Part shown: piece by piece, positions 1 to 51,350 of the stretch
How positions within the stretch are numbered: position 1 is the first letter of the stretch
How the letters are laid out: every line of letters starts with the position of its first letter
Origin: a virus
Strand: one strand, 5' to 3'
DNA length: 51,350 nucleotides
IMG/VR virus record: IMGVR_UViG_3300024308_000033
Span: 1-51,350 of that record
Translations under genes and position numbers: made by a program
Notes under the pieces: model-generated
Seen by the model: the letters and a program-made list of their open reading frames with translations, nothing else
Databases searched by the model: none
Told to the model about the DNA's origin: nothing

Positions 1-373
1 GCATATGGCGCGCGTGCGCAAGCGCACCGAGATACTCATCCTCATCCAGCAAGGGAATCGGCTCGCCGCGCGCCAGGCACAGCGCGTCCGATTCGGTGTC
101 GTACTCCAGCGACGGCTGCAACAGTTCCGGGTTCTGGTGCCAATACCCTTCGCCCAGCACATGCAGCATCGCCCAATGCCAGGGCTCGTCGTGGAAGAGC
201 AGTTCGTGCTCGTATTCGTGGCCGGCGGCCTGGTCGGGATAACGTTCGCGTGCCTGTTCGATTGCCAGCGCTTCGGGAATCTGGCCGTAGCGCACCAGGC
301 ACCAGGCGAACAGATGCCGGCTGTCTTCGATTTCAGTGGTGAAGTCTTCCACCGGGGCGCGGGTGTCGGGCAT
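1..373 (-). CDS. Hypothetical protein, N-terminal part (host gene)
   Basis: An open minus-strand frame starts at ATG 373 (protein begins MPDTRAPVEDFTTEIEDSRH) and runs off the left edge, so only about 124 residues are visible. The visible part is acidic and rich in Glu, His and Trp, with no membrane segment or signal peptide. I do not recognise the family. It lies between the window edge and the tRNA-derived att sequence, so I take it as the host gene flanking the integration site. The plus-strand open frame over the same bases reads as low-complexity and is treated as a shadow. Confidence 0.6.
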   Translation of the reverse strand, partial: MPDTRAPVEDFTTEIEDSRHLFAWCLVRYGQIPEALAIEQARERYPDQAAGHEYEHELLFHDEPWHWAMLHVLGEGYWHQNPELLQPSLEYDTESDALCLARGEPIPLLDEDEYLGALAHARHM

Positions 374-442
374 GTTCGATCCTTGCGTGTGGATCAGATG
401 TTGCCTTGAAGGCAGACCAGCAGCCGTTCATGCATGCTGGGT

Positions 443-489
443 TGGTGGGCCCACCAGGATTCGAACCTGGAACCAAGGGATTATGAGGC
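443..489 (-). other. attL of prophage 1: 3' half of a CAU tRNA gene
   Basis: Read on the minus strand this is an anticodon loop CTCATAA, a variable region, a T arm CCAGG-TTCGAAT-CCTGG, an acceptor strand TGGGCCC and a terminal ACCA. It is therefore the 3' half of a tRNA with anticodon CAU (elongator Met, or Ile2 with lysidine). The bases to the right (490 onward) do not form the anticodon stem, D arm or 5' acceptor strand, so this is an att core and not a working gene. Tyrosine integrases commonly use tRNA 3' ends. Confidence 0.85.
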
Positions 490-529
490 TCCACATTCAT
501 GCTTTGGAATCAACGGCATACATGCCGTA

Positions 530-594
530 TTTTTCCCGGCACATCCCCGTGGAACTCGCATTGTAGCGCGGCCACACATACATTTTTCCCGGCA
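530..594 (+). repeat. Integrase arm-type direct repeats, left end of prophage 1
   Basis: Two direct copies of TTTTTCCCGGCA lie at 530-541 and 583-594. The same motif recurs at the other end of the element (35678-35689, and a variant at 35690-35700). In the excised circle all four would flank the tRNA-like core, as integrase arm sites do in attP. No gene covers 490-659 and I see nothing else there. The match between ends is seen directly; integrase binding is inferred. Confidence 0.55.
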
Positions 595-659
595 ATCCCT
601 CAGCCTTCGCCGCGTCCTTCCCCGTCGATCGACAGCCTGCTGCAGCTGCCGGCGCCCGG

Positions 660-1073
660 CTATCCCATCCAGCCAAAAGGAGGCGGGGTGTGTAGCTTGG
701 CCAGCCTGTTCGCGCGAATCGCCGAGCGGTACGCAATGATCTTGGCCACGTCCTCGCGCAGACGCGCTTCATGCCTGGCCACCCATAGCTCGGCGCCGGC
801 GCGACCCTGCTCGTAGCTGCTGCAGCGCCGGCATGACTCGCCCGGCCCGCCAGGCCCGTCTCGATGCCGATCCAACGTGGCCACCCAGATTGCGTCGTCC
901 ACCCGCTGCGACAACGACACCACCCACACCCCCTCGCAGGCGATCACGGTCAGAGGATCGTTGGGGAAGCTGGCTGAACGTGTCGTCCAGTAGAAGTCGG
1001 TGGGCAGGGGCATGGCCGGCAGGATACGGCTGGGCGTCGCAAAGGCTGCGACAAGGGCGCGGGCTGCAGGCAT
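660..1073 (-). CDS. Hypothetical phage protein
   Basis: The protein has 137 residues from ATG 1073 (MPAARALVAAFATPSRILPA). The frame is open further upstream, but that part is low in coding character and enters the AT-rich repeat region. The middle reads like a compact globular domain (TDFYWTTRSASFPNDPLTVI, then VVSLSQRVDDAIWVATLDRH). The C-terminal half is an Arg/Ala-rich helix. I do not recognise the family. It lies between attL and the cos-like site, which is the last segment of the packaged genome and a usual place for accessory genes in P2-like phages. Confidence 0.5.
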   Translation of the reverse strand: MPAARALVAAFATPSRILPAMPLPTDFYWTTRSASFPNDPLTVIACEGVWVVSLSQRVDDAIWVATLDRHRDGPGGPGESCRRCSSYEQGRAGAELWVARHEARLREDVAKIIAYRSAIRANRLAKLHTPPPFGWMG

Positions 1074-1126
1074 GAGCGTGTGCGGCGGCGGGGATGCTGA
1101 TGGCCCCCTTACGCGCGATAAGGTGC

Positions 1127-1454
1127 AATTTTTGAGGTGACCACGGGAAGGAGGTAATAAAGGTAACCCCCCTAAAGGAATGCCAATTTTTACCAATACA
1201 ATCAATTGGTTATATGAAATATATGAAGGTAACAATAGGGTAATCTTTGAGTAATCCCATTACCTTTTCCAGAGGTAACATCAGCGTCCTTAAATTTCCT
1301 TATGAATCAATGACATTACTTTGTATTGATCGAAAAATTACCTCAGATCACCCCAAAAGGTAACCAACATTTCCCCTTTCGTATCAATGACTTAACCATC
1401 GTCTGGGAGCGCGTGTTACCTGGTTACCTCCCTCCCGTGGTCACCTGAAAAATT
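1127..1454. repeat. AT-rich element with 40-base inverted terminal repeats and GGTAA iterons
   Basis: The ends at 1127-1167 and 1415-1454 are inverted copies of each other. The outer 31 bases differ at two positions, and GGTAAC is then shared after a one-base offset. Between them the DNA is far more AT-rich than its surroundings. It carries further GGTAA(C/T) motifs in both orientations (plus strand near 1228, 1239, 1274, 1359; minus strand near 1259, 1338) beyond the two in each end. ATCAATGAC also occurs twice, near 1304 and 1383. No open frame survives inside. It may be a miniature inverted-repeat transposable element or a protein-binding region next to cos. I cannot tell which. Confidence 0.7.
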
Positions 1455-1625
1455 GGAACCGTCCGGAGGTGGCCAGAGAAGGCCACAGGGAGCCACTCAA
1501 ACACCCCCTATCGCGCAGGGAACCGCAGGGCCAGCCGGTGCTAGAGAACCCCTGAGAACGCCATACAGGGCCGGGGCTGGGCCTTGCTGCAGGCAGTGCA
1601 GAAAAAGCACCCCATGAAGTGCGCA
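1455..1625. other. Non-coding stretch between the inverted-repeat element and the cos-like site
   Basis: No convincing gene lies here. Together with 1074-1126 and 1645-1742 it is part of about 670 bases without a supportable gene, interrupted only by the inverted-repeat element and the cos-like sequence. Short open frames on both strands lack ribosome-binding sites and read as low-complexity. Confidence 0.5.
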
Positions 1626-1644
1626 GGCGTGGCGGGGAGACGAG
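1626..1644 (+). other. Candidate cos site of the P2-like phage
   Basis: The sequence begins GGCGTGGCGGGGAGA and is followed by TGCGCGC. The P2 cohesive end, as I remember it, is GGCGAGGCGGGGAAAGCAC followed by TGCGCGC. The two agree at 14 of 19 positions within cos and at all seven following bases. The context fits P2 as well: cos is followed by a strong hairpin terminator (2111-2130) and then by minus-strand genes leading into portal Q. Here a methyltransferase and a Com-like gene are inserted between cos and Q. Confidence 0.65.
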
Positions 1645-1742
1645 TGCGCGCACCGGGGACCGGACCATACGCCACCGCCGAGTCGTGTATGGTGCTTGGG
1701 TTGGCAGCCGTCATTGGTCGACAAGCCGGGATCAGATTTGAA

Positions 1743-2003
1743 ATGTCCGAGAGAAAATCGATGGGCGCAGATCAAGCGCAGCGAATAGGTGCAGCTGTCA
1801 CCGAAGCCTTTGCTAAGTGGTCCGCTCCTGCGCGACATTTGAGCGAGCGAATGGAGCCGGTGAATGCCGCGCTGCAGAATTTGAAGGCGCGAATGAGACC
1901 GGTCATTGCCGCGCTGCAGGAAACGGAGCAACGCAGGCTGCACCTTCGACAGCAACTCAAGCGGAAGGGGCGCACTGGTTGGCGTCAGCCACGCCCCCGG
2001 TAG
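1743..2003 (+). CDS. Small hypothetical helical protein
   Basis: This frame gives 86 residues from ATG 1743 (MSERKSMGADQAQRIGAAVT); ATG 1761 is an alternative with GAGAGAAA just upstream. The protein is helical and basic at the C terminus. It has an internal near-repeat: EPVNAALQNLKARM is followed by RPVIAALQETEQRR. I recognise no family. The frame stays open upstream through the cos-like site, which is unlikely to be coding. No strong ribosome-binding site is visible, so this remains a tentative gene. Confidence 0.3.
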   Translation: MSERKSMGADQAQRIGAAVTEAFAKWSAPARHLSERMEPVNAALQNLKARMRPVIAALQETEQRRLHLRQQLKRKGRTGWRQPRPR

Positions 2004-2102
2004 AAGTGTGGTCGGCGGGTGGTGCAGAAGCGGCCCGACATCGAGCGCATCGCCGATGTCGTGGGGCAAGAAGCCAGCACGCGAACGGACTGCGGGCTTA
2101 GC

Positions 2103-2130
2103 CAAAGAAAAGGCCGCCCGTAGGCGGCCT
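2103..2130 (-). terminator. Rho-independent terminator after the methyltransferase gene
   Basis: An 8-base perfect stem AGGCCGCC / GGCGGCCT with loop CGTA lies at 2111-2130. On the minus strand it is followed by TTTTCTTT. It sits 16 bases past the stop of the methyltransferase gene and would end the leftward Q-Com-methyltransferase transcript. P2 has a similar hairpin between cos and Q. Confidence 0.8.
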
Positions 2131-2145
2131 CTCGGGCGGAGTTCG

Positions 2146-2856
2146 TTACTGGCGAGGAAGGCGTGATCGTGCCACGTCGAAGTAGTGCCCGGTCATCTCG
2201 ATGCCGGTCCAGCTGTAGCCCTCAGCATCCGCGGCTACCAGCGTGGTGCCCGATCCGGCAAAGGGGTCCAGGATGCGCCCGCCTTCTTCGCAGATCCGCA
2301 CCAGCTGGCGCATGAGGTCGGTCGGCTTGCCGGTCATGTGGTGCTTGTCCAGCTTGCGGACCTTCTCCCGCACAACGCCAGGCAACACCGGCGCACGCCG
2401 GCCGAGGGGCATATGGCCCTTGCTACCCCACACGACGTACTCGGCTTGGTTGCGGAAGCGGCCGAGCTGCGGCCGCACGCCCTCGGTCTTGTCCCAGACC
2501 GCCACACCGCGCCAGGTGAAGCCAGCACACTGCAGGGCGTCGGTGGTCAGGGGAAGCTGCCGCCAGTCGGTGAACAGCAACACCGGAGCGCCCTCCTTCA
2601 GCACTCGGCTGCATTCGGCCAGCCACAGGCGCATCCATGCGAGGTGCGAGCGCTGATCGCGTTCGTCGCCGACAAAGTCGGCATGCAGCTGCGGGCCATT
2701 GCTCTGCATGTACTTCACCTGGGGCGACTGCTGGCGGGACGCTGCATGCGTGCCACCACTGGCATACGGCGGGTCAGTGATGAGGGCGTCGAAGCTGTTG
2801 GCCGGCAGGGTCGGCAGGACGGTCAGGGCATCGCCGTGGATCAGTTCGTTTTTCAT
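2146..2856 (-). CDS. DNA methyltransferase, N6-adenine/N4-cytosine type
   Basis: A 236-residue protein that transfers a methyl group from S-adenosylmethionine to an exocyclic amino group of a DNA base. The catalytic motif DPPY is at residues 28-31 and the AdoMet-binding motif DPFAGSGTT is near residue 200. DPPY before FAGSGTT is the beta-class order. Target adenine versus N4-cytosine cannot be told from sequence. No restriction partner is adjacent, so it is an orphan that probably protects phage DNA from host restriction. Its first 83 bases overlap the Com-like gene, which suggests translational control. A terminator follows the stop. Confidence 0.9.
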   Translation of the reverse strand: MKNELIHGDALTVLPTLPANSFDALITDPPYASGGTHAASRQQSPQVKYMQSNGPQLHADFVGDERDQRSHLAWMRLWLAECSRVLKEGAPVLLFTDWRQLPLTTDALQCAGFTWRGVAVWDKTEGVRPQLGRFRNQAEYVVWGSKGHMPLGRRAPVLPGVVREKVRKLDKHHMTGKPTDLMRQLVRICEEGGRILDPFAGSGTTLVAADAEGYSWTGIEMTGHYFDVARSRLPRQ

Positions 2857-3028
2857 GGGTAGAGCCTTCTTCGTGGTGTCGCTCGCGGCGATCCGTGGAG
2901 AGGCTCTGGGCCTTCATGTGGTTCATATCCCCACAACGGGGGCATTTCATCTGTAGGTCATAGTCGCCTGCGGCCTTGGCCAGCAATCGGGCACAGGCGC
3001 CGCAGCGCAGGTTCTGGCGGCCGGTCAT
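2774..3028 (-). CDS. Mu Com-like zinc-finger translational regulator
   Basis: An 84-residue protein starting at ATG 3028, overlapping the portal stop by ATGA. It has paired cysteines at C9/C12 and C29/C32 in the pattern LRCGACARLLAK ... QMKCPRCGDMN, which matches the Mu Com family. In Mu, Com binds the com-mom mRNA and opens the ribosome-binding site of mom, a DNA-modification gene; com and mom overlap there too. Here the C-terminal 28 codons overlap the start of the methyltransferase. The basic C-terminal tail has no recognised domain. The parallel with Mu is inferred from sequence and layout. Confidence 0.75.
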   Translation of the reverse strand: MTGRQNLRCGACARLLAKAAGDYDLQMKCPRCGDMNHMKAQSLSTDRRERHHEEGSTHEKRTDPRRCPDRPADPAGQQLRRPHH

Positions 3029-4038
3029 CGCTCTGTCGCTCCCAGCTCGAAGGGGTTGAAGCGAATGACCTCTTGGCCCAGCCATTCGTTGATCGCGGTC
3101 ATGCGCGTCTGCAGTGGTGCCAGTTCCATCGCCGCCCACACATCCGCCGCGTCGCGGATCGACCCGAAACCGCCACTGTTCTGCGGCACGATGCCCAGCA
3201 GCTGCGGCGGTACGCGCAGCGCCGCCAGCATGTCATCGCGGGTGACACTCTTGATGCCGGCGAATTCATCCCGTGCCGCCACTTCACTGACCGGGATCAC
3301 CTGCAGGCCGTCCTTCTTGCCGTTGGGCGAATGCACGAACAGGTTCCTGAAATTGCCCGGCCCGCGCGACTGGCGGAGGGCCTCGCGCAGTGCATCCACG
3401 TCCATGCCTTCGGGTTGCGGGTCGGTCATGTAGAGGATGTAGCCGGCGTGGGAGCCGTTGTTATAGTACTTGCGCCGGAACAGCGTCGCCGACTCATTCA
3501 GCAGCGCCGATTGCACAGCCGGCATCCATTCCGGCACCCCGTAAATTTCCTGATCCGCGTCGGCCTCGCGCAGCTGGAACACCTCGCCGCCGGGGAATTC
3601 ATGTTCCACGCGGCCAGCGCGTACCTGGAAGAACTCGCCATCCTTCACGCCTCTGCGCACGTACTGCGCCAGAGGCACCGCCAGGCTGTGCGCGCCACCC
3701 GACAGGGCCCGGCGTCGCTCGACGTAGGCCATGCCGAAGGTGGTGTAATCCAGCGCCAACTGCGAGAACGCCTCCCGACTCAGCAAGCGGTGCGGACGAA
3801 ACGTGCGCACCAGCATGTTGCGTTTGAACGTCAGGCCGCTGTGCAGGTACGGATTCGCCCTTGTCGTGCGAGACAGGCCATTGAGATCCACCGGTGGCTC
3901 GAAGTAACGGCCGTTCTTCCAGCATTCGAGGTAGTCGAGGATGCCGCGCGATTCCAACACAGGCGTGGCCTCGCCGAATGTGAACGCCTCGACGTTCGCC
4001 GGCGGCGCCACAGCAGCGCCCTGGTCGTTGTTTGTCAT
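3025..4038 (-). CDS. Q: Phage portal protein (P2 gpQ family)
   Basis: A 337-residue protein, about the length of P2 gpQ. Portal proteins form the dodecameric ring at one capsid vertex through which DNA enters and leaves. Typical family sequence is visible: RANPYLHSGLTFKRNMLVRT near residue 60, RRKYYNNGSHAGYILYMTDP near the middle and PQLLGIVPQNSGGFGSIRDA near the end. The start ATG 4038 overlaps the stop of the terminase gene (TGATG), so the two are translationally coupled, as P and Q are in P2. The Com-like gene overlaps its stop. Confidence 0.93.
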   Translation of the reverse strand: MTNNDQGAAVAPPANVEAFTFGEATPVLESRGILDYLECWKNGRYFEPPVDLNGLSRTTRANPYLHSGLTFKRNMLVRTFRPHRLLSREAFSQLALDYTTFGMAYVERRRALSGGAHSLAVPLAQYVRRGVKDGEFFQVRAGRVEHEFPGGEVFQLREADADQEIYGVPEWMPAVQSALLNESATLFRRKYYNNGSHAGYILYMTDPQPEGMDVDALREALRQSRGPGNFRNLFVHSPNGKKDGLQVIPVSEVAARDEFAGIKSVTRDDMLAALRVPPQLLGIVPQNSGGFGSIRDAADVWAAMELAPLQTRMTAINEWLGQEVIRFNPFELGATER

Positions 4039-5831
4039 CAGTAAATCTCCATGATGCCGCGTGCCGCAGACCCGCCTTCCAGCGGCTCGTTCTGCAGGGC
4101 GTGCATGAGTGCCCACGCCAGATCGGCGTGGCCGGTGATGCGCGAGCGGCCAGCGGTGTACGTCACCTGGCGCCCGCTGGGGGTAATGGTTTTCTGGATG
4201 GCCAGCAGCGACTGCGTGAGGTCCGTCCAGCCGGCGTCGTATTCCAAGCGCTCGTTCTTGATGACGTCGAACGCCTTCAGCACCAGCCGGGTTTTCACTT
4301 CGGGCGAGTAGTTGAAGACGGTCACACCGGGGAAGAACTGGCGCACCAGCTGTGCCACGCCAGTACCCATGCCGGTAGCGTCGATACCGATATAGGTCAC
4401 CCAATACCGAAGGGTGATCTGGTGGATAAATGCGGCCTGGGCGGCGAAGTCCATTCCCTTGAACTGATGACGTTCCAACACCCGGAACTTGCCACCCGGC
4501 ACCTGCGGCGGGGCCAGCACAACGATGCCGGCGCTGTCGCCCGTCTCGGCCGGGTCATAGCCGATCCACACCGCGCGATCACCATAAGGGCGAATGGCGA
4601 ACGGCTTGAAGTCGTCGGCCCAATCCACCCAGTGATCGACCTGGCAGGGCTGCAGCATCGTGAGTGGGAAGACGCTGGCGCTGTCGTCCACGAACTCGCA
4701 CATCAGCAGATTGGCGAATTCCTCGGCGCTGTAGTCGCGGCGCAGTTCCTCAATATCGAACAGATCGCAGCCACGGCCCGCTGCGTCCAGCACGGTCACG
4801 ATCTGGCGCCAGATGGCGTCCTCACAGCGGCGACCGCCCATCAGGCGCGCATGGCTCACGTCCAGCTGGATCTGCTGGGACACCGGCCGACCCTTGTTGA
4901 AGCGATCACCGGTCCAGAAATCGAACGCTTCGTGCGCCATGGTGGACGGTGTGCTGAAGTAGGTCTTTCGCCACTTCTTGTGCATCGCCATGCCGCTGGC
5001 GACTTTGTTCAGCTGGTTGAATCCGTAGGTCCAGAAGAACTCATCGAAGTAGAAATTACCGTGGTAGCCCTGCGCGGTGCGGGCGTTCGTACCAAGGAAG
5101 AACAGTTCGGCTCCGTTGGCCAACGTGATCGGATCGCCGGTCAGGTCACGGTCCAGCACCTCGCGCACAAACCCGCGCATGTAGCCGAGGAAGATATGCG
5201 CCTGGCTCTTGGATGCGCTCAGGAAGATCTGGTTACGGCCCGTGGTCAGTGCATCGATCAGCGCCTCACGTGCGAAGTAGTACGTGGCACCGATCTGGCG
5301 CGACTTCAGGATGATGCGCGTGCGCTCGTTGCCCGCCCGATACCAATCGCGCTGGTAGTCGAAACACCCATCCACAAACGCCGTCTGCAGGCGCTCGATC
5401 TCTTCGTCGCTGAACTCGTTCTTGCGGGCCTTCTTCTTCGGTGCGGCGTTGCGGTTGGCCACCGCCGGATTCAGGTCGGACTCATTGCCGCCGCCCTGAT
5501 AGCGCTGAATCCGGGCCTGCCGTTCCAGCTGGCGGTGGAGCAGATCAATCTCTTTGAAGTCGCCACCGGTCTTTTCCTCTTTATGGATGAGGATGGCCAA
5601 CCGCGCTTCCAGCGCCCCGCCGATGCGCTCGACAGTGTCAGCGCGGTCCCATTCGTCGCGCGCCTTCCAGCTGTGAACGGTCTTCTCTTTCTCGCCAATC
5701 AGGTTGGCGATATCGCACACGCGCCAGCTCATCCAGTAGAGGAATTTGGCTTGGCGTCGTGGATCGACGTGGAGTTTTTCGGCTAGGCTGCTCACGTGAA
5801 CAGGTTGCCCGGCGTCACGCGCGCGCGACAC
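4038..5831 (-). CDS. P: Terminase large (ATPase) subunit (P2 gpP family)
   Basis: A 597-residue packaging motor. The ATPase P-loop region is LKSRQIGATYY near residue 174, and FYFDEFFW near residue 270 holds the Walker B acidic residues. The C-terminal half (IGYDPAETGDSAGIVV, IGIDATGMGTGVA) has the acidic residues of an RNase H-like nuclease fold. The N terminus has a helix-turn-helix-like stretch (WRVCDIANLIGEKEKTVHSW). I chose GTG 5831 because GGAGGG lies five bases upstream. It is divergent from the scaffold gene across a gap of about 120 bases that must hold both promoters. Confidence 0.93.
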   Translation of the reverse strand: MSRARDAGQPVHVSSLAEKLHVDPRRQAKFLYWMSWRVCDIANLIGEKEKTVHSWKARDEWDRADTVERIGGALEARLAILIHKEEKTGGDFKEIDLLHRQLERQARIQRYQGGGNESDLNPAVANRNAAPKKKARKNEFSDEEIERLQTAFVDGCFDYQRDWYRAGNERTRIILKSRQIGATYYFAREALIDALTTGRNQIFLSASKSQAHIFLGYMRGFVREVLDRDLTGDPITLANGAELFFLGTNARTAQGYHGNFYFDEFFWTYGFNQLNKVASGMAMHKKWRKTYFSTPSTMAHEAFDFWTGDRFNKGRPVSQQIQLDVSHARLMGGRRCEDAIWRQIVTVLDAAGRGCDLFDIEELRRDYSAEEFANLLMCEFVDDSASVFPLTMLQPCQVDHWVDWADDFKPFAIRPYGDRAVWIGYDPAETGDSAGIVVLAPPQVPGGKFRVLERHQFKGMDFAAQAAFIHQITLRYWVTYIGIDATGMGTGVAQLVRQFFPGVTVFNYSPEVKTRLVLKAFDVIKNERLEYDAGWTDLTQSLLAIQKTITPSGRQVTYTAGRSRITGHADLAWALMHALQNEPLEGGSAARGIMEIY

Positions 5832-5949
5832 GAAAACCCTCCGTAGAACAGCGGCTTACACATCGTTAGCGTTGCCGCCAACTCGCCCTCATTCGACCAT
5901 GGGTCATCGCATCGAGAACCGATGCGCACCGACACCAGCAGAGGGCGAG

Positions 5950-6810
5950 ATGGCCAGCAAAACCAAGAAGCGTTCCGAGTTCTTCCGTGTGGCCGTCGAA
6001 GGCGCGACCACCGATGGCCGCGTGATCGAACGACAGCAGATCGCAGACATTGCCGAAACCTACGATCCGCAGGTGTACGGCGCGCGCATCTGGCTGGAAC
6101 ACTTCCGCAGCACGCTGCCGGACAGCCCGTTCCGCGCCTATGGCGACGTGCTGGCGGTCAAAGCCGAGGAAGTGGACATCGCCGGCAAGAAGAAGCTGGC
6201 CCTGTTCGCGCAGGTCGAACCGACCGATGACCTGGTCGATATGGTGAACGTGCGCAAGCAGAAGGTTTTCACCAGCATTGAGATTTCGCCGGAGTTCGCC
6301 GACAGCGGCAAGGCGTACCTGTTCGGCCTTGCAGTCACCGACTCACCGGCCAGCCTCGGCACCAGCATGCTCGCATTCTCGGCACAGAATCCCGACAGCA
6401 GCCCGCTCAAGGATCGCAAGCAGGCTCCGGAGAACCTGTTCACCGAGGCCGCCGAGACCATCATCAAGTTCACGGTCGAGGATGAGCCGGAGGCACGCCC
6501 CGGCCCGGTCGCCGCGTTCCTTTCGAGCTTGGGCTTGGGCAAGAAGCCCGCACCGGCGCCGGCCAAGGAAGATTCCGAGTTCGACGTGGCTGAGTTCGCC
6601 ACCAAGCTTTTCAGCGCGGTGGGCGAGCAGGACGCCGCGATGGCCAAGCTCAGCCAGGACAACCGCGAACTGCGCGAGCAGGTGCAGGCGCTGTCCACTC
6701 AGGTTAACGGCCTGCGCAAGAAGCTGGACGAAACCCCGCAGGCATTCACCCAACGCCCGCCTGTGCCCGGTGGCAAGGACGTGGACACCGCCAACTTCAC
6801 CGACTTCTGA
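5950..6810 (+). CDS. O: Capsid scaffold/protease (P2 gpO family)
   Basis: A 286-residue protein, close to the P2 gpO length. gpO is the scaffold for capsid assembly and a serine protease that matures itself, the portal and the capsid protein. The N-terminal protease half begins MASKTKKRSEFFRVAVEGAT and continues through TSIEISPEFADSGKAYLFGL. A long helical scaffold region near residues 200-270 follows (QDNRELREQVQALSTQVNGL). The frame is open upstream of ATG 5950, but this ATG has GAGGG just before it and starts where the family starts. Confidence 0.92.
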   Translation: MASKTKKRSEFFRVAVEGATTDGRVIERQQIADIAETYDPQVYGARIWLEHFRSTLPDSPFRAYGDVLAVKAEEVDIAGKKKLALFAQVEPTDDLVDMVNVRKQKVFTSIEISPEFADSGKAYLFGLAVTDSPASLGTSMLAFSAQNPDSSPLKDRKQAPENLFTEAAETIIKFTVEDEPEARPGPVAAFLSSLGLGKKPAPAPAKEDSEFDVAEFATKLFSAVGEQDAAMAKLSQDNRELREQVQALSTQVNGLRKKLDETPQAFTQRPPVPGGKDVDTANFTDF

Positions 6811-6846
6811 TCGCGCCCACCTCTTTCACGATTCCGGAGCTATCCC

Positions 6847-7863
6847 ATGCGTACCGAAACCCGTCACAAGTTCGACGGCTTTACCCAGCAGATCGCAAAG
6901 CTGAACAACGTCAGCGGCGTCGCCAACACCTTCTCCGTGGAGCCGGAAGTACAGCAGCGCCTCGAAGCGCGCATGCAGGAAGACAGCTCGTTCCTGCAGG
7001 CGATCAACATGGTCCCAGTCAACGAACTCAAGGGCGAAAAGGTCGGTGTGGGCATCAGCGGAACCATCGCCGGCCGCACTGACACCAGCGGCAACGGCGA
7101 GCGCAACCCCACCGATCCGAGCGCGCTGGACTCCAACGTGTACGAGTGCCAGAAAACGGACTTCGACACCGCGCTGACCTATTCCCGGCTCGACGCCTGG
7201 GCACACCGTCCCGAGTTCCAGACCCTGATCCGCGACGCGATCATCCATCGCCAGGCGCTGGACCGCATCATGATCGGCTGGCACGGCACCAGCATCGCCA
7301 AGAACACCGACCGCAAGGCCAACCCGATGCTGGAGGACGTGAACAAGGGCTGGCTGCAGAAGTACCGCGAACACGCCCCCGAGCGCCTGATGCGCGAAGG
7401 CAAGGAAGGTACGGGCAAGATCAAGGTGGGCGGTACGGGCGCCGACTACGGCAACATCGACGCGCTGGTGTTCGACCTGGTCTCCAACCTGATCGACCCG
7501 TGGCATCAGGAAGATCCGAGCCTGGTGGTGATCTGTGGCCGTCAGCTGGTCCACGACAAGTACTTCCCGATCCTCAACGAGGACAACAAGCCCACCGAGA
7601 AGCTGGCGGCCGAACTGATCTTGGGCACCAAGCGCATCGGCGGTCTGCAGCCGGTCATCGTGCCGTTCTTCCCTGCCAAGTCGCTGATGGTGACCTCGCT
7701 CAGCAATCTGTCGCTGTACTGGCAGATCGGCGGACGCCGTCGCCACATCATCGAGCAGCCGAACAAGAACCGGGTCGCCAACTTCGAGTCGTCCAACGAT
7801 GACTACGTGGTGGAGGACTACGGCCTGGGCGCCGTCGCCGAGAACATCGAGTTCGGTTCCTAA
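6847..7863 (+). CDS. N: Major capsid protein (P2 gpN family)
   Basis: A 338-residue HK97-fold shell protein. It begins MRTETRHKFDGFTQQIAKLN, a typical gpN start, and contains DRIMIGWHGTSIAKNTDRKA and NRVANFESSNDDYVVEDYGL near the C terminus, all familiar in this family. In P2 the N-terminal 31 residues are removed by gpO. GGAG lies eight bases before the ATG. It follows the scaffold gene by 36 bases and precedes the small terminase gene by three, in the conserved O-N-M-L order. Confidence 0.95.
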   Translation: MRTETRHKFDGFTQQIAKLNNVSGVANTFSVEPEVQQRLEARMQEDSSFLQAINMVPVNELKGEKVGVGISGTIAGRTDTSGNGERNPTDPSALDSNVYECQKTDFDTALTYSRLDAWAHRPEFQTLIRDAIIHRQALDRIMIGWHGTSIAKNTDRKANPMLEDVNKGWLQKYREHAPERLMREGKEGTGKIKVGGTGADYGNIDALVFDLVSNLIDPWHQEDPSLVVICGRQLVHDKYFPILNEDNKPTEKLAAELILGTKRIGGLQPVIVPFFPAKSLMVTSLSNLSLYWQIGGRRRHIIEQPNKNRVANFESSNDDYVVEDYGLGAVAENIEFGS

Positions 7864-7866
7864 GCC

Positions 7867-8574
7867 ATGGCCGACTCACCCGCCAGTCGCCACGTGAAGC
7901 GTGCGCTCGCCGCCAAGGAAGCGGCGCGCACCGCCGGCAGCAACCTGATGGAAGGGACCACCATCTACCAGCAGATGCAGGTGCGTCTGACGGCCGACCG
8001 CGCCCGCCTGAAACAGATCCAGTCCACCCAAGGCAAGGCGCAGCTCAAGGTGGCACTGCTGCCCTCCTATGCTCCGTATCTGGAGGGCGTGCTGTCCGCC
8101 AACGCGGGTGGCAAGGACGACATCGTCTCCACGCTGATGCTCTGGCACTTCGATGCCGGTCAATTCGATGCCGGGCTGGACATTGCGCAATACGTGCTTG
8201 CACACGGGCTGGATATGCCGGACACGCACAAGCGAACTGCAGGCTGCGTGGTTGCCGAAGAAATCGGACAGTCCGCCCTGAACGCGCTCAAGACCAGCGC
8301 ACCGTTCGATCTGGCTGTGCTTGACCGTGCGGTGGCGCTGACCGATGGCCAGGACATGCCCGACGAAGTGCAAGCCCGCCTCCTGGTGGCGCGTGGCCGT
8401 GGCCGGCTCGCAACGGATACCGACGACGCGCCGCTGGATGCGGAGGCTGTCGGCCAGGTCATCGACGATCTGCGCAAGGCCATCCAGCTGCATGACGCCT
8501 GCGGGGGCAAGGAAGACCTCAAGCGCGCCGAGCGCCTGATGAAGAAGTTCGAGGCCAGTCAGTCCAACGACTGA
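7867..8574 (+). CDS. M: Terminase small (endonuclease) subunit (P2 gpM family)
   Basis: A 235-residue protein. P2 gpM works with gpP to recognise and cut cos. The start MADSPASRHVKRALAAKEAA and the middle segment WHFDAGQFDAGLDIAQYVLA are characteristic. Helices dominate and there is no membrane segment. It begins three bases after the capsid stop, so coupling to the N transcript is likely. Its substrate would be the cos-like sequence at 1626-1644 in the excised genome. Confidence 0.92.
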   Translation: MADSPASRHVKRALAAKEAARTAGSNLMEGTTIYQQMQVRLTADRARLKQIQSTQGKAQLKVALLPSYAPYLEGVLSANAGGKDDIVSTLMLWHFDAGQFDAGLDIAQYVLAHGLDMPDTHKRTAGCVVAEEIGQSALNALKTSAPFDLAVLDRAVALTDGQDMPDEVQARLLVARGRGRLATDTDDAPLDAEAVGQVIDDLRKAIQLHDACGGKEDLKRAERLMKKFEASQSND

Positions 8575-8678
8575 CCTCACACCGAGCGTACCCCGCAACC
8601 CCGCCGGCTCGGGGCCGATCACCAAGACCTCTCTCCCTTGGTGTGACGCCCCGACCACCGGCGACCTACGAGGCCACC

Positions 8679-9146
8679 ATGAGCAGCTTTGTTGCCAACG
8701 CATCACCCGCCGCCAAGCAACCCAACGTCACCGCCGGCGCGTTCTGGCCGGAGATCGACGTGGTTGCACTGCGCGAGGCGATCCGCGTCCCCGGCGACAT
8801 ACCGGCGCCCCGGATGCGCAGCACCGTGGTGTCGGCCGTCATGGACGTAACGCGGGAACTGGAAGCGTGGCAGGCAGGCAAGGAAGCCGCCGGCTACGCC
8901 ACCTTGGCCGAAGTGCCGGCACCGGTGATCGACGGCAGCACCCGGCTGGTGCATCTGTACCTGCGTGCTGTCGGATGCGCTACCGCCGTCGAACTGCACG
9001 AACGCTACCGCTCCTATGACGCCACCGCACAGGGCAACCAGCGTGCGGAGGAATTGACCCCGACCATTGACGAGATCCGCCGCGATCTGCGCAACGCCAT
9101 CTGCGACCTGCAGGGCCTGCCGCGCGTCACGGTGGAACTGATCTGA
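8679..9146 (+). CDS. L: Head completion/stabilisation protein (P2 gpL family)
   Basis: A 155-residue protein that completes filled heads. From ATG 8679 it begins MSSFVANASPAAKQPNVTAG. The segment FWPEIDVVALREAIRVPGDI is a family hallmark, and the C terminus has RRDLRNAICDLQGLPRVTVE. The frame opens 12 codons earlier, but those residues are not part of the family. There is a 104-base gap after M with no gene. The stop overlaps the ATG of X (TGATG). Confidence 0.9.
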   Translation: MSSFVANASPAAKQPNVTAGAFWPEIDVVALREAIRVPGDIPAPRMRSTVVSAVMDVTRELEAWQAGKEAAGYATLAEVPAPVIDGSTRLVHLYLRAVGCATAVELHERYRSYDATAQGNQRAEELTPTIDEIRRDLRNAICDLQGLPRVTVELI

Positions 9147-9361
9147 TGCGCGTCCTCTCGATGCAGGGCGACACGCTCGACGCGCTCTGCCACCGCCATC
9201 TGGGCACCACCGCCGGCATGGTCGAGAAGGCGCACGCACTGAACTACGGCATCAGCCTGCATGGGCCGGTCCTGCCCATCGGCACTGTCGTGTTGCTCCC
9301 CGACGTACCCGCACCGTCCACTGGCGCCGCGATGCGCCCCCTTGTTCAGCTATGGGATTGA
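9146..9361 (+). CDS. X: Tail protein X (LysM-like, P2 gpX family)
   Basis: A 71-residue protein starting at the ATG that overlaps the L stop. The sequence QGDTLDALCHRHLGTTAGMV ... GTVVLLPDVP resembles a LysM-type fold, as P2 gpX does. gpX is needed for tail assembly and is thought to act at the tail tip or baseplate. It precedes the lysis genes, the usual place. Confidence 0.88.
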   Translation: MRVLSMQGDTLDALCHRHLGTTAGMVEKAHALNYGISLHGPVLPIGTVVLLPDVPAPSTGAAMRPLVQLWD

Positions 9362-9363
9362 AG

Positions 9364-9717
9364 ATGACCGAACCAACCTCTACCGGCAGCATGGCCGCAC
9401 TGGCAACGGGCGTCGGCCTTGCGTCGATCCTGCCGGGGATCCAAACCGATGCGTTCCTGGGCGCGTTCGCCGGCGCCACCCTGTTCGTCGTGTCGGCCAA
9501 GAATCTGCCGATCTGGAAGCGCCTGGTGTATCTGGCCATCAGCGTGGTGGCCGGCTACCTGGGCGGCACCGAGGTGATGCAGCGCTTCGGCGTGGTGTCC
9601 ACGGGCCTTGCCGCGTTCATCTGTGCGGCGGTCATCGTCACCCTCACCCTGAGCCTGATCGAGCGCAGCCGCTCGGCTGACGTGACCCGACTGCCGCGTG
9701 GAGGCTCCGATGGCTGA
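9364..9717 (+). CDS. Small phage membrane protein, putative holin
   Basis: A 117-residue protein from ATG 9364, just after X. It has about four hydrophobic segments: MAALATGVGLASILPG, FLGAFAGATLFVVSA, LVYLAISVVAGYLGG and TGLAAFICAAVIVTLTLSLI. Its size, membrane topology and place before another small membrane protein and the endolysin point to a holin or holin partner that makes the inner-membrane lesion at lysis. The assignment to holin rests on context and topology, not on a recognised motif. It overlaps the next gene by eight bases. Confidence 0.65.
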   Translation: MTEPTSTGSMAALATGVGLASILPGIQTDAFLGAFAGATLFVVSAKNLPIWKRLVYLAISVVAGYLGGTEVMQRFGVVSTGLAAFICAAVIVTLTLSLIERSRSADVTRLPRGGSDG

Positions 9718-9985
9718 GTTCCTGACCACTGCCACGCTGCTGTGCAGCCTGGCCATCTGCATCCGCCTGCTGACCTACCGCCCGGCCCCCGGCGCCAACC
9801 ACCGCCCCGCCATGGCCTGGTGCGCATGGCTGCTGATCGCCGCCACCGGCGGCCTGGCCCTACAGATCATGCTGCAGGGCGCCCGCGTCCACGTCACCGT
9901 CTGGCAGCTGCTACTACTGCTGGTCCTGCTGGTGGCCACCTATCGTTCGCGCGGCAACGTCGCGCACCTGTTCGGGAGCAACTGA
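9710..9985 (+). CDS. Phage holin-family protein
   Basis: A 91-residue protein from ATG 9710. Hydrophobic segments are at about residues 2-22 (AEFLTTATLLCSLAICIRLL), 34-54 (MAWCAWLLIAATGGLALQIM) and 62-80 (VTVWQLLLLLVLLVATYRS). The three-segment plan, basic C-terminal end and position directly before the endolysin match the short holin family often found in P2-like phages of Xanthomonadaceae. Which of the two membrane proteins is the true holin and which the antiholin cannot be decided here. Confidence 0.7.
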   Translation: MAEFLTTATLLCSLAICIRLLTYRPAPGANHRPAMAWCAWLLIAATGGLALQIMLQGARVHVTVWQLLLLLVLLVATYRSRGNVAHLFGSN

Positions 9986-9986
9986 C

Positions 9987-10622
9987 GTGCTGACCGCCTC
10001 ACAACTGGCGCAGATCATGCAATGCCCGCTCGCCCGTGCTCAGCGCTGGGTGGCGCCGTTCAATGCGGCGATGAAGCGCTTCGGGATCAACACCCCCGTG
10101 CGCGCCGCCTACTTCCTCGCGCAGGTCGGCCATGAAAGCCTGAGCCTGTCGCGCGTCGAGGAATCGCTCAGTTACAGCCGCGAGCGCCTGCTCGAAGTGT
10201 TCGGCAAGTACGTCGAAGGCCCCGAGGCGGCTGCATTCGTCCACCAGCCGGCGAAGCTGGGCAACCGCGTCTATGCCAACCGCAACGGCAATGGCAACGA
10301 GGCCAATGGCGACGGCTACCTGTATCGCGGCCGTGGCCCAATGATGCACACGGGCAGGGGCAACTACGAGAACATCGGCCACCTGATCGGCCAGCCGCTG
10401 GAAGAGGTGCCTGCCCTGCTGATCGAACCGGAAATCGGCGCCATGGCGGCGGCGGCGTTCTGGCACGACAACCGGCTCAACGCCTACGCCGACCAGCGCG
10501 ACGTGCTGAGCGTCAGCCGCGTGGTGAACCTGGGCAACGCCCGCAGCCGCGCCACCCCGAACGGGATGGCCGACCGCACGGCACGCACCAACCGCGCCCT
10601 AGCCGTGCTGGGCGCACGCTGA
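9987..10622 (+). CDS. Endolysin, GH19 chitinase-like muramidase
   Basis: A 211-residue peptidoglycan hydrolase with a GTG start. The segment AYFLAQVGHESLSLSRVEES has the catalytic Glu of the glycoside hydrolase 19 lysozyme-like fold, followed by YLYRGRGPMMHTGRGNY and the C-terminal RVVNLGNA. It cuts the glycan strand after the holin opens the membrane. There is no signal peptide, so export depends on the holin. The stop overlaps the Rz ATG (TGATG). Confidence 0.9.
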   Translation: MLTASQLAQIMQCPLARAQRWVAPFNAAMKRFGINTPVRAAYFLAQVGHESLSLSRVEESLSYSRERLLEVFGKYVEGPEAAAFVHQPAKLGNRVYANRNGNGNEANGDGYLYRGRGPMMHTGRGNYENIGHLIGQPLEEVPALLIEPEIGAMAAAAFWHDNRLNAYADQRDVLSVSRVVNLGNARSRATPNGMADRTARTNRALAVLGAR

Positions 10623-11143
10623 TGCTATACCGCGCCCTTGCCATCGTGGTCCTGATCGCCGGCACCGCCGGCCTTTTCAGCTGCCAGCAGGCGCGCGTGA
10701 GCCGCGCCACTGCAGCACTGGACCGCGCCAACGTTGCCCTGGCCAGCGCCAAGGCCGAGAAGAAGGATCTGGCCGGCAAGCTGGAACTGGCACAGGGCAC
10801 CACCCGCGTCGTGACCAAGTATGTGGATCGCGTACAGATCGTGCGCGAACGCGGCGCCACCATTACCAAAGAGGTTCCCGTCTATGTCACTCCGACTGCT
10901 GATGCCGCTTGCGCTGTGCCTGCTGGCTTCGTGCACATCCACGACGCCGCTGCGGCAGGCATCGCCCCCACCGGAACTGCCGGCGATCCTGATGCGCCCG
11001 CTGCCGGCGTTACGCTCTCTGCCGTCGCCGAAACCACCGCAGCCAACTACGGCCAGTACCACGCCGCCGCCGAGCAGGTGACGGCGCTGCAGCAGCTGGT
11101 CACCCAGCTGCACACCGCCCTGGCCGAGTGCGCGCGGCGATGA
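10622..11143 (+). CDS. Rz: Rz-like inner-membrane spanin
   Basis: A 173-residue type II membrane protein. An N-terminal segment ALAIVVLIAGTAGLFSCQ (about residues 4-21) is followed by a long helical coiled-coil stretch, as in i-spanins. With Rz1 it spans the periplasm and fuses the two membranes at the end of lysis. A complete Rz1 gene is embedded in the +1 frame, a known spanin layout. It overlaps the R start by ATGA. Confidence 0.85.
   Translation: MLYRALAIVVLIAGTAGLFSCQQARVSRATAALDRANVALASAKAEKKDLAGKLELAQGTTRVVTKYVDRVQIVRERGATITKEVPVYVTPTADAACAVPAGFVHIHDAAAAGIAPTGTAGDPDAPAAGVTLSAVAETTAANYGQYHAAAEQVTALQQLVTQLHTALAECARR
10884..11081 (+). CDS. Rz1: Rz1-like outer-membrane spanin lipoprotein, embedded in Rz
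   Basis: A 65-residue protein in another frame inside Rz. From ATG 10884 it reads MSLRLLMPLALCLLASCTST, with a signal peptide and lipobox LASC; Cys17 would be lipidated. The mature protein is proline-rich (PPPELPAILMRPLPALRSLP), as o-spanins are. GAGG lies ten bases upstream. The frame is open before this ATG, but the signal peptide decides the start. Confidence 0.85.
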   Translation: MSLRLLMPLALCLLASCTSTTPLRQASPPPELPAILMRPLPALRSLPSPKPPQPTTASTTPPPSR

Positions 11144-11625
11144 AGAAGCCCCAACTGCTCCGCCAGCACCTGATCGCGGCAATGCCGACGCTCGCCGCCG
11201 ATCCGGAACGCCTGCTGGTGTTCGTGGACGACGGCGGGCTGGTGGCCAGCTTCACGGCGGGCCTGTCCTTCCAGTACCGCTACACCCTCGAACTGATCCT
11301 GCGTGACTTCGCCGGGGCGCCCGAGGCCGTCATGGTGCCGCTGCTGCAGTGGCTTACCCGGCATCAACCTGAGCTACTGGCCAACCCCGAAAACCGCGAG
11401 AAGCTGACCTTCGTGGTCGACGTGCTGAGCGACTCGCTGGTGGATCTGGCCATCAAGCTGCCGTTGACCGAGCGCGTGCGCGTGGTGCAAGACAATGCCG
11501 GCGCATTCCAGCTGGAATACCTGTCCGAACCGCCCACCGAATGGGAACACCGCCACTCCCTGGCTGGTGGCCCGCTGTTCGCTGATGGCGAAGTCGTGGC
11601 AACGCTGCCGGCCATCGTTGAATGA
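11140..11625 (+). CDS. R: Tail completion protein (P2 gpR family)
   Basis: A 161-residue protein. The start ATG 11140 overlaps the Rz stop; an in-frame GTG four codons earlier lies inside Rz and is less likely. The segments ERLLVFVDDGGLVASFTAGL and QYRYTLELILRDFAGAPEAV match P2 gpR closely, with VDLAIKLPLTERVRV further on. gpR acts with gpS at the head-proximal end of the tail. The stop overlaps the S start. Confidence 0.92.
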   Translation: MKKPQLLRQHLIAAMPTLAADPERLLVFVDDGGLVASFTAGLSFQYRYTLELILRDFAGAPEAVMVPLLQWLTRHQPELLANPENREKLTFVVDVLSDSLVDLAIKLPLTERVRVVQDNAGAFQLEYLSEPPTEWEHRHSLAGGPLFADGEVVATLPAIVE

Positions 11626-12083
11626 GCGAGGATCTGCAGCGGCTGGAGGCTTGGGTGGCACCGCTGCTGCAGAGCCTGAGCGCCTCTGAGCGCAGCCGCT
11701 TGGCGCGCAAGGTTGGCACCGCCGTGCGCCGCTCGCAGCAGATGCGCATCGCCAGCCAGCAGAATCCTGATGGCACCCCCTTTGCAGCTCGACGCAACCC
11801 ACCGCCGCGACGGGCCAAAGCCGGCCGCATCAAGCGGCGCGTCATGTTCGGAAAGATCCGGCAGGCCAAGCACCTGCGGGTGCGTGCCAGTGCGAGCGAG
11901 GCGGCGGTGGGCTTCGCCGGGCGCGTCTCGCGCATCGCCCGCATTCACCAAGAAGGCCGCACCGATACCGTGAGCAAGGGTGGCCCCCGCGTCACCTACG
12001 CGCGACGCGTGCTGCTCGGCTTCACCAACGCCGACGAACAGCTGATACGCGAGCTGATCCTCGATCACCTGCACACGCTGTAG
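11622..12083 (+). CDS. S: Tail completion protein (P2 gpS family)
   Basis: A 153-residue virion morphogenesis protein. The segments LSASERSRLARKVGTAVRRS and RIASQQNPDGTPFAARR are typical of the family, and basic residues abound. It overlaps R by ATGA. An 86-base gap follows with no gene, after which transcription continues into J, whereas in P2 V would come next. Confidence 0.9.
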   Translation: MSEDLQRLEAWVAPLLQSLSASERSRLARKVGTAVRRSQQMRIASQQNPDGTPFAARRNPPPRRAKAGRIKRRVMFGKIRQAKHLRVRASASEAAVGFAGRVSRIARIHQEGRTDTVSKGGPRVTYARRVLLGFTNADEQLIRELILDHLHTL

Positions 12084-12169
12084 CGTAAGCGGCCGCGCTA
12101 CACGCTGCATTCCGCAGCCTCGCGCGCGCGCGATGGGAATCTGGACCGGACCCATCAGCCGGTGCATCC

Positions 12170-13060
12170 GTGTCCTCATTTACCGCCATCGAAGTCGATA
12201 AGCTGCCGGCGCCGGACATCTTCGAACAGCGCACGTTCGAGGCCATCTTGGCCGAGCGCCTGGCCGAGTTCCGCCGCCTGTGCCCCGACTACACCGCCCT
12301 GGTCGAATCCGATCCGGTGATGAAGCTGCTGCAGGCCAGCGCGTACCGCGAGCTGGTACTGCGTGAGCAGTTCAACCAGCGCGCACGCGGCCTGCTGCTG
12401 CCCTACTCCATGGGCGCCGATCTGGACAACCTCGCGGTGCCGTTCGGCGTGCAGCGCAAGCTGTTGAAACCGGCAGATCCAAAGACCAACACAGCCGCCG
12501 TCTACGAGAACGATGCCGCGTTCCGCCGCCGCATCCAGCTGGCGCCGGAAAGCCTGTCGGTGGCCGGCCCCGAAGGCGCCTACATCTTCCACACGCTATC
12601 GGCACACCCGGACGTGCTCGACGCCAGCGTGGCCAGCCCGTCGCCGGGCAAGGTGGCGGTCACGGTCCTGTCGCGGCAGGGCAACGGCACACCGTCGGCC
12701 GATCTGTTGAAGATCGTCGAGGCCGCACTGCTCAACGACAACGTGCGCCCGCTGACCGACTACGTGACCGTGGCCCCAGCCACCGTCAAGCCGTTCGAGA
12801 TCCGCGCACGGCTGGTCACCTTCAATGGCCCTGACAGCGCCCTGGTGCTGGCCGAGGCCCGCCGCCGCGTGGATCTGTTCCTGCAGCAGACCCAGCGCCT
12901 GGGCCGCGACGTGCCGCTGTCGGCGCTCTACTCGGCCCTGCACGTCGATGGCGTCCACCGTGTGCAGCTGATGGCGCCCACGGCCGATATGCCGGTGGAT
13001 GCGCAGTCTGCGCCGTTCTGCACCCGCGTGGTGATCGAGCACGGCGGCACCGATGCCTGA
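12170..13060 (+). CDS. J: Baseplate assembly protein J (P2 gpJ family)
   Basis: A 296-residue baseplate wedge protein with a GTG start (VSSFTAIEVDKLPAPDIFEQ). Family segments include ERLAEFRRLCPDYTALVESD, LLPYSMGADLDNLAVPFGVQ and FRRRIQLAPESLSVAGPEGA. gpJ forms the baseplate periphery and links to the tail fibres. It overlaps gpI by eight bases. The gene directly follows S, so the V-W pair of P2 is displaced downstream. Confidence 0.92.
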   Translation: MSSFTAIEVDKLPAPDIFEQRTFEAILAERLAEFRRLCPDYTALVESDPVMKLLQASAYRELVLREQFNQRARGLLLPYSMGADLDNLAVPFGVQRKLLKPADPKTNTAAVYENDAAFRRRIQLAPESLSVAGPEGAYIFHTLSAHPDVLDASVASPSPGKVAVTVLSRQGNGTPSADLLKIVEAALLNDNVRPLTDYVTVAPATVKPFEIRARLVTFNGPDSALVLAEARRRVDLFLQQTQRLGRDVPLSALYSALHVDGVHRVQLMAPTADMPVDAQSAPFCTRVVIEHGGTDA

Positions 13061-13604
13061 CACCGCTTCCCTGCTGCCACCCAACTCCACGCCGTTAGAG
13101 CGCGCGGTAGAGCGCGCCGACGCTCAGCTGTCGGCCGTACCGATGGTGCACGACACGCTCTGGAATCCGTGGAACTGCCCGGCCGAGTTCCTGCCGTTCC
13201 TCGCGTGGAGCGTGTCGGTCGATACCTGGGACAGCGATTGGCCCGAGCGCATCAAGCGTGCCCGCATCGCCAGTTCGTTCCAGATCCAGCGACACAAAGG
13301 CACTGCCAAAAGCATCGCCGACCTGGTCGCCAGCTTTGGCGGTCAGGTCCAGATCCGCGAGTGGTGGCAGTCCACACCACAGGGCCAGCCGCACACCTTC
13401 GACCTGTTCCTAACCATCAGCGGCGACGGCGGTCAGGACTCATCAGCCGAGTTCGTGCACCAGATCGTTGACGCAGTGAACCGCACCAAGCCCGTGCGAT
13501 CGCACTTCACTTTCACCCAAGGCATTCAGGCCGACAGCCAAGTCGGAGACGTCGCAGGTGCCCGAGCGGCGGTCTACCGCCGCCTGACGATGACCGGAGA
13601 TTGA
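13053..13604 (+). CDS. I: Tail protein I (P2 gpI family)
   Basis: A 183-residue baseplate protein. Segments such as WNPWNCPAEFLPFLAWSVSV and IQRHKGTAKSIADLVASFGG match P2 gpI. It links the baseplate to the tail fibre network. It overlaps J upstream and ends just before the tail fibre gene, the conserved J-I-H order. Confidence 0.92.
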   Translation: MPDTASLLPPNSTPLERAVERADAQLSAVPMVHDTLWNPWNCPAEFLPFLAWSVSVDTWDSDWPERIKRARIASSFQIQRHKGTAKSIADLVASFGGQVQIREWWQSTPQGQPHTFDLFLTISGDGGQDSSAEFVHQIVDAVNRTKPVRSHFTFTQGIQADSQVGDVAGARAAVYRRLTMTGD

Positions 13605-13609
13605 CCCCC

Positions 13610-16600
13610 ATGCGCATGAAGATCACCACCGCTGGCCGCGCAAAGCTGGTCAACGCAAGCAACACCGGCACCAACACGGTGCTGATATCCCACATTGGCC
13701 TCACTGCCACTGGCTTCACCCCCACTGCGGCCATGACGCAGCTGCCGGGCGAGTTCAAGCGCATGACCACCTTCGGCGGCAAGTCGGTGGCGGCCGATAC
13801 CATCCACGTCACGCTGGAGGACAGCGGCGCGGAGAAGTACACCCTGCGTGGCTTCGGGCTGTACCTGTCCGACGGCACCCTGTTTGCGGTGTACGGCCAG
13901 GCCGACGCGATCATGGAGAAGGCCACCATCTCCACGCTGCTGCTCTCGGCAGACGTGGTGCTTGCCGATATCGACACTGCGCAGATCAAGTTCGGCAGCA
14001 CTGAGTTTCTGAATCCGCCGGCCACCGAAACTGTTGCCGGTGTGGTCGAGCTGGCGGACAGCCCCGAAACCATCCTGGGCGCCGATGCCGTGCGCGCAGT
14101 CACCGCTCGCGGATTGAAGGCGACGCTGGATAGCCGTTTCGGCGCCAATGCTCCGACGCCGTTCGTCAAGACGCTGCTTGCCCAGGCAACGGCCGCGGAT
14201 ATCCGTACCAGCCTCGAACTAAAGGGCGCCGCCTTGAAGGACATGGGGCACGGCAAGGGGCTGGACGCCGACACGCTCGACGGCAAGCACGCATCCGACT
14301 TCCCGCAGGTCGGCGAGGTCCAGACCTCGTACCTGATAGCTACCAACAGTGCGCAGAAGCGTTGGATCAAGCTGGGCACACTCCTGTGGGCCGGGAGCGG
14401 CGCGAGCATCCTGATGCTTGAGATCACCTGCGGCGGTATCGGCGGGCGCCGCTTTGTTACTGATTTCGTATCGGCGTCGACGTGTGGCTACGACACTTGG
14501 ATGACTGCACTAACGCCGGCACATGTAGACGCGATGGTCTATCCGGCACGACTGGGGGGCTTTGACTCCCTCAACGACAGTGCGCGTTACGGGATGGTCC
14601 TGACTCAGAACAGCGCGGGCGTCTCCACCGGCGTTGAACTGTGGATGCTGCAAGGGGCGTATAACCACGGCCACCGCGTGCGCCCGGTAAACGTCCTGAA
14701 CGCGACCTATCACGGAGTCAAAGACTTCTCGACGGTCGAACCAAGCGGAATCGTCTATGCGACGGTCGAACCGGTCGCCTCTGTCTCGGATCTGCGACGC
14801 CTGGTCGAAGTCACAGAGAACAGCTGGGGCCGTCGGCAGACCTTCGCCCTTGGCTTGTCCCTGCCTAGCGATCAGACCATCGACCTCGGGAAGGGCGGTG
14901 GCGGCTTGCGTGGAACGGACACCGGCAGCGTGGTGCTGGCAGCGGGCGCGGGGGACACAGGGGAGTCCGGGGGCTACGTGTACCTGCGGCCCAATGGTTC
15001 CTCCAATGCCAGTGGCCAGCTGGCGCTCTACAAGAACGGCAGGGCGGAGATGGCGGCCGCCCGAGTGGGTCTCGGCAATGGCAGTGCCGATGGCACCGTT
15101 CTGCTCGAACTGTTCTCCCACCGGCCCTGGCATTTCCGGCAGTTGGCCAAGGATGGCGACACGGTGTTGGAACTATTCGACACAACCGGTGGCAAGCAGT
15201 TCCGTCTCACGAACACCACCAACTCGCGCGTAATCTCGTTCAACCCCACCTCTGGGCTCGTTGAGGCACCAGAATTCCGGGGCATGCTCAACGGCAATGC
15301 CGTCACGGCGAGCAAGCTGGTGACACCTCGCACCATCAACGGCACAGCCTTCGATGGCTCTGCCAACATCGTGAGCACATCGTGGGGCGCCTACCGTAAG
15401 GTGACCATCGGAAACACCACCAAGGATCTAAACGGTGGCGAGAATTTCGGGTGGACACTGGCCGAGATCGGCGCCGGATCGGCGGCTGACGTGGCTGCCC
15501 GCGTTGCGTTTGCGCCGCGAACACAGGATGGCAGTGGTTGGCTGGCTGCATACGACACCTACCGCTCCCACCTTCGCAGCGCGGCTGTGGATGATTCGAT
15601 GCCGTCGGCATACACGCACGCCATTTCATTGCCCAGCTACGACAATGCGCGAGGGTTGGCCCTGGCGTGCAGTTTTACCAGCGCCAACCGCTTTTGGATG
15701 CGAGCGCGCCACGACTCTGCCGGCAGCACCGCTGAGACTCGGTGGAAGCCTTGGGTCGAGCTGTGGACGAACGCCAACTTCGATCCTGGGACCAAGCTGG
15801 ACCGCGCTGGTGGCACCGTCAACGGCACGCTGCTCTTTGAAAGCTCCAGCGTCTTCCGGTTCATGGCCAAGACGCCGACGTATTTCCAAGGCCCCGATGG
15901 CGCCGGGGACAACGTCATCAACTTCACCCGCAACGGGAAGGCCGACTACACGATGAACGTGTTCGGCTCGCTGACCGTGGGCGGAGAGCGTGTGTGGCAT
16001 ACCGGCAACTTCGCGCCCAGCACCAAGGCCAATCGGATCCCCGGCCAGGTCATCATGTTCGCGGGCAAGACCGCCCCCAGCGGCACCCTGCTGTGCGACG
16101 GCGCCGCCGTGTCGCGCACCACCTATGCCGAGCTGTTCGCCGCCATCGGCACGCTGTACGGCGCAGGCGATGGCAAGACCACCTTCAACGTTCCGGCGAT
16201 GCTGGAAGGCACCGTGGTCACCCACACGCAGAAGCCGGAGACTGTTGGTAGCACCACCAGCGGTGAGGTGATCCGGCACGCGCATGGCGCATCGTCCGCC
16301 AGCGCCGGAACCCACACCCACACCATCTCGGTGGCGGGCGGTGGTGCCCACTCGCACAGTGCCAGCGCTGCCGCCGCCGGCGAGCATACCCACGGCGCAT
16401 GGACCGATTCGCAGGGCCACCACGGGCACACCGGCGGCACCTCGGCGGCAGGCGAGCACAACCACGTCGTGCCATTCGGCGACAAGATGACCTATCCGTG
16501 GGGCACCTACGGGAATCAGGATCAAGCAGGTTCACGCGCGAGCGGCGTGGACTACGACAACAGCTGGCCATACTCCAACGCGGCCGGCTCGCATACCCAT

Positions 16601-16822
16601 GCGTTCAGCACGGATGGTGCTGGTGCCCATGCCCACAACATCGGCATGAACAACGCCGGCAACCACACCCACACCATTTCCGTCGCGCAGGTAGGCGATC
16701 ACGGCCACAGCGCATCGGCTGCAGACAGTGGCGCGCATTCCCACGCGGTCACGGTGAACAACACCGGCGGCGACCGCAACCTGCCGGCCGGTCTGCGAAT
16801 GATCTACTGCATCACCTACTGA
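13610..16822 (+). CDS. H: Tail fibre protein (P2 gpH-like) with collar domain and His-rich tip
   Basis: A 1070-residue receptor-binding fibre. I start at ATG 13610 (MRMKITTAGRAKLVNASNTG), which begins after the I stop; TTG 13601 lies upstream. The N-terminal 150 residues are the baseplate-attachment region. A phage tail collar domain starts near residue 811 (PGQVIMFAGKTAPSGTLLCD). The C-terminal 170 residues are packed with His-x-His motifs (THTHTISV, AHSHSAS, EHTHGAW, HAHNIGM), as in metal-binding fibre tips such as T4 gp37. The middle region is probably host-range determining and poorly conserved. Confidence 0.9.
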   Translation: MRMKITTAGRAKLVNASNTGTNTVLISHIGLTATGFTPTAAMTQLPGEFKRMTTFGGKSVAADTIHVTLEDSGAEKYTLRGFGLYLSDGTLFAVYGQADAIMEKATISTLLLSADVVLADIDTAQIKFGSTEFLNPPATETVAGVVELADSPETILGADAVRAVTARGLKATLDSRFGANAPTPFVKTLLAQATAADIRTSLELKGAALKDMGHGKGLDADTLDGKHASDFPQVGEVQTSYLIATNSAQKRWIKLGTLLWAGSGASILMLEITCGGIGGRRFVTDFVSASTCGYDTWMTALTPAHVDAMVYPARLGGFDSLNDSARYGMVLTQNSAGVSTGVELWMLQGAYNHGHRVRPVNVLNATYHGVKDFSTVEPSGIVYATVEPVASVSDLRRLVEVTENSWGRRQTFALGLSLPSDQTIDLGKGGGGLRGTDTGSVVLAAGAGDTGESGGYVYLRPNGSSNASGQLALYKNGRAEMAAARVGLGNGSADGTVLLELFSHRPWHFRQLAKDGDTVLELFDTTGGKQFRLTNTTNSRVISFNPTSGLVEAPEFRGMLNGNAVTASKLVTPRTINGTAFDGSANIVSTSWGAYRKVTIGNTTKDLNGGENFGWTLAEIGAGSAADVAARVAFAPRTQDGSGWLAAYDTYRSHLRSAAVDDSMPSAYTHAISLPSYDNARGLALACSFTSANRFWMRARHDSAGSTAETRWKPWVELWTNANFDPGTKLDRAGGTVNGTLLFESSSVFRFMAKTPTYFQGPDGAGDNVINFTRNGKADYTMNVFGSLTVGGERVWHTGNFAPSTKANRIPGQVIMFAGKTAPSGTLLCDGAAVSRTTYAELFAAIGTLYGAGDGKTTFNVPAMLEGTVVTHTQKPETVGSTTSGEVIRHAHGASSASAGTHTHTISVAGGGAHSHSASAAAAGEHTHGAWTDSQGHHGHTGGTSAAGEHNHVVPFGDKMTYPWGTYGNQDQAGSRASGVDYDNSWPYSNAAGSHTHAFSTDGAGAHAHNIGMNNAGNHTHTISVAQVGDHGHSASAADSGAHSHAVTVNNTGGDRNLPAGLRMIYCITY

Positions 16823-16832
16823 GGAACGGAGC

Positions 16833-17405
16833 ATGTCCAACGAAGCCCGCTTTGCCCACGCCTTCGATCCCGCCAACCGCGCCTATATGGGTCCTGTGCG
16901 CCTGCAGCCGTCGCCCGACGGCATCTGGCACCTGCCCGATGGCACGGTGGACGTGGCCCCCACACAGGCCGCCGGCCAGTGCCAGGCGCTGCGCCTGGCT
17001 GATGACGGGAGCCGCTGGGAGCTGGTGGCCGACTTCCGCAACCGCATGCTGTGGGACACGCGCACTGCGATGGCCGTCCCCAATCGGCTCGCGCTCGGCG
17101 AGCCCTTGCCGAGCGGCGTCACGCTGGCCGAGCCATTCCGTCTGGATGGCACCACGCCGCAGTGCAACGCTTGGGATACCGTTCGAGGCGAGTGGACGCT
17201 GCAGCCCGATTACAGCGGCCGGCCGATCTGGAACAAGGCCGACGGCAGCTTCGCCGCTCCCCTGCAGCGTGGCCAGCCGCTGCCTGCCACCGTGACTGAT
17301 CACGCCCCGCCCATGGAGCGCAGCGGGCCAATCACCTATGACGACGGCGCAGGTGCTTGGGTGGAGACTGCAGGCGGTGATCCCACCGCAGCACAGCCAA
17401 GCTGA
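16833..17405 (+). CDS. Tail fibre assembly-like protein (gpG position)
   Basis: A 190-residue protein directly after the tail fibre. The N terminus FDPANRAYMGPVRLQPSPDG and the repeated short phrases (RWELVADFRNRMLWDTRTAM) resemble fibre assembly chaperones or small accessory tail proteins. I do not see a decisive motif. Its place matches P2 gpG, a fibre chaperone. A GC-rich gap of 107 bases follows, in which I see no gene or clear promoter. Confidence 0.6.
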   Translation: MSNEARFAHAFDPANRAYMGPVRLQPSPDGIWHLPDGTVDVAPTQAAGQCQALRLADDGSRWELVADFRNRMLWDTRTAMAVPNRLALGEPLPSGVTLAEPFRLDGTTPQCNAWDTVRGEWTLQPDYSGRPIWNKADGSFAAPLQRGQPLPATVTDHAPPMERSGPITYDDGAGAWVETAGGDPTAAQPS

Positions 17406-17512
17406 TACCGCCCCGCCACACGGCGGCGCGATCTGTTCGCCCGCCGTTGTAGCGGCCCCATCTACCGCCCGCGCTCCGTGCGCGCGCGAGGGGCCGCCGG
17501 GAACATGGGGGC

Positions 17513-18079
17513 ATGGATAGCGCCCTGCCCCAACAGATCAACAACCTGCTGCGCGACGGTGTGGTGACCGAGGTCGATCACGCCCGGCACCTGTGCCGCG
17601 TGCAGACGGGCGAAGCGCACACCGACTTCCTGCCGTGGTTCAGCGCCGCCGCCGGCGAGCTGCGGACCTGGGCACCGCCGAGCAGCGGCGAACAGGTGGC
17701 GCTGCTGTGCTGCGACGGCGACCTGGCCAACGCCATCGTGCTGCGCGGCCTGTACTGCGAGCAGTACCCGGCGCCGTCGACCAGCCCCAACCTGACCCTG
17801 ATCCAGTTCAAGGATGGCGCCGTGGTCAGCTACGACCATGAAGCGCATGCCCTGTCGGCTGTTCTGCCCGCTGGCGGAACCGTCGCCATCACCGCTGACG
17901 GCGGAACCACGATCACCGGCCCGGTGACGATCAAGGGCGCCACCAGCATCGAAGGCAAGGTGACGATCACCGGCAAGGTGGAGGTGTCCGACGACGTGGT
18001 CGCCGCCGGCATCAGCCTGACCAAGCACAAGCATCCCGGCGTGCAGCCGGGCGGTGGCACCACCGGGGCGCCGGCATGA
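17513..18079 (+). CDS. V: Baseplate spike protein V (P2 gpV family)
   Basis: A 188-residue membrane-piercing spike. The N-terminal OB-fold region has VVTEVDHARHLCRVQTGEAH and LRTWAPPSSGEQVALLCCDG. The C-terminal half is a beta-helix-like repeat (TITGPVTIKGATSIEGKVTI) ending in HKHPGVQPGGGTTG; its His-x-His pair would bind the iron seen at the P2 spike tip. It overlaps W by ATGA. Confidence 0.92.
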   Translation: MDSALPQQINNLLRDGVVTEVDHARHLCRVQTGEAHTDFLPWFSAAAGELRTWAPPSSGEQVALLCCDGDLANAIVLRGLYCEQYPAPSTSPNLTLIQFKDGAVVSYDHEAHALSAVLPAGGTVAITADGGTTITGPVTIKGATSIEGKVTITGKVEVSDDVVAAGISLTKHKHPGVQPGGGTTGAPA

Positions 18080-18435
18080 TCGGCATGGACGCCCGCAGCG
18101 GCTCCTTCAGCGATGACCTGGCACACCTGCGCCAGTCCATCGCCGACATTCTGACCACCCCCATTGGCTCGCGTGTGCAGCGTCGCGAGTACGGATCGCT
18201 CCTGCCGGAGCTGATCGACCAACCGTTCAACGACGAAGCCCGCCTGCGACTGTTCGGCGCCACCGCCACCGCGCTGATGCGTTGGGAGCCGCGCATCAGT
18301 CTGACCCGTATCGACCTGGTCCACGGCGACGTGGCCGGCTCGTTCGTCCTCGACCTGCAGGCCCAGCTGGCCACGCCGAGCGGCGCATCGCGCAACACCC
18401 GCCTTTCCGTACCACTCCGCTTTCCCACCCCTTAA
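18076..18435 (+). CDS. W: Baseplate assembly protein W (P2 gpW, T4 gp25-like)
   Basis: A 119-residue protein of the gp25-like lysozyme-fold family. SIADILTTPIGSRVQRREYG and LLPELIDQPFNDEARLRLFG are diagnostic (the REYGS motif). It initiates sheath polymerisation at the baseplate. It is coupled to V by overlap and is followed by the sheath gene 15 bases later. Confidence 0.93.
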   Translation: MIGMDARSGSFSDDLAHLRQSIADILTTPIGSRVQRREYGSLLPELIDQPFNDEARLRLFGATATALMRWEPRISLTRIDLVHGDVAGSFVLDLQAQLATPSGASRNTRLSVPLRFPTP

Positions 18436-18450
18436 CCGCAGGAGAAGCCC

Positions 18451-19623
18451 ATGGCCACCAACGGCTACCACCACGGCGTGCGCGTCATTGAAATCAACGG
18501 CGGCACGCGCCCGATCCGCACCGTCTCCACCGCCGTGATCGGCGTTGTCTGCACCGGCGAGGATGCTGACAAGGACGCATTTCCGCTGGACCGCCCGGTC
18601 CTGATTACCGACGTGCTGAGCGCTGTCGGCAAGGCAGGCAAGACCGGCACCCTGCGCGGCACGCTGCAGGGCATCGCTGACCAGGGCAACCCGATTGTGG
18701 TTGTCGTGCGCGTGGCCGGCGCCGGCAATGACACCGACACCACGGCCAAGGTCATCGGTGCCGCCGAAGGTGGCCGCTTCACCGGCCTGCATGCGCTGCT
18801 GGTGGCACAGGCCCAGCTGGGCGTGCGTCCGCGCATCCTGGGCGCGCCGGGGCTGGATACCCAGCCGGTCACCGCTGCGCTGGCCATCGTCGCCAAGAAG
18901 CTGCGCGCCATGGTCTACGCCAGCTGCGCTGCGAGCGCCAACGTGTCGGAAGCGATCTCCTACCGCGAGCAGTTCGCCGACCGTGAAGTGATGCTGATCT
19001 ATCCCGACTTCATGGCCTTCAACACCGCCACCGCATCTACCGGCATGGCCTACGCCGTCGCCCGTGCGCTGGGCGTGCGCGCCATGATCGACCAGCAGCA
19101 GGGCTGGCACAAATCCATTTCCAATGTGCCGGTGGCGGGCGTGACCGGCATCAGCCGTGACGTGCATTGGGATCTGCAGGACCCCAACACGGATGCCGGC
19201 CTGCTCAACGCGGCCGGTGTCACCACGCTCATCAACTCCAACGGCTACAAGTTCTGGGGTTCGCGCACCTGCAGCGATGACCCGTTGTTCCATTTCGAGA
19301 CGGCCACCCGCACCGCACAGATCCTGTCCGACACCATCGCCGAGTCCCGTCAGGTCTATATCGACAAACCGCTACACCCGTCGCTGATCCGCGATCTGCT
19401 GGAGAGCATCAACGCCAAGTTCCGCGATCTGGTCTATGCCGGCTACCTGATCGGCGCCAACGCCTGGTACGACGAAGCCGCGAACGCGTCGCAGTCGCTG
19501 GCCGATGGCCAGCTGGTGATCGACTACGACTACAACCCGGTACCGCCGCTGGAAAACCTTCAGCTGAACCAGCGCATCACCGACCGCTACTTCGCCGATT
19601 TCCCGGCCCGCATCAGCGGCTAA
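18451..19623 (+). CDS. FI: Contractile tail sheath protein (P2 gpFI)
   Basis: A 390-residue sheath subunit. It starts MATNGYHHGVRVIEINGGTR after AGGAGA. Family segments include TASTGMAYAVARALGVRAMI and NSNGYKFWGSRTCSDDPLFH, with a C terminus ending NQRITDRYFADFPARISG. It forms the outer contractile cylinder and is followed at once by the tube gene. Confidence 0.95.
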   Translation: MATNGYHHGVRVIEINGGTRPIRTVSTAVIGVVCTGEDADKDAFPLDRPVLITDVLSAVGKAGKTGTLRGTLQGIADQGNPIVVVVRVAGAGNDTDTTAKVIGAAEGGRFTGLHALLVAQAQLGVRPRILGAPGLDTQPVTAALAIVAKKLRAMVYASCAASANVSEAISYREQFADREVMLIYPDFMAFNTATASTGMAYAVARALGVRAMIDQQQGWHKSISNVPVAGVTGISRDVHWDLQDPNTDAGLLNAAGVTTLINSNGYKFWGSRTCSDDPLFHFETATRTAQILSDTIAESRQVYIDKPLHPSLIRDLLESINAKFRDLVYAGYLIGANAWYDEAANASQSLADGQLVIDYDYNPVPPLENLQLNQRITDRYFADFPARISG

Positions 19624-19645
19624 GGCCGCATAAGGAACCAATGCC

Positions 19646-20155
19646 ATGGCTCTGCCCAGCAAGCTGAAAAACCTCAACCTGTTCAACGATGGCCTGAGCT
19701 ACATCGGCCAGGTCACCGAGTTCAAGCTGCCCACCCTGACCCGCAAGATGGAGGAATACCGTGCCGGCGGCATGGTCGGCCCCATCGACATCGACCTGGG
19801 TCAGGAGAAGATCGAGGCCGAGTGGAAGTGTGGCGGGCTGATGCTCGACGTGCTGCGCCAGTACGGTGCCGTCTCGCACAACGCCGTGCAGCTGCGCTTT
19901 GCCGGCGGCTACCAGCGCGAAGACACCGGCGAGGTGGATGCGGTGGAAATCGTCATCCGCGGCCGCCATTCGGAGATCGACTCGGGCACCGGCAAGGTGG
20001 GCGACGACACCGAGTTCAGCGTCAAGACCTCGGCCAGCTACTACAAGCTGACCGTCAACGGCCGCACCGAAATCGAGATCGACATGGTCGGCATGATCTT
20101 TGTCGTCAACGGTGTTGACCTGCAGTCCGCTCTGCGCCGCGCCATCGGCGCCTGA
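19646..20155 (+). CDS. FII: Tail tube protein (P2 gpFII)
   Basis: A 169-residue tube subunit beginning MALPSKLKNLNLFNDGLSYI. The pattern EFKLPTLTRKMEEYRAGGMV is characteristic of gpFII. It polymerises inside the sheath as the DNA conduit. Ribosome-binding sequence AAGGAA lies 12 bases before the ATG. Confidence 0.95.
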   Translation: MALPSKLKNLNLFNDGLSYIGQVTEFKLPTLTRKMEEYRAGGMVGPIDIDLGQEKIEAEWKCGGLMLDVLRQYGAVSHNAVQLRFAGGYQREDTGEVDAVEIVIRGRHSEIDSGTGKVGDDTEFSVKTSASYYKLTVNGRTEIEIDMVGMIFVVNGVDLQSALRRAIGA

Positions 20156-20214
20156 TCCCCTTCCCCATTGCCCGGCCGCTTCGACGGCTGGGCCAACCCT
20201 GTGAGAGACGCACC

Positions 20215-20544
20215 ATGAACACCGAATCCAACACCAGCACCACCGCCGACGAAACCACCGGCACCAACGTGATCGTGCTCGAAACCCCCATCCAGCGCGG
20301 CGAGCAGGTGATCCGCTCCGTCCGCCTGCGCAAGCCCACCGCTGGTGACCTGCGCGGCATCAAGCTGTTCGACCTGGCGCAGATGGACGTGACTGCGCTG
20401 ACCACTGTCCTGCCGCGCATCAGCCAGCCGATCCTGACCACTGCCGACGCCGGCAAGCTGGAACCGGCCGACCTGATCGAGATCGCCCGCGTCATCGGTG
20501 ATTTTTTCGTGCCGAAAGCGGAGAAGGAATCCCTGCCTGCGTAG
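20215..20544 (+). CDS. E: Tail assembly chaperone E (P2 gpE)
   Basis: A 109-residue chaperone for the tape measure. Features are VLETPIQRGEQVIRSVRLRK and PTAGDLRGIKLFDLAQMDVT. Twelve codons before its stop it contains a T TTT TTC slippery heptamer in the correct frame. A -1 slip there joins it to E' without meeting a stop and gives a product of about 151 residues, close to the 142 residues I recall for P2 E+E'. Confidence 0.92.
   Translation: MNTESNTSTTADETTGTNVIVLETPIQRGEQVIRSVRLRKPTAGDLRGIKLFDLAQMDVTALTTVLPRISQPILTTADAGKLEPADLIEIARVIGDFFVPKAEKESLPA
20502..20508 (+). promoter_or_regulatory. Programmed -1 frameshift site between E and E'
   Basis: The heptamer T TTT TTC is aligned with the E frame as GAT TTT TTC. 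After a -1 slip the reading continues from 20508 through 53 sense codons to TGA 20667-20669 and passes the ATG of E' in frame. P2 uses a T6G run at the same place. No stem-loop was modelled downstream. Confidence 0.85.
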
Positions 20545-20552
20545 AGGATCTG

Positions 20553-20669
20553 ATGGCCGATATCGCGGTGATTTTCTCCTTCACCCTCACCGAGCTGTCG
20601 GCCCTCTCCCTGTCTGAACTGATCCAGTGGCGCCAGCGCGCCTATGAACGAAGTGGAGCCCAGCAGTGA
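20553..20669 (+). CDS. E': E' extension / GpE-family tail protein
   Basis: A 38-residue segment beginning MADIAVIFSFTLTELSALSL and containing the family pattern LSELIQWRQRAYERSG. It has its own ATG but lies in the -1 frame relative to E, with open frame right back to the slippery site. The main product is therefore expected to be an E-E' fusion, as in P2; independent starts are possible but there is no strong ribosome-binding site. Confidence 0.85.
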   Translation: MADIAVIFSFTLTELSALSLSELIQWRQRAYERSGAQQ

Positions 20670-20681
20670 TACAGTCCGCCC

Positions 20682-20819
20682 ATGGACACCCTTATCGCCA
20701 TCGTCTTTGCGCTGTTCCTGCTGGCCACGGTCGGCGGGCTGCTGGTGTGGGCGTTCAGCGCTGGGTGCCGCTTCCTGGCCGCGCTGGTAGCCGATCCCAC
20801 GGATACCACGACGCCGTAA
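20682..20819 (+). CDS. Small membrane protein between E' and T
   Basis: A 45-residue frame from ATG 20682 with one strong transmembrane stretch (IAIVFALFLLATVGGLLVWA, about residues 5-24) and a polar end DPTDTTTP. It fits exactly between the E' stop and the T start, with codon use like its neighbours. I know no matching function. P2 has no equivalent gene here. Confidence 0.5.
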   Translation: MDTLIAIVFALFLLATVGGLLVWAFSAGCRFLAALVADPTDTTTP

Positions 20820-20841
20820 CACGCGCATCGGTTGTCGTCGC

Positions 20842-23800
20842 ATGAGCGGCGGCAACCTTCGCCTGCAGGTGGTGCTGGAAGCGCTCGACCGTGCCAGCGC
20901 CCCGTTCAAGAAGGTCATGGCCGGCAGCAAGGGCCTGTCCACCGCCCTGCAGGAACAACAGACCAACCTGCGCCGCCTCAATGCCGCCCAGCGGGACGTT
21001 GCGGCCTACCGCCAGCAGCAGCAGGCGGTGCGCGCCACCGAACAGAGCCACCTGGCCGCGCAGCTGCGCGTCGCCGCTCTGGCCCGTCAGATCCAAGAGG
21101 CTGGCACCCCCACCCGCAAGCTGAGCCGCGAGTTCGCGCAGGCCAAGGCTGCAGCTGCACAGCTCAAGGGCCAGCACCAGCAGCAGTCGGTGGAGCTGCA
21201 GCGCCTGCGTGGCAGTCTGGACCGCGCCGGTATCAGCACGCGGCAGCTGGGGACGCATGAGCGCAAGCTGCGTGGCGAAATCGCCGCAGTCTCGACGCAG
21301 ATGGAGGCGCAGCGCACTCGCTTGGCTGCGCTCGATGCGGCGCAGGCCCGTAGCCGCAAGATCCACAGCGCCGGCATGAACGCCGCCGCACACGGCACCG
21401 GCGTGGCGTTGGCTGCGTTCGGCGCCCTGCGTGCGCAGACGCTGCCCATCGCGCAGGCCATGAGCTTCGAGTCGGCCATGGCCGACGTGAAAAAGGTGGT
21501 CGACTTCGACACACCGGACGGCTTCGAGAAGATGGGCCGCGACATTGAGGAACTGTCGCGCCGCCTGCCCATGGTGCCCACCGACATCGCCAAGATCGTC
21601 GCCGCCGCCGGCCAGGCTGGCATCGCCAGCAACGAGCTGACCCGGTTCGCCGAGGACGCAGCCAAGATGGGCGTGGCCTTCGACACGACGGCCGAAGACG
21701 CCGGCCAGACGATGGCCACATGGCGTACCGCATTCCGTATGGGGCAGGACGACGTTGTCGTGCTGGCCGACAAAATCAACTACCTGGGCAACACCGGCCC
21801 GGCCAGCGTCCAGAAGATCAGCGAGGTGGTGAACCGCATCGGTGCGCTGGGCGAGGTCGCCGGCCTCGGCAGCGGCCCGCTGGCGGCTCTTGGCGCCACC
21901 GTCGCCGGCATGGGCATTGAGTCCGAAGTGTCGGCCACCGGCATTAAGAACATGCTGCTCACGCTGTCCTCGGGCGAGGCGGCAACGTCTCGGCAGGTGG
22001 CCGCGTTCGACAAGCTGGGGTTGAAGGCCGGCGATATGGCCAAGGCGATGCAGGACGACGCCGGCGGCGCCATCCTGCAGGTGCTGGAAAAGCTCAAGCA
22101 ACTGCCCAAGGCCGAGCAAGCTGCGACGATGACGCAGCTGTTTGGCCGCGAGTCGATCGGTGCGATCGCGCCGCTGCTGACCAACCTTGAATTGCTCAAG
22201 GGCAATCTGGGCAAGGTCGCTGACGAACAGAAGTACGGCGGTTCGATGAACGCCGAATATGCCGCGCGTGTGGGCACGGCAGAAAACGGTTTGATCCTGC
22301 TCAAGAACAGCGCCACCGTGCTTTCGCAGCGCCTGGGCAAGACCCTGCTGCCGACGGTCAAGGAACTGGCCGCGCGCGTGGCCAAGGTCGCCGACCGGGT
22401 GGCCGAGTGGGTGACCAAGAACCCGGCGCTGGTGGCCACCATCGCCAAGCTGGCCATCGGCGGTACCGCCCTGGCCGCTGCGCTGGGCGGCCTGCTGGTC
22501 GCTGGCGGTGTGGGCGCCATGGCGCTGACACAGATCCACAAGGCCACGATGCTGCTCAGCGGCGGCGGTGGCATCGGCCGGCTGGTTGGCCAGGTGTTGT
22601 CGTTGGGTGGCAGGGCCTTCCCCATGCTGCTCAACGTCGGCCGCATGCTGCTGCCGATGCTCGGCGGCATCAGCCTGCCGGTGCTGGCCATCGGCGCCGC
22701 TGTGGCCGTTGTAGCCGCGCTGGTCTGGAAATACTGGGAGCCGATCAAGGCGTTCATGATCGGCGTGTGGCAGGGCGTGCTCGATGTGGTCAACCCGATC
22801 ATGGCCGAGCTGATGACCGCGCTGGAACCGCTGGGGCCGGTGTGGGCGCAGGTGTCCGATGCCATGGGCAAAGCCTGGGCATGGGTGCAGAAGCTGTTCA
22901 CCCCCTTCAAGGCCACCAGCGAGCAGCTGCAGGGCGCCACCACTGCCGGCCGTGGCTTTGGCCAGGTGCTGGGCCAGGTGCTGACCGTCAACCTGCGCAT
23001 GGCCGTCGTCGCTGTCGGCTGGCTGGTGAAGGCGTTCACCTTCATGCTGCCGATCATCCAGAACGCCGTCGGCGGCGCGTGGACGTACCTGCAGGGCGCA
23101 TGGCAGCTGATCGTCGGCCTGTTCACCCTCAACGGGGACAAGATCCGGTCGGGCCTGACGGCCATGTGGGACGGCGCCAATCAGATCCTGCTCGGCTGGC
23201 CAGCGAGGATGATGCAGGCCGGCATCGACATGGTGCAGGGCTTGGTCAACGGCATCACGTCCAGCGGCAGCGCAGCGATGGATGCGGTGGCCAACATCGC
23301 CTCGGGCGTGATGGATCGCTTCAAGGGTCTGCTGGGCATCCACAGCCCGTCGCGCGTGTTCGCGCAGTTCGGTGACTTCACCATGCAGGGCCTGGCCGGC
23401 GGCATCGACCGGAGCCAGGGCGAGCCGTTGCAGCAGGTGACCAACGTTGGCGACCGCATCACGCAGGCTGGTGCCGGCATGAGCGAGCGCATGCAGCAGG
23501 CGGGCGTGGGCGGCACTGCCGAATCAGCCAGCCGCCTTGATGAACTGCGGCAGCGACGCATCGCCCGCAACGGCTCGGACGCCGATACCGAACGTGCCAC
23601 CGCCAGCCGTGACCGCCTGCGTGCAGCAGCGGTTGGCGGCGAGCGCGTGACACGGATCAGCGCCGGCATGACCCAGCGCATGCAGGAGCCTGCGGCCAAC
23701 AGCGCAGCCGGGCCGACCCGACTGGACCAGCTGCGCGAGCAGCGCATTGCGCGCCTGGGCAACACCGCTGACACCGCACGCGCTACCGCCAGCGGCGACA

Positions 23801-24051
23801 AGCTGCGCCAAGCATCGGCCGGATTCGCGCTGGGCGCCGCTGCGTTGCCCGTCATGGCCGCAGCCGCTCCGGTGATGGCCCCGGCGGCTCCGCAGGCCGC
23901 AGCGGGCAGCACAGGCGCTTCCAGCTACACCATCAACATCCAACCGCCGTCCGGCGCCGACTCCCGCGAGATTGCGGATCTGGTGCGGCAGGCCATTGAA
24001 CAGATCGAGCGCGACAAGGCCACCCGACGCGGTGCCCGGCTCAGCGACTGA
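20842..24051 (+). CDS. T: Tail tape measure protein (P2 gpT-like)
   Basis: A 1069-residue protein that sets tail length. The N-terminal 180 residues are a long helical coil rich in Gln and Arg. A tape-measure core domain follows (MSFESAMADVKKVVDFDTPD, PMVPTDIAKIVAAAGQAGIA). Hydrophobic segments lie near residues 535-560 and 620-635 (VAIGAAVAVVAALVW-like). The C-terminal region holds two tandem copies of a unit of about 57 residues, each reading like AGMxxRMQ ... SRLDELRxxRIAR, at about residues 872-926 and 935-989. It ends with a basic tail. Downstream are U and D as in P2. Confidence 0.92.
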   Translation: MSGGNLRLQVVLEALDRASAPFKKVMAGSKGLSTALQEQQTNLRRLNAAQRDVAAYRQQQQAVRATEQSHLAAQLRVAALARQIQEAGTPTRKLSREFAQAKAAAAQLKGQHQQQSVELQRLRGSLDRAGISTRQLGTHERKLRGEIAAVSTQMEAQRTRLAALDAAQARSRKIHSAGMNAAAHGTGVALAAFGALRAQTLPIAQAMSFESAMADVKKVVDFDTPDGFEKMGRDIEELSRRLPMVPTDIAKIVAAAGQAGIASNELTRFAEDAAKMGVAFDTTAEDAGQTMATWRTAFRMGQDDVVVLADKINYLGNTGPASVQKISEVVNRIGALGEVAGLGSGPLAALGATVAGMGIESEVSATGIKNMLLTLSSGEAATSRQVAAFDKLGLKAGDMAKAMQDDAGGAILQVLEKLKQLPKAEQAATMTQLFGRESIGAIAPLLTNLELLKGNLGKVADEQKYGGSMNAEYAARVGTAENGLILLKNSATVLSQRLGKTLLPTVKELAARVAKVADRVAEWVTKNPALVATIAKLAIGGTALAAALGGLLVAGGVGAMALTQIHKATMLLSGGGGIGRLVGQVLSLGGRAFPMLLNVGRMLLPMLGGISLPVLAIGAAVAVVAALVWKYWEPIKAFMIGVWQGVLDVVNPIMAELMTALEPLGPVWAQVSDAMGKAWAWVQKLFTPFKATSEQLQGATTAGRGFGQVLGQVLTVNLRMAVVAVGWLVKAFTFMLPIIQNAVGGAWTYLQGAWQLIVGLFTLNGDKIRSGLTAMWDGANQILLGWPARMMQAGIDMVQGLVNGITSSGSAAMDAVANIASGVMDRFKGLLGIHSPSRVFAQFGDFTMQGLAGGIDRSQGEPLQQVTNVGDRITQAGAGMSERMQQAGVGGTAESASRLDELRQRRIARNGSDADTERATASRDRLRAAAVGGERVTRISAGMTQRMQEPAANSAAGPTRLDQLREQRIARLGNTADTARATASGDKLRQASAGFALGAAALPVMAAAAPVMAPAAPQAAAGSTGASSYTINIQPPSGADSREIADLVRQAIEQIERDKATRRGARLSD

Positions 24052-24062
24052 GGACCACCACC

Positions 24063-24461
24063 ATGATGATGACCTGGGGCACGTTCGTGTTCTCTCTCTC
24101 CACCGCCGCCTACGGCGAGCTGCAGCGCCAGATGACCTGGCGGCACGCCAGCAGCGACCGCGTGGGCGCCCGCGCAGTCCGGCAGTACGTCGGGCCGGGC
24201 GATGACACCATCAGCCTGCAGGGAACCATCGCCGGCGAGCTGGCCACCGACCTGCAGGTGCTGGACAAGCTGCGCGAGCTGGCCGACCAAGGCAAACCGC
24301 AGGCGCTGGTGGAGGGAACGGGCCGTGTCTACGGTGCCTACCTGCTGACCAGCCTCAGCGAAACGCGACGCGAGCTGTTTAGCGACGGCACGCCGCGCCT
24401 GATCGACTTCCAGATGCAGTTGGAACGCGACGACGACGGCGCAAGCGAGACCATCGCATGA
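24063..24461 (+). CDS. U: Tail protein U (P2 gpU family)
   Basis: A 132-residue tail-terminator-type protein beginning MMMTWGTFVFSLSTAAYGEL. Three consecutive ATG codons make the exact start uncertain. The family pattern QRQMTWRHASSDRVGARAVR and PGDDTISLQGTI is clear. It overlaps D by ATGA. Confidence 0.92.
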   Translation: MMMTWGTFVFSLSTAAYGELQRQMTWRHASSDRVGARAVRQYVGPGDDTISLQGTIAGELATDLQVLDKLRELADQGKPQALVEGTGRVYGAYLLTSLSETRRELFSDGTPRLIDFQMQLERDDDGASETIA

Positions 24462-25477
24462 GGGCCAGCCCGTACCCGATCCCCGCGTGGCGGGTCGTCC
24501 TCGACGGCGTGGATCTGACCGAACGGCTGGCCCCGCGCCTGCTGGATCTGTCCCTGACCGAAAGCCGTGGCGACGAAGCCGACCAGGTCGATCTGCGCGT
24601 GCACGACCATGACGGCAGGCTGGCCCTGCCTCGCCGGGGCGTCACCCTGCAGGTGGCCATCGGCTACGAAGGCAGTGGCCTGTTCGACAAGGGCACCTTC
24701 AAGGTCGATGACGTAGAACACAGCGGCTCGCCCGACATCATCACGATTCGGGCGCGTTCGGCCGATCTGACCGGCGCGACTCGCCGGCGCCGCGAACGCA
24801 GTTGGCACGACACCACCCTGGGCGACATTCTCAGCGCCATTGCGGGCGAGCATTCGCTGCGCACGTCCGTGGCCGCGGATCTGGCGGGCGTTGCCATTGC
24901 CCACCTCGATCAAGCCAACGAGAGCGACATCAACCTGCTCACGCGCTTGGGCAAGCGCTTCGACGCGGTGGCCACGGTGAAGGCTGGAACGCTGATCTTT
25001 GCGCCCATCGGTGCAGGCACCACCGCCAGCGGCCAGCCGCTGCCTGGCGTGCGGATCACGCGCGCGTCGGGTGACCAGCACCGCTACAGCGTTGCTGACC
25101 GCGAGAAGTTCACTGGCGTTCGCGCGTACTGGGGCGACCGCAAGGCAGCGCGTCGCACGGGCGTGCTGGTGGGCACGTCCGAGAACGAAAAGAAGCTGCA
25201 GGCCACGTATGCCACCGCAGACGAAGCCCGGCAGCACGCCGAGGCCGAGTTCAAGCGTCTGGACCGAGGCACCGCGCAGCTGAGCTACCGGCTCGCTGTT
25301 GGACGCGCCGATATCTACCCGGAGCAGACGGTCAACGTCAGCGGCTTCAAACCGGAGATTGATGGCACCGACTGGCTGGTGGCCAAGGCCACGCATACCA
25401 TCGACGCCAGCGGCGGCTTCGTTACCGCCTTAGAACTTGAACGCGGCGGCGAAGCCAGCGCAGAACCATCGGCTTGA
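24458..25477 (+). CDS. D: Late control / tail protein D (P2 gpD family)
   Basis: A 339-residue baseplate hub protein, long called late control gene D and structurally like T4 gp27. It begins MRASPYPIPAWRVVLDGVDL. Other typical segments are DQVDLRVHDHDGRLALPRRG and the C-terminal DIYPEQTVNVSGFKPEIDGT. It is the last gene of the FI-to-D transcript and is followed after 128 bases by a strong terminator. Confidence 0.93.
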   Translation: MRASPYPIPAWRVVLDGVDLTERLAPRLLDLSLTESRGDEADQVDLRVHDHDGRLALPRRGVTLQVAIGYEGSGLFDKGTFKVDDVEHSGSPDIITIRARSADLTGATRRRRERSWHDTTLGDILSAIAGEHSLRTSVAADLAGVAIAHLDQANESDINLLTRLGKRFDAVATVKAGTLIFAPIGAGTTASGQPLPGVRITRASGDQHRYSVADREKFTGVRAYWGDRKAARRTGVLVGTSENEKKLQATYATADEARQHAEAEFKRLDRGTAQLSYRLAVGRADIYPEQTVNVSGFKPEIDGTDWLVAKATHTIDASGGFVTALELERGGEASAEPSA

Positions 25478-25874
25478 GGTAGCGCGTGGCAGCACCCGCG
25501 ATCAGGAACAACGCCGCGTGTGGGAGTGTCGAGCCGCACGCAGCTTCAATGCTCGGGGTTGGGTAGGTTGCCTGCCAGATCGCCAGCGCGATCAACGCAG
25601 TGGACAAAGGGCGCCCCGTTTCCGTGGGCGCCCTTTCTGTTTCGTTCTGTGCGAAGCGGTGATGCTCCGCGTGTGGGCACTGCATCTGCACGTCGCCCGT
25701 AAACACCTGGCCGATCACGGCCCCTTCAAACACGGTCTGACCCTTGCAAACGCACGTAGCCGCACCACGCTCCACACCATCACCGCAACTCATAATCCAT
25801 CACACCGTATAGCGCGCCACACCGGCGCCTCTTGCGATGTGAGTTAGCGGCCTGAATAGAGCGCGGCGTGAGCG
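25478..25874. other. Non-coding gap between D and the repressor gene
   Basis: About 400 bases without a gene I can support. It contains the terminator at 25606-25642. A minus-strand frame at 25422-25793 encodes Cys- and His-containing residues near its start (MSCGDGVERGAATCVCKGQT) but runs through the terminator hairpin into D and lacks a ribosome-binding site, so I do not call it. In P2, ogr and att lie here; in this phage both functions are elsewhere. Confidence 0.5.
25606..25642 (+). terminator. Terminator after the tail operon
   Basis: A perfect 11-base stem AAAGGGCGCCC / GGGCGCCCTTT lies at 25606-25636 with a short loop, followed by CTGTTT. The stem begins with AAA, so it could act in both directions and separate the tail operon from the leftward repressor transcript. 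Confidence 0.85.
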
Positions 25875-26306
25875 TTATCGGCTGGGTTTCTTTGATGCTT
25901 TAGGCGCCTTGACAACAACCTTTTGCCCACGCAGATCCACGTCACCGCTGATCTGCTGGCCGATGCTGGTGTTCTCGAACGAAGTACGGGGCGCTGCCGC
26001 CGGCGTAGCCGCCGCAACGCCACGCAGCGCTGCCATGACGGCGGAGCGTGCCGAAGCCGACGCACCGCGCCACGCATCGAGCAGATCCACGTCGGCCTCG
26101 GCAAGGCGATCACGCCGGCCGACCAGCACATAGGTCACATCGACGCCGAGTTCATCGGCCGCAACGAAGTAGGCGCCACCGGGCAGGTGTGCGTCTTGCT
26201 CGAACAGGATCTGCGTGCGCTTGGCAACACCGCAGGCCAGTCCCATGGCCTCCTGGGTCAGACCCAGCCGCTTCCGTTCTTCTTTCAGGCGAATACCTAC
26301 AGACAC
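25875..26306 (-). CDS. CI-type repressor (helix-turn-helix)
   Basis: A 143-residue DNA-binding protein. The frame is open upstream, but GTG 26306 has GGGGGA close before it and starts exactly at the HTH_3 domain: SVGIRLKEERKRLGLTQEAM, with recognition-helix region CGVAKRTQILFEQDAHLPGG and DELGVDVTYVLVG. The C-terminal half has an Ala-rich linker and a basic end (KVVVKAPKASKKPSR); no peptidase dyad is visible, so it is probably not RecA-cleaved. It is divergent from the Cro/Cox-like gene and should maintain lysogeny. Confidence 0.85.
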   Translation of the reverse strand: MSVGIRLKEERKRLGLTQEAMGLACGVAKRTQILFEQDAHLPGGAYFVAADELGVDVTYVLVGRRDRLAEADVDLLDAWRGASASARSAVMAALRGVAAATPAAAPRTSFENTSIGQQISGDVDLRGQKVVVKAPKASKKPSR

Positions 26307-26318
26307 GCAATTTCCCCC

Positions 26319-26371
26319 TTGACAGGTGTAGTTAACTTCACCACCATTCCGCTTAGAAATACACAGCGGAA
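26319..26371 (+). promoter_or_regulatory. Divergent control region: -35 box and two operator-like palindromes
   Basis: TTGACA at 26319-26324 could be the -35 box for the rightward Cro/Cox-like gene. It is followed at once by the near-perfect 18-base palindrome GGTGTAGTTAACTTCACC (26325-26342; only the fifth and fourteenth positions fail to pair). A second inverted repeat TTCCGCT / AGCGGAA with an 11-base spacer lies at 26347-26371. The -10 box (CACCAT at best) is weak. These are likely repressor and Cro/Cox sites; that is inference from symmetry and place. Confidence 0.6.
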
Positions 26372-26376
26372 ACGGA

Positions 26377-26694
26377 ATGAACGCCAAACGACGTACCACT
26401 GCGCTACGCACTGCCGAACAAGCCCGGCAGTGGCTCATCGACAACGGCCTGTCCGTTCCCGCGTTTGCGGAGTTGCATGGACTGGACCGGCACGCCGTCA
26501 ACAACGCCCTGCGCAGCACCAGCAAGTGCCGGATCGGAAAGACCCACGATGCTGCCGTCGCGCTCGGCATGAAGGCCGTCAGTGATTCTCACACAGAATC
26601 ACCCGTTTCCACCCGTATTCGCACGGTCAAGAAGACTGCCGGCAAAGCCCCGGTTAAGTCGAAGGTTGCGAAGAAGGCGCGGGGTAAGGCATGA
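26377..26694 (+). CDS. Cro/Cox-like DNA-binding protein
   Basis: A 105-residue protein divergent from the repressor. Residues 10-60 read as a helix-turn-helix (TAEQARQWLIDNGLSVPAFA, LHGLDRHAVNNALRSTSKCR). The C-terminal 40 residues form a Lys/Ala-rich tail (VKKTAGKAPVKSKVAKKARG), unusual for Cro and more like a nonspecific DNA-binding extension. By place it should oppose the repressor and start the lytic programme, as Cox or Apl do in P2 and 186. It overlaps the next gene by four bases. Confidence 0.65.
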   Translation: MNAKRRTTALRTAEQARQWLIDNGLSVPAFAELHGLDRHAVNNALRSTSKCRIGKTHDAAVALGMKAVSDSHTESPVSTRIRTVKKTAGKAPVKSKVAKKARGKA

Positions 26695-27032
26695 GTGCCA
26701 CAGTCGGACAGCGCGCTGTGTTCTGCTGCCCTGCCTGCAATGCCCGGCTGGTGAAGCGCACCAGTGCCCTGCAACACCCGTTCCTGCGTACTGACGCCTA
26801 CGTCTGCCCGAATCCGATGTGTGGTGCTACCTACACCGGCAGTTCGGAACTGACCAACGTGGCCAGCCCCAGCGGCCTCCCCAGCGCTCCAGCCTGCGAG
26901 CTGCCGCCAACACCCAACTACCAGCGAACGATGCTGCAGACGCGCTGGAAGCAGGACCAGGGCGAGCTGCAAACCGACTGGATCGACGCAATCGAATCCT
27001 GTCCACCCGACGGCGATCAGCCCTCGGTCTGA
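26691..27032 (+). CDS. ogr: Ogr/Delta-like zinc-finger late activator
   Basis: A 113-residue protein with the Ogr cysteine spacing: C13-x2-C16, then 22 residues, then C39-x4-C44 (CPACNARLVKR ... VCPNPMCGATYTGSSEL). Ogr proteins bind zinc and recruit RNA polymerase to late phage promoters. In P2, ogr follows D; here it is an early gene behind the Cro/Cox-like gene, so late activation would follow from the lytic switch itself. The 65-residue tail beyond the finger is not conserved in my memory. I did not find clear TGT-N12-ACA boxes in the late intergenic regions by eye. Confidence 0.8.
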   Translation: MSATVGQRAVFCCPACNARLVKRTSALQHPFLRTDAYVCPNPMCGATYTGSSELTNVASPSGLPSAPACELPPTPNYQRTMLQTRWKQDQGELQTDWIDAIESCPPDGDQPSV

Positions 27033-27103
27033 TGCACCTTTCCCCCTTCCACAACCACTGACCTGGCGCCATCCGGCGCCAGCAAGGGAGTGCTGCGCCT
27101 GTG

Positions 27104-27307
27104 ATGCGCCACAAGACTCAATTTGACGGCTGGTCCTCGGCAATGGAGCCGAGCTTTGTCACCTCTCCAACGCGTGTCGAGTACGTGTCATATGCGCAGA
27201 AGCAGCGCGACGCCGCCGAGCTTCACGACTTGGTGAAATCCCATATCGCACGTGGCGGCGCCTATGTGGTGCTGCCGTCGCACGCTGCTGCACAGGTGTC
27301 CGCATGA
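27104..27307 (+). CDS. Small hypothetical phage protein
   Basis: A 67-residue frame from ATG 27104 (MRHKTQFDGWSSAMEPSFVT); GTG 27101 directly before it is an alternative start. AAGGGAG lies 14 bases upstream, a loose fit. No domain is recognised. It is co-directional with the early operon and its end overlaps the upstream margin of the C4-type RNA region. Confidence 0.45.
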   Translation: MRHKTQFDGWSSAMEPSFVTSPTRVEYVSYAQKQRDAAELHDLVKSHIARGGAYVVLPSHAAAQVSA

Positions 27308-27354
27308 ACCTGTCCCCAGCTGCAACCAATCCGCACATTTCTACACAGTTCTAC

Positions 27355-27452
27355 TTGACTTCCCCAAGGACGGGGAGCAGGATTTGCCGCAAGGAGCGTA
27401 GAAACTCCGAGTCAACAGCGGTATCCGCGCCCGTCAGCATCGCGGTTTTTTT
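27355..27452 (+). ncRNA. C4-type antisense RNA with terminator
   Basis: The sequence folds as a closed multi-branch structure: closing stem TTGACT (27355-27360) / AGTCAA (27410-27415), hairpin TCCCC-AAGGAC-GGGGA (27361-27376), and hairpin GGAG-CGTAGAAA-CTCC (27393-27408). A terminator follows: CCGCG (27425-27429) / CGCGG (27441-27445) with seven T. This plan is that of C4 antisense RNAs known from P1/P7 and many prophages. All 18 bases of CTGTTGACCGGTTTCTAC at 27541-27558, downstream, can pair with 27398-27418 if two small bulges are allowed. That is the sort of target expected of such an RNA. Confidence 0.75.
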
Positions 27453-27540
27453 GCGCCTGCTTTTCGTGCGCACCGACGCTTTCCTGCGTCGGGAGGGCGG
27501 CAGCTATACAACACCCGCAAGGGGAAAACTGCCCGCCGGA

Positions 27541-27633
27541 CTGTTGACCGGTTTCTACCCTCCCGACACCCTCGGTGCGTCGCGTAGAAACGTCTCGCCG
27601 AGGTTTCCAATCTCGTCAACAGGAGACGTCTCC
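27541..27633 (+). promoter_or_regulatory. C4 target and structured leader of the downstream gene
   Basis: CTGTTGAC (27541-27548) and TTTCTAC (27552-27558) can pair with the C4 RNA. They can also pair, nested, with GTAGAAA (27584-27590) and GTCAACAG (27615-27622) in the same leader. The last of these overlaps the ribosome-binding site AGGAGA (27621-27626) of the gene at 27634. The C4 pairing and the internal fold exclude each other. The stretch from 27453 to 27540 is translatable in the frame of the downstream gene and encodes SYTTPARGKLPAG, which I associate with Ash/Icd-like peptides of such loci. Confidence 0.55.
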
Positions 27634-27876
27634 GTGCCTCACGGTGCCCCTTCCACGCCCGGCAACCCTGCTGCGCGTCAGCTTGCCCTCGCCTTCGGCC
27701 TGATCGCCGACACCCTCGAATGGCCCCACGATGCGTATCAGGCGTTCATTACCCGCCTGCTCGCCGTCGGTGTGTGCCCGCTCGCAGTCACCCTGGGCGA
27801 CGTGCTTGCCGCCTACAACGCCACCTGTGACGCCAACGGCCACGCGCCGGGCACCGACGACAAGGCGGTGCACTGA
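27634..27876 (+). CDS. Hypothetical protein under C4-region control
   Basis: An 80-residue protein from GTG 27634, seven bases after AGGAGA. A compact helical segment runs LALAFGLIADTLEWPHDAYQ ... LLAVGVCPLAVTLGDVLAAY. No family is recognised. The same frame is open back to 27304 through the leader, so an upstream overlapping peptide could be fused to it in frame; I prefer the GTG because of its ribosome-binding site. The stop overlaps the next start (TGATG). Confidence 0.55.
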   Translation: MPHGAPSTPGNPAARQLALAFGLIADTLEWPHDAYQAFITRLLAVGVCPLAVTLGDVLAAYNATCDANGHAPGTDDKAVH

Positions 27877-28184
27877 TGGCGCCCCCTTCCAACGTCACCA
27901 TTCCAGAGCCTTGCCTGCACCCGGTCATCCTGCTGGAAACGCAGATCCCCGGCTTCGGCCTGCGCGCGTCCTTCGACCAGCACAAGATTCTGTTTCTGGC
28001 CTTGGTACACATCGAGTCGGACACCGCAGCGACGTTCACCGCGCATCACTCACGCAATGTGCTGCGGACTGCTACCGGGGGAATCCAGATCGGAACCGTC
28101 GTCTACCTGCTCGCCAAGGGTGAGGCCGAGCGCTTCTTCCAGTGGCTGCGCACAGGCGAGAGCTACCCCGGCGGGGTGAACTGA
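27876..28184 (+). CDS. Hypothetical phage protein
   Basis: A 102-residue protein, translationally coupled to its neighbours at both ends by TGATG overlaps. It has an alternating beta pattern (HKILFLALVHIESDTAATFT) and ends ERFFQWLRTGESYPGGVN. It has no membrane segment or metal motif. I do not recognise it. Its place in the pre-primase cluster suggests an early function. Confidence 0.6.
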   Translation: MAPPSNVTIPEPCLHPVILLETQIPGFGLRASFDQHKILFLALVHIESDTAATFTAHHSRNVLRTATGGIQIGTVVYLLAKGEAERFFQWLRTGESYPGGVN

Positions 28185-28429
28185 TGGCCAGCAACAACGG
28201 GCATACGCCTGCGCTGCCCGGTCCAGTGGATCGCGGCGACCAGGTCATCAGCCTTGCCGACTATCTGCGCCTGTGCCGAATCGCAGCTGCAGCCGAGCTG
28301 CTGGCCAAGCTGCCCAGCGAGGCCGCAAAGATGCTTGAAATCGAAGCCGATCACACCTCTGCCGTAGCGAAGTACATGGCCGAAGACCTCGCCGCGATTC
28401 TCGGCCGGTCCCGCCCCGCAGTCGAGTAA
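28184..28429 (+). CDS. Hypothetical phage protein
   Basis: An 81-residue protein from ATG 28184, overlapping the previous stop. It is largely helical: DYLRLCRIAAAAELLAKLPS and MLEIEADHTSAVAKYMAEDL. No family recognised. The upstream in-frame ATG at 28142 lies within the previous gene and lacks support. Confidence 0.55.
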   Translation: MASNNGHTPALPGPVDRGDQVISLADYLRLCRIAAAAELLAKLPSEAAKMLEIEADHTSAVAKYMAEDLAAILGRSRPAVE

Positions 28430-28487
28430 CACCCCACCCCCGTCCCGGCAGCGCGCCAACGCGGCCGGGATTGGTCAGGAGAGAACC

Positions 28488-28532
28488 ATGCAACACCACC
28501 GCACCGCCGCGCACGCGGCGAACGAAGGCTGA
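28488..28532 (+). CDS. Short leader peptide before the primase gene
   Basis: A 14-codon frame (MQHHRTAAHAANEG) with a strong ribosome-binding site, AGGAGAGAACC, just before its ATG. It ends six bases before the primase ATG, which has only a weak GAAGG of its own. This suggests termination-reinitiation. The 21 bases around its start (28475-28495) recur exactly at the start of the gene at 31315. Confidence 0.4.
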   Translation: MQHHRTAAHAANEG

Positions 28533-28538
28533 GCCGCC

Positions 28539-31229
28539 ATGCAAGAAGAGATCCGCCAACAGGTACTGACGCGCGTCCAGCGCGACTATGGCCTCAAGCA
28601 CCGCAGCGGCGCCCCGTACATGCGCGGGGGCAAGTGCCCCCACTGCGGCAAGAAGGAGCTATACACCAGCTACCAGAAGCCTTGGGTTCTGCGCTGCGGC
28701 CGACAGGCCAAGTGCGGCCAAGAGGTGCGCGTGCGCGACCTCTACGACGACCTGTTCGACGACTACTCCAAGACCAACCCACAGACGCCGCAGGCGCCGC
28801 ATGCCGCAGCCGACGCGTACCTGGCCACCGCCCGCGGATTCAGCGTCAAGCCGTTGAAGGGTCTCTACACCCAAGAGGACTACTACGACCGCGCGAAGCG
28901 CCAGGGCACGGCCACTGTCCGCTTCCCGCTGGTGAAAGGAGGCTGGTGGGAACGTCTGATCGACCGGCCCCACCGGTTCGGCAAGATGAAGGCCCGGTTT
29001 GCGCCGGGCGAGAGCTACGCTGGGGTATGGTGGGGCGCGGCCGCTCAGGACCAACTGCGCACCTCCCGCGAAGTCTGGATCGTGGAGGGCATCTTCGACG
29101 CCATTGCTCTCCTGCAGCGCGGCATCTGCGCCGTTGCGGCCATGTCGAGCAACGCCTATCCCGAGCAATCCCTCAAGGAACTGAAAGCCGCGCGACCGGG
29201 CGATCTGCCGGTGCTGGTGTGGGGATTGGACAACGAGCCGGGCGCCCGCGCCTACACCATCAAGCACGCGCGCCGGGCGGAGAAGCTGGGCTATCGGTGC
29301 ATGGCTGCGCAGATCGAGCAGGTAGGCGACAAGAAAACCGACTGGAACGATCTGCTCTTGCGCGCACAGGCGGCAGAGGACGGCGACGCACAGTGGCAGG
29401 CTGACCTCGACCTGGCACGCCACAATGGCGCCGTGCTGATGGCGCGCACGGCCGTGGATAAGGGGCTGGTCATCTATCAGCGCGAGCAGAAGACCGAGTT
29501 CCACATCGAGTTCGCCTCGCGCCTGTTCTGGTTCGAGTTCGACGCGGTGCGCTTCGACAAGATGATGCGGGAAAAGAACCCCGATGACGAAGAGGGAGCG
29601 GTCAGCGAAGAGACCGAAGCCAAGATCCGGCGCGCCTGTGCTTCGGTGCAGCAGATCGCCAACTGCTACCCCGAAGCCCTCTACTTCCAACGCCACGAAG
29701 CTACCGACGAAAGCTGGTACTACTTCCGTGTTGACTTCCCCCACGACGCACCGTCGGTCAAAGGCACCTTCACCGGCGCTCAGGTGGCCAGCGCTACCGA
29801 GTTCAAGAAGCGAATCATCAGCCTTGCGCAGGGCGCCGTGTTCAGCGGCAGCGGCCAGCAGCTGGACCGGATGATGGAAGACCAGCTGTTCAACATCAAA
29901 AAGGTCGATACGGTCGATTTCGTCGGCTACAGCCCTGACCACAAGGCGTACATCTTCCCCGACCTGGCCGTGCGTGCCGGCGAGGTGACCCTCGCTAATG
30001 CCGAGGACTATTTCGAGTTCAACAAGCTGCGCATCAAAACCACACAGCGGTCGATCCGGATGGACATTCAGCGTGACCACGAGCAGTACACCAGCCAGTG
30101 GCTTGAATGGCTATGGATGTGCTTCGGCACGCATGGGGTTGTGGCCCTGACGTTCTGGTTTGGCTCGCTGTTCGCGAACCAGATCCGCAGCGCGCACAAG
30201 TCCTTCCCATTCTTGGAGGCTACGGGCGAGGCCGGCGCCGGCAAGACCACACTGCTCAACTTCCTGTGGAAGCTGCTGGCCCGCGCCGACCATGAGGGCT
30301 TCGACCCTGCCAAGTCGACCAAGGCCGGCCGCGCTCGCGCCATGGGCCAGATTTCCGGCATGCCCATCGTGCTGCTGGAAGCCGACCGCAGTGATAGCAA
30401 CGACAAGGCACACGCCAAATCGTTCGAGTGGGACGAACTGAAGGACTACTACGGCGGCGGCACCCTGGCCACACGCGGCGTGCGCAACGGCGGCAACGAA
30501 ACCTACGAACCGCCGTTCCAAGGAACCATCGTCATCAGCCAGAATGCGCCCGTTGATGGCAGCGAAGCCATCCTGACGCGCATCGTGAAGCTGCATTTCA
30601 AGAAGCCGACCGCGACGACCGAGAGCCGGCAGGCCGCCGACAACCTCAATGCATTGCCGGTCGAGAAGCTGAGCTACTTCCTGCTGGCCGCGCTCAAAGC
30701 GGAAACCGCAGTGATGGAGAAGTTCGCCGAGCGCGTGCGCTTCTACGAAGCCAGGTTGCGCGAGGAAAAGGAGCTGCGTGTCGAGCGCATCATCAAGAAC
30801 CATGCCCAGATGCTCGCACTTCTTGATGCACTGCGGCTGGTGGTGAACCTGCCGGAGCACATGGTGCGCGACACGCGGGACGCCTTGGTCAAGATGGCTA
30901 CCGAACGCCAGGATGCCATCGGCGCTGACCACCGCATCGTCTCCGAGTTCTGGGATGCGTTCGAGTACATCGAGATGCAGGCCACTGGCGACAAGCGCAG
31001 CGTGCTGAACCATTCGCGCGAAGAAAGCCGTATCGCCATCAACCTCAACGAGTTCATTCAGAAGGCCGGCTACTTCGGTCAGCAGGTGCCCGACATTGGC
31101 GACCTGCGACGGCTGCTGGTCGAGTCGAAGCGCCACAAGTTCATCAGCGCCAATACAGCCGTGAACAGCGCGATCCGTTCCACCCAAACGACCAGCACAA
31201 CCGTGAAGTGCTGGGTGTTCCAGAAGTAA
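28539..31229 (+). CDS. Phage primase-helicase with TOPRIM and SF3-type ATPase
   Basis: An 896-residue replication protein. A CHC2-like zinc finger is at C33/C36 and C53/C59 (GKCPHCGKKE, RCGRQAKCG). A TOPRIM-type region follows near residue 183 (VWIVEGIFDAIALLQRGICA, then VLVWGLDNEPGARAY). The helicase half has Walker A GEAGAGKTT at residues 563-571 and Walker B MPIVLLEADRSD near 607. It would prime and unwind at the phage origin, similar to P4 alpha-type fusions rather than the P2 A nickase. A P2-type rolling-circle A gene is absent from the window, so replication probably differs from P2. Confidence 0.85.
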   Translation: MQEEIRQQVLTRVQRDYGLKHRSGAPYMRGGKCPHCGKKELYTSYQKPWVLRCGRQAKCGQEVRVRDLYDDLFDDYSKTNPQTPQAPHAAADAYLATARGFSVKPLKGLYTQEDYYDRAKRQGTATVRFPLVKGGWWERLIDRPHRFGKMKARFAPGESYAGVWWGAAAQDQLRTSREVWIVEGIFDAIALLQRGICAVAAMSSNAYPEQSLKELKAARPGDLPVLVWGLDNEPGARAYTIKHARRAEKLGYRCMAAQIEQVGDKKTDWNDLLLRAQAAEDGDAQWQADLDLARHNGAVLMARTAVDKGLVIYQREQKTEFHIEFASRLFWFEFDAVRFDKMMREKNPDDEEGAVSEETEAKIRRACASVQQIANCYPEALYFQRHEATDESWYYFRVDFPHDAPSVKGTFTGAQVASATEFKKRIISLAQGAVFSGSGQQLDRMMEDQLFNIKKVDTVDFVGYSPDHKAYIFPDLAVRAGEVTLANAEDYFEFNKLRIKTTQRSIRMDIQRDHEQYTSQWLEWLWMCFGTHGVVALTFWFGSLFANQIRSAHKSFPFLEATGEAGAGKTTLLNFLWKLLARADHEGFDPAKSTKAGRARAMGQISGMPIVLLEADRSDSNDKAHAKSFEWDELKDYYGGGTLATRGVRNGGNETYEPPFQGTIVISQNAPVDGSEAILTRIVKLHFKKPTATTESRQAADNLNALPVEKLSYFLLAALKAETAVMEKFAERVRFYEARLREEKELRVERIIKNHAQMLALLDALRLVVNLPEHMVRDTRDALVKMATERQDAIGADHRIVSEFWDAFEYIEMQATGDKRSVLNHSREESRIAINLNEFIQKAGYFGQQVPDIGDLRRLLVESKRHKFISANTAVNSAIRSTQTTSTTVKCWVFQK

Positions 31230-31314
31230 GACCCGCAGCAACAGCAAAGGCCCGGCGGGGAGTGCGCCAACACCGCCCCCAAGGCCATCCACCAACGAAG
31301 TTCAGGAGAGAACC

Positions 31315-31740
31315 ATGCAACAGATGACAGGCAAAGCCATGACCACCCTCGCAAAGTCGCTGGATTCCAGCACCGGACCCGGAGCGGAGGCTATCACGGG
31401 TGTGCGTAACCGTGTGAATGCTGGTAACTGCGGCGAATCCGAAGCCAGCGCAACCATCACCCTGCACGTCACCCACAACCGCGTGATCGCCACGGCGATG
31501 CTGAACATGGGATCGGCCAAGATCGCGCAGTGCGTGTTCGAGCGCCGGAAAGGGAGCAGGAAGGGTTGGGAGCTGGTGAAGGGGACCGACTTCAACGACG
31601 AAACCAGCTGGATCTCGCCGGAGCTTGCCGACCTGGCCAGCCGCCTGCCTTTCCCCTACGAGGTGGCCAACATGCTGCCCGGCAAGCGGGCCACGGCCGC
31701 TGCCGTGGCACAGGCCGCGCAGGAGGTGGCCAATGGCTGA
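31315..31740 (+). CDS. Hypothetical phage protein
   Basis: A 141-residue protein with AGGAGAGAACC before ATG 31315; ATG 31324 and 31336 are possible later starts. A beta-rich middle (ASATITLHVTHNRVIATAML) is followed by basic and helical residues (AQCVFERRKGSRKGWELVKG). No family recognised. Its translation start shares 21 identical bases with the leader at 28488. Confidence 0.6.
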   Translation: MQQMTGKAMTTLAKSLDSSTGPGAEAITGVRNRVNAGNCGESEASATITLHVTHNRVIATAMLNMGSAKIAQCVFERRKGSRKGWELVKGTDFNDETSWISPELADLASRLPFPYEVANMLPGKRATAAAVAQAAQEVANG

Positions 31741-31918
31741 TTTCGTCGCCCTGCTGGCCATGTGCGTGCTGCTGCCGGTCGCCGGCGCCACCCTGCTCAA
31801 GATGTGGCAGACGCGCCCGCCTCGGCGTCGTCATAGCGGCTTGGCCGTGGGCCAGATCCCGCAGCCGCTCCGCCGGCGCGCTCCCATGGCCGTGCGCCGG
31901 GGGGTGGCCCATGCTTGA
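31733..31918 (+). CDS. Small membrane protein
   Basis: A 61-residue protein from ATG 31733 overlapping the previous gene by eight bases. One transmembrane segment (ADFVALLAMCVLLPVAGATL, residues 2-21) is followed by a strongly basic tail (RPPRRRHSGL, RRRAPMAVRR), giving a cytoplasmic C terminus. Function unknown. Confidence 0.5.
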   Translation: MADFVALLAMCVLLPVAGATLLKMWQTRPPRRRHSGLAVGQIPQPLRRRAPMAVRRGVAHA

Positions 31919-32123
31919 GCTGATGATCCGCGACCCCGGCAGGCACTGCCCGGACTGTGGCCAGACCGGCGTCCTCGACTTCACGAACGTTCCGGCATCG
32001 GTGCGGACGTACACCCGTGAGGACGGCAACTATTCGGACCACAACGGTCCCTCTCGCGACTACGAGTGCCGTGACTGCGGTGCTTCATTCACCCTCACCG
32101 GTTGGGAGGATTCCCGTGGTTGA
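31911..32123 (+). CDS. Zinc-ribbon-like small protein
   Basis: A 70-residue protein from ATG 31911, overlapping its neighbour. Two CxxC knuckles, HCPDCGQTG near residue 13 and YECRDCGASFTLTGWE near residue 52, form a zinc-ribbon pattern. The spacer holds YTREDGNYSDHNGPSRDY. It may bind DNA or RNA or a host protein; no specific family is recognised. Confidence 0.6.
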   Translation: MLELMIRDPGRHCPDCGQTGVLDFTNVPASVRTYTREDGNYSDHNGPSRDYECRDCGASFTLTGWEDSRG

Positions 32124-32307
32124 TATCGACACCGCCCGCCGGTTCCTCGCCGCTGAGTTCGAGAGCGCCGGCCTGCCTCACGTCGCCGGCGGCATCCTGG
32201 CGGGCACCAGCCCCTTTGGCCAGGGCACGTACATCGCCGCCGTTGCGGCCGCGCTGGCAACGCCCTGTGCGGCCTGTGGCTGCGCGAAGGAGGCCACCCA
32301 TGGGTAA
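32116..32307 (+). CDS. Small hypothetical protein
   Basis: A 63-residue protein from GTG 32116, with GGGAGGA five bases upstream inside the preceding gene. It reads VVDIDTARRFLAAEFESAGL ... and ends with cysteines CAACGCAKEA. It overlaps both neighbours, as all genes in this tightly packed run do. Function unknown. Confidence 0.5.
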   Translation: MVDIDTARRFLAAEFESAGLPHVAGGILAGTSPFGQGTYIAAVAAALATPCAACGCAKEATHG

Positions 32308-33088
32308 GCGCCAGATGATTGCGGTGTGGTTCTCCTGCGGCGCCGCGAGCGCCGTGGCGGCAAAGCTGACGCTGGACCGCTACGCCTCGACCCATGAGGT
32401 CCGCATCGTGAACAACCCCGTGGCCAATGAAGATCCCGACAACCTGCGCTTTGCCCGCGATGTGGCGGCATGGCTGGGGGTGGAGGTAGAGACGGCCATC
32501 AATTCCAAATTCCCCACCTGCGACGCCGTGGATGTGTGGGAGAAGGAGCGGTACATGGCCGGTGTCGCTGGCGCCCCCTGCACCCGCGCACTCAAGAAGC
32601 GGGCACGCCAGGAATGGGAGCTGATCCACAAGCCTGACTTCCACGTCCTCGGCTTCACTGTGGAAGAGCGCGCACGCCATGACCGGTTCGTTCGCGGCGA
32701 GCGCGAGAACGTGCTGCCAGTGCTGATCGAAGCGGGCTTGAGCAAGCCCGACTGCGCCGCTTTGCTGCTGTCCGCCGGCATTGCATTGCCGGCCATCTAT
32801 CTGCGCGGCTACCCCAATGCAAACTGCATCGGCTGTGTGAAGTCGCAGTCGCCGACCTACTGGAGCCACGTGCGCCAGCACGACCCGCAGGTGTTCGCCG
32901 AGCGTGCTGAGCAGTCGCGCCGGCTGGGCGCTCGGCTGGTCAAGGTGAAGGGCCAGCGGATCTTCCTCGACCAGCTGCAGACCACCGACAAGGGCGGCTC
33001 CATGAAGTCGCTGAACCTCGATTGCGGCATCTTCTGCGAAGAGCCGCCGCATCACATTGTTTCCAGCCGCAGGGAGGCTCAGGCATGA
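32300..33088 (+). CDS. PAPS-reductase-like PP-loop protein
   Basis: A 262-residue protein of the adenine nucleotide alpha-hydrolase (PP-loop) group. AVWFSCGAASAVAAK at residues 8-22 is the SxGxxS phosphate-binding loop. VANEDPDNLRFARDVAAWLG resembles the second nucleotide-contact region of PAPS reductases. Cysteine pairs occur at CIGC (176/179) and in LDCGIFCEE near the end, hinting at an iron-sulphur or zinc site. AAGGAGG precedes the ATG. It overlaps a cytosine methyltransferase, so a role in modifying DNA or nucleotides is possible but unproved. A sulphate-metabolism role seems unlikely in a phage early operon. Confidence 0.75.
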   Translation: MGKRQMIAVWFSCGAASAVAAKLTLDRYASTHEVRIVNNPVANEDPDNLRFARDVAAWLGVEVETAINSKFPTCDAVDVWEKERYMAGVAGAPCTRALKKRARQEWELIHKPDFHVLGFTVEERARHDRFVRGERENVLPVLIEAGLSKPDCAALLLSAGIALPAIYLRGYPNANCIGCVKSQSPTYWSHVRQHDPQVFAERAEQSRRLGARLVKVKGQRIFLDQLQTTDKGGSMKSLNLDCGIFCEEPPHHIVSSRREAQA

Positions 33089-33999
33089 AGGTTGCCGACT
33101 TGTTCGCCGGCGCCGGCGGATTCACAGAGGGCGCAGAGCAGGCAGGATGCGAGGTGGTGTGGGCAGCCAACCATTGGCCAGCCGCCGTAGCAACGCACGC
33201 GGCGAACCACCCTCGCGCAAAGCACGTATGCCAAGACTTGCAGCAGGCCGATTGGACCCAGATGCCCTACTACGACCTCCTGCTGGCCTCGCCCGCGTGC
33301 CAAGGACACACCCCGGCGCGCGGCAAGGAACGTCCGCATCACGACGCCACTCGCTCAACTGCATGGGCCGTCGTTTCTGCGCTGGAGTGCAACTCGCCCG
33401 AGGCCGCGTTGGTGGAAAACGTACCCGCTTTCCTAAAGTGGAAGCTGTTCCCCGCCTGGTGTGCAGCGGTGCATGCCCTGGGCTATGCGATCAGTCCGCA
33501 CCTGGTGGACGCTGCCGACTTCGGTGTGCCGCAGCACCGCGTGCGCATCTTCATCGTGCTGACCAAGAGTAAGCACCCACTGGAACTGAAACTGCCGAAG
33601 ATGCCTCACGTCCCCGCCAGCAGCTTCATTGACTTCAACGCCGGCACATGGTCGCCGATTGAGCGCCCCGGCCGTGCTGCCGCCACTATCGCCCGTGTAC
33701 GCGCTGGACGTGCCGCTTTCGGCGAGCGGTTCGTGGCGCCCTACTTCGGCACCGGCTCTGGCCTGACCGGCAGGTCACTGGCTCGGCCCATCGGTACGAT
33801 CACCACGCGGGATCGTTGGGCCGTAATCGACGGAGACCGCATGCGTATGGTTTTGGTCGATGAAGCCAAGATCGCCATGGGCTTTCCCGAGCGCTACGTG
33901 CTGCCCTCGAACAAGAGGGACGGGATGCAGATGATGGGCAATGCGGTTTGCCCGCCCAAGGCTTGCCAGTTCATCCAAGCACTGAGGGCCGCCGCATGA
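33085..33999 (+). CDS. C5-cytosine DNA methyltransferase
   Basis: A 304-residue enzyme that methylates carbon 5 of cytosine. Motif I is DLFAGAGGF (5-13), the catalytic loop SPACQG with Cys72, motif VI ENV (111-113), motif VIII QHRVR (150-154), and motif X GNAVCPP near the end. The catalytic motif has PACQ where most relatives have PPCQ. The target-recognition region between VIII and X is short. No restriction gene is adjacent, so it probably protects phage DNA. It is coupled to the PP-loop gene by ATGA. Confidence 0.9.
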   Translation: MKVADLFAGAGGFTEGAEQAGCEVVWAANHWPAAVATHAANHPRAKHVCQDLQQADWTQMPYYDLLLASPACQGHTPARGKERPHHDATRSTAWAVVSALECNSPEAALVENVPAFLKWKLFPAWCAAVHALGYAISPHLVDAADFGVPQHRVRIFIVLTKSKHPLELKLPKMPHVPASSFIDFNAGTWSPIERPGRAAATIARVRAGRAAFGERFVAPYFGTGSGLTGRSLARPIGTITTRDRWAVIDGDRMRMVLVDEAKIAMGFPERYVLPSNKRDGMQMMGNAVCPPKACQFIQALRAAA

Positions 34000-34268
34000 C
34001 GCAGCAACAGAAGACACCGTCGCGCGTCCTTCCAACCTGCCCGGTTGGCCACCCAGCCCGGTATATCCACGATCTACGGCGCGAAGCTGCGGGCGGTGGC
34101 CACCTCATCGAATGCCGTTGCAGCACCACCGCAAAGCACCCGTCGTTCGACCTGGCTTGGGCGCACTGGCACAAGCAACACGGGCTACAGCCGACCGCCG
34201 CGGCGGTGGAGGAACCCTTGCCGAGCAACGTGTTACAGATGAAATTGTTCGCCGCAGGGAGAGCTTGA
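33996..34268 (+). CDS. Hypothetical small protein with Cys/His residues
   Basis: A 90-residue protein overlapping the methyltransferase stop. Its CPVGHPARYIHD and HLIECRCSTTAKHPS segments could form a zinc knuckle, followed by LAWAHWHKQHG. It has no recognised family and ends LQMKLFAAGRA. Confidence 0.55.
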   Translation: MTQQQKTPSRVLPTCPVGHPARYIHDLRREAAGGGHLIECRCSTTAKHPSFDLAWAHWHKQHGLQPTAAAVEEPLPSNVLQMKLFAAGRA

Positions 34269-34270
34269 GC

Positions 34271-34489
34271 ATGGCGCAGATCCTGCACTTCACAGACCTG
34301 CAGCGGATCTGCGCTCCCGACGGCCCACCCCCAAGGGCCGTCACAGTCCGCCGCTGGGCAGACAGGGAAGGCATCCGTTACAAGTACGACCGCCAAGGCG
34401 GGATCTGGACGACCCTCGACGCGGTGAACGCGGCGCTGGGGTTGATCGATCCGCAGCACGAAGACGTAAGGGAAGAGGACAACATCTGA
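34271..34489 (+). CDS. Excisionase-like small DNA-binding protein
   Basis: A 72-residue protein directly before the integrase; its stop shares a base with the integrase ATG. It has a winged-helix or MerR-like pattern: HFTDLQRICAPDGPPPRAVT and VRRWADREGIRYKYDRQGGI. Small proteins of this shape next to tyrosine integrases (the DUF4224-like group) often act as recombination directionality factors. The assignment rests on pattern and position. Confidence 0.6.
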   Translation: MAQILHFTDLQRICAPDGPPPRAVTVRRWADREGIRYKYDRQGGIWTTLDAVNAALGLIDPQHEDVREEDNI

Positions 34490-35676
34490 TGGCACGCGGC
34501 AGAAAGAGGAAGTTCAACCCCGACATTCCGGGGCACATCGAGCAGGACGCGCTGCCGCAAGGGATCTACTGGCACGACAACAGGTGGTACGTGCTTGAGG
34601 ATCACGCGGAGGGCGGCCGTCGCGTCAAGCGCACGGTCGCCCACGCGACTGCGCGATTGTCGGAGCTACATGCCATCGTGGAATCACTGGCCACCGGCCA
34701 GCAACGCGGGACAGTTCGCTATCTGTTCGATCGATTCCACGAATCCAGCGAGTTCAAGGAACTCTCACTGGACACCCAGGACGACTACAAGCGATACGCC
34801 GATAGCCTGGCCAACTACGTGCGCAAATGCGGAACCCCGTTTGGGCGCATGCAGGTGGACAGGATCACCACACCGGTGGTGCAGCGGCTGGTGGAGGTAT
34901 TCGCCAGGGGACGACCGGCCACTAAGACTCAGCCCGCACTGCCGGCGTTCCCCAGCAAAGCCAACCACCAGTTCCGCTACCTGCGCCGCACCTTGGCGTG
35001 GGGAGTCCGGCACGGCTACTGCAAGAGCAACCCAGCACAAGGCGTCAGACAGGCGAAGGAAGCACGCGAGCACAAGATGCCTACCCCAGATGCCTTCGCG
35101 AAGGTGCTTGCCTTCGCGCGTGAGCGTGGCGCCCTGCGCCCTCATACAAAGGGTAGCTGCCCGGCATACATCGCCCCGGCGATGGTGCTGGCCTTCAGTG
35201 CGCGCCTGCGCGGCATCGAGGTCTGCACCCTTACCGACGCCCACCGCCTGGACCATGGCGTACATGGCGAGCGGCGGAAGGGATCGCGCGCATCAGTCAC
35301 GGAATGGAACGAGGAGATGATCGAGGCATGGGAGGCGCTGGTCACTCGACGTAACGCGATCTGGAACCGCAAGGGTCGCAACTTCCCTGTGCCCATCAGG
35401 CCGGAGCAGCGCTTCCTCTTGGTGGAACAGACAGGCAACCCCATCGCCCGGTCTTCAATGTCCAGTGCCTGGCAACGCTTCATTCGCATGGCAATGAGCG
35501 AGGGAGTGATTGAGGAAGACGAGCGGTTCTCGATGCACGGTCTCAAGCACCGGGGCATTACCGACACCGAGGGCAACCGTGGCGACAAGCAGGACGCGGC
35601 CGGGCACAAATCACCGACCACGACGGGCCGCTACGATCACGATATGCCAATCGTGAAACCACCGCGCAAGCGCTGA
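34489..35676 (+). CDS. int: Tyrosine integrase of prophage 1
   Basis: A 395-residue site-specific recombinase. An N-terminal arm-binding region is followed by a core-binding SAM-like domain (about 70-170) and the catalytic domain. The catalytic Arg lies in SARLRGIEVCTLTD (near 240), the H-x-x-R box in HGLKHRGITD (near 350-356), a second His in AGHKSP (373), and the nucleophile Tyr382 in TGRYDHDM. It reads toward the att core 70 bases downstream, and arm-type repeats lie between. In P2 int sits beside the repressor; here it is at the opposite end of the early region. Confidence 0.93.
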   Translation: MARGRKRKFNPDIPGHIEQDALPQGIYWHDNRWYVLEDHAEGGRRVKRTVAHATARLSELHAIVESLATGQQRGTVRYLFDRFHESSEFKELSLDTQDDYKRYADSLANYVRKCGTPFGRMQVDRITTPVVQRLVEVFARGRPATKTQPALPAFPSKANHQFRYLRRTLAWGVRHGYCKSNPAQGVRQAKEAREHKMPTPDAFAKVLAFARERGALRPHTKGSCPAYIAPAMVLAFSARLRGIEVCTLTDAHRLDHGVHGERRKGSRASVTEWNEEMIEAWEALVTRRNAIWNRKGRNFPVPIRPEQRFLLVEQTGNPIARSSMSSAWQRFIRMAMSEGVIEEDERFSMHGLKHRGITDTEGNRGDKQDAAGHKSPTTTGRYDHDMPIVKPPRKR

Positions 35677-35677
35677 A

Positions 35678-35700
35678 TTTTCCCGGCAATTTTCCCGACG
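35678..35700 (+). repeat. Integrase arm-type repeats, right end of prophage 1
   Basis: TTTTCCCGGCAA (35678-35689) is followed at once by TTTTCCCGACG. Both match the two copies inside the left end (530-594), in the same orientation. They overlap or follow the last bases of the integrase gene and precede the terminator. Confidence 0.55.
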
Positions 35701-35704
35701 GCAC

Positions 35705-35744
35705 AAAAAAGGCACTTGGGCAGCAGCCTAAGTGCCTGTTTTTT
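35705..35744 (+). terminator. Bidirectional terminator after the integrase
   Basis: AAAAAAGGCACTT and AAGTGCCTGTTTTTT form a stem with GG/CC extending it toward the loop. Six A precede and six T follow, so it can act from either side. It lies immediately before the att core and would insulate prophage genes from neighbouring DNA. Confidence 0.85.
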
Positions 35745-35745
35745 A

Positions 35746-35792
35746 TGGTGGGCCCACCAGGATTCGAACCTGAAACCAAGGGATTATGAGGC
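35746..35792 (-). other. Att core at the junction of prophages 1 and 2
   Basis: This is a second copy of the tRNA(CAU) 3' half, differing from 443-489 by one base (CCTGA for CCTGG), which leaves a T-arm G-U pair. Again the bases to the right do not form a tRNA 5' half. A single integration would have left a complete tRNA here. The junction is therefore attR of prophage 1 and, at the same time, the left att of prophage 2. Confidence 0.8.
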
Positions 35793-35928
35793 CTCTATAG
35801 GTCTTCCATGCGCTTCCACAGGCATCCCGGCTTTAAGCTAAGTCTTTGATTTTCTCAGGTTGTGCGACCACCTGCGCCCATCATCGTCCACCTCTTTCCA
35901 CGGACAAACGGTCACCGAGCGGTCACCA

Positions 35929-37278
35929 ATGGGCGCATCAAAGGGAATGCTTACAACGAAGGGACTGGCCGCACTGCCGGTCGGCGAATGGGCCTCAGAT
36001 CCGGCGCCGCGCGGCGCGGGCTGCCTGGACGTCCGCAAGCTGGCCGGCGGGCAGCTGCGGTTCTACTACAGGTACACGAAGTCCAACGGCCAGCGCGACC
36101 GCCTGCTGATCGGCACCGGCCTGGCGCTGACCACAGCACGCGATGCGGCGGCGGGCTTGTCCCGGCGGTATCAGGCCGGCGATCGGGATTTGCGGGACGC
36201 GATCGCGGCCGAGGCAGCGGCGATGGACCGTGCGAAAGCCGAGGCCCTGGCCGAATCGACGCGGCGATCAGGCGCCACGTTGGGCGCTCTGATGACAGCC
36301 TATGCCCAAAGCTTGGAGGACGCCGGCAAGGTCTCTGCCGCTGCGACGCGCGCTTCCATCACGCGCCACATCGAGGATCCGTGGCCAGACCTCTGGGCGC
36401 GCCCGGCATCCGAGCTTGAGCTGGATGACCTGCTTCCGATCCTGTCGCGGCTTGTGCGCGCCAAGAAGCTCCGCGAAGGCGGCAAGATCCGGTCATACCT
36501 GCGTGCAGCGTATGCGGCGGCGATCGCAGCCAAGCAGGACGCGGCCGCCCCCGACGCTCTGCGCGTGCTCAACGTATCCAGAAACCCGGCGCGCGACTTG
36601 GCCACGCTCGACAGCGGTCAGCCGCGCGACCGGGTTCTTTCGGTGGCCGAGCTTCGTGCCTACTGGCGCAGGATCGAGAACCTGCCGGGACGACAGGGCG
36701 CCCTGCTGCGCTTCCACCTGCTGACCGGCGGGCAGCGCATTGCACAGCTGATGCGGCTGAAGTGGTCAGATCACGATCACGACACGGACACCGGTACCGG
36801 ATCCGTCCGCTTGCTCGACATCAAGGGGCGTCGTCGCGTGCCCCGTGTGCACCTGGTGCCGCTGCTCCCGGTGATGGCTGCGGATCTCGCCGTCCTGCGT
36901 GGCGATGATGACAGTGACGGCGGCGGCGCCAGACCGCACCTGTTCTCGCTCACCGCCGGTAAGGCGCCTGCCACCTATGACGAGTTCCGGGGAATCATGG
37001 ATCCGGTGGTGGCCAGCATGGTGGCCGCCGGCGAGCTGACAGCGCCGTTCACACCGGGCGACCTACGACGCACGGTGGAGACTCGGCTCGCTGCGCTGGG
37101 GCTATCGGAAGAAGTCCGTGGCCACCTGCAATCCCACGGCCTGAGCGGCGTCCAGAAGCGGCATTACAACTTCTTCGAGTACGACGCGGAGAAACGCGCT
37201 GCGGTGGAGGCCCTGTACGAACTGCTTTCCGGCGCCGGTGCGACGGTGGTGCCGATGCGCAAGGGCCTGAGCCGCTAG
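35929..37278 (+). CDS. int: Tyrosine integrase of prophage 2
   Basis: About 449 residues from ATG 35929; ATG 35947 (MLTTKGLAALPVGEW) is the other candidate, and the frame is open to 35860. The N-terminal part resembles the DUF4102-type arm-binding domain (YYRYTKSNGQRDRLLIGTGL). The catalytic Arg is in TGGQRIAQLMRLKW, the second Arg in GDLRRTVETRL (where relatives usually have HDLRRT), His in LQSHGLSG, and the likely nucleophile Tyr413 in KRHYNFF. It reads away from the att core. Two CGGTCACC repeats (35909-35927) abut the start codon. Confidence 0.9.
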   Translation: MGASKGMLTTKGLAALPVGEWASDPAPRGAGCLDVRKLAGGQLRFYYRYTKSNGQRDRLLIGTGLALTTARDAAAGLSRRYQAGDRDLRDAIAAEAAAMDRAKAEALAESTRRSGATLGALMTAYAQSLEDAGKVSAAATRASITRHIEDPWPDLWARPASELELDDLLPILSRLVRAKKLREGGKIRSYLRAAYAAAIAAKQDAAAPDALRVLNVSRNPARDLATLDSGQPRDRVLSVAELRAYWRRIENLPGRQGALLRFHLLTGGQRIAQLMRLKWSDHDHDTDTGTGSVRLLDIKGRRRVPRVHLVPLLPVMAADLAVLRGDDDSDGGGARPHLFSLTAGKAPATYDEFRGIMDPVVASMVAAGELTAPFTPGDLRRTVETRLAALGLSEEVRGHLQSHGLSGVQKRHYNFFEYDAEKRAAVEALYELLSGAGATVVPMRKGLSR

Positions 37279-37594
37279 AACGGTAGGTCCTCGGGCAGAT
37301 CCAAGCCTACCAAGCGGCCTGCGGCGCGTTGATGGCTGCTGGCCGTAGCACGCAGACGTTGCGCGCTCTGCCGGCGGCGCGCGCGGCAACGCCAACTTCC
37401 AGAGGTATCTCGTTCGAGGTCCGACGCCTGCTGCAGCTTGGCCGCCGCCTTGGCCTCCAATGAGGCCGGGTCCTTTTGCCAGTTCGCCATCGCTGCAGGA
37501 TGCCCGCTGAGCGTCGCGCAGTTCGCGACTGCCGCGGCGCCTGGACCTCTCTGCGGAACGCGTTCAGGAATTCGAGGGCGACGATCACGGCCAT
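37275..37594 (-). pseudogene. Possible frameshifted small gene opposite umuD
   Basis: The frame from ATG 37594 begins plausibly (MAVIVALEFLNAFRREVQAP) and starts four bases from the LexA-type box. Then it turns into Arg/Ser-rich noise. The next frame over reads well from the middle (AAVANCATLSGHPAAMANWQ, LEAKAAAKLQQASDLERD) and ends GRLVGLDLPEDLPF. A one-base shift near 37520-37545 would join them. Either the gene is broken, or I am joining unrelated frames. The region from 37279 to 37597 holds nothing else I can support. Confidence 0.35.
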
Positions 37595-37597
37595 AAA

Positions 37598-37612
37598 TTA
37601 GTAATTGTACTA
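37598..37612 (+). promoter_or_regulatory. LexA-type SOS box
   Basis: The sequence TTAG-TAATTG-TACTA fits the TTAG-N6-TACTA form that I recall for LexA of Xanthomonas and relatives. It lies 51 bases before the umuD ATG and next to the divergent frame on the other strand. It predicts DNA-damage induction of umuDC. Confidence 0.7.
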
Positions 37613-37662
37613 ACATGCGCCCCGTCTCGACCCGTGAGACATGCCGCTACCAGAGTACGCCC

Positions 37663-38145
37663 ATGCAGTCCCTTCCCTACTCACACACGCTGGCCCGCCC
37701 CATCGGCCCGGCCATGATCGATGGCCCGGCGCAGTTCGTGCCCCTTGCCGCAGCGCGCGCGCGGCTTGGCTTCCCTTCGCCGGCCGACGACTTCATGGAC
37801 GATGCGATCGACCTGCATCGCCTGCTGGTGCGCAATCCCGCCGCCACATTCCTGTACCGCGCCGATGGCTGGTCCATGAGCGGCGCCGGCGTCAGCGACG
37901 GGGACATCCTGGTGGTCGACCGGTCCGTAACCCCCCAGGCCGGGGACCTGGTCATTGCCATCTGGGACGGGAACCAGCCCACCTGCAAGGTGCTTCAGCT
38001 CTTTGAAAGCCACATGGAGCTGCACTCGGCCAATCCGGACTTCCCCCCCATCGTGCTGGAGCAATCCACCGAAGTGGAAGTGTTCGCTGTCGTTGGAGTC
38101 GTCCGCCAGATCAAACGCCGGAGCGGTCGTGTTCGGGCTCGTTGA
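37663..38145 (+). CDS. umuD: UmuD-like S24 peptidase, polymerase V subunit
   Basis: A 160-residue protein from ATG 37663. RLGFPSPADDFMDDAIDLHR holds the self-cleavage site; the bond before Gly36 is preceded by Leu35, where E. coli UmuD has Cys. The catalytic Ser71 is in DGWSMSGAG and Lys109 in TCKVLQL. Cleaved UmuD' forms DNA polymerase V with UmuC for translesion synthesis. Earlier in-frame ATG at 37615 would add 16 residues not seen in the family. Its end overlaps umuC by 17 bases. Confidence 0.92.
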   Translation: MQSLPYSHTLARPIGPAMIDGPAQFVPLAAARARLGFPSPADDFMDDAIDLHRLLVRNPAATFLYRADGWSMSGAGVSDGDILVVDRSVTPQAGDLVIAIWDGNQPTCKVLQLFESHMELHSANPDFPPIVLEQSTEVEVFAVVGVVRQIKRRSGRVRAR

Positions 38146-39379
38146 CGGCAACAACTTCTACGCCAGCTGCGAGCGCGTGTTCCAGCCGGGCCTTCGCGGC
38201 GTTCCGCTGGTGGTGCTGAGCAACAACGACGGCTGCGCGATCGCGCGCTCGGCCGAGGCCAAGGCGCTCGGCATCAAGATGGGCCAGCCCGCTCACGAAC
38301 TGAAGCACCTAGTGCGCCGGCATGGCCTCCAGATGCGCTCGGCCAACTTCGGGCTCTATGGAGACATGAGCGCCCGGGTCGTGAGCGTTCTACGGGAGGC
38401 CGCGCCGCGGGTCGAGGTCTACAGCATCGATGAGAGCTTCATCGACCTGGACGGAATTCGGGATCGCGAGCGGTTCGCGCGGGATCTGCGCCAACGTGTG
38501 CACCGGTGGACCGGCATACCGAATTGCATCGGCATTGGCCCCACGAAGACTCTGGCCAAGTTGGCCAACAAGGTGGCCAAGGGTGCTGACGGCGTGATCG
38601 ACCTCGGCAATGCGTCCTACCGGGACACAGTGCTGCGGACATTCACGGTCGGTGATCTATGGGGCGTCGGGCGCCGGCTGGCACCGCGGTTGGAATCCAT
38701 GGGCATCAGCACCGCGGCAGCATTACGCGACGCTCCGGCGGACGACATCCTGGCCACCTTCGGGGTCACATTGGCACGCACCCAGCGCGAGCTTCAGGGA
38801 CACGCGTGCATGGAGCTGGAGGAAGTCGAGCCGGATCGGCAGCAGATCATGGTGAGCCGATCCTTCGCGGACCGGGTGGAAGACCATGATGCGGTGGCTC
38901 AGGCGCTGGCTACCTTTGCCATCAGGGCCTGCGAGAAGCTCCGCGCGCGCGGCTTGGTTGCCGCTGGCGTCTGGGTGTTCGCGCAGTCCGACGTGTTTCG
39001 GCCAGAGCTCCGGCAGCACAACGCCAGCAGGACCGTGGGCCTGCCCGCGTCGACGGCAGACACCACGGTGGTGCTGGCCGTCGTGCGCAAGATGCTCCGC
39101 GGCCTGCTCCGCGACGGGATCGGATACAAGAAGGCAGGCGTGGCGCTGCTCGACCTAGCCCGGCCGGATGAGCTGCAGGCGGATCTCTTCGGGCCGACGG
39201 TGGTCGGCAATGACACGCTGATGGCCACCATGGACCGCATCAATCAGAAGTTCGGGCGCGGCACGGCCGGCCTTGGCGCATCAGGCTGGCAGGCACGGCC
39301 AGCCTGGGGAATGCGGCAGCACATGCTCTCGCCCAACTACACCACTTCCATCGATGAGATACCACAAGTTCGCTGCTGA
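38129..39379 (+). CDS. umuC: UmuC-like Y-family DNA polymerase
   Basis: A 416-residue translesion polymerase. I chose GTG 38129 because GGAG lies six bases upstream and the protein then starts at the conserved FGLVDGNNFYASCERVF. The catalytic acidic site SIDESFIDLDG lies near residues 96-106. The helix-hairpin-helix region follows (TKTLAKLANKVAK, VGDLWGVGRRLAPRLESMGI). The C-terminal little-finger domain is complete. A prophage-borne umuDC raises mutagenesis and survival after damage. Confidence 0.93.
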   Translation: MFGLVDGNNFYASCERVFQPGLRGVPLVVLSNNDGCAIARSAEAKALGIKMGQPAHELKHLVRRHGLQMRSANFGLYGDMSARVVSVLREAAPRVEVYSIDESFIDLDGIRDRERFARDLRQRVHRWTGIPNCIGIGPTKTLAKLANKVAKGADGVIDLGNASYRDTVLRTFTVGDLWGVGRRLAPRLESMGISTAAALRDAPADDILATFGVTLARTQRELQGHACMELEEVEPDRQQIMVSRSFADRVEDHDAVAQALATFAIRACEKLRARGLVAAGVWVFAQSDVFRPELRQHNASRTVGLPASTADTTVVLAVVRKMLRGLLRDGIGYKKAGVALLDLARPDELQADLFGPTVVGNDTLMATMDRINQKFGRGTAGLGASGWQARPAWGMRQHMLSPNYTTSIDEIPQVRC

Positions 39380-39425
39380 CCGCCGACCAAGTTACGCAAG
39401 CATCAGCTAGCAGCACCGCGGGTCG

Positions 39426-40106
39426 TCAGCCTTGCGCCCGCTTCGCTGCAGGATCGAGAAGACGACGAACCTCTTCGGGGGATAGCACAGGAAATTCGGG
39501 CGCAGGCCAAACCGTTTTCGCCAAGAAGATACCCACTACGCTTTTCACATTGGGAAGGCCGATCAGGAGCCGCTTTGCGGCTGCGAAAGAAGCCCCCATC
39601 GTGATTACGTCGTCAACCACAATGATGTTCTGGGCCAAGGGCGGGCTCAGGAACTTGGGGTCCACAGCCAAAGTCTCACAGAGCTCATCTGGCGTAAGGC
39701 GGTGACCATGATGCTGCGCGTCCCGCTCTACGGTCTGAACCAATAGTGGCCTGATATCTACCTTCGGCGCGCCCACAGCCATGCGCTTAAGCACCCTGAG
39801 CATTCGATCGTCAAACTCGGCGTGTCCTGCCGGCTTGGATCCAGGCATTGGCACAAAGGTGTGCGAACCAATGGTTTTACTAAGGTCGATGACGCTTTCT
39901 AGCGCTCGACCCCAATACTCAATCGCCTGCTTCTTGTAGTAGAGCTGACCCTCACTCACGGTCGGCTTCTTCTTCAAGTTCAGAATTTGCTGATTGGTGT
40001 CACTGGCTTGGTAGCCGCCTTCACTTGTGTATTCCCCATAGTGAAAGCACTGGTCGCCAGTTTCTAAGTAAGTGTAGTTCTTCGGTTCAAGGGTCTGCAG
40101 GCGCAT
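39426..40106 (-). CDS. Phosphoribosyltransferase-like protein, ShosT-like
   Basis: A 226-residue protein with a type I phosphoribosyltransferase PRPP loop, NIIVVDDVITMGASFAAAKR, in the C-terminal half. It resembles ComF-type proteins but lacks their cysteine finger. The previous gene is DprA-like and overlaps it by 20 bases. A phosphoribosyltransferase with a DprA homologue is the make-up of the ShosTA anti-phage system, in which ShosT is toxic and ShosA restrains it. Base composition is visibly lower in GC than the flanking phage genes, a sign of recent transfer. The family match is from domain pairing, not a search. Confidence 0.7.
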   Translation of the reverse strand: MRLQTLEPKNYTYLETGDQCFHYGEYTSEGGYQASDTNQQILNLKKKPTVSEGQLYYKKQAIEYWGRALESVIDLSKTIGSHTFVPMPGSKPAGHAEFDDRMLRVLKRMAVGAPKVDIRPLLVQTVERDAQHHGHRLTPDELCETLAVDPKFLSPPLAQNIIVVDDVITMGASFAAAKRLLIGLPNVKSVVGIFLAKTVWPAPEFPVLSPEEVRRLLDPAAKRAQG

Positions 40107-41025
40107 AACTACCCAGAGCTTCCATGATCTCGGTCACATTACGAACGCGGATGGCGCCTTGCGCCTCATATTTCTTGGGCCAGCTCAAATCTTCTCGTCG
40201 GAAACAGTTGTCCAAAATGAATAGCTTCCTTCCTTGGGCGAGGGCAGCTCTCGCTTGGACCAGAGTTCCAGAGGTGTTCCCAGCCTCGACGATGATGGTT
40301 GCCTCCGTCAGAGCAGACATTGTCACGTTACGTGCAGGGAAGAACAGGCTGTTCGCCTTGTAGTGTTGCTGCTTGTAGCGCAAGAAAGGCACCTGCGATA
40401 TCACCAAGTGATCTTTGGCCAAACTCTCTTGCAGAGCGGCGTTCTCGCGCGGGTAGTAGTCAAAGAGCGGTGTCCCAATGACAGCGATGGTTCGGCCACC
40501 TGCCTCCAGCGCCCCGGCGTGGGCGGCGGAGTCAATACCACGTGCCAGACCTGAAACCACCGTGAAACCGTGCTTCACTAACGCGATAGCGATGCGACGA
40601 GCATTGGCCGCTCCCTCCGGAGAGGGATTGCGCGTGCCGACGACGGCGACGCCACGCGTATCGACCAGCTCCCAATCTCCTCTGTAATAGAGAAGCTCAA
40701 TCGGGTGATCTGCCTCTCGGAGCTTGGCCGGGTACTCACCGGCGCCATGGACGCGGACCCCGACCTCCTTCAGACGATCAGCTCCAACCTCCTCGAGGAG
40801 CCGCTTCCACGTGTCCCGCACTTCCAGTTTGGACACCAACTCTGACGGCACCCGGCCAGGGTTTTCGGCGAACAGTTGCGCAATGTTCTTGAACCAAGCA
40901 CCTTGCCCCAGCCACAACGACTCATAAGCCGCCATCTCGCGACGGAGCTCGATCGGTGGAGCCGAAAAAATTGAATAGTCAGAGACTTGGTTCATCTCAG
41001 GCTGCTGTGAGCACTCTACAAGCAT
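40087..41025 (-). CDS. DprA-like Rossmann-fold protein, ShosA-like
   Basis: A 312-residue protein. ATG 41025 has GAGG five bases upstream; an in-frame TTG at 41040 is less likely. The DprA/Smf core is clear: RGVAVVGTRNPSPEGAANAR, VVSGLARGIDSAAHAGALEA, and GRTIAVIGTPLFDYYPRENA. True DprA loads RecA on incoming single-stranded DNA in transformation; this copy sits in a prophage and is coupled to a phosphoribosyltransferase, so a defence role (ShosA-like antitoxin) is more likely. Low GC, like its partner. Confidence 0.75.
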   Translation of the reverse strand: MLVECSQQPEMNQVSDYSIFSAPPIELRREMAAYESLWLGQGAWFKNIAQLFAENPGRVPSELVSKLEVRDTWKRLLEEVGADRLKEVGVRVHGAGEYPAKLREADHPIELLYYRGDWELVDTRGVAVVGTRNPSPEGAANARRIAIALVKHGFTVVSGLARGIDSAAHAGALEAGGRTIAVIGTPLFDYYPRENAALQESLAKDHLVISQVPFLRYKQQHYKANSLFFPARNVTMSALTEATIIVEAGNTSGTLVQARAALAQGRKLFILDNCFRREDLSWPKKYEAQGAIRVRNVTEIMEALGSYAPADP

Positions 41026-41328
41026 AGATTCCTCACCCAAACGTCCAGTGTGCAGGGGGAACGACGGGCCCAGTACGGCCGGCCTGATATGTTACCCCTT
41101 CTGCGTCGATGTCACCTGAAGGGCTCAATGCAGGCGGAAGGCCGTCATAGCCAGATATGACACGAACACCGTTGGCGGGCAAGGCGCTGCCGGTAGAGGC
41201 GCCGGCGTGGCGCTGCTCACGCGCCCCCGGGTTGAGCTGCCTGCGGCCCCGGATCCGGCAAGGTCAGGATGCCTTTTCGGGCAGGTCTCCGCTATCGGGC
41301 AAACACCCACTGACGTTCGGGGTTCTCC
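41026..41328. other. Intergenic region upstream of the DprA-like gene
   Basis: About 300 bases with no gene I can support. It must hold the promoter of the leftward DprA-like/phosphoribosyltransferase pair and the end of the upstream transcript, but I see no strong -35/-10 pair and no clear terminator. The composition changes within it, from AT-richer near 41026-41160 to GC-rich toward 41300, marking the edge of the transferred pair. Confidence 0.4.
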
Positions 41329-42261
41329 CTATGCGGCCAGCTTGTGCTCGTAGAACGGGTGTCGCTTGTCGTCAAAGATCCGATAGAGCGTGGCCAGGTC
41401 GCCCGGATCCGGGTTGAGCCAGGCATCCACATGCTCGGGTTTGATGTTGATGATGGTCCGGTCGTGGCCGGCGGCGGCCACCTCGGGCTCCGGGTCGTCG
41501 GTGATGGCGGCGAACGACAGCAGATCCGGCTCCTTGCCGGCCGGATCCTTCCAGTGCGACCACAGGCACGCTACCAGCATGGGCTCGCCAGTGCGCGGCG
41601 TGAACTGCACCACCTGGTTCTTCCCGTCCGGCCCCTCGACGTTTTCATAGAACGTGTCCACCACCATCAGCCCGTGGGTGTGGCCAAAGGCCGGTGCCCA
41701 GAACTTCTCCAGGCTGTCGCGACGGGCGTTGTAGGTACCGGGGAAGCGTTGGTCATAGTTGGCCGGCTTTCCAGCCAGGCGGCACTGGTAGCGCATCGGC
41801 TTGATGACCAGCTTCCCGCCCTCGGAGACGATCACCGGGGCATATACGCCTGGGAAGATACGGCTATCGCGGTCCTTCGGCTCGGTGCGCTTCAGGTCGG
41901 CCAGCTTGGCCAGGGCCCGCTCGATCTTATTGCCGGCGATCCGAACATCTTCCCGGGCCTTCTTGGTTTCCTTCACCTGCAACGCGCGCTCGGCGTCGGC
42001 CAAGCGCTTGCGGTTGGCAAACAGCTCCTGCTCCAGTACCGCGGCCTCGGCTCGGTTCCACTGCTCCACCTCAGCCCACACCGCCAGCTCCGCCGGGCTC
42101 GCGCCGGCCCGGAAGGCGTCGTCCATCGCCTTCGGGGTCTTGGGCCGCTTCTTGCCCGGGTCGTGGGCGTAGAGAGCGGCGAACTCCTGCAGCGACAGCG
42201 TGGCGCCGGTCATCCGGACCAGCTTCTGATAGGCGGCGGTGATCTGGGCGGAATAGCACAT
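41329..42261 (-). CDS. SOS response-associated (HMCES/YedK-type) protein with an inserted helical region
   Basis: A 310-residue protein. The start is fixed by the catalytic Cys2: MCYSAQ at ATG 42261; the frame opens ten codons earlier. The family residues follow: YNARRDSLE (the NAR motif), HGLMVVDTFYENVE (catalytic Glu) and GHDRTIINIKPEH (His). HMCES proteins form a covalent link to abasic sites in single-stranded DNA and shield them. The usual length is near 220 residues; here about 90 extra, mostly charged helical residues are inserted after the N terminus (about 55-125). No ribosome-binding site is clear. Confidence 0.85.
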   Translation of the reverse strand: MCYSAQITAAYQKLVRMTGATLSLQEFAALYAHDPGKKRPKTPKAMDDAFRAGASPAELAVWAEVEQWNRAEAAVLEQELFANRKRLADAERALQVKETKKAREDVRIAGNKIERALAKLADLKRTEPKDRDSRIFPGVYAPVIVSEGGKLVIKPMRYQCRLAGKPANYDQRFPGTYNARRDSLEKFWAPAFGHTHGLMVVDTFYENVEGPDGKNQVVQFTPRTGEPMLVACLWSHWKDPAGKEPDLLSFAAITDDPEPEVAAAGHDRTIINIKPEHVDAWLNPDPGDLATLYRIFDDKRHPFYEHKLAA

Positions 42262-42309
42262 GGGCGCAATCTGACACGCCCCGACGTTCATTCGTCGTGA
42301 CGCTGCGGC

Positions 42310-42996
42310 TCAGTGGCCGGTCACGTCGATCAGTACGAAGTGGCCGGATGCGCTGAACTGCGTAGCGTTGTCGGACTGGGGGATCAAAGCGGCAGCGCCG
42401 GCGTAGTAGAAGCGCCCCGAACTTCCCCCACCGGTCCCATCCCCCTGCGGCCCGGTCAGGCGGAAGCCCACGCCACGCTCAATCCGCTGACACGAACGAG
42501 ACGAGATCACCGCGTAGCGCCGACCAGCCGGGACCTGCATGTAGGCGCCCTCTGCCGCCCCGAACGGGGCAGTTGTCACGCCTACGATGCGAAGGGGCTT
42601 TGCCCAGGAAGCGAAAGCCAGCTCGCCGGTGTGCTCTCGGTAGACCTCGATCCCGGTCTTGCCCGGCGTTCCAGTCACAACCGAGTCGTATACCCACACC
42701 GTGCCGAACACAATCGATGAGCCCGTGTAGGCCGACACTCGCCAGTTGTTGCCGCCGAGGTTGGTCAGAATCACGCTGAGCCCGAAGTTGTTGTTCGGAC
42801 CGGTGACCGCAACTATGGGGCTCTTGGCTTGGAACTCCCGCGTGACGTATCGGGTTACGACAATGCCCGATACCTGGTAGGCAACTGCTCCCGTCTCGTT
42901 GAAATCCCACTTGTGGCGCAGATGGAAGTTGAGCAGATCGCTTCGGACCTGCACCGTCCCGTACGGGGTGTATGCCTCAAACCCTCCGACCAGCAT
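42310..42996 (-). CDS. Hypothetical tail-associated protein after J
   Basis: A 228-residue protein from ATG 42996, one base beyond the stop of the preceding gene. It is beta-rich (YGTVQVRSDLLNFHLRHKWD, GNNWRVSAYTGSSIVFGTVW) with Gly-rich turns near the C terminus. Small structural proteins of this kind commonly follow J in siphophages and may bind the tail tip or receptor. No family recognised with certainty. Confidence 0.6.
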   Translation of the reverse strand: MLVGGFEAYTPYGTVQVRSDLLNFHLRHKWDFNETGAVAYQVSGIVVTRYVTREFQAKSPIVAVTGPNNNFGLSVILTNLGGNNWRVSAYTGSSIVFGTVWVYDSVVTGTPGKTGIEVYREHTGELAFASWAKPLRIVGVTTAPFGAAEGAYMQVPAGRRYAVISSRSCQRIERGVGFRLTGPQGDGTGGGSSGRFYYAGAAALIPQSDNATQFSASGHFVLIDVTGH

Positions 42997-42997
42997 T

Positions 42998-43297
42998 TCA
43001 ATGCACCCCGTAAAGAACAGTTGCCGGGACCAGGGTAAAGACCGGCTGCCCATTGCCATCCACATCCGTGCCCCAGTACACACGGCCATCTGAGTACCAA
43101 ACGGTCGGCGTGCGGCCAGGCTGCGCAGGCGGAGGCACCACGTAGAAGAAGAAGTCCCCTGGTGGCAGCGGCCCTACCCAAGTCGAATTGCCGTGCACGG
43201 CGTCGGTCTGAACCGTGCCGATGAACAGCCCCAGGCGGGTCGTGTAATCAATCTCCAGCGACCCATCGAGATTGAAGGTCTGGATGCCCGCAGGCAT
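42998..43297 (-). CDS. Small tail-associated protein (DUF6453-like?)
   Basis: A 99-residue protein from ATG 43297 with GAGGAG shortly upstream. It begins MPAGIQTFNLDGSLEIDYTT and is beta-rich, with YVVPPPAQPGRTPTVWYSDG. The pattern of describing a line of oriented strands after J is familiar from siphophage minor tail proteins. The DUF label is only a guess. Confidence 0.6.
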   Translation of the reverse strand: MPAGIQTFNLDGSLEIDYTTRLGLFIGTVQTDAVHGNSTWVGPLPPGDFFFYVVPPPAQPGRTPTVWYSDGRVYWGTDVDGNGQPVFTLVPATVLYGVH

Positions 43298-43322
43298 GCG
43301 CTCTACTCCTCTATTGATTGAC

Positions 43323-43350
43323 GGGAGGACGTTTGCCCCTCCCGCCTTTT
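43323..43350 (+). terminator. Hairpin between J and the downstream tail genes
   Basis: GGGAGG (43323-43328) and CCTCCC (43338-43343) form a stem, and TTTT follows on the plus strand. Tail genes run on the minus strand, where no T run follows, so in that transcript it is only a hairpin that may modulate expression or protect an RNA end. Confidence 0.4.
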
Positions 43351-43352
43351 CG

Positions 43353-46300
43353 CTATTGCCACCAGCCCATGCGCGTGGCCAGCTGCCCATTCGGGTAGAA
43401 GCAACGCCAGTGACCGTCGCTGTACTCGGTGCGCTGCCCCCCATTACCAGGGGCGGAGACACGGAACACATCGGCCACTACGTCGAACGACGAAATCGCA
43501 CCGTTACTCGCCAGCTGGATGCCGCCGATCTTCCCGTCAGCACGAACGTTCACACCCCAGTTAGCGTTCGCTTCAAGGCCACCCGCGTTCCATGCAGGCG
43601 GGGCAGTCGCCCCCTCTGCCACCTGACTGAACATCGGCCGGAACATCCACCAGTACGGAGCCTGTAGGCCACCAACACCTCGCAGGAAGACACGAACTCG
43701 GGCGAAGGTAGCTTCTGGCGGTGCCTTTCCGAACACATAGGTTCGCGGAATGGCGTCCAAGCCCCACGACGCGTTGCCACCGTTCGCGGGGGACCAACCG
43801 CTGTAGGCGCTGCCCCGGTGGTTGCCACCACGATCATAGAATGCAATCTCGATCTGGCTATCACACCGATGCGTCTGAAGCCACACGCTGAAACAGTACG
43901 TGCGGTTTGGAAGTACGGCGGTGTCGTAGGTCGTGGATGTCGATGACACCTGACCGGCCGCCATGCCGCCCTTCGCTACTGCTCCTAGGCCAAACACACC
44001 CTGGGGGTTCCAGTCGCCGCCACCTGTCGGGTTGCCGAGTTCATTCCACCAATTGTCGGGGTTTGTCGTCCACTCCCAACCGTTCCTTGACCAGAACGGG
44101 AACGTGGAGTTCTGCAGAAGGTTGCCAGACTCTCCAAGGTTCTTGATGCTGGTTCCCATCTCCACCACCACAGCCGCATCGGCCTTTTCTCCCAGTGAGG
44201 TCTGGATGCCCGTGATCTGCTGTGCTTGCGCCGCCTGCGTTTGCCCCTGCTGCGTGACCTGGGTCTTCAGCTGGTTGAAGCCGCTGGCCGACACATCACC
44301 CACCTGCGTCTTCAGGCTCACCAGGTCCTGCGCAGTCGCGTCCAGCTTGCTGCCCTGCTGGTTTACCTCCGTGGTGAGGCCTGCCGTTGCAGCAGCATTG
44401 GCGGTGATCTTGACCTCGTTGGTAATGTCGTAGAACTCGATCCGGTCAATCAGGACTCGGGCCGGGCCCGTAGACCCTGCACGGTTCGTCACCCAGACGT
44501 GGGACAGGACTTCCGTACGATCGTCACCGATGGGGTGCTCTAGCTGGAATCGCTGCCACTCTGTGGTCAGGTTCGGGGTTGTCTGGTCATTGTTGCCCTC
44601 ACCAGCCACCCCACCCGTACGCACACGGCAGCGAGCCGTGATCGACGCCGTGCCCGAGATTGCCCGAGCAACAACGACGGTGCGCATGCGGCGGCCGATG
44701 CCCGCCTTCATACCCGACCAACGATTGCCGTTGGCGAACAGACCTGGCGACTGGGTCGCGTTCTGTACCACGGTCACGTCTACCGCCGAGCCGATCTGCC
44801 CCGCACCGTTGGACCACACAATGTCACCACCGGTAGCGCCCGTGTTCGTCTTCACGAACGGGGCCATGCCGCCGTCGAAACCGGAATTGGTGTTGATGTT
44901 GTCGCCGCGGTTGAACGTGGTGGTGATGGTGGTATTTAGATCGGTGACCTGGCTTGCTGTGCTGACCAAGGTGTTCTCGGCGCTCGTTACCCTGGAGGCC
45001 AGCCCAGTGATGGCTTGCGCGTTCGCCTCCGAAGATTGCTGTGCACCATAGGCCTCAGTTACATCGGTGATGACAATGTCATCCAGCAGCAGAATCGACC
45101 CGATCACGCGTTGGGACTTGGGGTCGGTCGCGTGACCAGGGAGAGAAACGAACAAGCGCCCCTGTGCCGCAGACGCGTTGGTCGTCACATACCCGCTCAC
45201 CTTCGTCCACGAAGTTTTCGACAGGCTGGCAACACCCCAATTTACGGTGGTCCAAACATTGCTCGTGCCGCCCGCACCTGCGGAAGAGGTCTGGACACCG
45301 ATACGCAAGTTGCTCTTGTTGTCGGGCGGGATTTCAACGCTACCAGAGGAAAGTGCTGCCCACGCCTCGATGTACAGGCGCCGTACTCCGACGAGGGGAA
45401 TGAACTCGGTGACCGGATAGCAGTCCGCATTTAGATCAGGGCGTGCGTCAGACGGCACCTGAATCAACAGGCCACGATTTCCGTTGCGCTTTGCCGACGT
45501 GTTGACGGTGAACGTCGTGCCATAGCCTTGGGACAACACCTGGCCATCCGCGAACTGCTCAAACGACCCCGACGGGAACATGCCGCCGCCGCCAGCCAAG
45601 CTCGCCTTCATCTCCGACTGCAGCTTGGTGACACTGGTCGAGGTCGACTCAATCTTGCCCTCAGCGGTAGTCACCCGCGTGGTCAGGTTCTGCAACGCCG
45701 ATGCGTTGGCGTCGGTCCTTCCGGAAACGTTGGTCAGGTCGCTGCGAAGCGCCGTCAACAGCCCAGCCTGAGAGGTGATCGTCTCGCCCTGCTGCGTCAC
45801 TTTCGTGCTGAGGTCAGAAATTGCCTGGGCGTTCGCCAGCAGCTCGGTCACTTCCTCCAGCACAACATCGTCAACCCACAACGTACCCGCAGTGTTGTCG
45901 GCATAGATGCCTAACTGCAGCCCAGTGATCGACGTGTTGTCCGGTATCGCGTACACGGCACTGAGGTAGGTCCAGGCAGCTTTGTCCGCGACGAAGAACG
46001 TTGCACCCCCGATCAGCTCCCCGTTCTGGTTCGCCAGTCGCATTTTGCTGTTGCCTGACGTGCCATTGAAGTCTGGGGTGCTGCGATACCAGCAGCTATA
46101 GCGATACTTCTTGCCCGGGCTCGTCGAAATCGTGGTGCGGCCATTGGCATACGCAACCTTCTGCCGGATGGTCCCGGGATCGAAGCGCACGCACATGCCA
46201 CCTGCACGTCCCTCCGCCGCCGGCCAACTGGTGCCGGTTGCACCCGGGTCGTAGGTCCAGCCCACGTCCTTGCCCGCCTGCCACGAGCCGTTCAGGACCA

Positions 46301-49300
46301 TGTTACTGCCCTGCGAGATCATCGCCGGCAAGGTGGCATTGATCGTCGTGATCGACTGAGCCAGCGCGCTCGTGGTGGTGGCGGTAGCTTCCTGTAGCGC
46401 CGTAACCGATGCAGCGGTTGCCAGAGAACCAGCCCCGGCCGGCATGCGGGCCTCCATCGTGCTGATGCGCTGCACCTGCGCGGTGTCCGCAGCCACGCGG
46501 GCCTTCAGCTCTTCGTATGCCAGGCCTGAAGTCAGCTGCAGCGGATCCGTTCCGGTGTAGTTACCTCGCATCTGAACGGCCAGCGTGTTGCGCTGCAGCG
46601 CCTCGGCGGCATCTGCGGTGATACGTGCCTGGGTTTCCTCCTGCACCAGTGCGACCGACGCACCCGGCTGCGGACGCCCCACAGCGATGTAATCGATCAG
46701 GTAGTAGTTCGCGACCGCCTGTGCCGTCCCCAGCTGTAGGCGGATCGCATCAACAGTGGCCGGCCACCACGCAATGTCCTGCACGTCCACGGTGGCAACG
46801 CCGTTCACGTCCCACGCCGGCTCCGGAATGGCGGCATGCTTCTGCGTGTTCCATGTCTTGTCCGTGGCGGTGGTCCACTGCAGGGCGCCAGCCCACGTCG
46901 GAGTGCCTACTCGCTTCACGCGCAGCTTGACGAAGCGATATGCGCTGCCGTCGACAGCCAGCGCGGCCGGCGACTGCACCCAGGGCGCAGTAGTGTGATC
47001 GGCAGGCCGCAGCCAACCATCTACAAGGGTCGGCGAACCGTTGCCAGTCCATCCTTCCGTGTTCTGGTTGAACGGCCACAGCTTGATGCTGTCGAACTGC
47101 GTTCCACTGCCGGCGGCGACTTCGGAAACCGCGCGGGCCAGGGACTCGTCGGCGCTCTGCCGAATCTGCTGCTCCCGGCTGATATCTGCTTCCCGCGCCA
47201 GCTTCTCATTCAGGATCGCATCAACGCGCGCGCGAGCTTCTGCGCTGACCGCATCCATCGCGTCTTCAACCGCCTGCGCTCTTGCGCTGGCCTCCGCCGC
47301 AAGGTCCTGAGCAGCCTTCGACAATCCCTCAGTACGTGCGGCGGCTTCTGCGAGGACAGCGTCCATTCGATCGCTGATTTCCTTGGCCAGGTTCCTCCCT
47401 TGCTCGCCAAGGCCTTCTTCAATTCCGCCGATCACCTCCCCAAGGTTGGCCCGCAGTTCCTTGCGAATGACCTGCATGGCCACCGACAGGTCGCCGCTGG
47501 TGTTGCGCGAGCGGCACGCAAAGGTCCAGTGGCCGCTGGCCGGGACTACAGCCTCAAAGGGTGCCGTGTGGAAGCCAGACTGCCCGACGGGCATCATGGC
47601 ATTCCAATCTGGAGCCAGCACGTTACCTTCCGTGTAGCGAATCTCCACGCCGGCGAAGTCCGGCGACTGCGCGGTGCCATCCAGCCATCCCCAGGTGTAC
47701 AGGCGAACACCACCTGTGCGCTCCTCAACGTCGAACAGGTCAACCAGCACCGGCGGTGCACCGGCACTTCGCGTGGTGTAAGTGCCGGTTACGGCTACGC
47801 CGGCCAGGCCATCCGGGTTGTAGGGCCGAACCGTGATCGGGTAGACGCCCGCGCCGGGAATTCGCCAGCTCGCCGTTCGCGTGCTCGTGGACGCGACCTG
47901 TTCCAGTTCCCCATTCCGATCAACGTCCGACAGCACACGGATCTCGCCCACAGGCCCCGTTATATCGAACGAGGCCTGCAGCTCGGAGAACACCGTATCC
48001 CCCTGCACCACCTGGCGCTCGGTGATACGCAGATTGCTGGCCACCGGCCGGGTGGCCAGCTGCGAGCCGTTCTCTGGCGGAATGTACTGGCCGGTCTTGA
48101 CGTAGTGCCAGAACTCCGGCCCCTCGGCCACCACGTCGACCGCGGCGCCCTTGAGGTCATTCTCCGGCTGGACGGACACCACGCGGACGCGGTAGCCCGG
48201 CGTCTGCTTGAAGTCGTAGATCCAGATGGTGTCCCACGCGGGATTACCGTCGCTGTCCCCCGGCAGCGCTGCGTCGGCCGGCCACGGCTCGGCCAGCTGC
48301 AGCTGATCACTTTCGCCGGTGAACGGCACCACCTTCAGCACGCGGTACACCCGTTCACCCGGGATGCGCAGGCCGATGTAGGCGCTGGCCTGCGCACGGC
48401 CTGGCACCGCCACGTCGAGCTGTAGCGTCACGGCGCGCCCCGGCCCCATGGTGGCGGACAGCACCTGGCCGCCAAAGCCCCACTGCGTCAGATCGTGCTG
48501 CAGCGCCAGCACCGACATGCGCCCATAGGCCAGGTGCTCAATATCGGTGCTGTAGCTGATCGACTTGTACTGGTACAGGCTCTGCGCCAGGTGCCAGCGT
48601 GCAAGCGTGGCCGCATGCGCCTCGCTGGTCACACCCTCGCCGGTCACCTGCGCCGGGTTGAGCATGGTGGTCACGCCCGGCGCCGGGACACGCAGGGTCC
48701 TGGCCTCCCACGTGGCGCGGTCCAGGTAGCTGTACTCGATGCCGTCGGCACCGTTGGCCAGCGTGTATTCGACCTGGAACTGCCCCTTCTTGATGGTGGC
48801 CATGTTGACCACGCCCGACAGCGGCTGCTCGTCAGCGGCCCACGTCACGGCCAGCCGACCCTTCGGCCATGCGATCTGGCCGAAGCCGGCCAGCGCGATC
48901 GCATCCATCACCGCCTGGTGATTGCGCTTGTCGGTAACCAGGTAATCGTAGGTGAAGCCATTGGCCGCACAGTGCAGCGTGAAGGCTTTCAGCGCCTCCA
49001 CGTCGATCTGGCTGTCGGGCAGGCCCATGCCGGCGATGCGAACGCCGGCCGGCGACTTGATGCCGCGGGCGTAGGCCAGGATCTGTGCACCGGGGTTGCT
49101 GCTCTCTTCGGTGACCCAGCCGATGGCGTCACCCTTCCACACCGGGATCGGCTGCGCGTGGGCTACGGTACGCACCTCGTCCGGGCTGCCGTTGAGCTGT
49201 CCGGACGCCTTCATGCGGATGCCGATGCGCGGGATGCCGTCGTAACTGGCGGTATCCGGCAGCACGCTGACCAGGTTGGTCCAGGTGAAGCTGGCCTGCG

Positions 49301-50393
49301 CATTGTTGCCGTCGGTGTTCTGCCCGGTGGTGCGCAACTGCACTTCGTACTGGCCCGGGGCCACGTCCAGCCCGTAGGTGGCCCGACGCGACTTCTGCGT
49401 CCGGCCGGAGACGGCATAGGTGCCAAACGGGCGCCAGGCGCTCTCGCCCACGGCACGGTACTGGATCTGGATCTGCTCGCGGTTTTCGTACTCGCGGCCC
49501 TTCGAGTCGGCGTCGAAGATCCGGAAATCGATGTTCACCTGCAGCCGGATTGCGCCCGGCGAGCTGGTGCGCTGCACCCACTTGCTCGGGTTGTGCTTCG
49601 GGTCGCTGCTGGTGTCATAGATCACGCCGCCGTCGACACTGCCGGCGTTGCTGTAGAGCGGGATGGCCTGGTTGGGCATGCCCGGGAAGCCGTTGTACCA
49701 GACCTGCACGCCCTCGTAGCTGCTCAGCAGCGCATCACCGTTGTAGATCGCTTCAACGCGGCCCACGTTGAGCCCAGGGGTCAACAGCAGCGACAGGTAC
49801 TGCTCATCGCCCTCATAGTTCATGTAGGGCTTGCTGGCCACGTCAGGCGCAATACGCACGCTGCCGAAAAGCAAAGGCAGGGGTTCGTAGGCGCGCGAGC
49901 GGTTGCGCGGAGCCGACAGGGAGAAGACGGTGTCAGCAGGAGTGATCTCGGCAGCCTTGGGCAGCTTCGGCCCGAGCACCTTGTTGATCAGGATGCTGCC
50001 GGCCACGTAGACCGCCACGCGCGCGATGGCCGTGCCGAGCACGGTGGACGTGCCGATGCTGAAACCAGCGATAGCTGCGCCACCCAGCGTGAAGTAGGTC
50101 AGCGCGATCATGGCCACAAGGCGGATCGCACTCCTGCCGACCACACCCCGGATCTCGATCACCTGGCCGTGCTTCGGATAGACGTGGCACCACAGGTGCC
50201 GCTCCACGGGCCGGCCGCCGATGGTGACAAGCCACGCCTGCCCGTCCAGCCCATGCACGTGGCGCGCAAGGAAGCCATACAGGCTCTCACCCGGGCGCAG
50301 GTCCGCTTCCAGGTTCTGCTGGCCATCGAGCATCACCGGATGCGGGGTGATGATCAGACGGCCGGGATCGGTAGACGGGAGCATCAGGCCCAT
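43353..50393 (-). CDS. J-like tail-tip host-specificity protein, very large
   Basis: A 2346-residue protein, about twice lambda J. The N-terminal 900 residues hold the tail-tip hub (GESLYGFLARHVHGLDGQAW, then SAPRNRSRAYEPLPLLFGSV), with fibronectin-like beta domains after it. A long coiled coil follows near 1010-1110 (EIGDRMDAVLAEAAA-like). Three similar beta modules follow near 1514, 1779 and 1991, each ending in a WVDDVVLEEVTE-like strand and joined by coiled coils. The C terminus (GKIGGIQLASNGAISSFDVV) is typical of J-family tips. It recognises the host surface. The start overlaps the peptidase stop. Confidence 0.9.
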   Translation of the reverse strand: MGLMLPSTDPGRLIITPHPVMLDGQQNLEADLRPGESLYGFLARHVHGLDGQAWLVTIGGRPVERHLWCHVYPKHGQVIEIRGVVGRSAIRLVAMIALTYFTLGGAAIAGFSIGTSTVLGTAIARVAVYVAGSILINKVLGPKLPKAAEITPADTVFSLSAPRNRSRAYEPLPLLFGSVRIAPDVASKPYMNYEGDEQYLSLLLTPGLNVGRVEAIYNGDALLSSYEGVQVWYNGFPGMPNQAIPLYSNAGSVDGGVIYDTSSDPKHNPSKWVQRTSSPGAIRLQVNIDFRIFDADSKGREYENREQIQIQYRAVGESAWRPFGTYAVSGRTQKSRRATYGLDVAPGQYEVQLRTTGQNTDGNNAQASFTWTNLVSVLPDTASYDGIPRIGIRMKASGQLNGSPDEVRTVAHAQPIPVWKGDAIGWVTEESSNPGAQILAYARGIKSPAGVRIAGMGLPDSQIDVEALKAFTLHCAANGFTYDYLVTDKRNHQAVMDAIALAGFGQIAWPKGRLAVTWAADEQPLSGVVNMATIKKGQFQVEYTLANGADGIEYSYLDRATWEARTLRVPAPGVTTMLNPAQVTGEGVTSEAHAATLARWHLAQSLYQYKSISYSTDIEHLAYGRMSVLALQHDLTQWGFGGQVLSATMGPGRAVTLQLDVAVPGRAQASAYIGLRIPGERVYRVLKVVPFTGESDQLQLAEPWPADAALPGDSDGNPAWDTIWIYDFKQTPGYRVRVVSVQPENDLKGAAVDVVAEGPEFWHYVKTGQYIPPENGSQLATRPVASNLRITERQVVQGDTVFSELQASFDITGPVGEIRVLSDVDRNGELEQVASTSTRTASWRIPGAGVYPITVRPYNPDGLAGVAVTGTYTTRSAGAPPVLVDLFDVEERTGGVRLYTWGWLDGTAQSPDFAGVEIRYTEGNVLAPDWNAMMPVGQSGFHTAPFEAVVPASGHWTFACRSRNTSGDLSVAMQVIRKELRANLGEVIGGIEEGLGEQGRNLAKEISDRMDAVLAEAAARTEGLSKAAQDLAAEASARAQAVEDAMDAVSAEARARVDAILNEKLAREADISREQQIRQSADESLARAVSEVAAGSGTQFDSIKLWPFNQNTEGWTGNGSPTLVDGWLRPADHTTAPWVQSPAALAVDGSAYRFVKLRVKRVGTPTWAGALQWTTATDKTWNTQKHAAIPEPAWDVNGVATVDVQDIAWWPATVDAIRLQLGTAQAVANYYLIDYIAVGRPQPGASVALVQEETQARITADAAEALQRNTLAVQMRGNYTGTDPLQLTSGLAYEELKARVAADTAQVQRISTMEARMPAGAGSLATAASVTALQEATATTTSALAQSITTINATLPAMISQGSNMVLNGSWQAGKDVGWTYDPGATGTSWPAAEGRAGGMCVRFDPGTIRQKVAYANGRTTISTSPGKKYRYSCWYRSTPDFNGTSGNSKMRLANQNGELIGGATFFVADKAAWTYLSAVYAIPDNTSITGLQLGIYADNTAGTLWVDDVVLEEVTELLANAQAISDLSTKVTQQGETITSQAGLLTALRSDLTNVSGRTDANASALQNLTTRVTTAEGKIESTSTSVTKLQSEMKASLAGGGGMFPSGSFEQFADGQVLSQGYGTTFTVNTSAKRNGNRGLLIQVPSDARPDLNADCYPVTEFIPLVGVRRLYIEAWAALSSGSVEIPPDNKSNLRIGVQTSSAGAGGTSNVWTTVNWGVASLSKTSWTKVSGYVTTNASAAQGRLFVSLPGHATDPKSQRVIGSILLLDDIVITDVTEAYGAQQSSEANAQAITGLASRVTSAENTLVSTASQVTDLNTTITTTFNRGDNINTNSGFDGGMAPFVKTNTGATGGDIVWSNGAGQIGSAVDVTVVQNATQSPGLFANGNRWSGMKAGIGRRMRTVVVARAISGTASITARCRVRTGGVAGEGNNDQTTPNLTTEWQRFQLEHPIGDDRTEVLSHVWVTNRAGSTGPARVLIDRIEFYDITNEVKITANAAATAGLTTEVNQQGSKLDATAQDLVSLKTQVGDVSASGFNQLKTQVTQQGQTQAAQAQQITGIQTSLGEKADAAVVVEMGTSIKNLGESGNLLQNSTFPFWSRNGWEWTTNPDNWWNELGNPTGGGDWNPQGVFGLGAVAKGGMAAGQVSSTSTTYDTAVLPNRTYCFSVWLQTHRCDSQIEIAFYDRGGNHRGSAYSGWSPANGGNASWGLDAIPRTYVFGKAPPEATFARVRVFLRGVGGLQAPYWWMFRPMFSQVAEGATAPPAWNAGGLEANANWGVNVRADGKIGGIQLASNGAISSFDVVADVFRVSAPGNGGQRTEYSDGHWRCFYPNGQLATRMGWWQ

Positions 50394-50779
50394 GCGTAGT
50401 AACCCTCAATTCGCAGCCCGAAGTCGGGCAGATCGCGCACGCGGTGCAGCACGCTGCAGCCGTTGCGCTCGTTGCTGTGAAGTACCCAGCCCTCATGGGC
50501 CAGGAAAAAGAAAACCCCGGCATGGCCGGGGTTTCGGTGTCCCTGATCGATCATCAGGACGAGGTCGCCGTCTTCGGGTGGCCCGTCTCGGCGGTGTGCG
50601 TAGGGCCGCGATAGCGCTCCCAGCTCGGCAGCGCCCTGTAGCCCGCGAGGACGCCTTCCCGGAAGCGTGATTGCCCGCCCGAACAGCTGCAGCTGCACCA
50701 TCACCACCAGGTCGGCACAATCGAAGCAGTCCGCGTCGTACGGGACGCCCACGAACTTCTCAACGTCGGCCAAGCGCAT
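50384..50779 (-). CDS. NlpC/P60-like tail peptidase
   Basis: A 131-residue protein in the place of lambda K. PYDADCFDCADLVVMVQLQL has the catalytic Cys (C21 best fits DCxxLV; C18 is also present), and GHAGVFFFLAHEGWVLHSNE supplies the His. Such proteins cut peptidoglycan peptide bonds during DNA entry or help tail assembly. It overlaps J downstream, and its ATG shares a base with the end of the upstream gene. Confidence 0.8.
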   Translation of the reverse strand: MRLADVEKFVGVPYDADCFDCADLVVMVQLQLFGRAITLPGRRPRGLQGAAELGALSRPYAHRRDGPPEDGDLVLMIDQGHRNPGHAGVFFFLAHEGWVLHSNERNGCSVLHRVRDLPDFGLRIEGYYAWA

Positions 50780-51240
50780 CAGAAGATCCCCGGCAGTGTG
50801 AAGGGATTGGCGCGCAGCGTGACCGCCTGCTGGCGCATCAGGAAGTCCACACCCAGCTGAGCCGAGGCAGTGCGGGTGTTCACAACCACCTGCGTCATTG
50901 GCAGGTCGTAGCTGGCCTCGATCACGTTGGGGTCAGCTCGATCGGTGATCATCAGCCGCGCGGTAACCAGCTCCCCGGGCTGCAGCCGCTCCAGATCCTC
51001 GGTGATCGAGCGGCCCACGTTGTCCAGCACCAGCTGGGCGCGCGGCGCCTGCCCGCCCACGTCGTCGGGCAGCTTGAAGCCGAACGGGAAGCCCGTGTAG
51101 ACCTTGCCCTGACTTACCCAATCGGTCGTGTCGTTGACGATGCGCAGCACCTCCACGAACGATGGGGCACTCAGCTCCAGTAGCAACAGGATGCCGGCAG
51201 TGTCGTCGGTGCGCTGCCGGCGTTCCGTGAATGTGCTCAT
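50779..51240 (-). CDS. DUF1833-like minor tail protein
   Basis: A 153-residue protein beginning MSTFTERRQRTDDTAGILLL. The pattern SFVEVLRIVNDTTDWVSQGK ... YTGFPFGFKLPDD and ... RAQLVLDNVGRSITEDLERL matches the DUF1833 group found next to NlpC and J genes in siphophages. It probably belongs to the tail tip or baseplate. It overlaps the upstream gene by ATGA. Confidence 0.75.
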   Translation of the reverse strand: MSTFTERRQRTDDTAGILLLLELSAPSFVEVLRIVNDTTDWVSQGKVYTGFPFGFKLPDDVGGQAPRAQLVLDNVGRSITEDLERLQPGELVTARLMITDRADPNVIEASYDLPMTQVVVNTRTASAQLGVDFLMRQQAVTLRANPFTLPGIF

Positions 51241-51350
51241 CGCATGTACTCCACGACCGCATCCAGCCTGAAGTCGCCAGGTAGCTTCTCGTCAGGCACA
51301 AGATCACCAATGGCGCCATTCTCAAACCGAGCCTTGATCACCTTTCCAGT
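51237..51350 (-). CDS. C-terminal end of an upstream tail gene (partial)
   Basis: The last 37 codons are in the window (reading TGKVIKARFENGAIGDLVPD ... DAVVEYMR). The frame is open to the edge, and the stop overlaps the start of the DUF1833-like gene by ATGA, so it belongs to the same operon. Too little is visible to name it. Confidence 0.6.
   Translation of the reverse strand, partial: TGKVIKARFENGAIGDLVPDEKLPGDFRLDAVVEYMR

Follow-up and report, generated by a model that had tools for sequence, protein, structure and literature searches.

Our analysis of a stretch of viral DNA of 51,350 nucleotides (the window) indicates that positions 27355-27876 very probably form a leader-RNA switch of the kind represented by P1 C4, P4 CI RNA and Gifsy IsrK, built here around an antisense RNA of the sRNA-Xcc1 type and carried by a P2-like (Smp131-like) prophage. 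The parts and their order, the three-way co-variation of the pairing words, the covariation in the stems of the RNA and the overlap of one pairing word with a ribosome-binding site are established directly on the DNA. While switches of this kind are already known, what appears new, as far as the literature we read extends and with priority not certain, is that the sRNA-Xcc1 family provides the antisense RNA in many phages; our literature search on RF02221/Xcc1 together with C4 found no paper linking them, the 2011 sRNA-Xcc1 paper lying outside that scope. The internal competing fold, which a preceding sequence-only reading of the window had held to be new, is known from P1, P4 and Gifsy-1.

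The antisense RNA occupies positions 27488-27575 on the plus strand and matches the Rfam family RF02221 (sRNA-Xcc1) over its full length (1-87) with 77.7 bits (E 1.4e-12), above the gathering cut-off of 53 bits, and this is the one Rfam family found in the whole window. Its outer stem (27488-27497/27557-27566) encloses a left arm with the invariant core AUACAANACCCGNAAGGGGAA (27506-27526), which holds a GNAA-capped CCC/GGG hairpin, and a second hairpin. The C4 model proper (RF01695) reached 17.4 bits at 27488-27575 (E 1.1 in a 471-base search), short of its cut-off of 45, and gave nothing at 27355-27453; between 27250 and 27720 the c4-a1b1 model (RF03163) had no match and the isrK model (RF01394) none up to E 10, while the c4-2 model matched at none of the loci searched, a weak negative. 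The C4 identity suggested by the sequence-only reading thus holds for the type of system and fails for the family, which is RF02221 and not RF01695. Among the matches listed, all 40 of 40 divergent viral records passed the RF02221 cut-off, and 62 sequences show covariation in the outer stem and in hairpin 2: double-change cells number 131, shuffles giving 56, and 88% of the cells are paired, all slid controls being lower. In Xanthomonas, sRNA-Xcc1 is a stable 88-nt RNA mapped by RACE, the RACE and Northern evidence applying to Xanthomonas only (PMC2996969). Separately, positions 125-174 of the Methylosinus-1 RNA (RF03108) share the string ACCCGnAAGGGGAAAAC with window positions 27493-27534 (10.9 bits); judged by this likeness, that RNA and the left arm of the sRNA-Xcc1 family are possibly a related module.

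The RNA contains an 18-nt strand, CUGUUGAC-CG-GUUUCUAC (27541-27558), in which b' (CUGUUGAC, 27541-27548) comprises the loop of hairpin 2 with its adjoining closing bases and a' (GUUUCUAC, 27551-27558) is the joining strand. Upstream, within 27393-27418, a' and b' find their exact complements in a1 (GUAGAAAC, 27398-27405, in the loop of a GGAG/CUCC hairpin) and b1 (GUCAACAG, 27411-27418), and the same two words recur downstream as a2 (27584-27591) and b2 (27615-27622), again with exact pairing over 8+8 bases. Both the 18-base pairing and the alternative pairing with two segments further down had been seen beforehand and are borne out here; b2 runs into the AGGAG (27621-27625) of the GTG start at 27634, forming a combined b2 and Shine-Dalgarno element at 27615-27625. 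Since one strand matches both flanks, it can pair with either side, not both. Over the entire 51,350-base record the pair of words occurs twice on the plus strand (27398-27418 and 27584-27622) and a reversed control pattern not once. By calculation the a1b1 : a'b' duplex is stronger than a2b2 : a'b' (-24.0 vs -19.1), and an energy fold of the full leader pairs a'b' with a1b1 and leaves b2 mostly open. Folding with and without the RNAs in trans hardly changed the accessibility of b2 and the Shine-Dalgarno, by a method in which kissing and pseudoknot pairings are not representable.

Further support comes from the family as a whole. A pattern search with the core AUACAANACCCGNAAGGGGAA retrieved at least 120 viral stretches and at least 120 stretches of bacterial genomes, a set in which the core is invariant by construction, since it was the search pattern; nearly all of the core matches listed lie within a branched RNA of this kind. 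Each locus was parsed into stem, loop and joining strand, and its own flanks were compared with those of other loci. For 92 RNAs less than 80% alike, among the matches listed, the bipartite match averaged 13.3 in the own upstream flank against 2.0 in foreign ones, and 10.9 against 1.5 downstream; none of 2000 permutations reached the own-flank values on either side, more distant own flanks averaged 1.5, and the P1 positive control scored 14 and 15. The a1b1 element thus co-varies with its own RNA, and compensatory sets occur within the same clade as well, as when GTAGAAAC changes to GTAAGAAC, CTCAAAAC or CTAAGAAC. Among the homologous loci listed, the downstream loop complement as a rule ends in a Shine-Dalgarno-like sequence, and an open reading frame starts within 19 nt of b2 in 69 of 74. 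These 69 include Bro-N (10), Rha (8), KilA-N (7), P22_AR_N (4), AntA (4) and ORF6N (2) proteins, so that, by their sequences, the products encoded after b2 are mostly of anti-repressor types among the matches listed; in Aaphi23, Rac-SA53 and Bordetella IFTN1 the RNA immediately precedes ant, and both a1b1 and a2b2 are present.

A second sample was assembled without reference to the RNA, from 41 viral contigs fetched by the 80-aa protein encoded at 27634 alone, making 42 with the window. Both words stand in all three places in 38 of these 42 phages; of the four exceptions in this exact-word test, two come with an upstream sequence that is too short, and in the other two the b word alone is found. 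The 38 show 13 a/b combinations: eight a-words occur in free combination with three main b-words, and the gene that follows hardly differs. Such a pattern is as expected if the a and b words were exchangeable immunity specificities, by analogy with the known systems. True C4 elements were found elsewhere in 4 of 40 divergent records, never at the sRNA-Xcc1-type position (among the matches listed), and the c4-a1b1 model matched in the 40 relatives only near true C4 loci and at none of the sRNA-Xcc1 loci. One record, G186 (that of L108), carries one sRNA-Xcc1-type element alongside four C4 elements, each of the latter with c4-a1b1 nearby, which places several antisense switches in one phage.

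The upstream part of the leader supplies two further elements. We read 27355-27383 as a sigma-70-like promoter (-35 TTGACT at 27355-27360, a 17-nt spacer, -10 CAGGAT at 27378-27383), weak in the window but a feature of the family. Its -10 box is weak and a strict promoter scan of the window placed it below threshold, yet 76 homologous leaders, among the matches listed, averaged a promoter score of 8.3 out of 12 against 5.2 in shuffles, with a median distance from promoter to a1 of 42 nt. TTGAC is kept in every clade member with sequence that far upstream, while b1 varies. Behind b1 follows an intrinsic terminator (27418-27452; CCGCG 27425-27429, CGCGG 27441-27445, T7), beside which a competing GCGG/CCGC hairpin begins at the end of b1. 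Among the leaders listed, a terminator follows b1 in 58 of 76, against 2.7 expected in shuffles, and CGG follows it directly in 66 of 76. A short, IsrK-like transcript of some 64 nt is predicted to end at this terminator.

Downstream, the gene that would be controlled (27634-27876, GTG start, 80 aa) shows a third-codon-position excess of substitutions. Its product has matches in PHROG 17048/26166 only and none in a Pfam search, and is modelled as three helices at low confidence (AlphaFold mean pLDDT 65). The stop codon overlaps the next start as TGATG at 27876, and the genes at 27876-28184 and 28184-28429 and a DNA primase at 28539-31229 (PHROG 1139, E=0) follow on the plus strand; by their arrangement, 27634 and the genes from 27876 to 31229 are a probable single operon that would be co-transcribed. 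The small gene whose ribosome-binding site b2 overlaps is therefore coupled to the genes behind it, and where many relatives carry an anti-repressor the window has the 80-aa protein followed by the primase operon.

Set beside the known systems, the layout is closest to that of P1, whose record annotates a1 at 48255-48261, b1 at 48269-48276, C4 at 48343-48419, a2 at 48423-48429, b2 at 48452-48459 and icd from 48470, and in which Rfam finds C4, c4-a1b1 and a weak isrK. The window shares with the P1/P7 C4 system the order promoter-a1-b1-terminator-RNA-a2-b2-small gene at near-equal spacing, the use of the loop and the joining strand as pairing elements that match a1/b1 upstream and a2/b2 downstream, the placement of b2 next to the ribosome-binding site, a CGG and a terminator behind b1, and a branched RNA with RCC after its stem. 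It differs from C4 in the left-arm module, here the invariant AUACAANACCCGNAAGGGGAA with its GNAA loop, and in family, the score of 17.4 bits falling below the cut-off of 45 and the two families lying at different places even in one phage. With IsrK/orf45 (STnc1160)/anrP the proposed switch shares a short RNA ended by a terminator, a read-through leader, an RNA processed to about 80 nt, pairings that exclude each other and a downstream phage regulator, but the isrK model finds no match in its sequence. For Gifsy-1, experiments demonstrate read-through, processing of an approximately 80-nt RNA from the read-through transcript, trans-activation and a mutually exclusive two-state switch (PMC4825925). 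Like the P4 CI RNA, the antisense RNA here would be processed from a leader with target copies on both sides and lies ahead of replication genes, here a primase; this comparison draws on the summary in PMC4825925.

We hypothesize that the leader starts at the promoter at 27355-27383 and that part of transcription stops at the terminator at 27452, leaving a short a1b1 RNA, while read-through would give a leader containing the antisense RNA (27488-27575) together with the mRNA for 27634 and its downstream genes. Excision of the antisense RNA at the foot of its outer stem would follow, probably by RNase P, a processing step suggested by an RCC that comes behind this stem in 78 of 92 RNAs (45 expected, among the matches listed) and by the P1 literature (PMC5320573). 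Its loop b' and joining strand a' would then pair with b2 and a2, covering the Shine-Dalgarno of 27634, so that this gene, and the following ones by coupling, would be silenced in the service of immunity or lysogeny control; given the TGATG overlap and the genes that continue as far as the primase, such repression would shut off the replication operon. The a1b1 element, whether in the leader or as the short terminated RNA, would compete for a'b' and could relieve the repression, and the a and b words would set an exchangeable immunity specificity. The immunity reading for 27634 rests on analogy. The icd/ant genes of P1 and the alpha operon of P4 are silenced likewise.

Alternatives exist for the direction and the mode of regulation. 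It is possible, though we do not favour it, that the leader is closed by default and that the short a1b1 RNA opens translation of 27634 in trans, as in Gifsy-1, where IsrK raises anrP translation more than 100-fold (PMC4825925). The same elements are present in this leader and the calculated preference of a'b' for a1b1 over a2b2 agrees with such activation, whereas for the P1 system, which has this layout too, the annotation gives C4 as a repressor; an activation switch is compatible with the repression model and may add to it. Possible too, though we rate it slightly lower, is an output like that of P4, in which the RNA pairing with a1b1 and/or a2b2 would mainly stop transcription and not the ribosome. 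The stop could lie at the terminator behind b1 or beyond it, most leaders have the terminator and competing hairpin, and P4 CI RNA with seqA/seqC works by termination (as summarised in PMC4825925); against this, b2 lies over the Shine-Dalgarno throughout the family, as it does in P1, for which repression of icd/ant translation is annotated.

Far less probable is the assignment of roles made in the sequence-only reading, in which 27355-27453 is the antisense C4 RNA, a compact branched RNA with terminator, and 27488-27575 its target. A discrete terminated RNA would indeed arise from 27390-27453, it pairs with 27541-27558, and the homologous short RNA IsrK acts in trans (PMC4825925). The terminator of that proposal stands, but as a stand-alone RNA 27355-27453 was rejected: its folding is no better than that of shuffled sequences (z -0.61), and its closing stem TTGACT/AGTCAA is not conserved, the -35 box staying constant in relatives while the b1 side changes freely, to AGGATACAG or AAGTCAG for example. 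Stem covariation among relatives is found in 27488-27575 and not in that closing stem, 27355-27383 is promoter DNA, 27355-27453 has no RNA-family match, and the conserved, covarying branched RNA lies downstream. The roles are hence exchanged, with the supposed target being the antisense RNA and the upstream piece corresponding to a1b1, IsrK or seqA. As a working idea the two-state switch survives and comes close to the Gifsy-1 IsrK model with the labels exchanged (PMC4825925).

We also give almost no credence to a coding leader, that is, a 190-aa anti-repressor translated from ATG 27304 in frame through the RNA (Smp131 gp37, PHROG 17048): the frame 27304-27876 is open, its ATG overlaps the previous stop as ATGA and leader lengths in the close clade are multiples of three (330, 327 and 324 nt), but close-clade substitutions in the leader are mostly non-synonymous and spread evenly over codon positions (6,6,5; 17,21,15; 21,21,22), unlike the third-position excess in 27634-27876, relatives read the RNA core in a different frame so that the frame of the peptide shifts within the RNA, and in a group of relatives (L040, L066, L087 and L093) the leader frame is closed. 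Of the earlier proposal that the leader frame encodes SYTTPARGKLPAG as in Ash/Icd-like loci, the open frame is real and the conserved product is not: the search for one gave no Pfam match and no codon-position bias. On these substitution and frame patterns, SYTTPARGKLPAG (SYTTPARGK) arises by chance when the RNA core AUACAANACCCGNAAGGGGAA is translated, the leader is non-coding, and the gene starts at 27634. In phage Smp131, gp37 (NC_023588.1, 24168-24740) is annotated as a 190-aa 'anti-repressor' that spans the RNA leader; the true start is probably the homologue of window position 27634, which would correct a mis-started annotation.

Beyond phages, the integron sRNA-Xcc1 belongs to the same covariance-model family and shows the full a1-b1-terminator-RNA-a2-b2 layout. 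There a1 is UGAACAC and b1 CUCGAAG, followed by terminator, RNA, a2 (UGAACA) and b2 (CUCGAAGGA), the last standing just before symE (PF08845); in the cassettes examined (L244, L254-L256, L162) the RNA loop is complementary to the symE ribosome-binding site. In the window, by contrast, the RNA sits in a P2-like prophage before an unrelated 80-aa gene. The symE cassette was not found among the named plasmids searched. In Xanthomonas, 35 of 35 genomes searched carry RF02221 in 1-13 copies (L246-L253, L257-L282), and a chromosomal class of them keeps the promoter, the terminator and an a1b1 that co-varies with its own RNA; the a2b2 match is absent in 13 of 14 copies among the matches listed, and several copies are followed by small open reading frames of 85-98 aa. 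The 2011 paper on sRNA-Xcc1 reportedly describes, going by its title, a trans-acting RNA under HrpG/HrpX. We consider it likely that the whole sRNA-Xcc1 family is a large, hitherto unrecognised C4-type class of proteobacterial phages with mix-and-match specificities, in which the integron copy would act as a cis-operon antitoxin or repressor of SymE and the Xanthomonas orphans lack the downstream target. A 2025 paper places sRNA-Xcc1 upstream of symE and suggests a divergent mechanism, the passage concerned naming no target site (PMC12444791), and a Xylella study regards homologues as RNAs that travel in vesicles and have targets in the host (PMC12189769). For both observations a C4-type reading offers a simpler first hypothesis. 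Under it, an RNA family discussed as virulence or vesicle RNA would gain a function and a defined target, and sRNA-Xcc1 would join the immunity switches of P1, P4 and Gifsy. It predicts that the a/b words foretell which phages a lysogen excludes, and that sRNA-Xcc1 silences symE.

The element that hosts the switch is a Stenotrophomonas P2-like prophage. An imperfect direct repeat of about 47 bases, at approximately 443-490 and 35746-35793 of the window, resembles the 3' part of a tRNA gene, and its right-hand copy lies directly after an integrase (34489-35673); by position these repeats probably represent the att sites of a P2-like prophage of 35.3 kb. Beyond the right repeat (35800-51350) the window encodes a Y-family polymerase with DUF4113 (38279-39376) and, on the minus strand, a 2346-aa tail-tip J-like protein (43356-50393), and by this gene content the region is probably part of a second, lambda-like prophage.

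What the first reader, a model, noticed from the sequence alone, without database searches (positions are those of the whole stretch)
39426..41025. ShosTA-like defence pair in prophage cargo
A phosphoribosyltransferase and a DprA homologue overlap by 20 bases in an accessory slot between the SOS genes and the tail genes of prophage 2. That domain pair is the make-up of ShosTA. The DNA is less GC-rich than its surroundings. Gene order is DprA-like first. If so, the lysogen may be protected from competing phages, perhaps including relatives of prophage 1.
Basis: partly seen in the sequence, partly recalled or inferred. Interest (0 to 1): 0.7.

Follow-up and report, generated by a model that had tools for sequence, protein, structure and literature searches.

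The report
Compact ShosTA defence pair in prophage
Two overlapping genes in a bacterial virus resident in a host chromosome (a prophage) look like a known toxin-antitoxin pair that protects bacteria from other viruses, but in a shorter form whose toxin lacks a domain present in the one version studied in the laboratory.

Summary
A 226-aa phosphoribosyltransferase (39426-40106, minus) and a 312-aa DprA-like protein (40087-41025, minus) overlap by 20 bp, DprA-like gene first, in DNA of 56.5% GC within a 64.5% GC record. PADLOC profiles name them ShosT (2.5e-42) and ShosA (6.4e-96). The DprA-like protein misses the cut-off for ordinary DprA, as do the ShosA relatives scored alongside it, and it groups with ShosA homologues, apart from housekeeping DprA. 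ComF is excluded by sequence score. 126 of 130 ShosT relatives have ShosA directly upstream. The pair fills a cargo slot between an SRAP gene and umuDC near the integrase end of the second prophage; related prophages carry other cargo there, including a RES-Xre toxin-antitoxin pair. One correction: the solved, characterised ShosT (E. coli APEC O1 / phage P2_4C9) is 424 aa, with a HAD-like N-terminal half and a phosphoribosyltransferase C-terminal half. The window toxin aligns only to the latter half, so the published dual activity cannot simply be carried over. New member of a known kind; modest interest.

The parts
40087..41025 (-). shosA: DprA/SMF-like putative antitoxin and sensor, 312 aa (alternative TTG start at 41040)
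   Evidence: PADLOC ShosA PDLC03961 6.4e-96; Pfam DNA_processg_A 4.5e-57; below the TIGR00732 dprA cut-off; groups with compact ShosA homologues
39426..40106 (-). shosT: compact phosphoribosyltransferase putative toxin, 226 aa; PRPP loop VVDDVITMGAS at residues 163-173 intact
   Evidence: PADLOC ShosT PDLC03962 2.5e-42; AF2 model pLDDT 95.8 matches the PRTase half of ShosT 8zvc, Z 12.8, rmsd 3.3 over 175 residues
40087..40106 (-). 20-bp overlap of the two reading frames (shosA 3' end over shosT 5' end)
   Evidence: overlap seen in nearly all relatives
41198..41328 (.). intergenic stretch between the SRAP stop and the cargo; shared backbone ends at 41198-41201 in many relatives; contains the 72-bp match to Stenotrophomonas phage S1 (41202-41273)
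41329..42291 (-). SRAP (SOS-response-associated peptidase) gene, one border of the cargo slot
   Evidence: Pfam SRAP 2.4e-19; 133 viral relatives
38130..39379 (+). umuC-like DNA polymerase gene, other border of the slot, convergent with shosT (start approximate)
   Evidence: PHROG 1268 1.1e-132; present in the 12 full slots compared, window included
37615..38145 (+). umuD-like gene
   Evidence: PHROG 811 2.4e-36
35860..37278 (+). integrase of prophage 2, marking its end
   Evidence: PHROG 1 6.5e-22; conserved beside umuDC in relatives

Best explanation
The pair is a compact-type ShosTA toxin-antitoxin module carried as lysogenic cargo by the second prophage. ShosT is a stand-alone type I phosphoribosyltransferase-fold toxin that probably binds PRPP and disturbs the nucleotide pool, leading to DNA damage and growth arrest (inferred). 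ShosA, a DprA-like protein with a conserved DNA-binding arginine, holds ShosT in check or repairs its damage in the uninfected lysogen; infection by another phage upsets this balance and stops growth before phage release (inferred from the E. coli ShosTA and RqlHI systems). Shown here: family membership, intact conserved residues, overlapping operon, and position in a variable cargo slot. Inferred: toxicity, neutralisation, defence, trigger and substrate.
For: ShosT and ShosA profiles. Ordinary DprA and ComF models below cut-off. Eight housekeeping DprAs from genomes of ShosTA carriers all pass the dprA cut-off (210-273 bits), while the ShosA hits score 164-175, the range of the window protein. 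In the tree the compact ShosA set is one side of a branch with 100/100 support. 126 of 130 ShosT relatives have ShosA directly upstream. No position at least 80% conserved in 71 ShosT relatives departs in the window; D165, D166 and G171 of the PRPP loop are invariant. AF2 models are confident: ShosT 95.8, ShosA 88.9 mean pLDDT; the ShosA model matches DprA 3uqz (Z 29.9) and ShosA 8zva (Z 28.0). The arginine equivalent to pneumococcal R115, involved in ssDNA binding (PMC4066776), is invariant as R132. Slot with variable cargo. A DprA-PRTase pair from a P2-like prophage protects against T7 and lambda (PMC9122126). [quoted passage not shown] ShosT is reported to alter purine pools, with ShosA binding DNA (review PMC12593503).
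Against: No activity was tested. The characterised ShosT has a HAD-like N-terminal half absent here, and direct sequence similarity outside the PRPP loop is not detectable, so the published biochemistry may not apply. The ShosT model matches H. pylori ComF (Z 13.2) as well as ShosT (Z 12.8), so the fold alone does not separate them. In the tree the compact ShosA clade does not join the long ShosA clade, although long branches make this unsure. No promoter-like site was found.
Confidence: 0.75

Rival explanations
1. The pair is a toxin-antitoxin module kept mainly for prophage or cargo stability (addiction), with phage defence minor or absent.
For: Slot neighbours in relatives include a RES-Xre toxin-antitoxin pair and phage S1 carries a RES gene next to its SRAP gene. 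Compact ShosTA also lies on plasmids of Rhizobium, Sphingobium and E. coli.
Against: A prophage is already stably inherited; a related DprA-PRTase pair in a prophage hotspot has shown anti-phage activity (PMC9122126).
Confidence: 0.15
2. It is a recombination or DNA-processing pair that helps the phage (DprA loading RecA, with a ComF-like partner), not a defence module.
For: DprA fold with conserved DNA-binding arginine R132; ComF is the top structural match of the PRTase, tied with ShosT; neighbours are SOS genes.
Against: Sequence scores exclude transformation DprA and ComF. Position 267, which is D or E in pneumococcal and most housekeeping DprA (pneumococcal D243 is part of the acidic RecA-binding patch), is an invariant lysine in the compact ShosA family. 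No ComF-type sequence match beyond the PRPP loop.
Confidence: 0.07
3. The pair is a decayed or inactive remnant.
For: AT-richer DNA and an outlying codon composition.
Against: Both frames intact, all strongly conserved ShosT residues kept, start codon with a good ribosome-binding site, and purifying selection on ShosA against near relatives: dN 0.04-0.12 with dS above 1.
Confidence: 0.03

Closest known systems
ShosTA of E. coli APEC O1 / phage P2_4C9 (long type; PADLOC PDLC03012 and PDLC02997; PDB 8zvb-8zvd, 9w2p, 9w2q, 8zva, 9vzo)
   Same: DprA-like gene first, PRTase gene second; carried by a temperate phage; ShosA fold alike (Z 28.0 to 8zva); ShosT PRTase half alike (Z 12.8 to 8zvc residues 166-364)
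   Different: Long ShosT is 424 aa with a weak HAD-like match in its N-terminal part; the window ShosT is 226 aa and lacks it. Genes abut rather than overlap in P2_4C9. No significant pairwise similarity between the two ShosT proteins.
Compact ShosTA homologues in Pseudomonas phage Riah and Burkholderia phage Mana
   Same: Similar sizes, same order and overlap; 67%/54% and 52%/33% identity for ShosA/ShosT
   Different: Different phage backbones; Riah carries the pair next to its integrase at the genome end. No experimental test of them was found here.
PsyrTA / RqlHI
   Same: DprA-like antitoxin with a toxic PRTase domain (PMC4670107); weaker PsyrA match of the window ShosA, 1.7e-28
   Different: The toxin is a RecQ-like helicase fused to a PRTase; the window toxin has no helicase part.
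Transformation DprA and ComF
   Same: Fold of each protein
   Different: Both curated models below cut-off; separate branch in the tree for DprA

Membership tests
ShosTA (PADLOC definition, both subtypes) | Toxin matches a ShosT profile | tested here: met
   PDLC03962 2.5e-42
ShosTA (PADLOC definition, both subtypes) | Antitoxin matches a ShosA profile better than ordinary DprA | tested here: met
   PDLC03961 6.4e-96, 319 bits; TIGR00732 167.8 against cut-off 191.15
ShosTA (PADLOC definition, both subtypes) | Two genes adjacent in one operon, conserved as a pair | tested here: met
   20-bp overlap; 126 of 130 relatives paired; 3 of the 4 without a partner have ShosT at a contig end
ShosTA (PADLOC definition, both subtypes) | PRPP-binding loop of the PRTase intact | tested here: met
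   D165, D166, G171 invariant in 71 sequences
ShosTA (PADLOC definition, both subtypes) | ShosT toxic alone, ShosA neutralises it, pair protects from phage | not testable with these tools
   bench work needed
Long-type ShosTA (the biochemically characterised form) | ShosT with HAD-like N-terminal half plus PRTase | tested here: not met
   226 aa against 424 aa; the model aligns to 8zvc 166-364; weak Pfam Hydrolase match only in the long form
Housekeeping or transformation DprA | Passes TIGR00732 cut-off | tested here: not met
   167.8 against 191.15 bits
ComF | Passes TIGR00201 cut-off | tested here: not met
   18.4 against 233.55 bits; fold similar
PsyrTA / RqlHI | Toxin has a RecQ-like helicase domain | tested here: not met
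   226-aa toxin, no Pfam match at all; PRTase fold spans residues 1-200

The most novel reading that the evidence does not exclude
Compact ShosTA is a separate lineage of DprA-PRTase toxin-antitoxin pairs that works without the HAD-like half of the characterised ShosT, so its toxic chemistry (and perhaps its trigger) differs from the published ShosTA mechanism, although databases give both the same name.
Probability: 0.4. Interest if true: 0.5.

Novelty: new member of a known kind. Interest (0 to 1): 0.35.

Why it matters
It adds a well-supported, intact member of the compact ShosTA type in a prophage of the Stenotrophomonas group, and shows that the slot between SRAP and umuC is a site of exchangeable cargo in this prophage family, a place to look for further defence genes. 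It also gives a clear test: whether a bare PRTase paired with a DprA-like protein is enough for ShosTA-type toxicity and defence.

Tried and rejected
Exact-peptide scans with the window ShosT alone found no relatives in viral or genome contigs; an alignment of eight members was needed. Pfam gives no match for the window ShosT. I considered that the RecA-binding patch of DprA is charge-reversed in ShosA. At the position of pneumococcal E235 this fails, because an arginine there is ordinary in housekeeping DprA too; only the D243 position (K267) differs. I considered whether 41026 is a physical genome end, since three contigs end there. They end exactly at the base before the ShosA start codon, which fits gene-boundary trimming of proviruses better (inference). 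A genus-wide ShosT profile search gave weak hits in nearly all Stenotrophomonas genomes from the PRPP loop alone; only 3 of 91 are convincing, one of them probably the long type. Pu et al. 2025, the main ShosTA mechanism paper, is not held and was read only through a review. Whether the original Shewanella shosTA is compact or long could not be settled.

Full report
What is there. On the minus strand two reading frames overlap by 20 bp: a 312-aa DprA-like protein (40087-41025) followed by a 226-aa protein (39426-40106). The DprA gene starts at an ATG with GAGGAA just upstream. The 1600-bp stretch has 56.5% GC in a 64.5% GC record, which only 0.2% of same-size windows reach, and its third-position GC is 63-64% against 82-87% in the neighbouring genes. 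The window is an IMG/VR virus record of 51350 bases, so the host flanks are not seen.

Identity. PADLOC gives ShosT (PDLC03962) at 2.5e-42 and ShosA (PDLC03961) at 6.4e-96. NCBIfam dprA scores 167.8 bits against a cut-off of 191.15, and comF 18.4 against 233.55. In nine genomes that carry compact ShosTA, the eight full housekeeping DprAs found all pass the dprA cut-off, at 210-273 bits, whereas the ShosA proteins score 164-175, the range of the window protein. A tree of 34 sequences puts the window protein inside the compact ShosA set, which is separated from housekeeping DprA with 100/100 support; long branches make the place of the long ShosA unsure.

The pair as a unit. An alignment of eight members reached 50 viral and 80 bacterial loci. 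In 126 of these 130 loci a ShosA gene lies directly upstream of ShosT, nearly always overlapping by the longest-ORF rule; in three of the four exceptions ShosT sits at a contig end. The same order holds in Pseudomonas phage Riah, Burkholderia phage Mana and plasmids of Rhizobium, Sinorhizobium, Sphingobium and E. coli. No position that is at least 80% conserved in 71 ShosT sequences departs in the window; the aspartates and glycine of the PRPP loop are invariant.

Structure. AlphaFold2 with these alignments gives confident models: ShosT mean pLDDT 95.8, ShosA 88.9. ShosA matches pneumococcal DprA (3uqz, Z 29.9, 258 residues, rmsd 3.1) and E. coli ShosA (8zva, Z 28.0, 262 residues, rmsd 3.2). 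ShosT matches H. pylori ComF (7p0h, Z 13.2, 161 residues, rmsd 3.2) and ShosT (8zvc, Z 12.8, 175 residues, rmsd 3.3), a tie, well above the ordinary phosphoribosyltransferases at 7 to 8.6. The fold says type I phosphoribosyltransferase; the sequence profile says ShosT.

A distinction the name hides. The solved ShosTA proteins match the phage P2_4C9 pair at full length with E-values near 1e-220 and 1e-294, and P2_4C9 is the long type: ShosT of 424 aa, best PADLOC model PDLC03012. That protein has a weak HAD-like match in its N-terminal third and the phosphoribosyltransferase match near its C-terminal end. The window ShosT aligns only to residues 166-364 of it, has no significant pairwise similarity to it, and its family profile finds only the PRPP loop there. 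PADLOC links both forms through one model, PDLC03962. The ShosA proteins are clearly related (33% identity over 177 residues). A Sinorhizobium plasmid carries one pair of each type side by side. The published dual activity of ShosT (phosphoribosyltransferase and pyrophosphatase; review PMC12593503) therefore cannot be assumed for the window protein. That the HAD-like half supplies the pyrophosphatase is my inference, not a tested fact.

Position. The pair lies between an SRAP gene (41329-42291) and convergent umuDC genes, next to the integrase of the second prophage. Eighty viral relatives found through SRAP show a common layout. In eleven of them both borders of the slot are present; with the window this makes twelve full slots. 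Nine hold genes of one KilAC-like family, one holds a DUF6932 gene with a partner, one a RES-Xre toxin-antitoxin pair, and the window ShosTA. Slot GC is 53-58% in all twelve. One further prophage (L010/L174) has ShosTA at the same place after SRAP, with ShosA 95% and ShosT 73% identical; another (L023) has a much more divergent ShosTA between SRAP and an integrase. In Pseudomonas relatives L064 and L068, and in viral contig L018, ShosTA also lies near convergent umuDC genes of a different kind. Shared backbone on the SRAP side ends near 41198-41201 in many relatives, and the last 72 bp recur in Stenotrophomonas phage S1 next to a RES gene.

How it probably works. A DprA-phosphoribosyltransferase pair from a P2-like prophage protects E. 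coli from T7 and lambda (PMC9122126). The phosphoribosyltransferase domain of RqlH is genotoxic without its DprA-like partner RqlI, and PRPP-pocket mutants largely lose this (PMC4670107). This supports the view that a phosphoribosyltransferase without a HAD domain can be the toxic part. I infer that ShosT uses PRPP to disturb nucleotide pools and that ShosA restrains it or repairs its effects, with infection upsetting the balance. The arginine involved in ssDNA binding in pneumococcal DprA is invariant here (R132), while the position of D243, part of the acidic RecA-binding patch, is an invariant lysine (K267). This hints that ShosA kept DNA binding but not that RecA contact; the cited paper itself warns that the acidic residues shift during evolution.

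Verdict. What remains open is function: toxicity, neutralisation, protection and any effect on relatives of prophage 1. It is a new member of a known kind, with the compact build as the point worth testing.

Noticed in passing
window 35745-35790: The junction of the two prophages holds a stretch that reads, on the minus strand, like the 3' half of a tRNA-Met(CAT) gene (judged by eye; ARAGORN finds no whole tRNA). Homology with relatives L149 and L189 begins exactly at 35746, so this is probably the shared attachment core of prophages in tandem; L151 is homologous through the junction.
   Followed up: partly
window 27488-27575, plus strand: Rfam match to sRNA-Xcc1 (RF02221, 77.7 bits) inside the P2-like prophage 1.
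   Followed up: no
window 39426-41025 and L010, L060, L061: ShosT changes much faster than ShosA: 69/72/59% against 94/93/85% amino-acid identity in three near relatives, with about three to six times the nonsynonymous change.
   Followed up: partly
window 41202-41273; L009 6001-6072: 72 bp at 96% identity to Stenotrophomonas phage S1 in a non-coding stretch beside different cargo; the backbone match ends at its edge in many relatives.
   Followed up: partly
L182 9113-10587; L142 7177-8663; L165: A DUF6932 gene with an overlapping ~300-aa partner of unknown function, in the same slot; weak match to PADLOC candidate PDC-M63.
   Followed up: partly
L178 9628-11705: A GmrSD-like gene followed by a HEPN-type gene after the SRAP gene of a related prophage, a possible further defence cargo.
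   Followed up: no
L156 8001-11257: A second copy of the SRAP 3' end lies about 2.3 kb beyond the first, a sign of recombination at this slot.
   Followed up: no
L005 4076-7868: Sinorhizobium plasmid with a compact and a long ShosTA pair next to each other in convergent orientation.
   Followed up: partly
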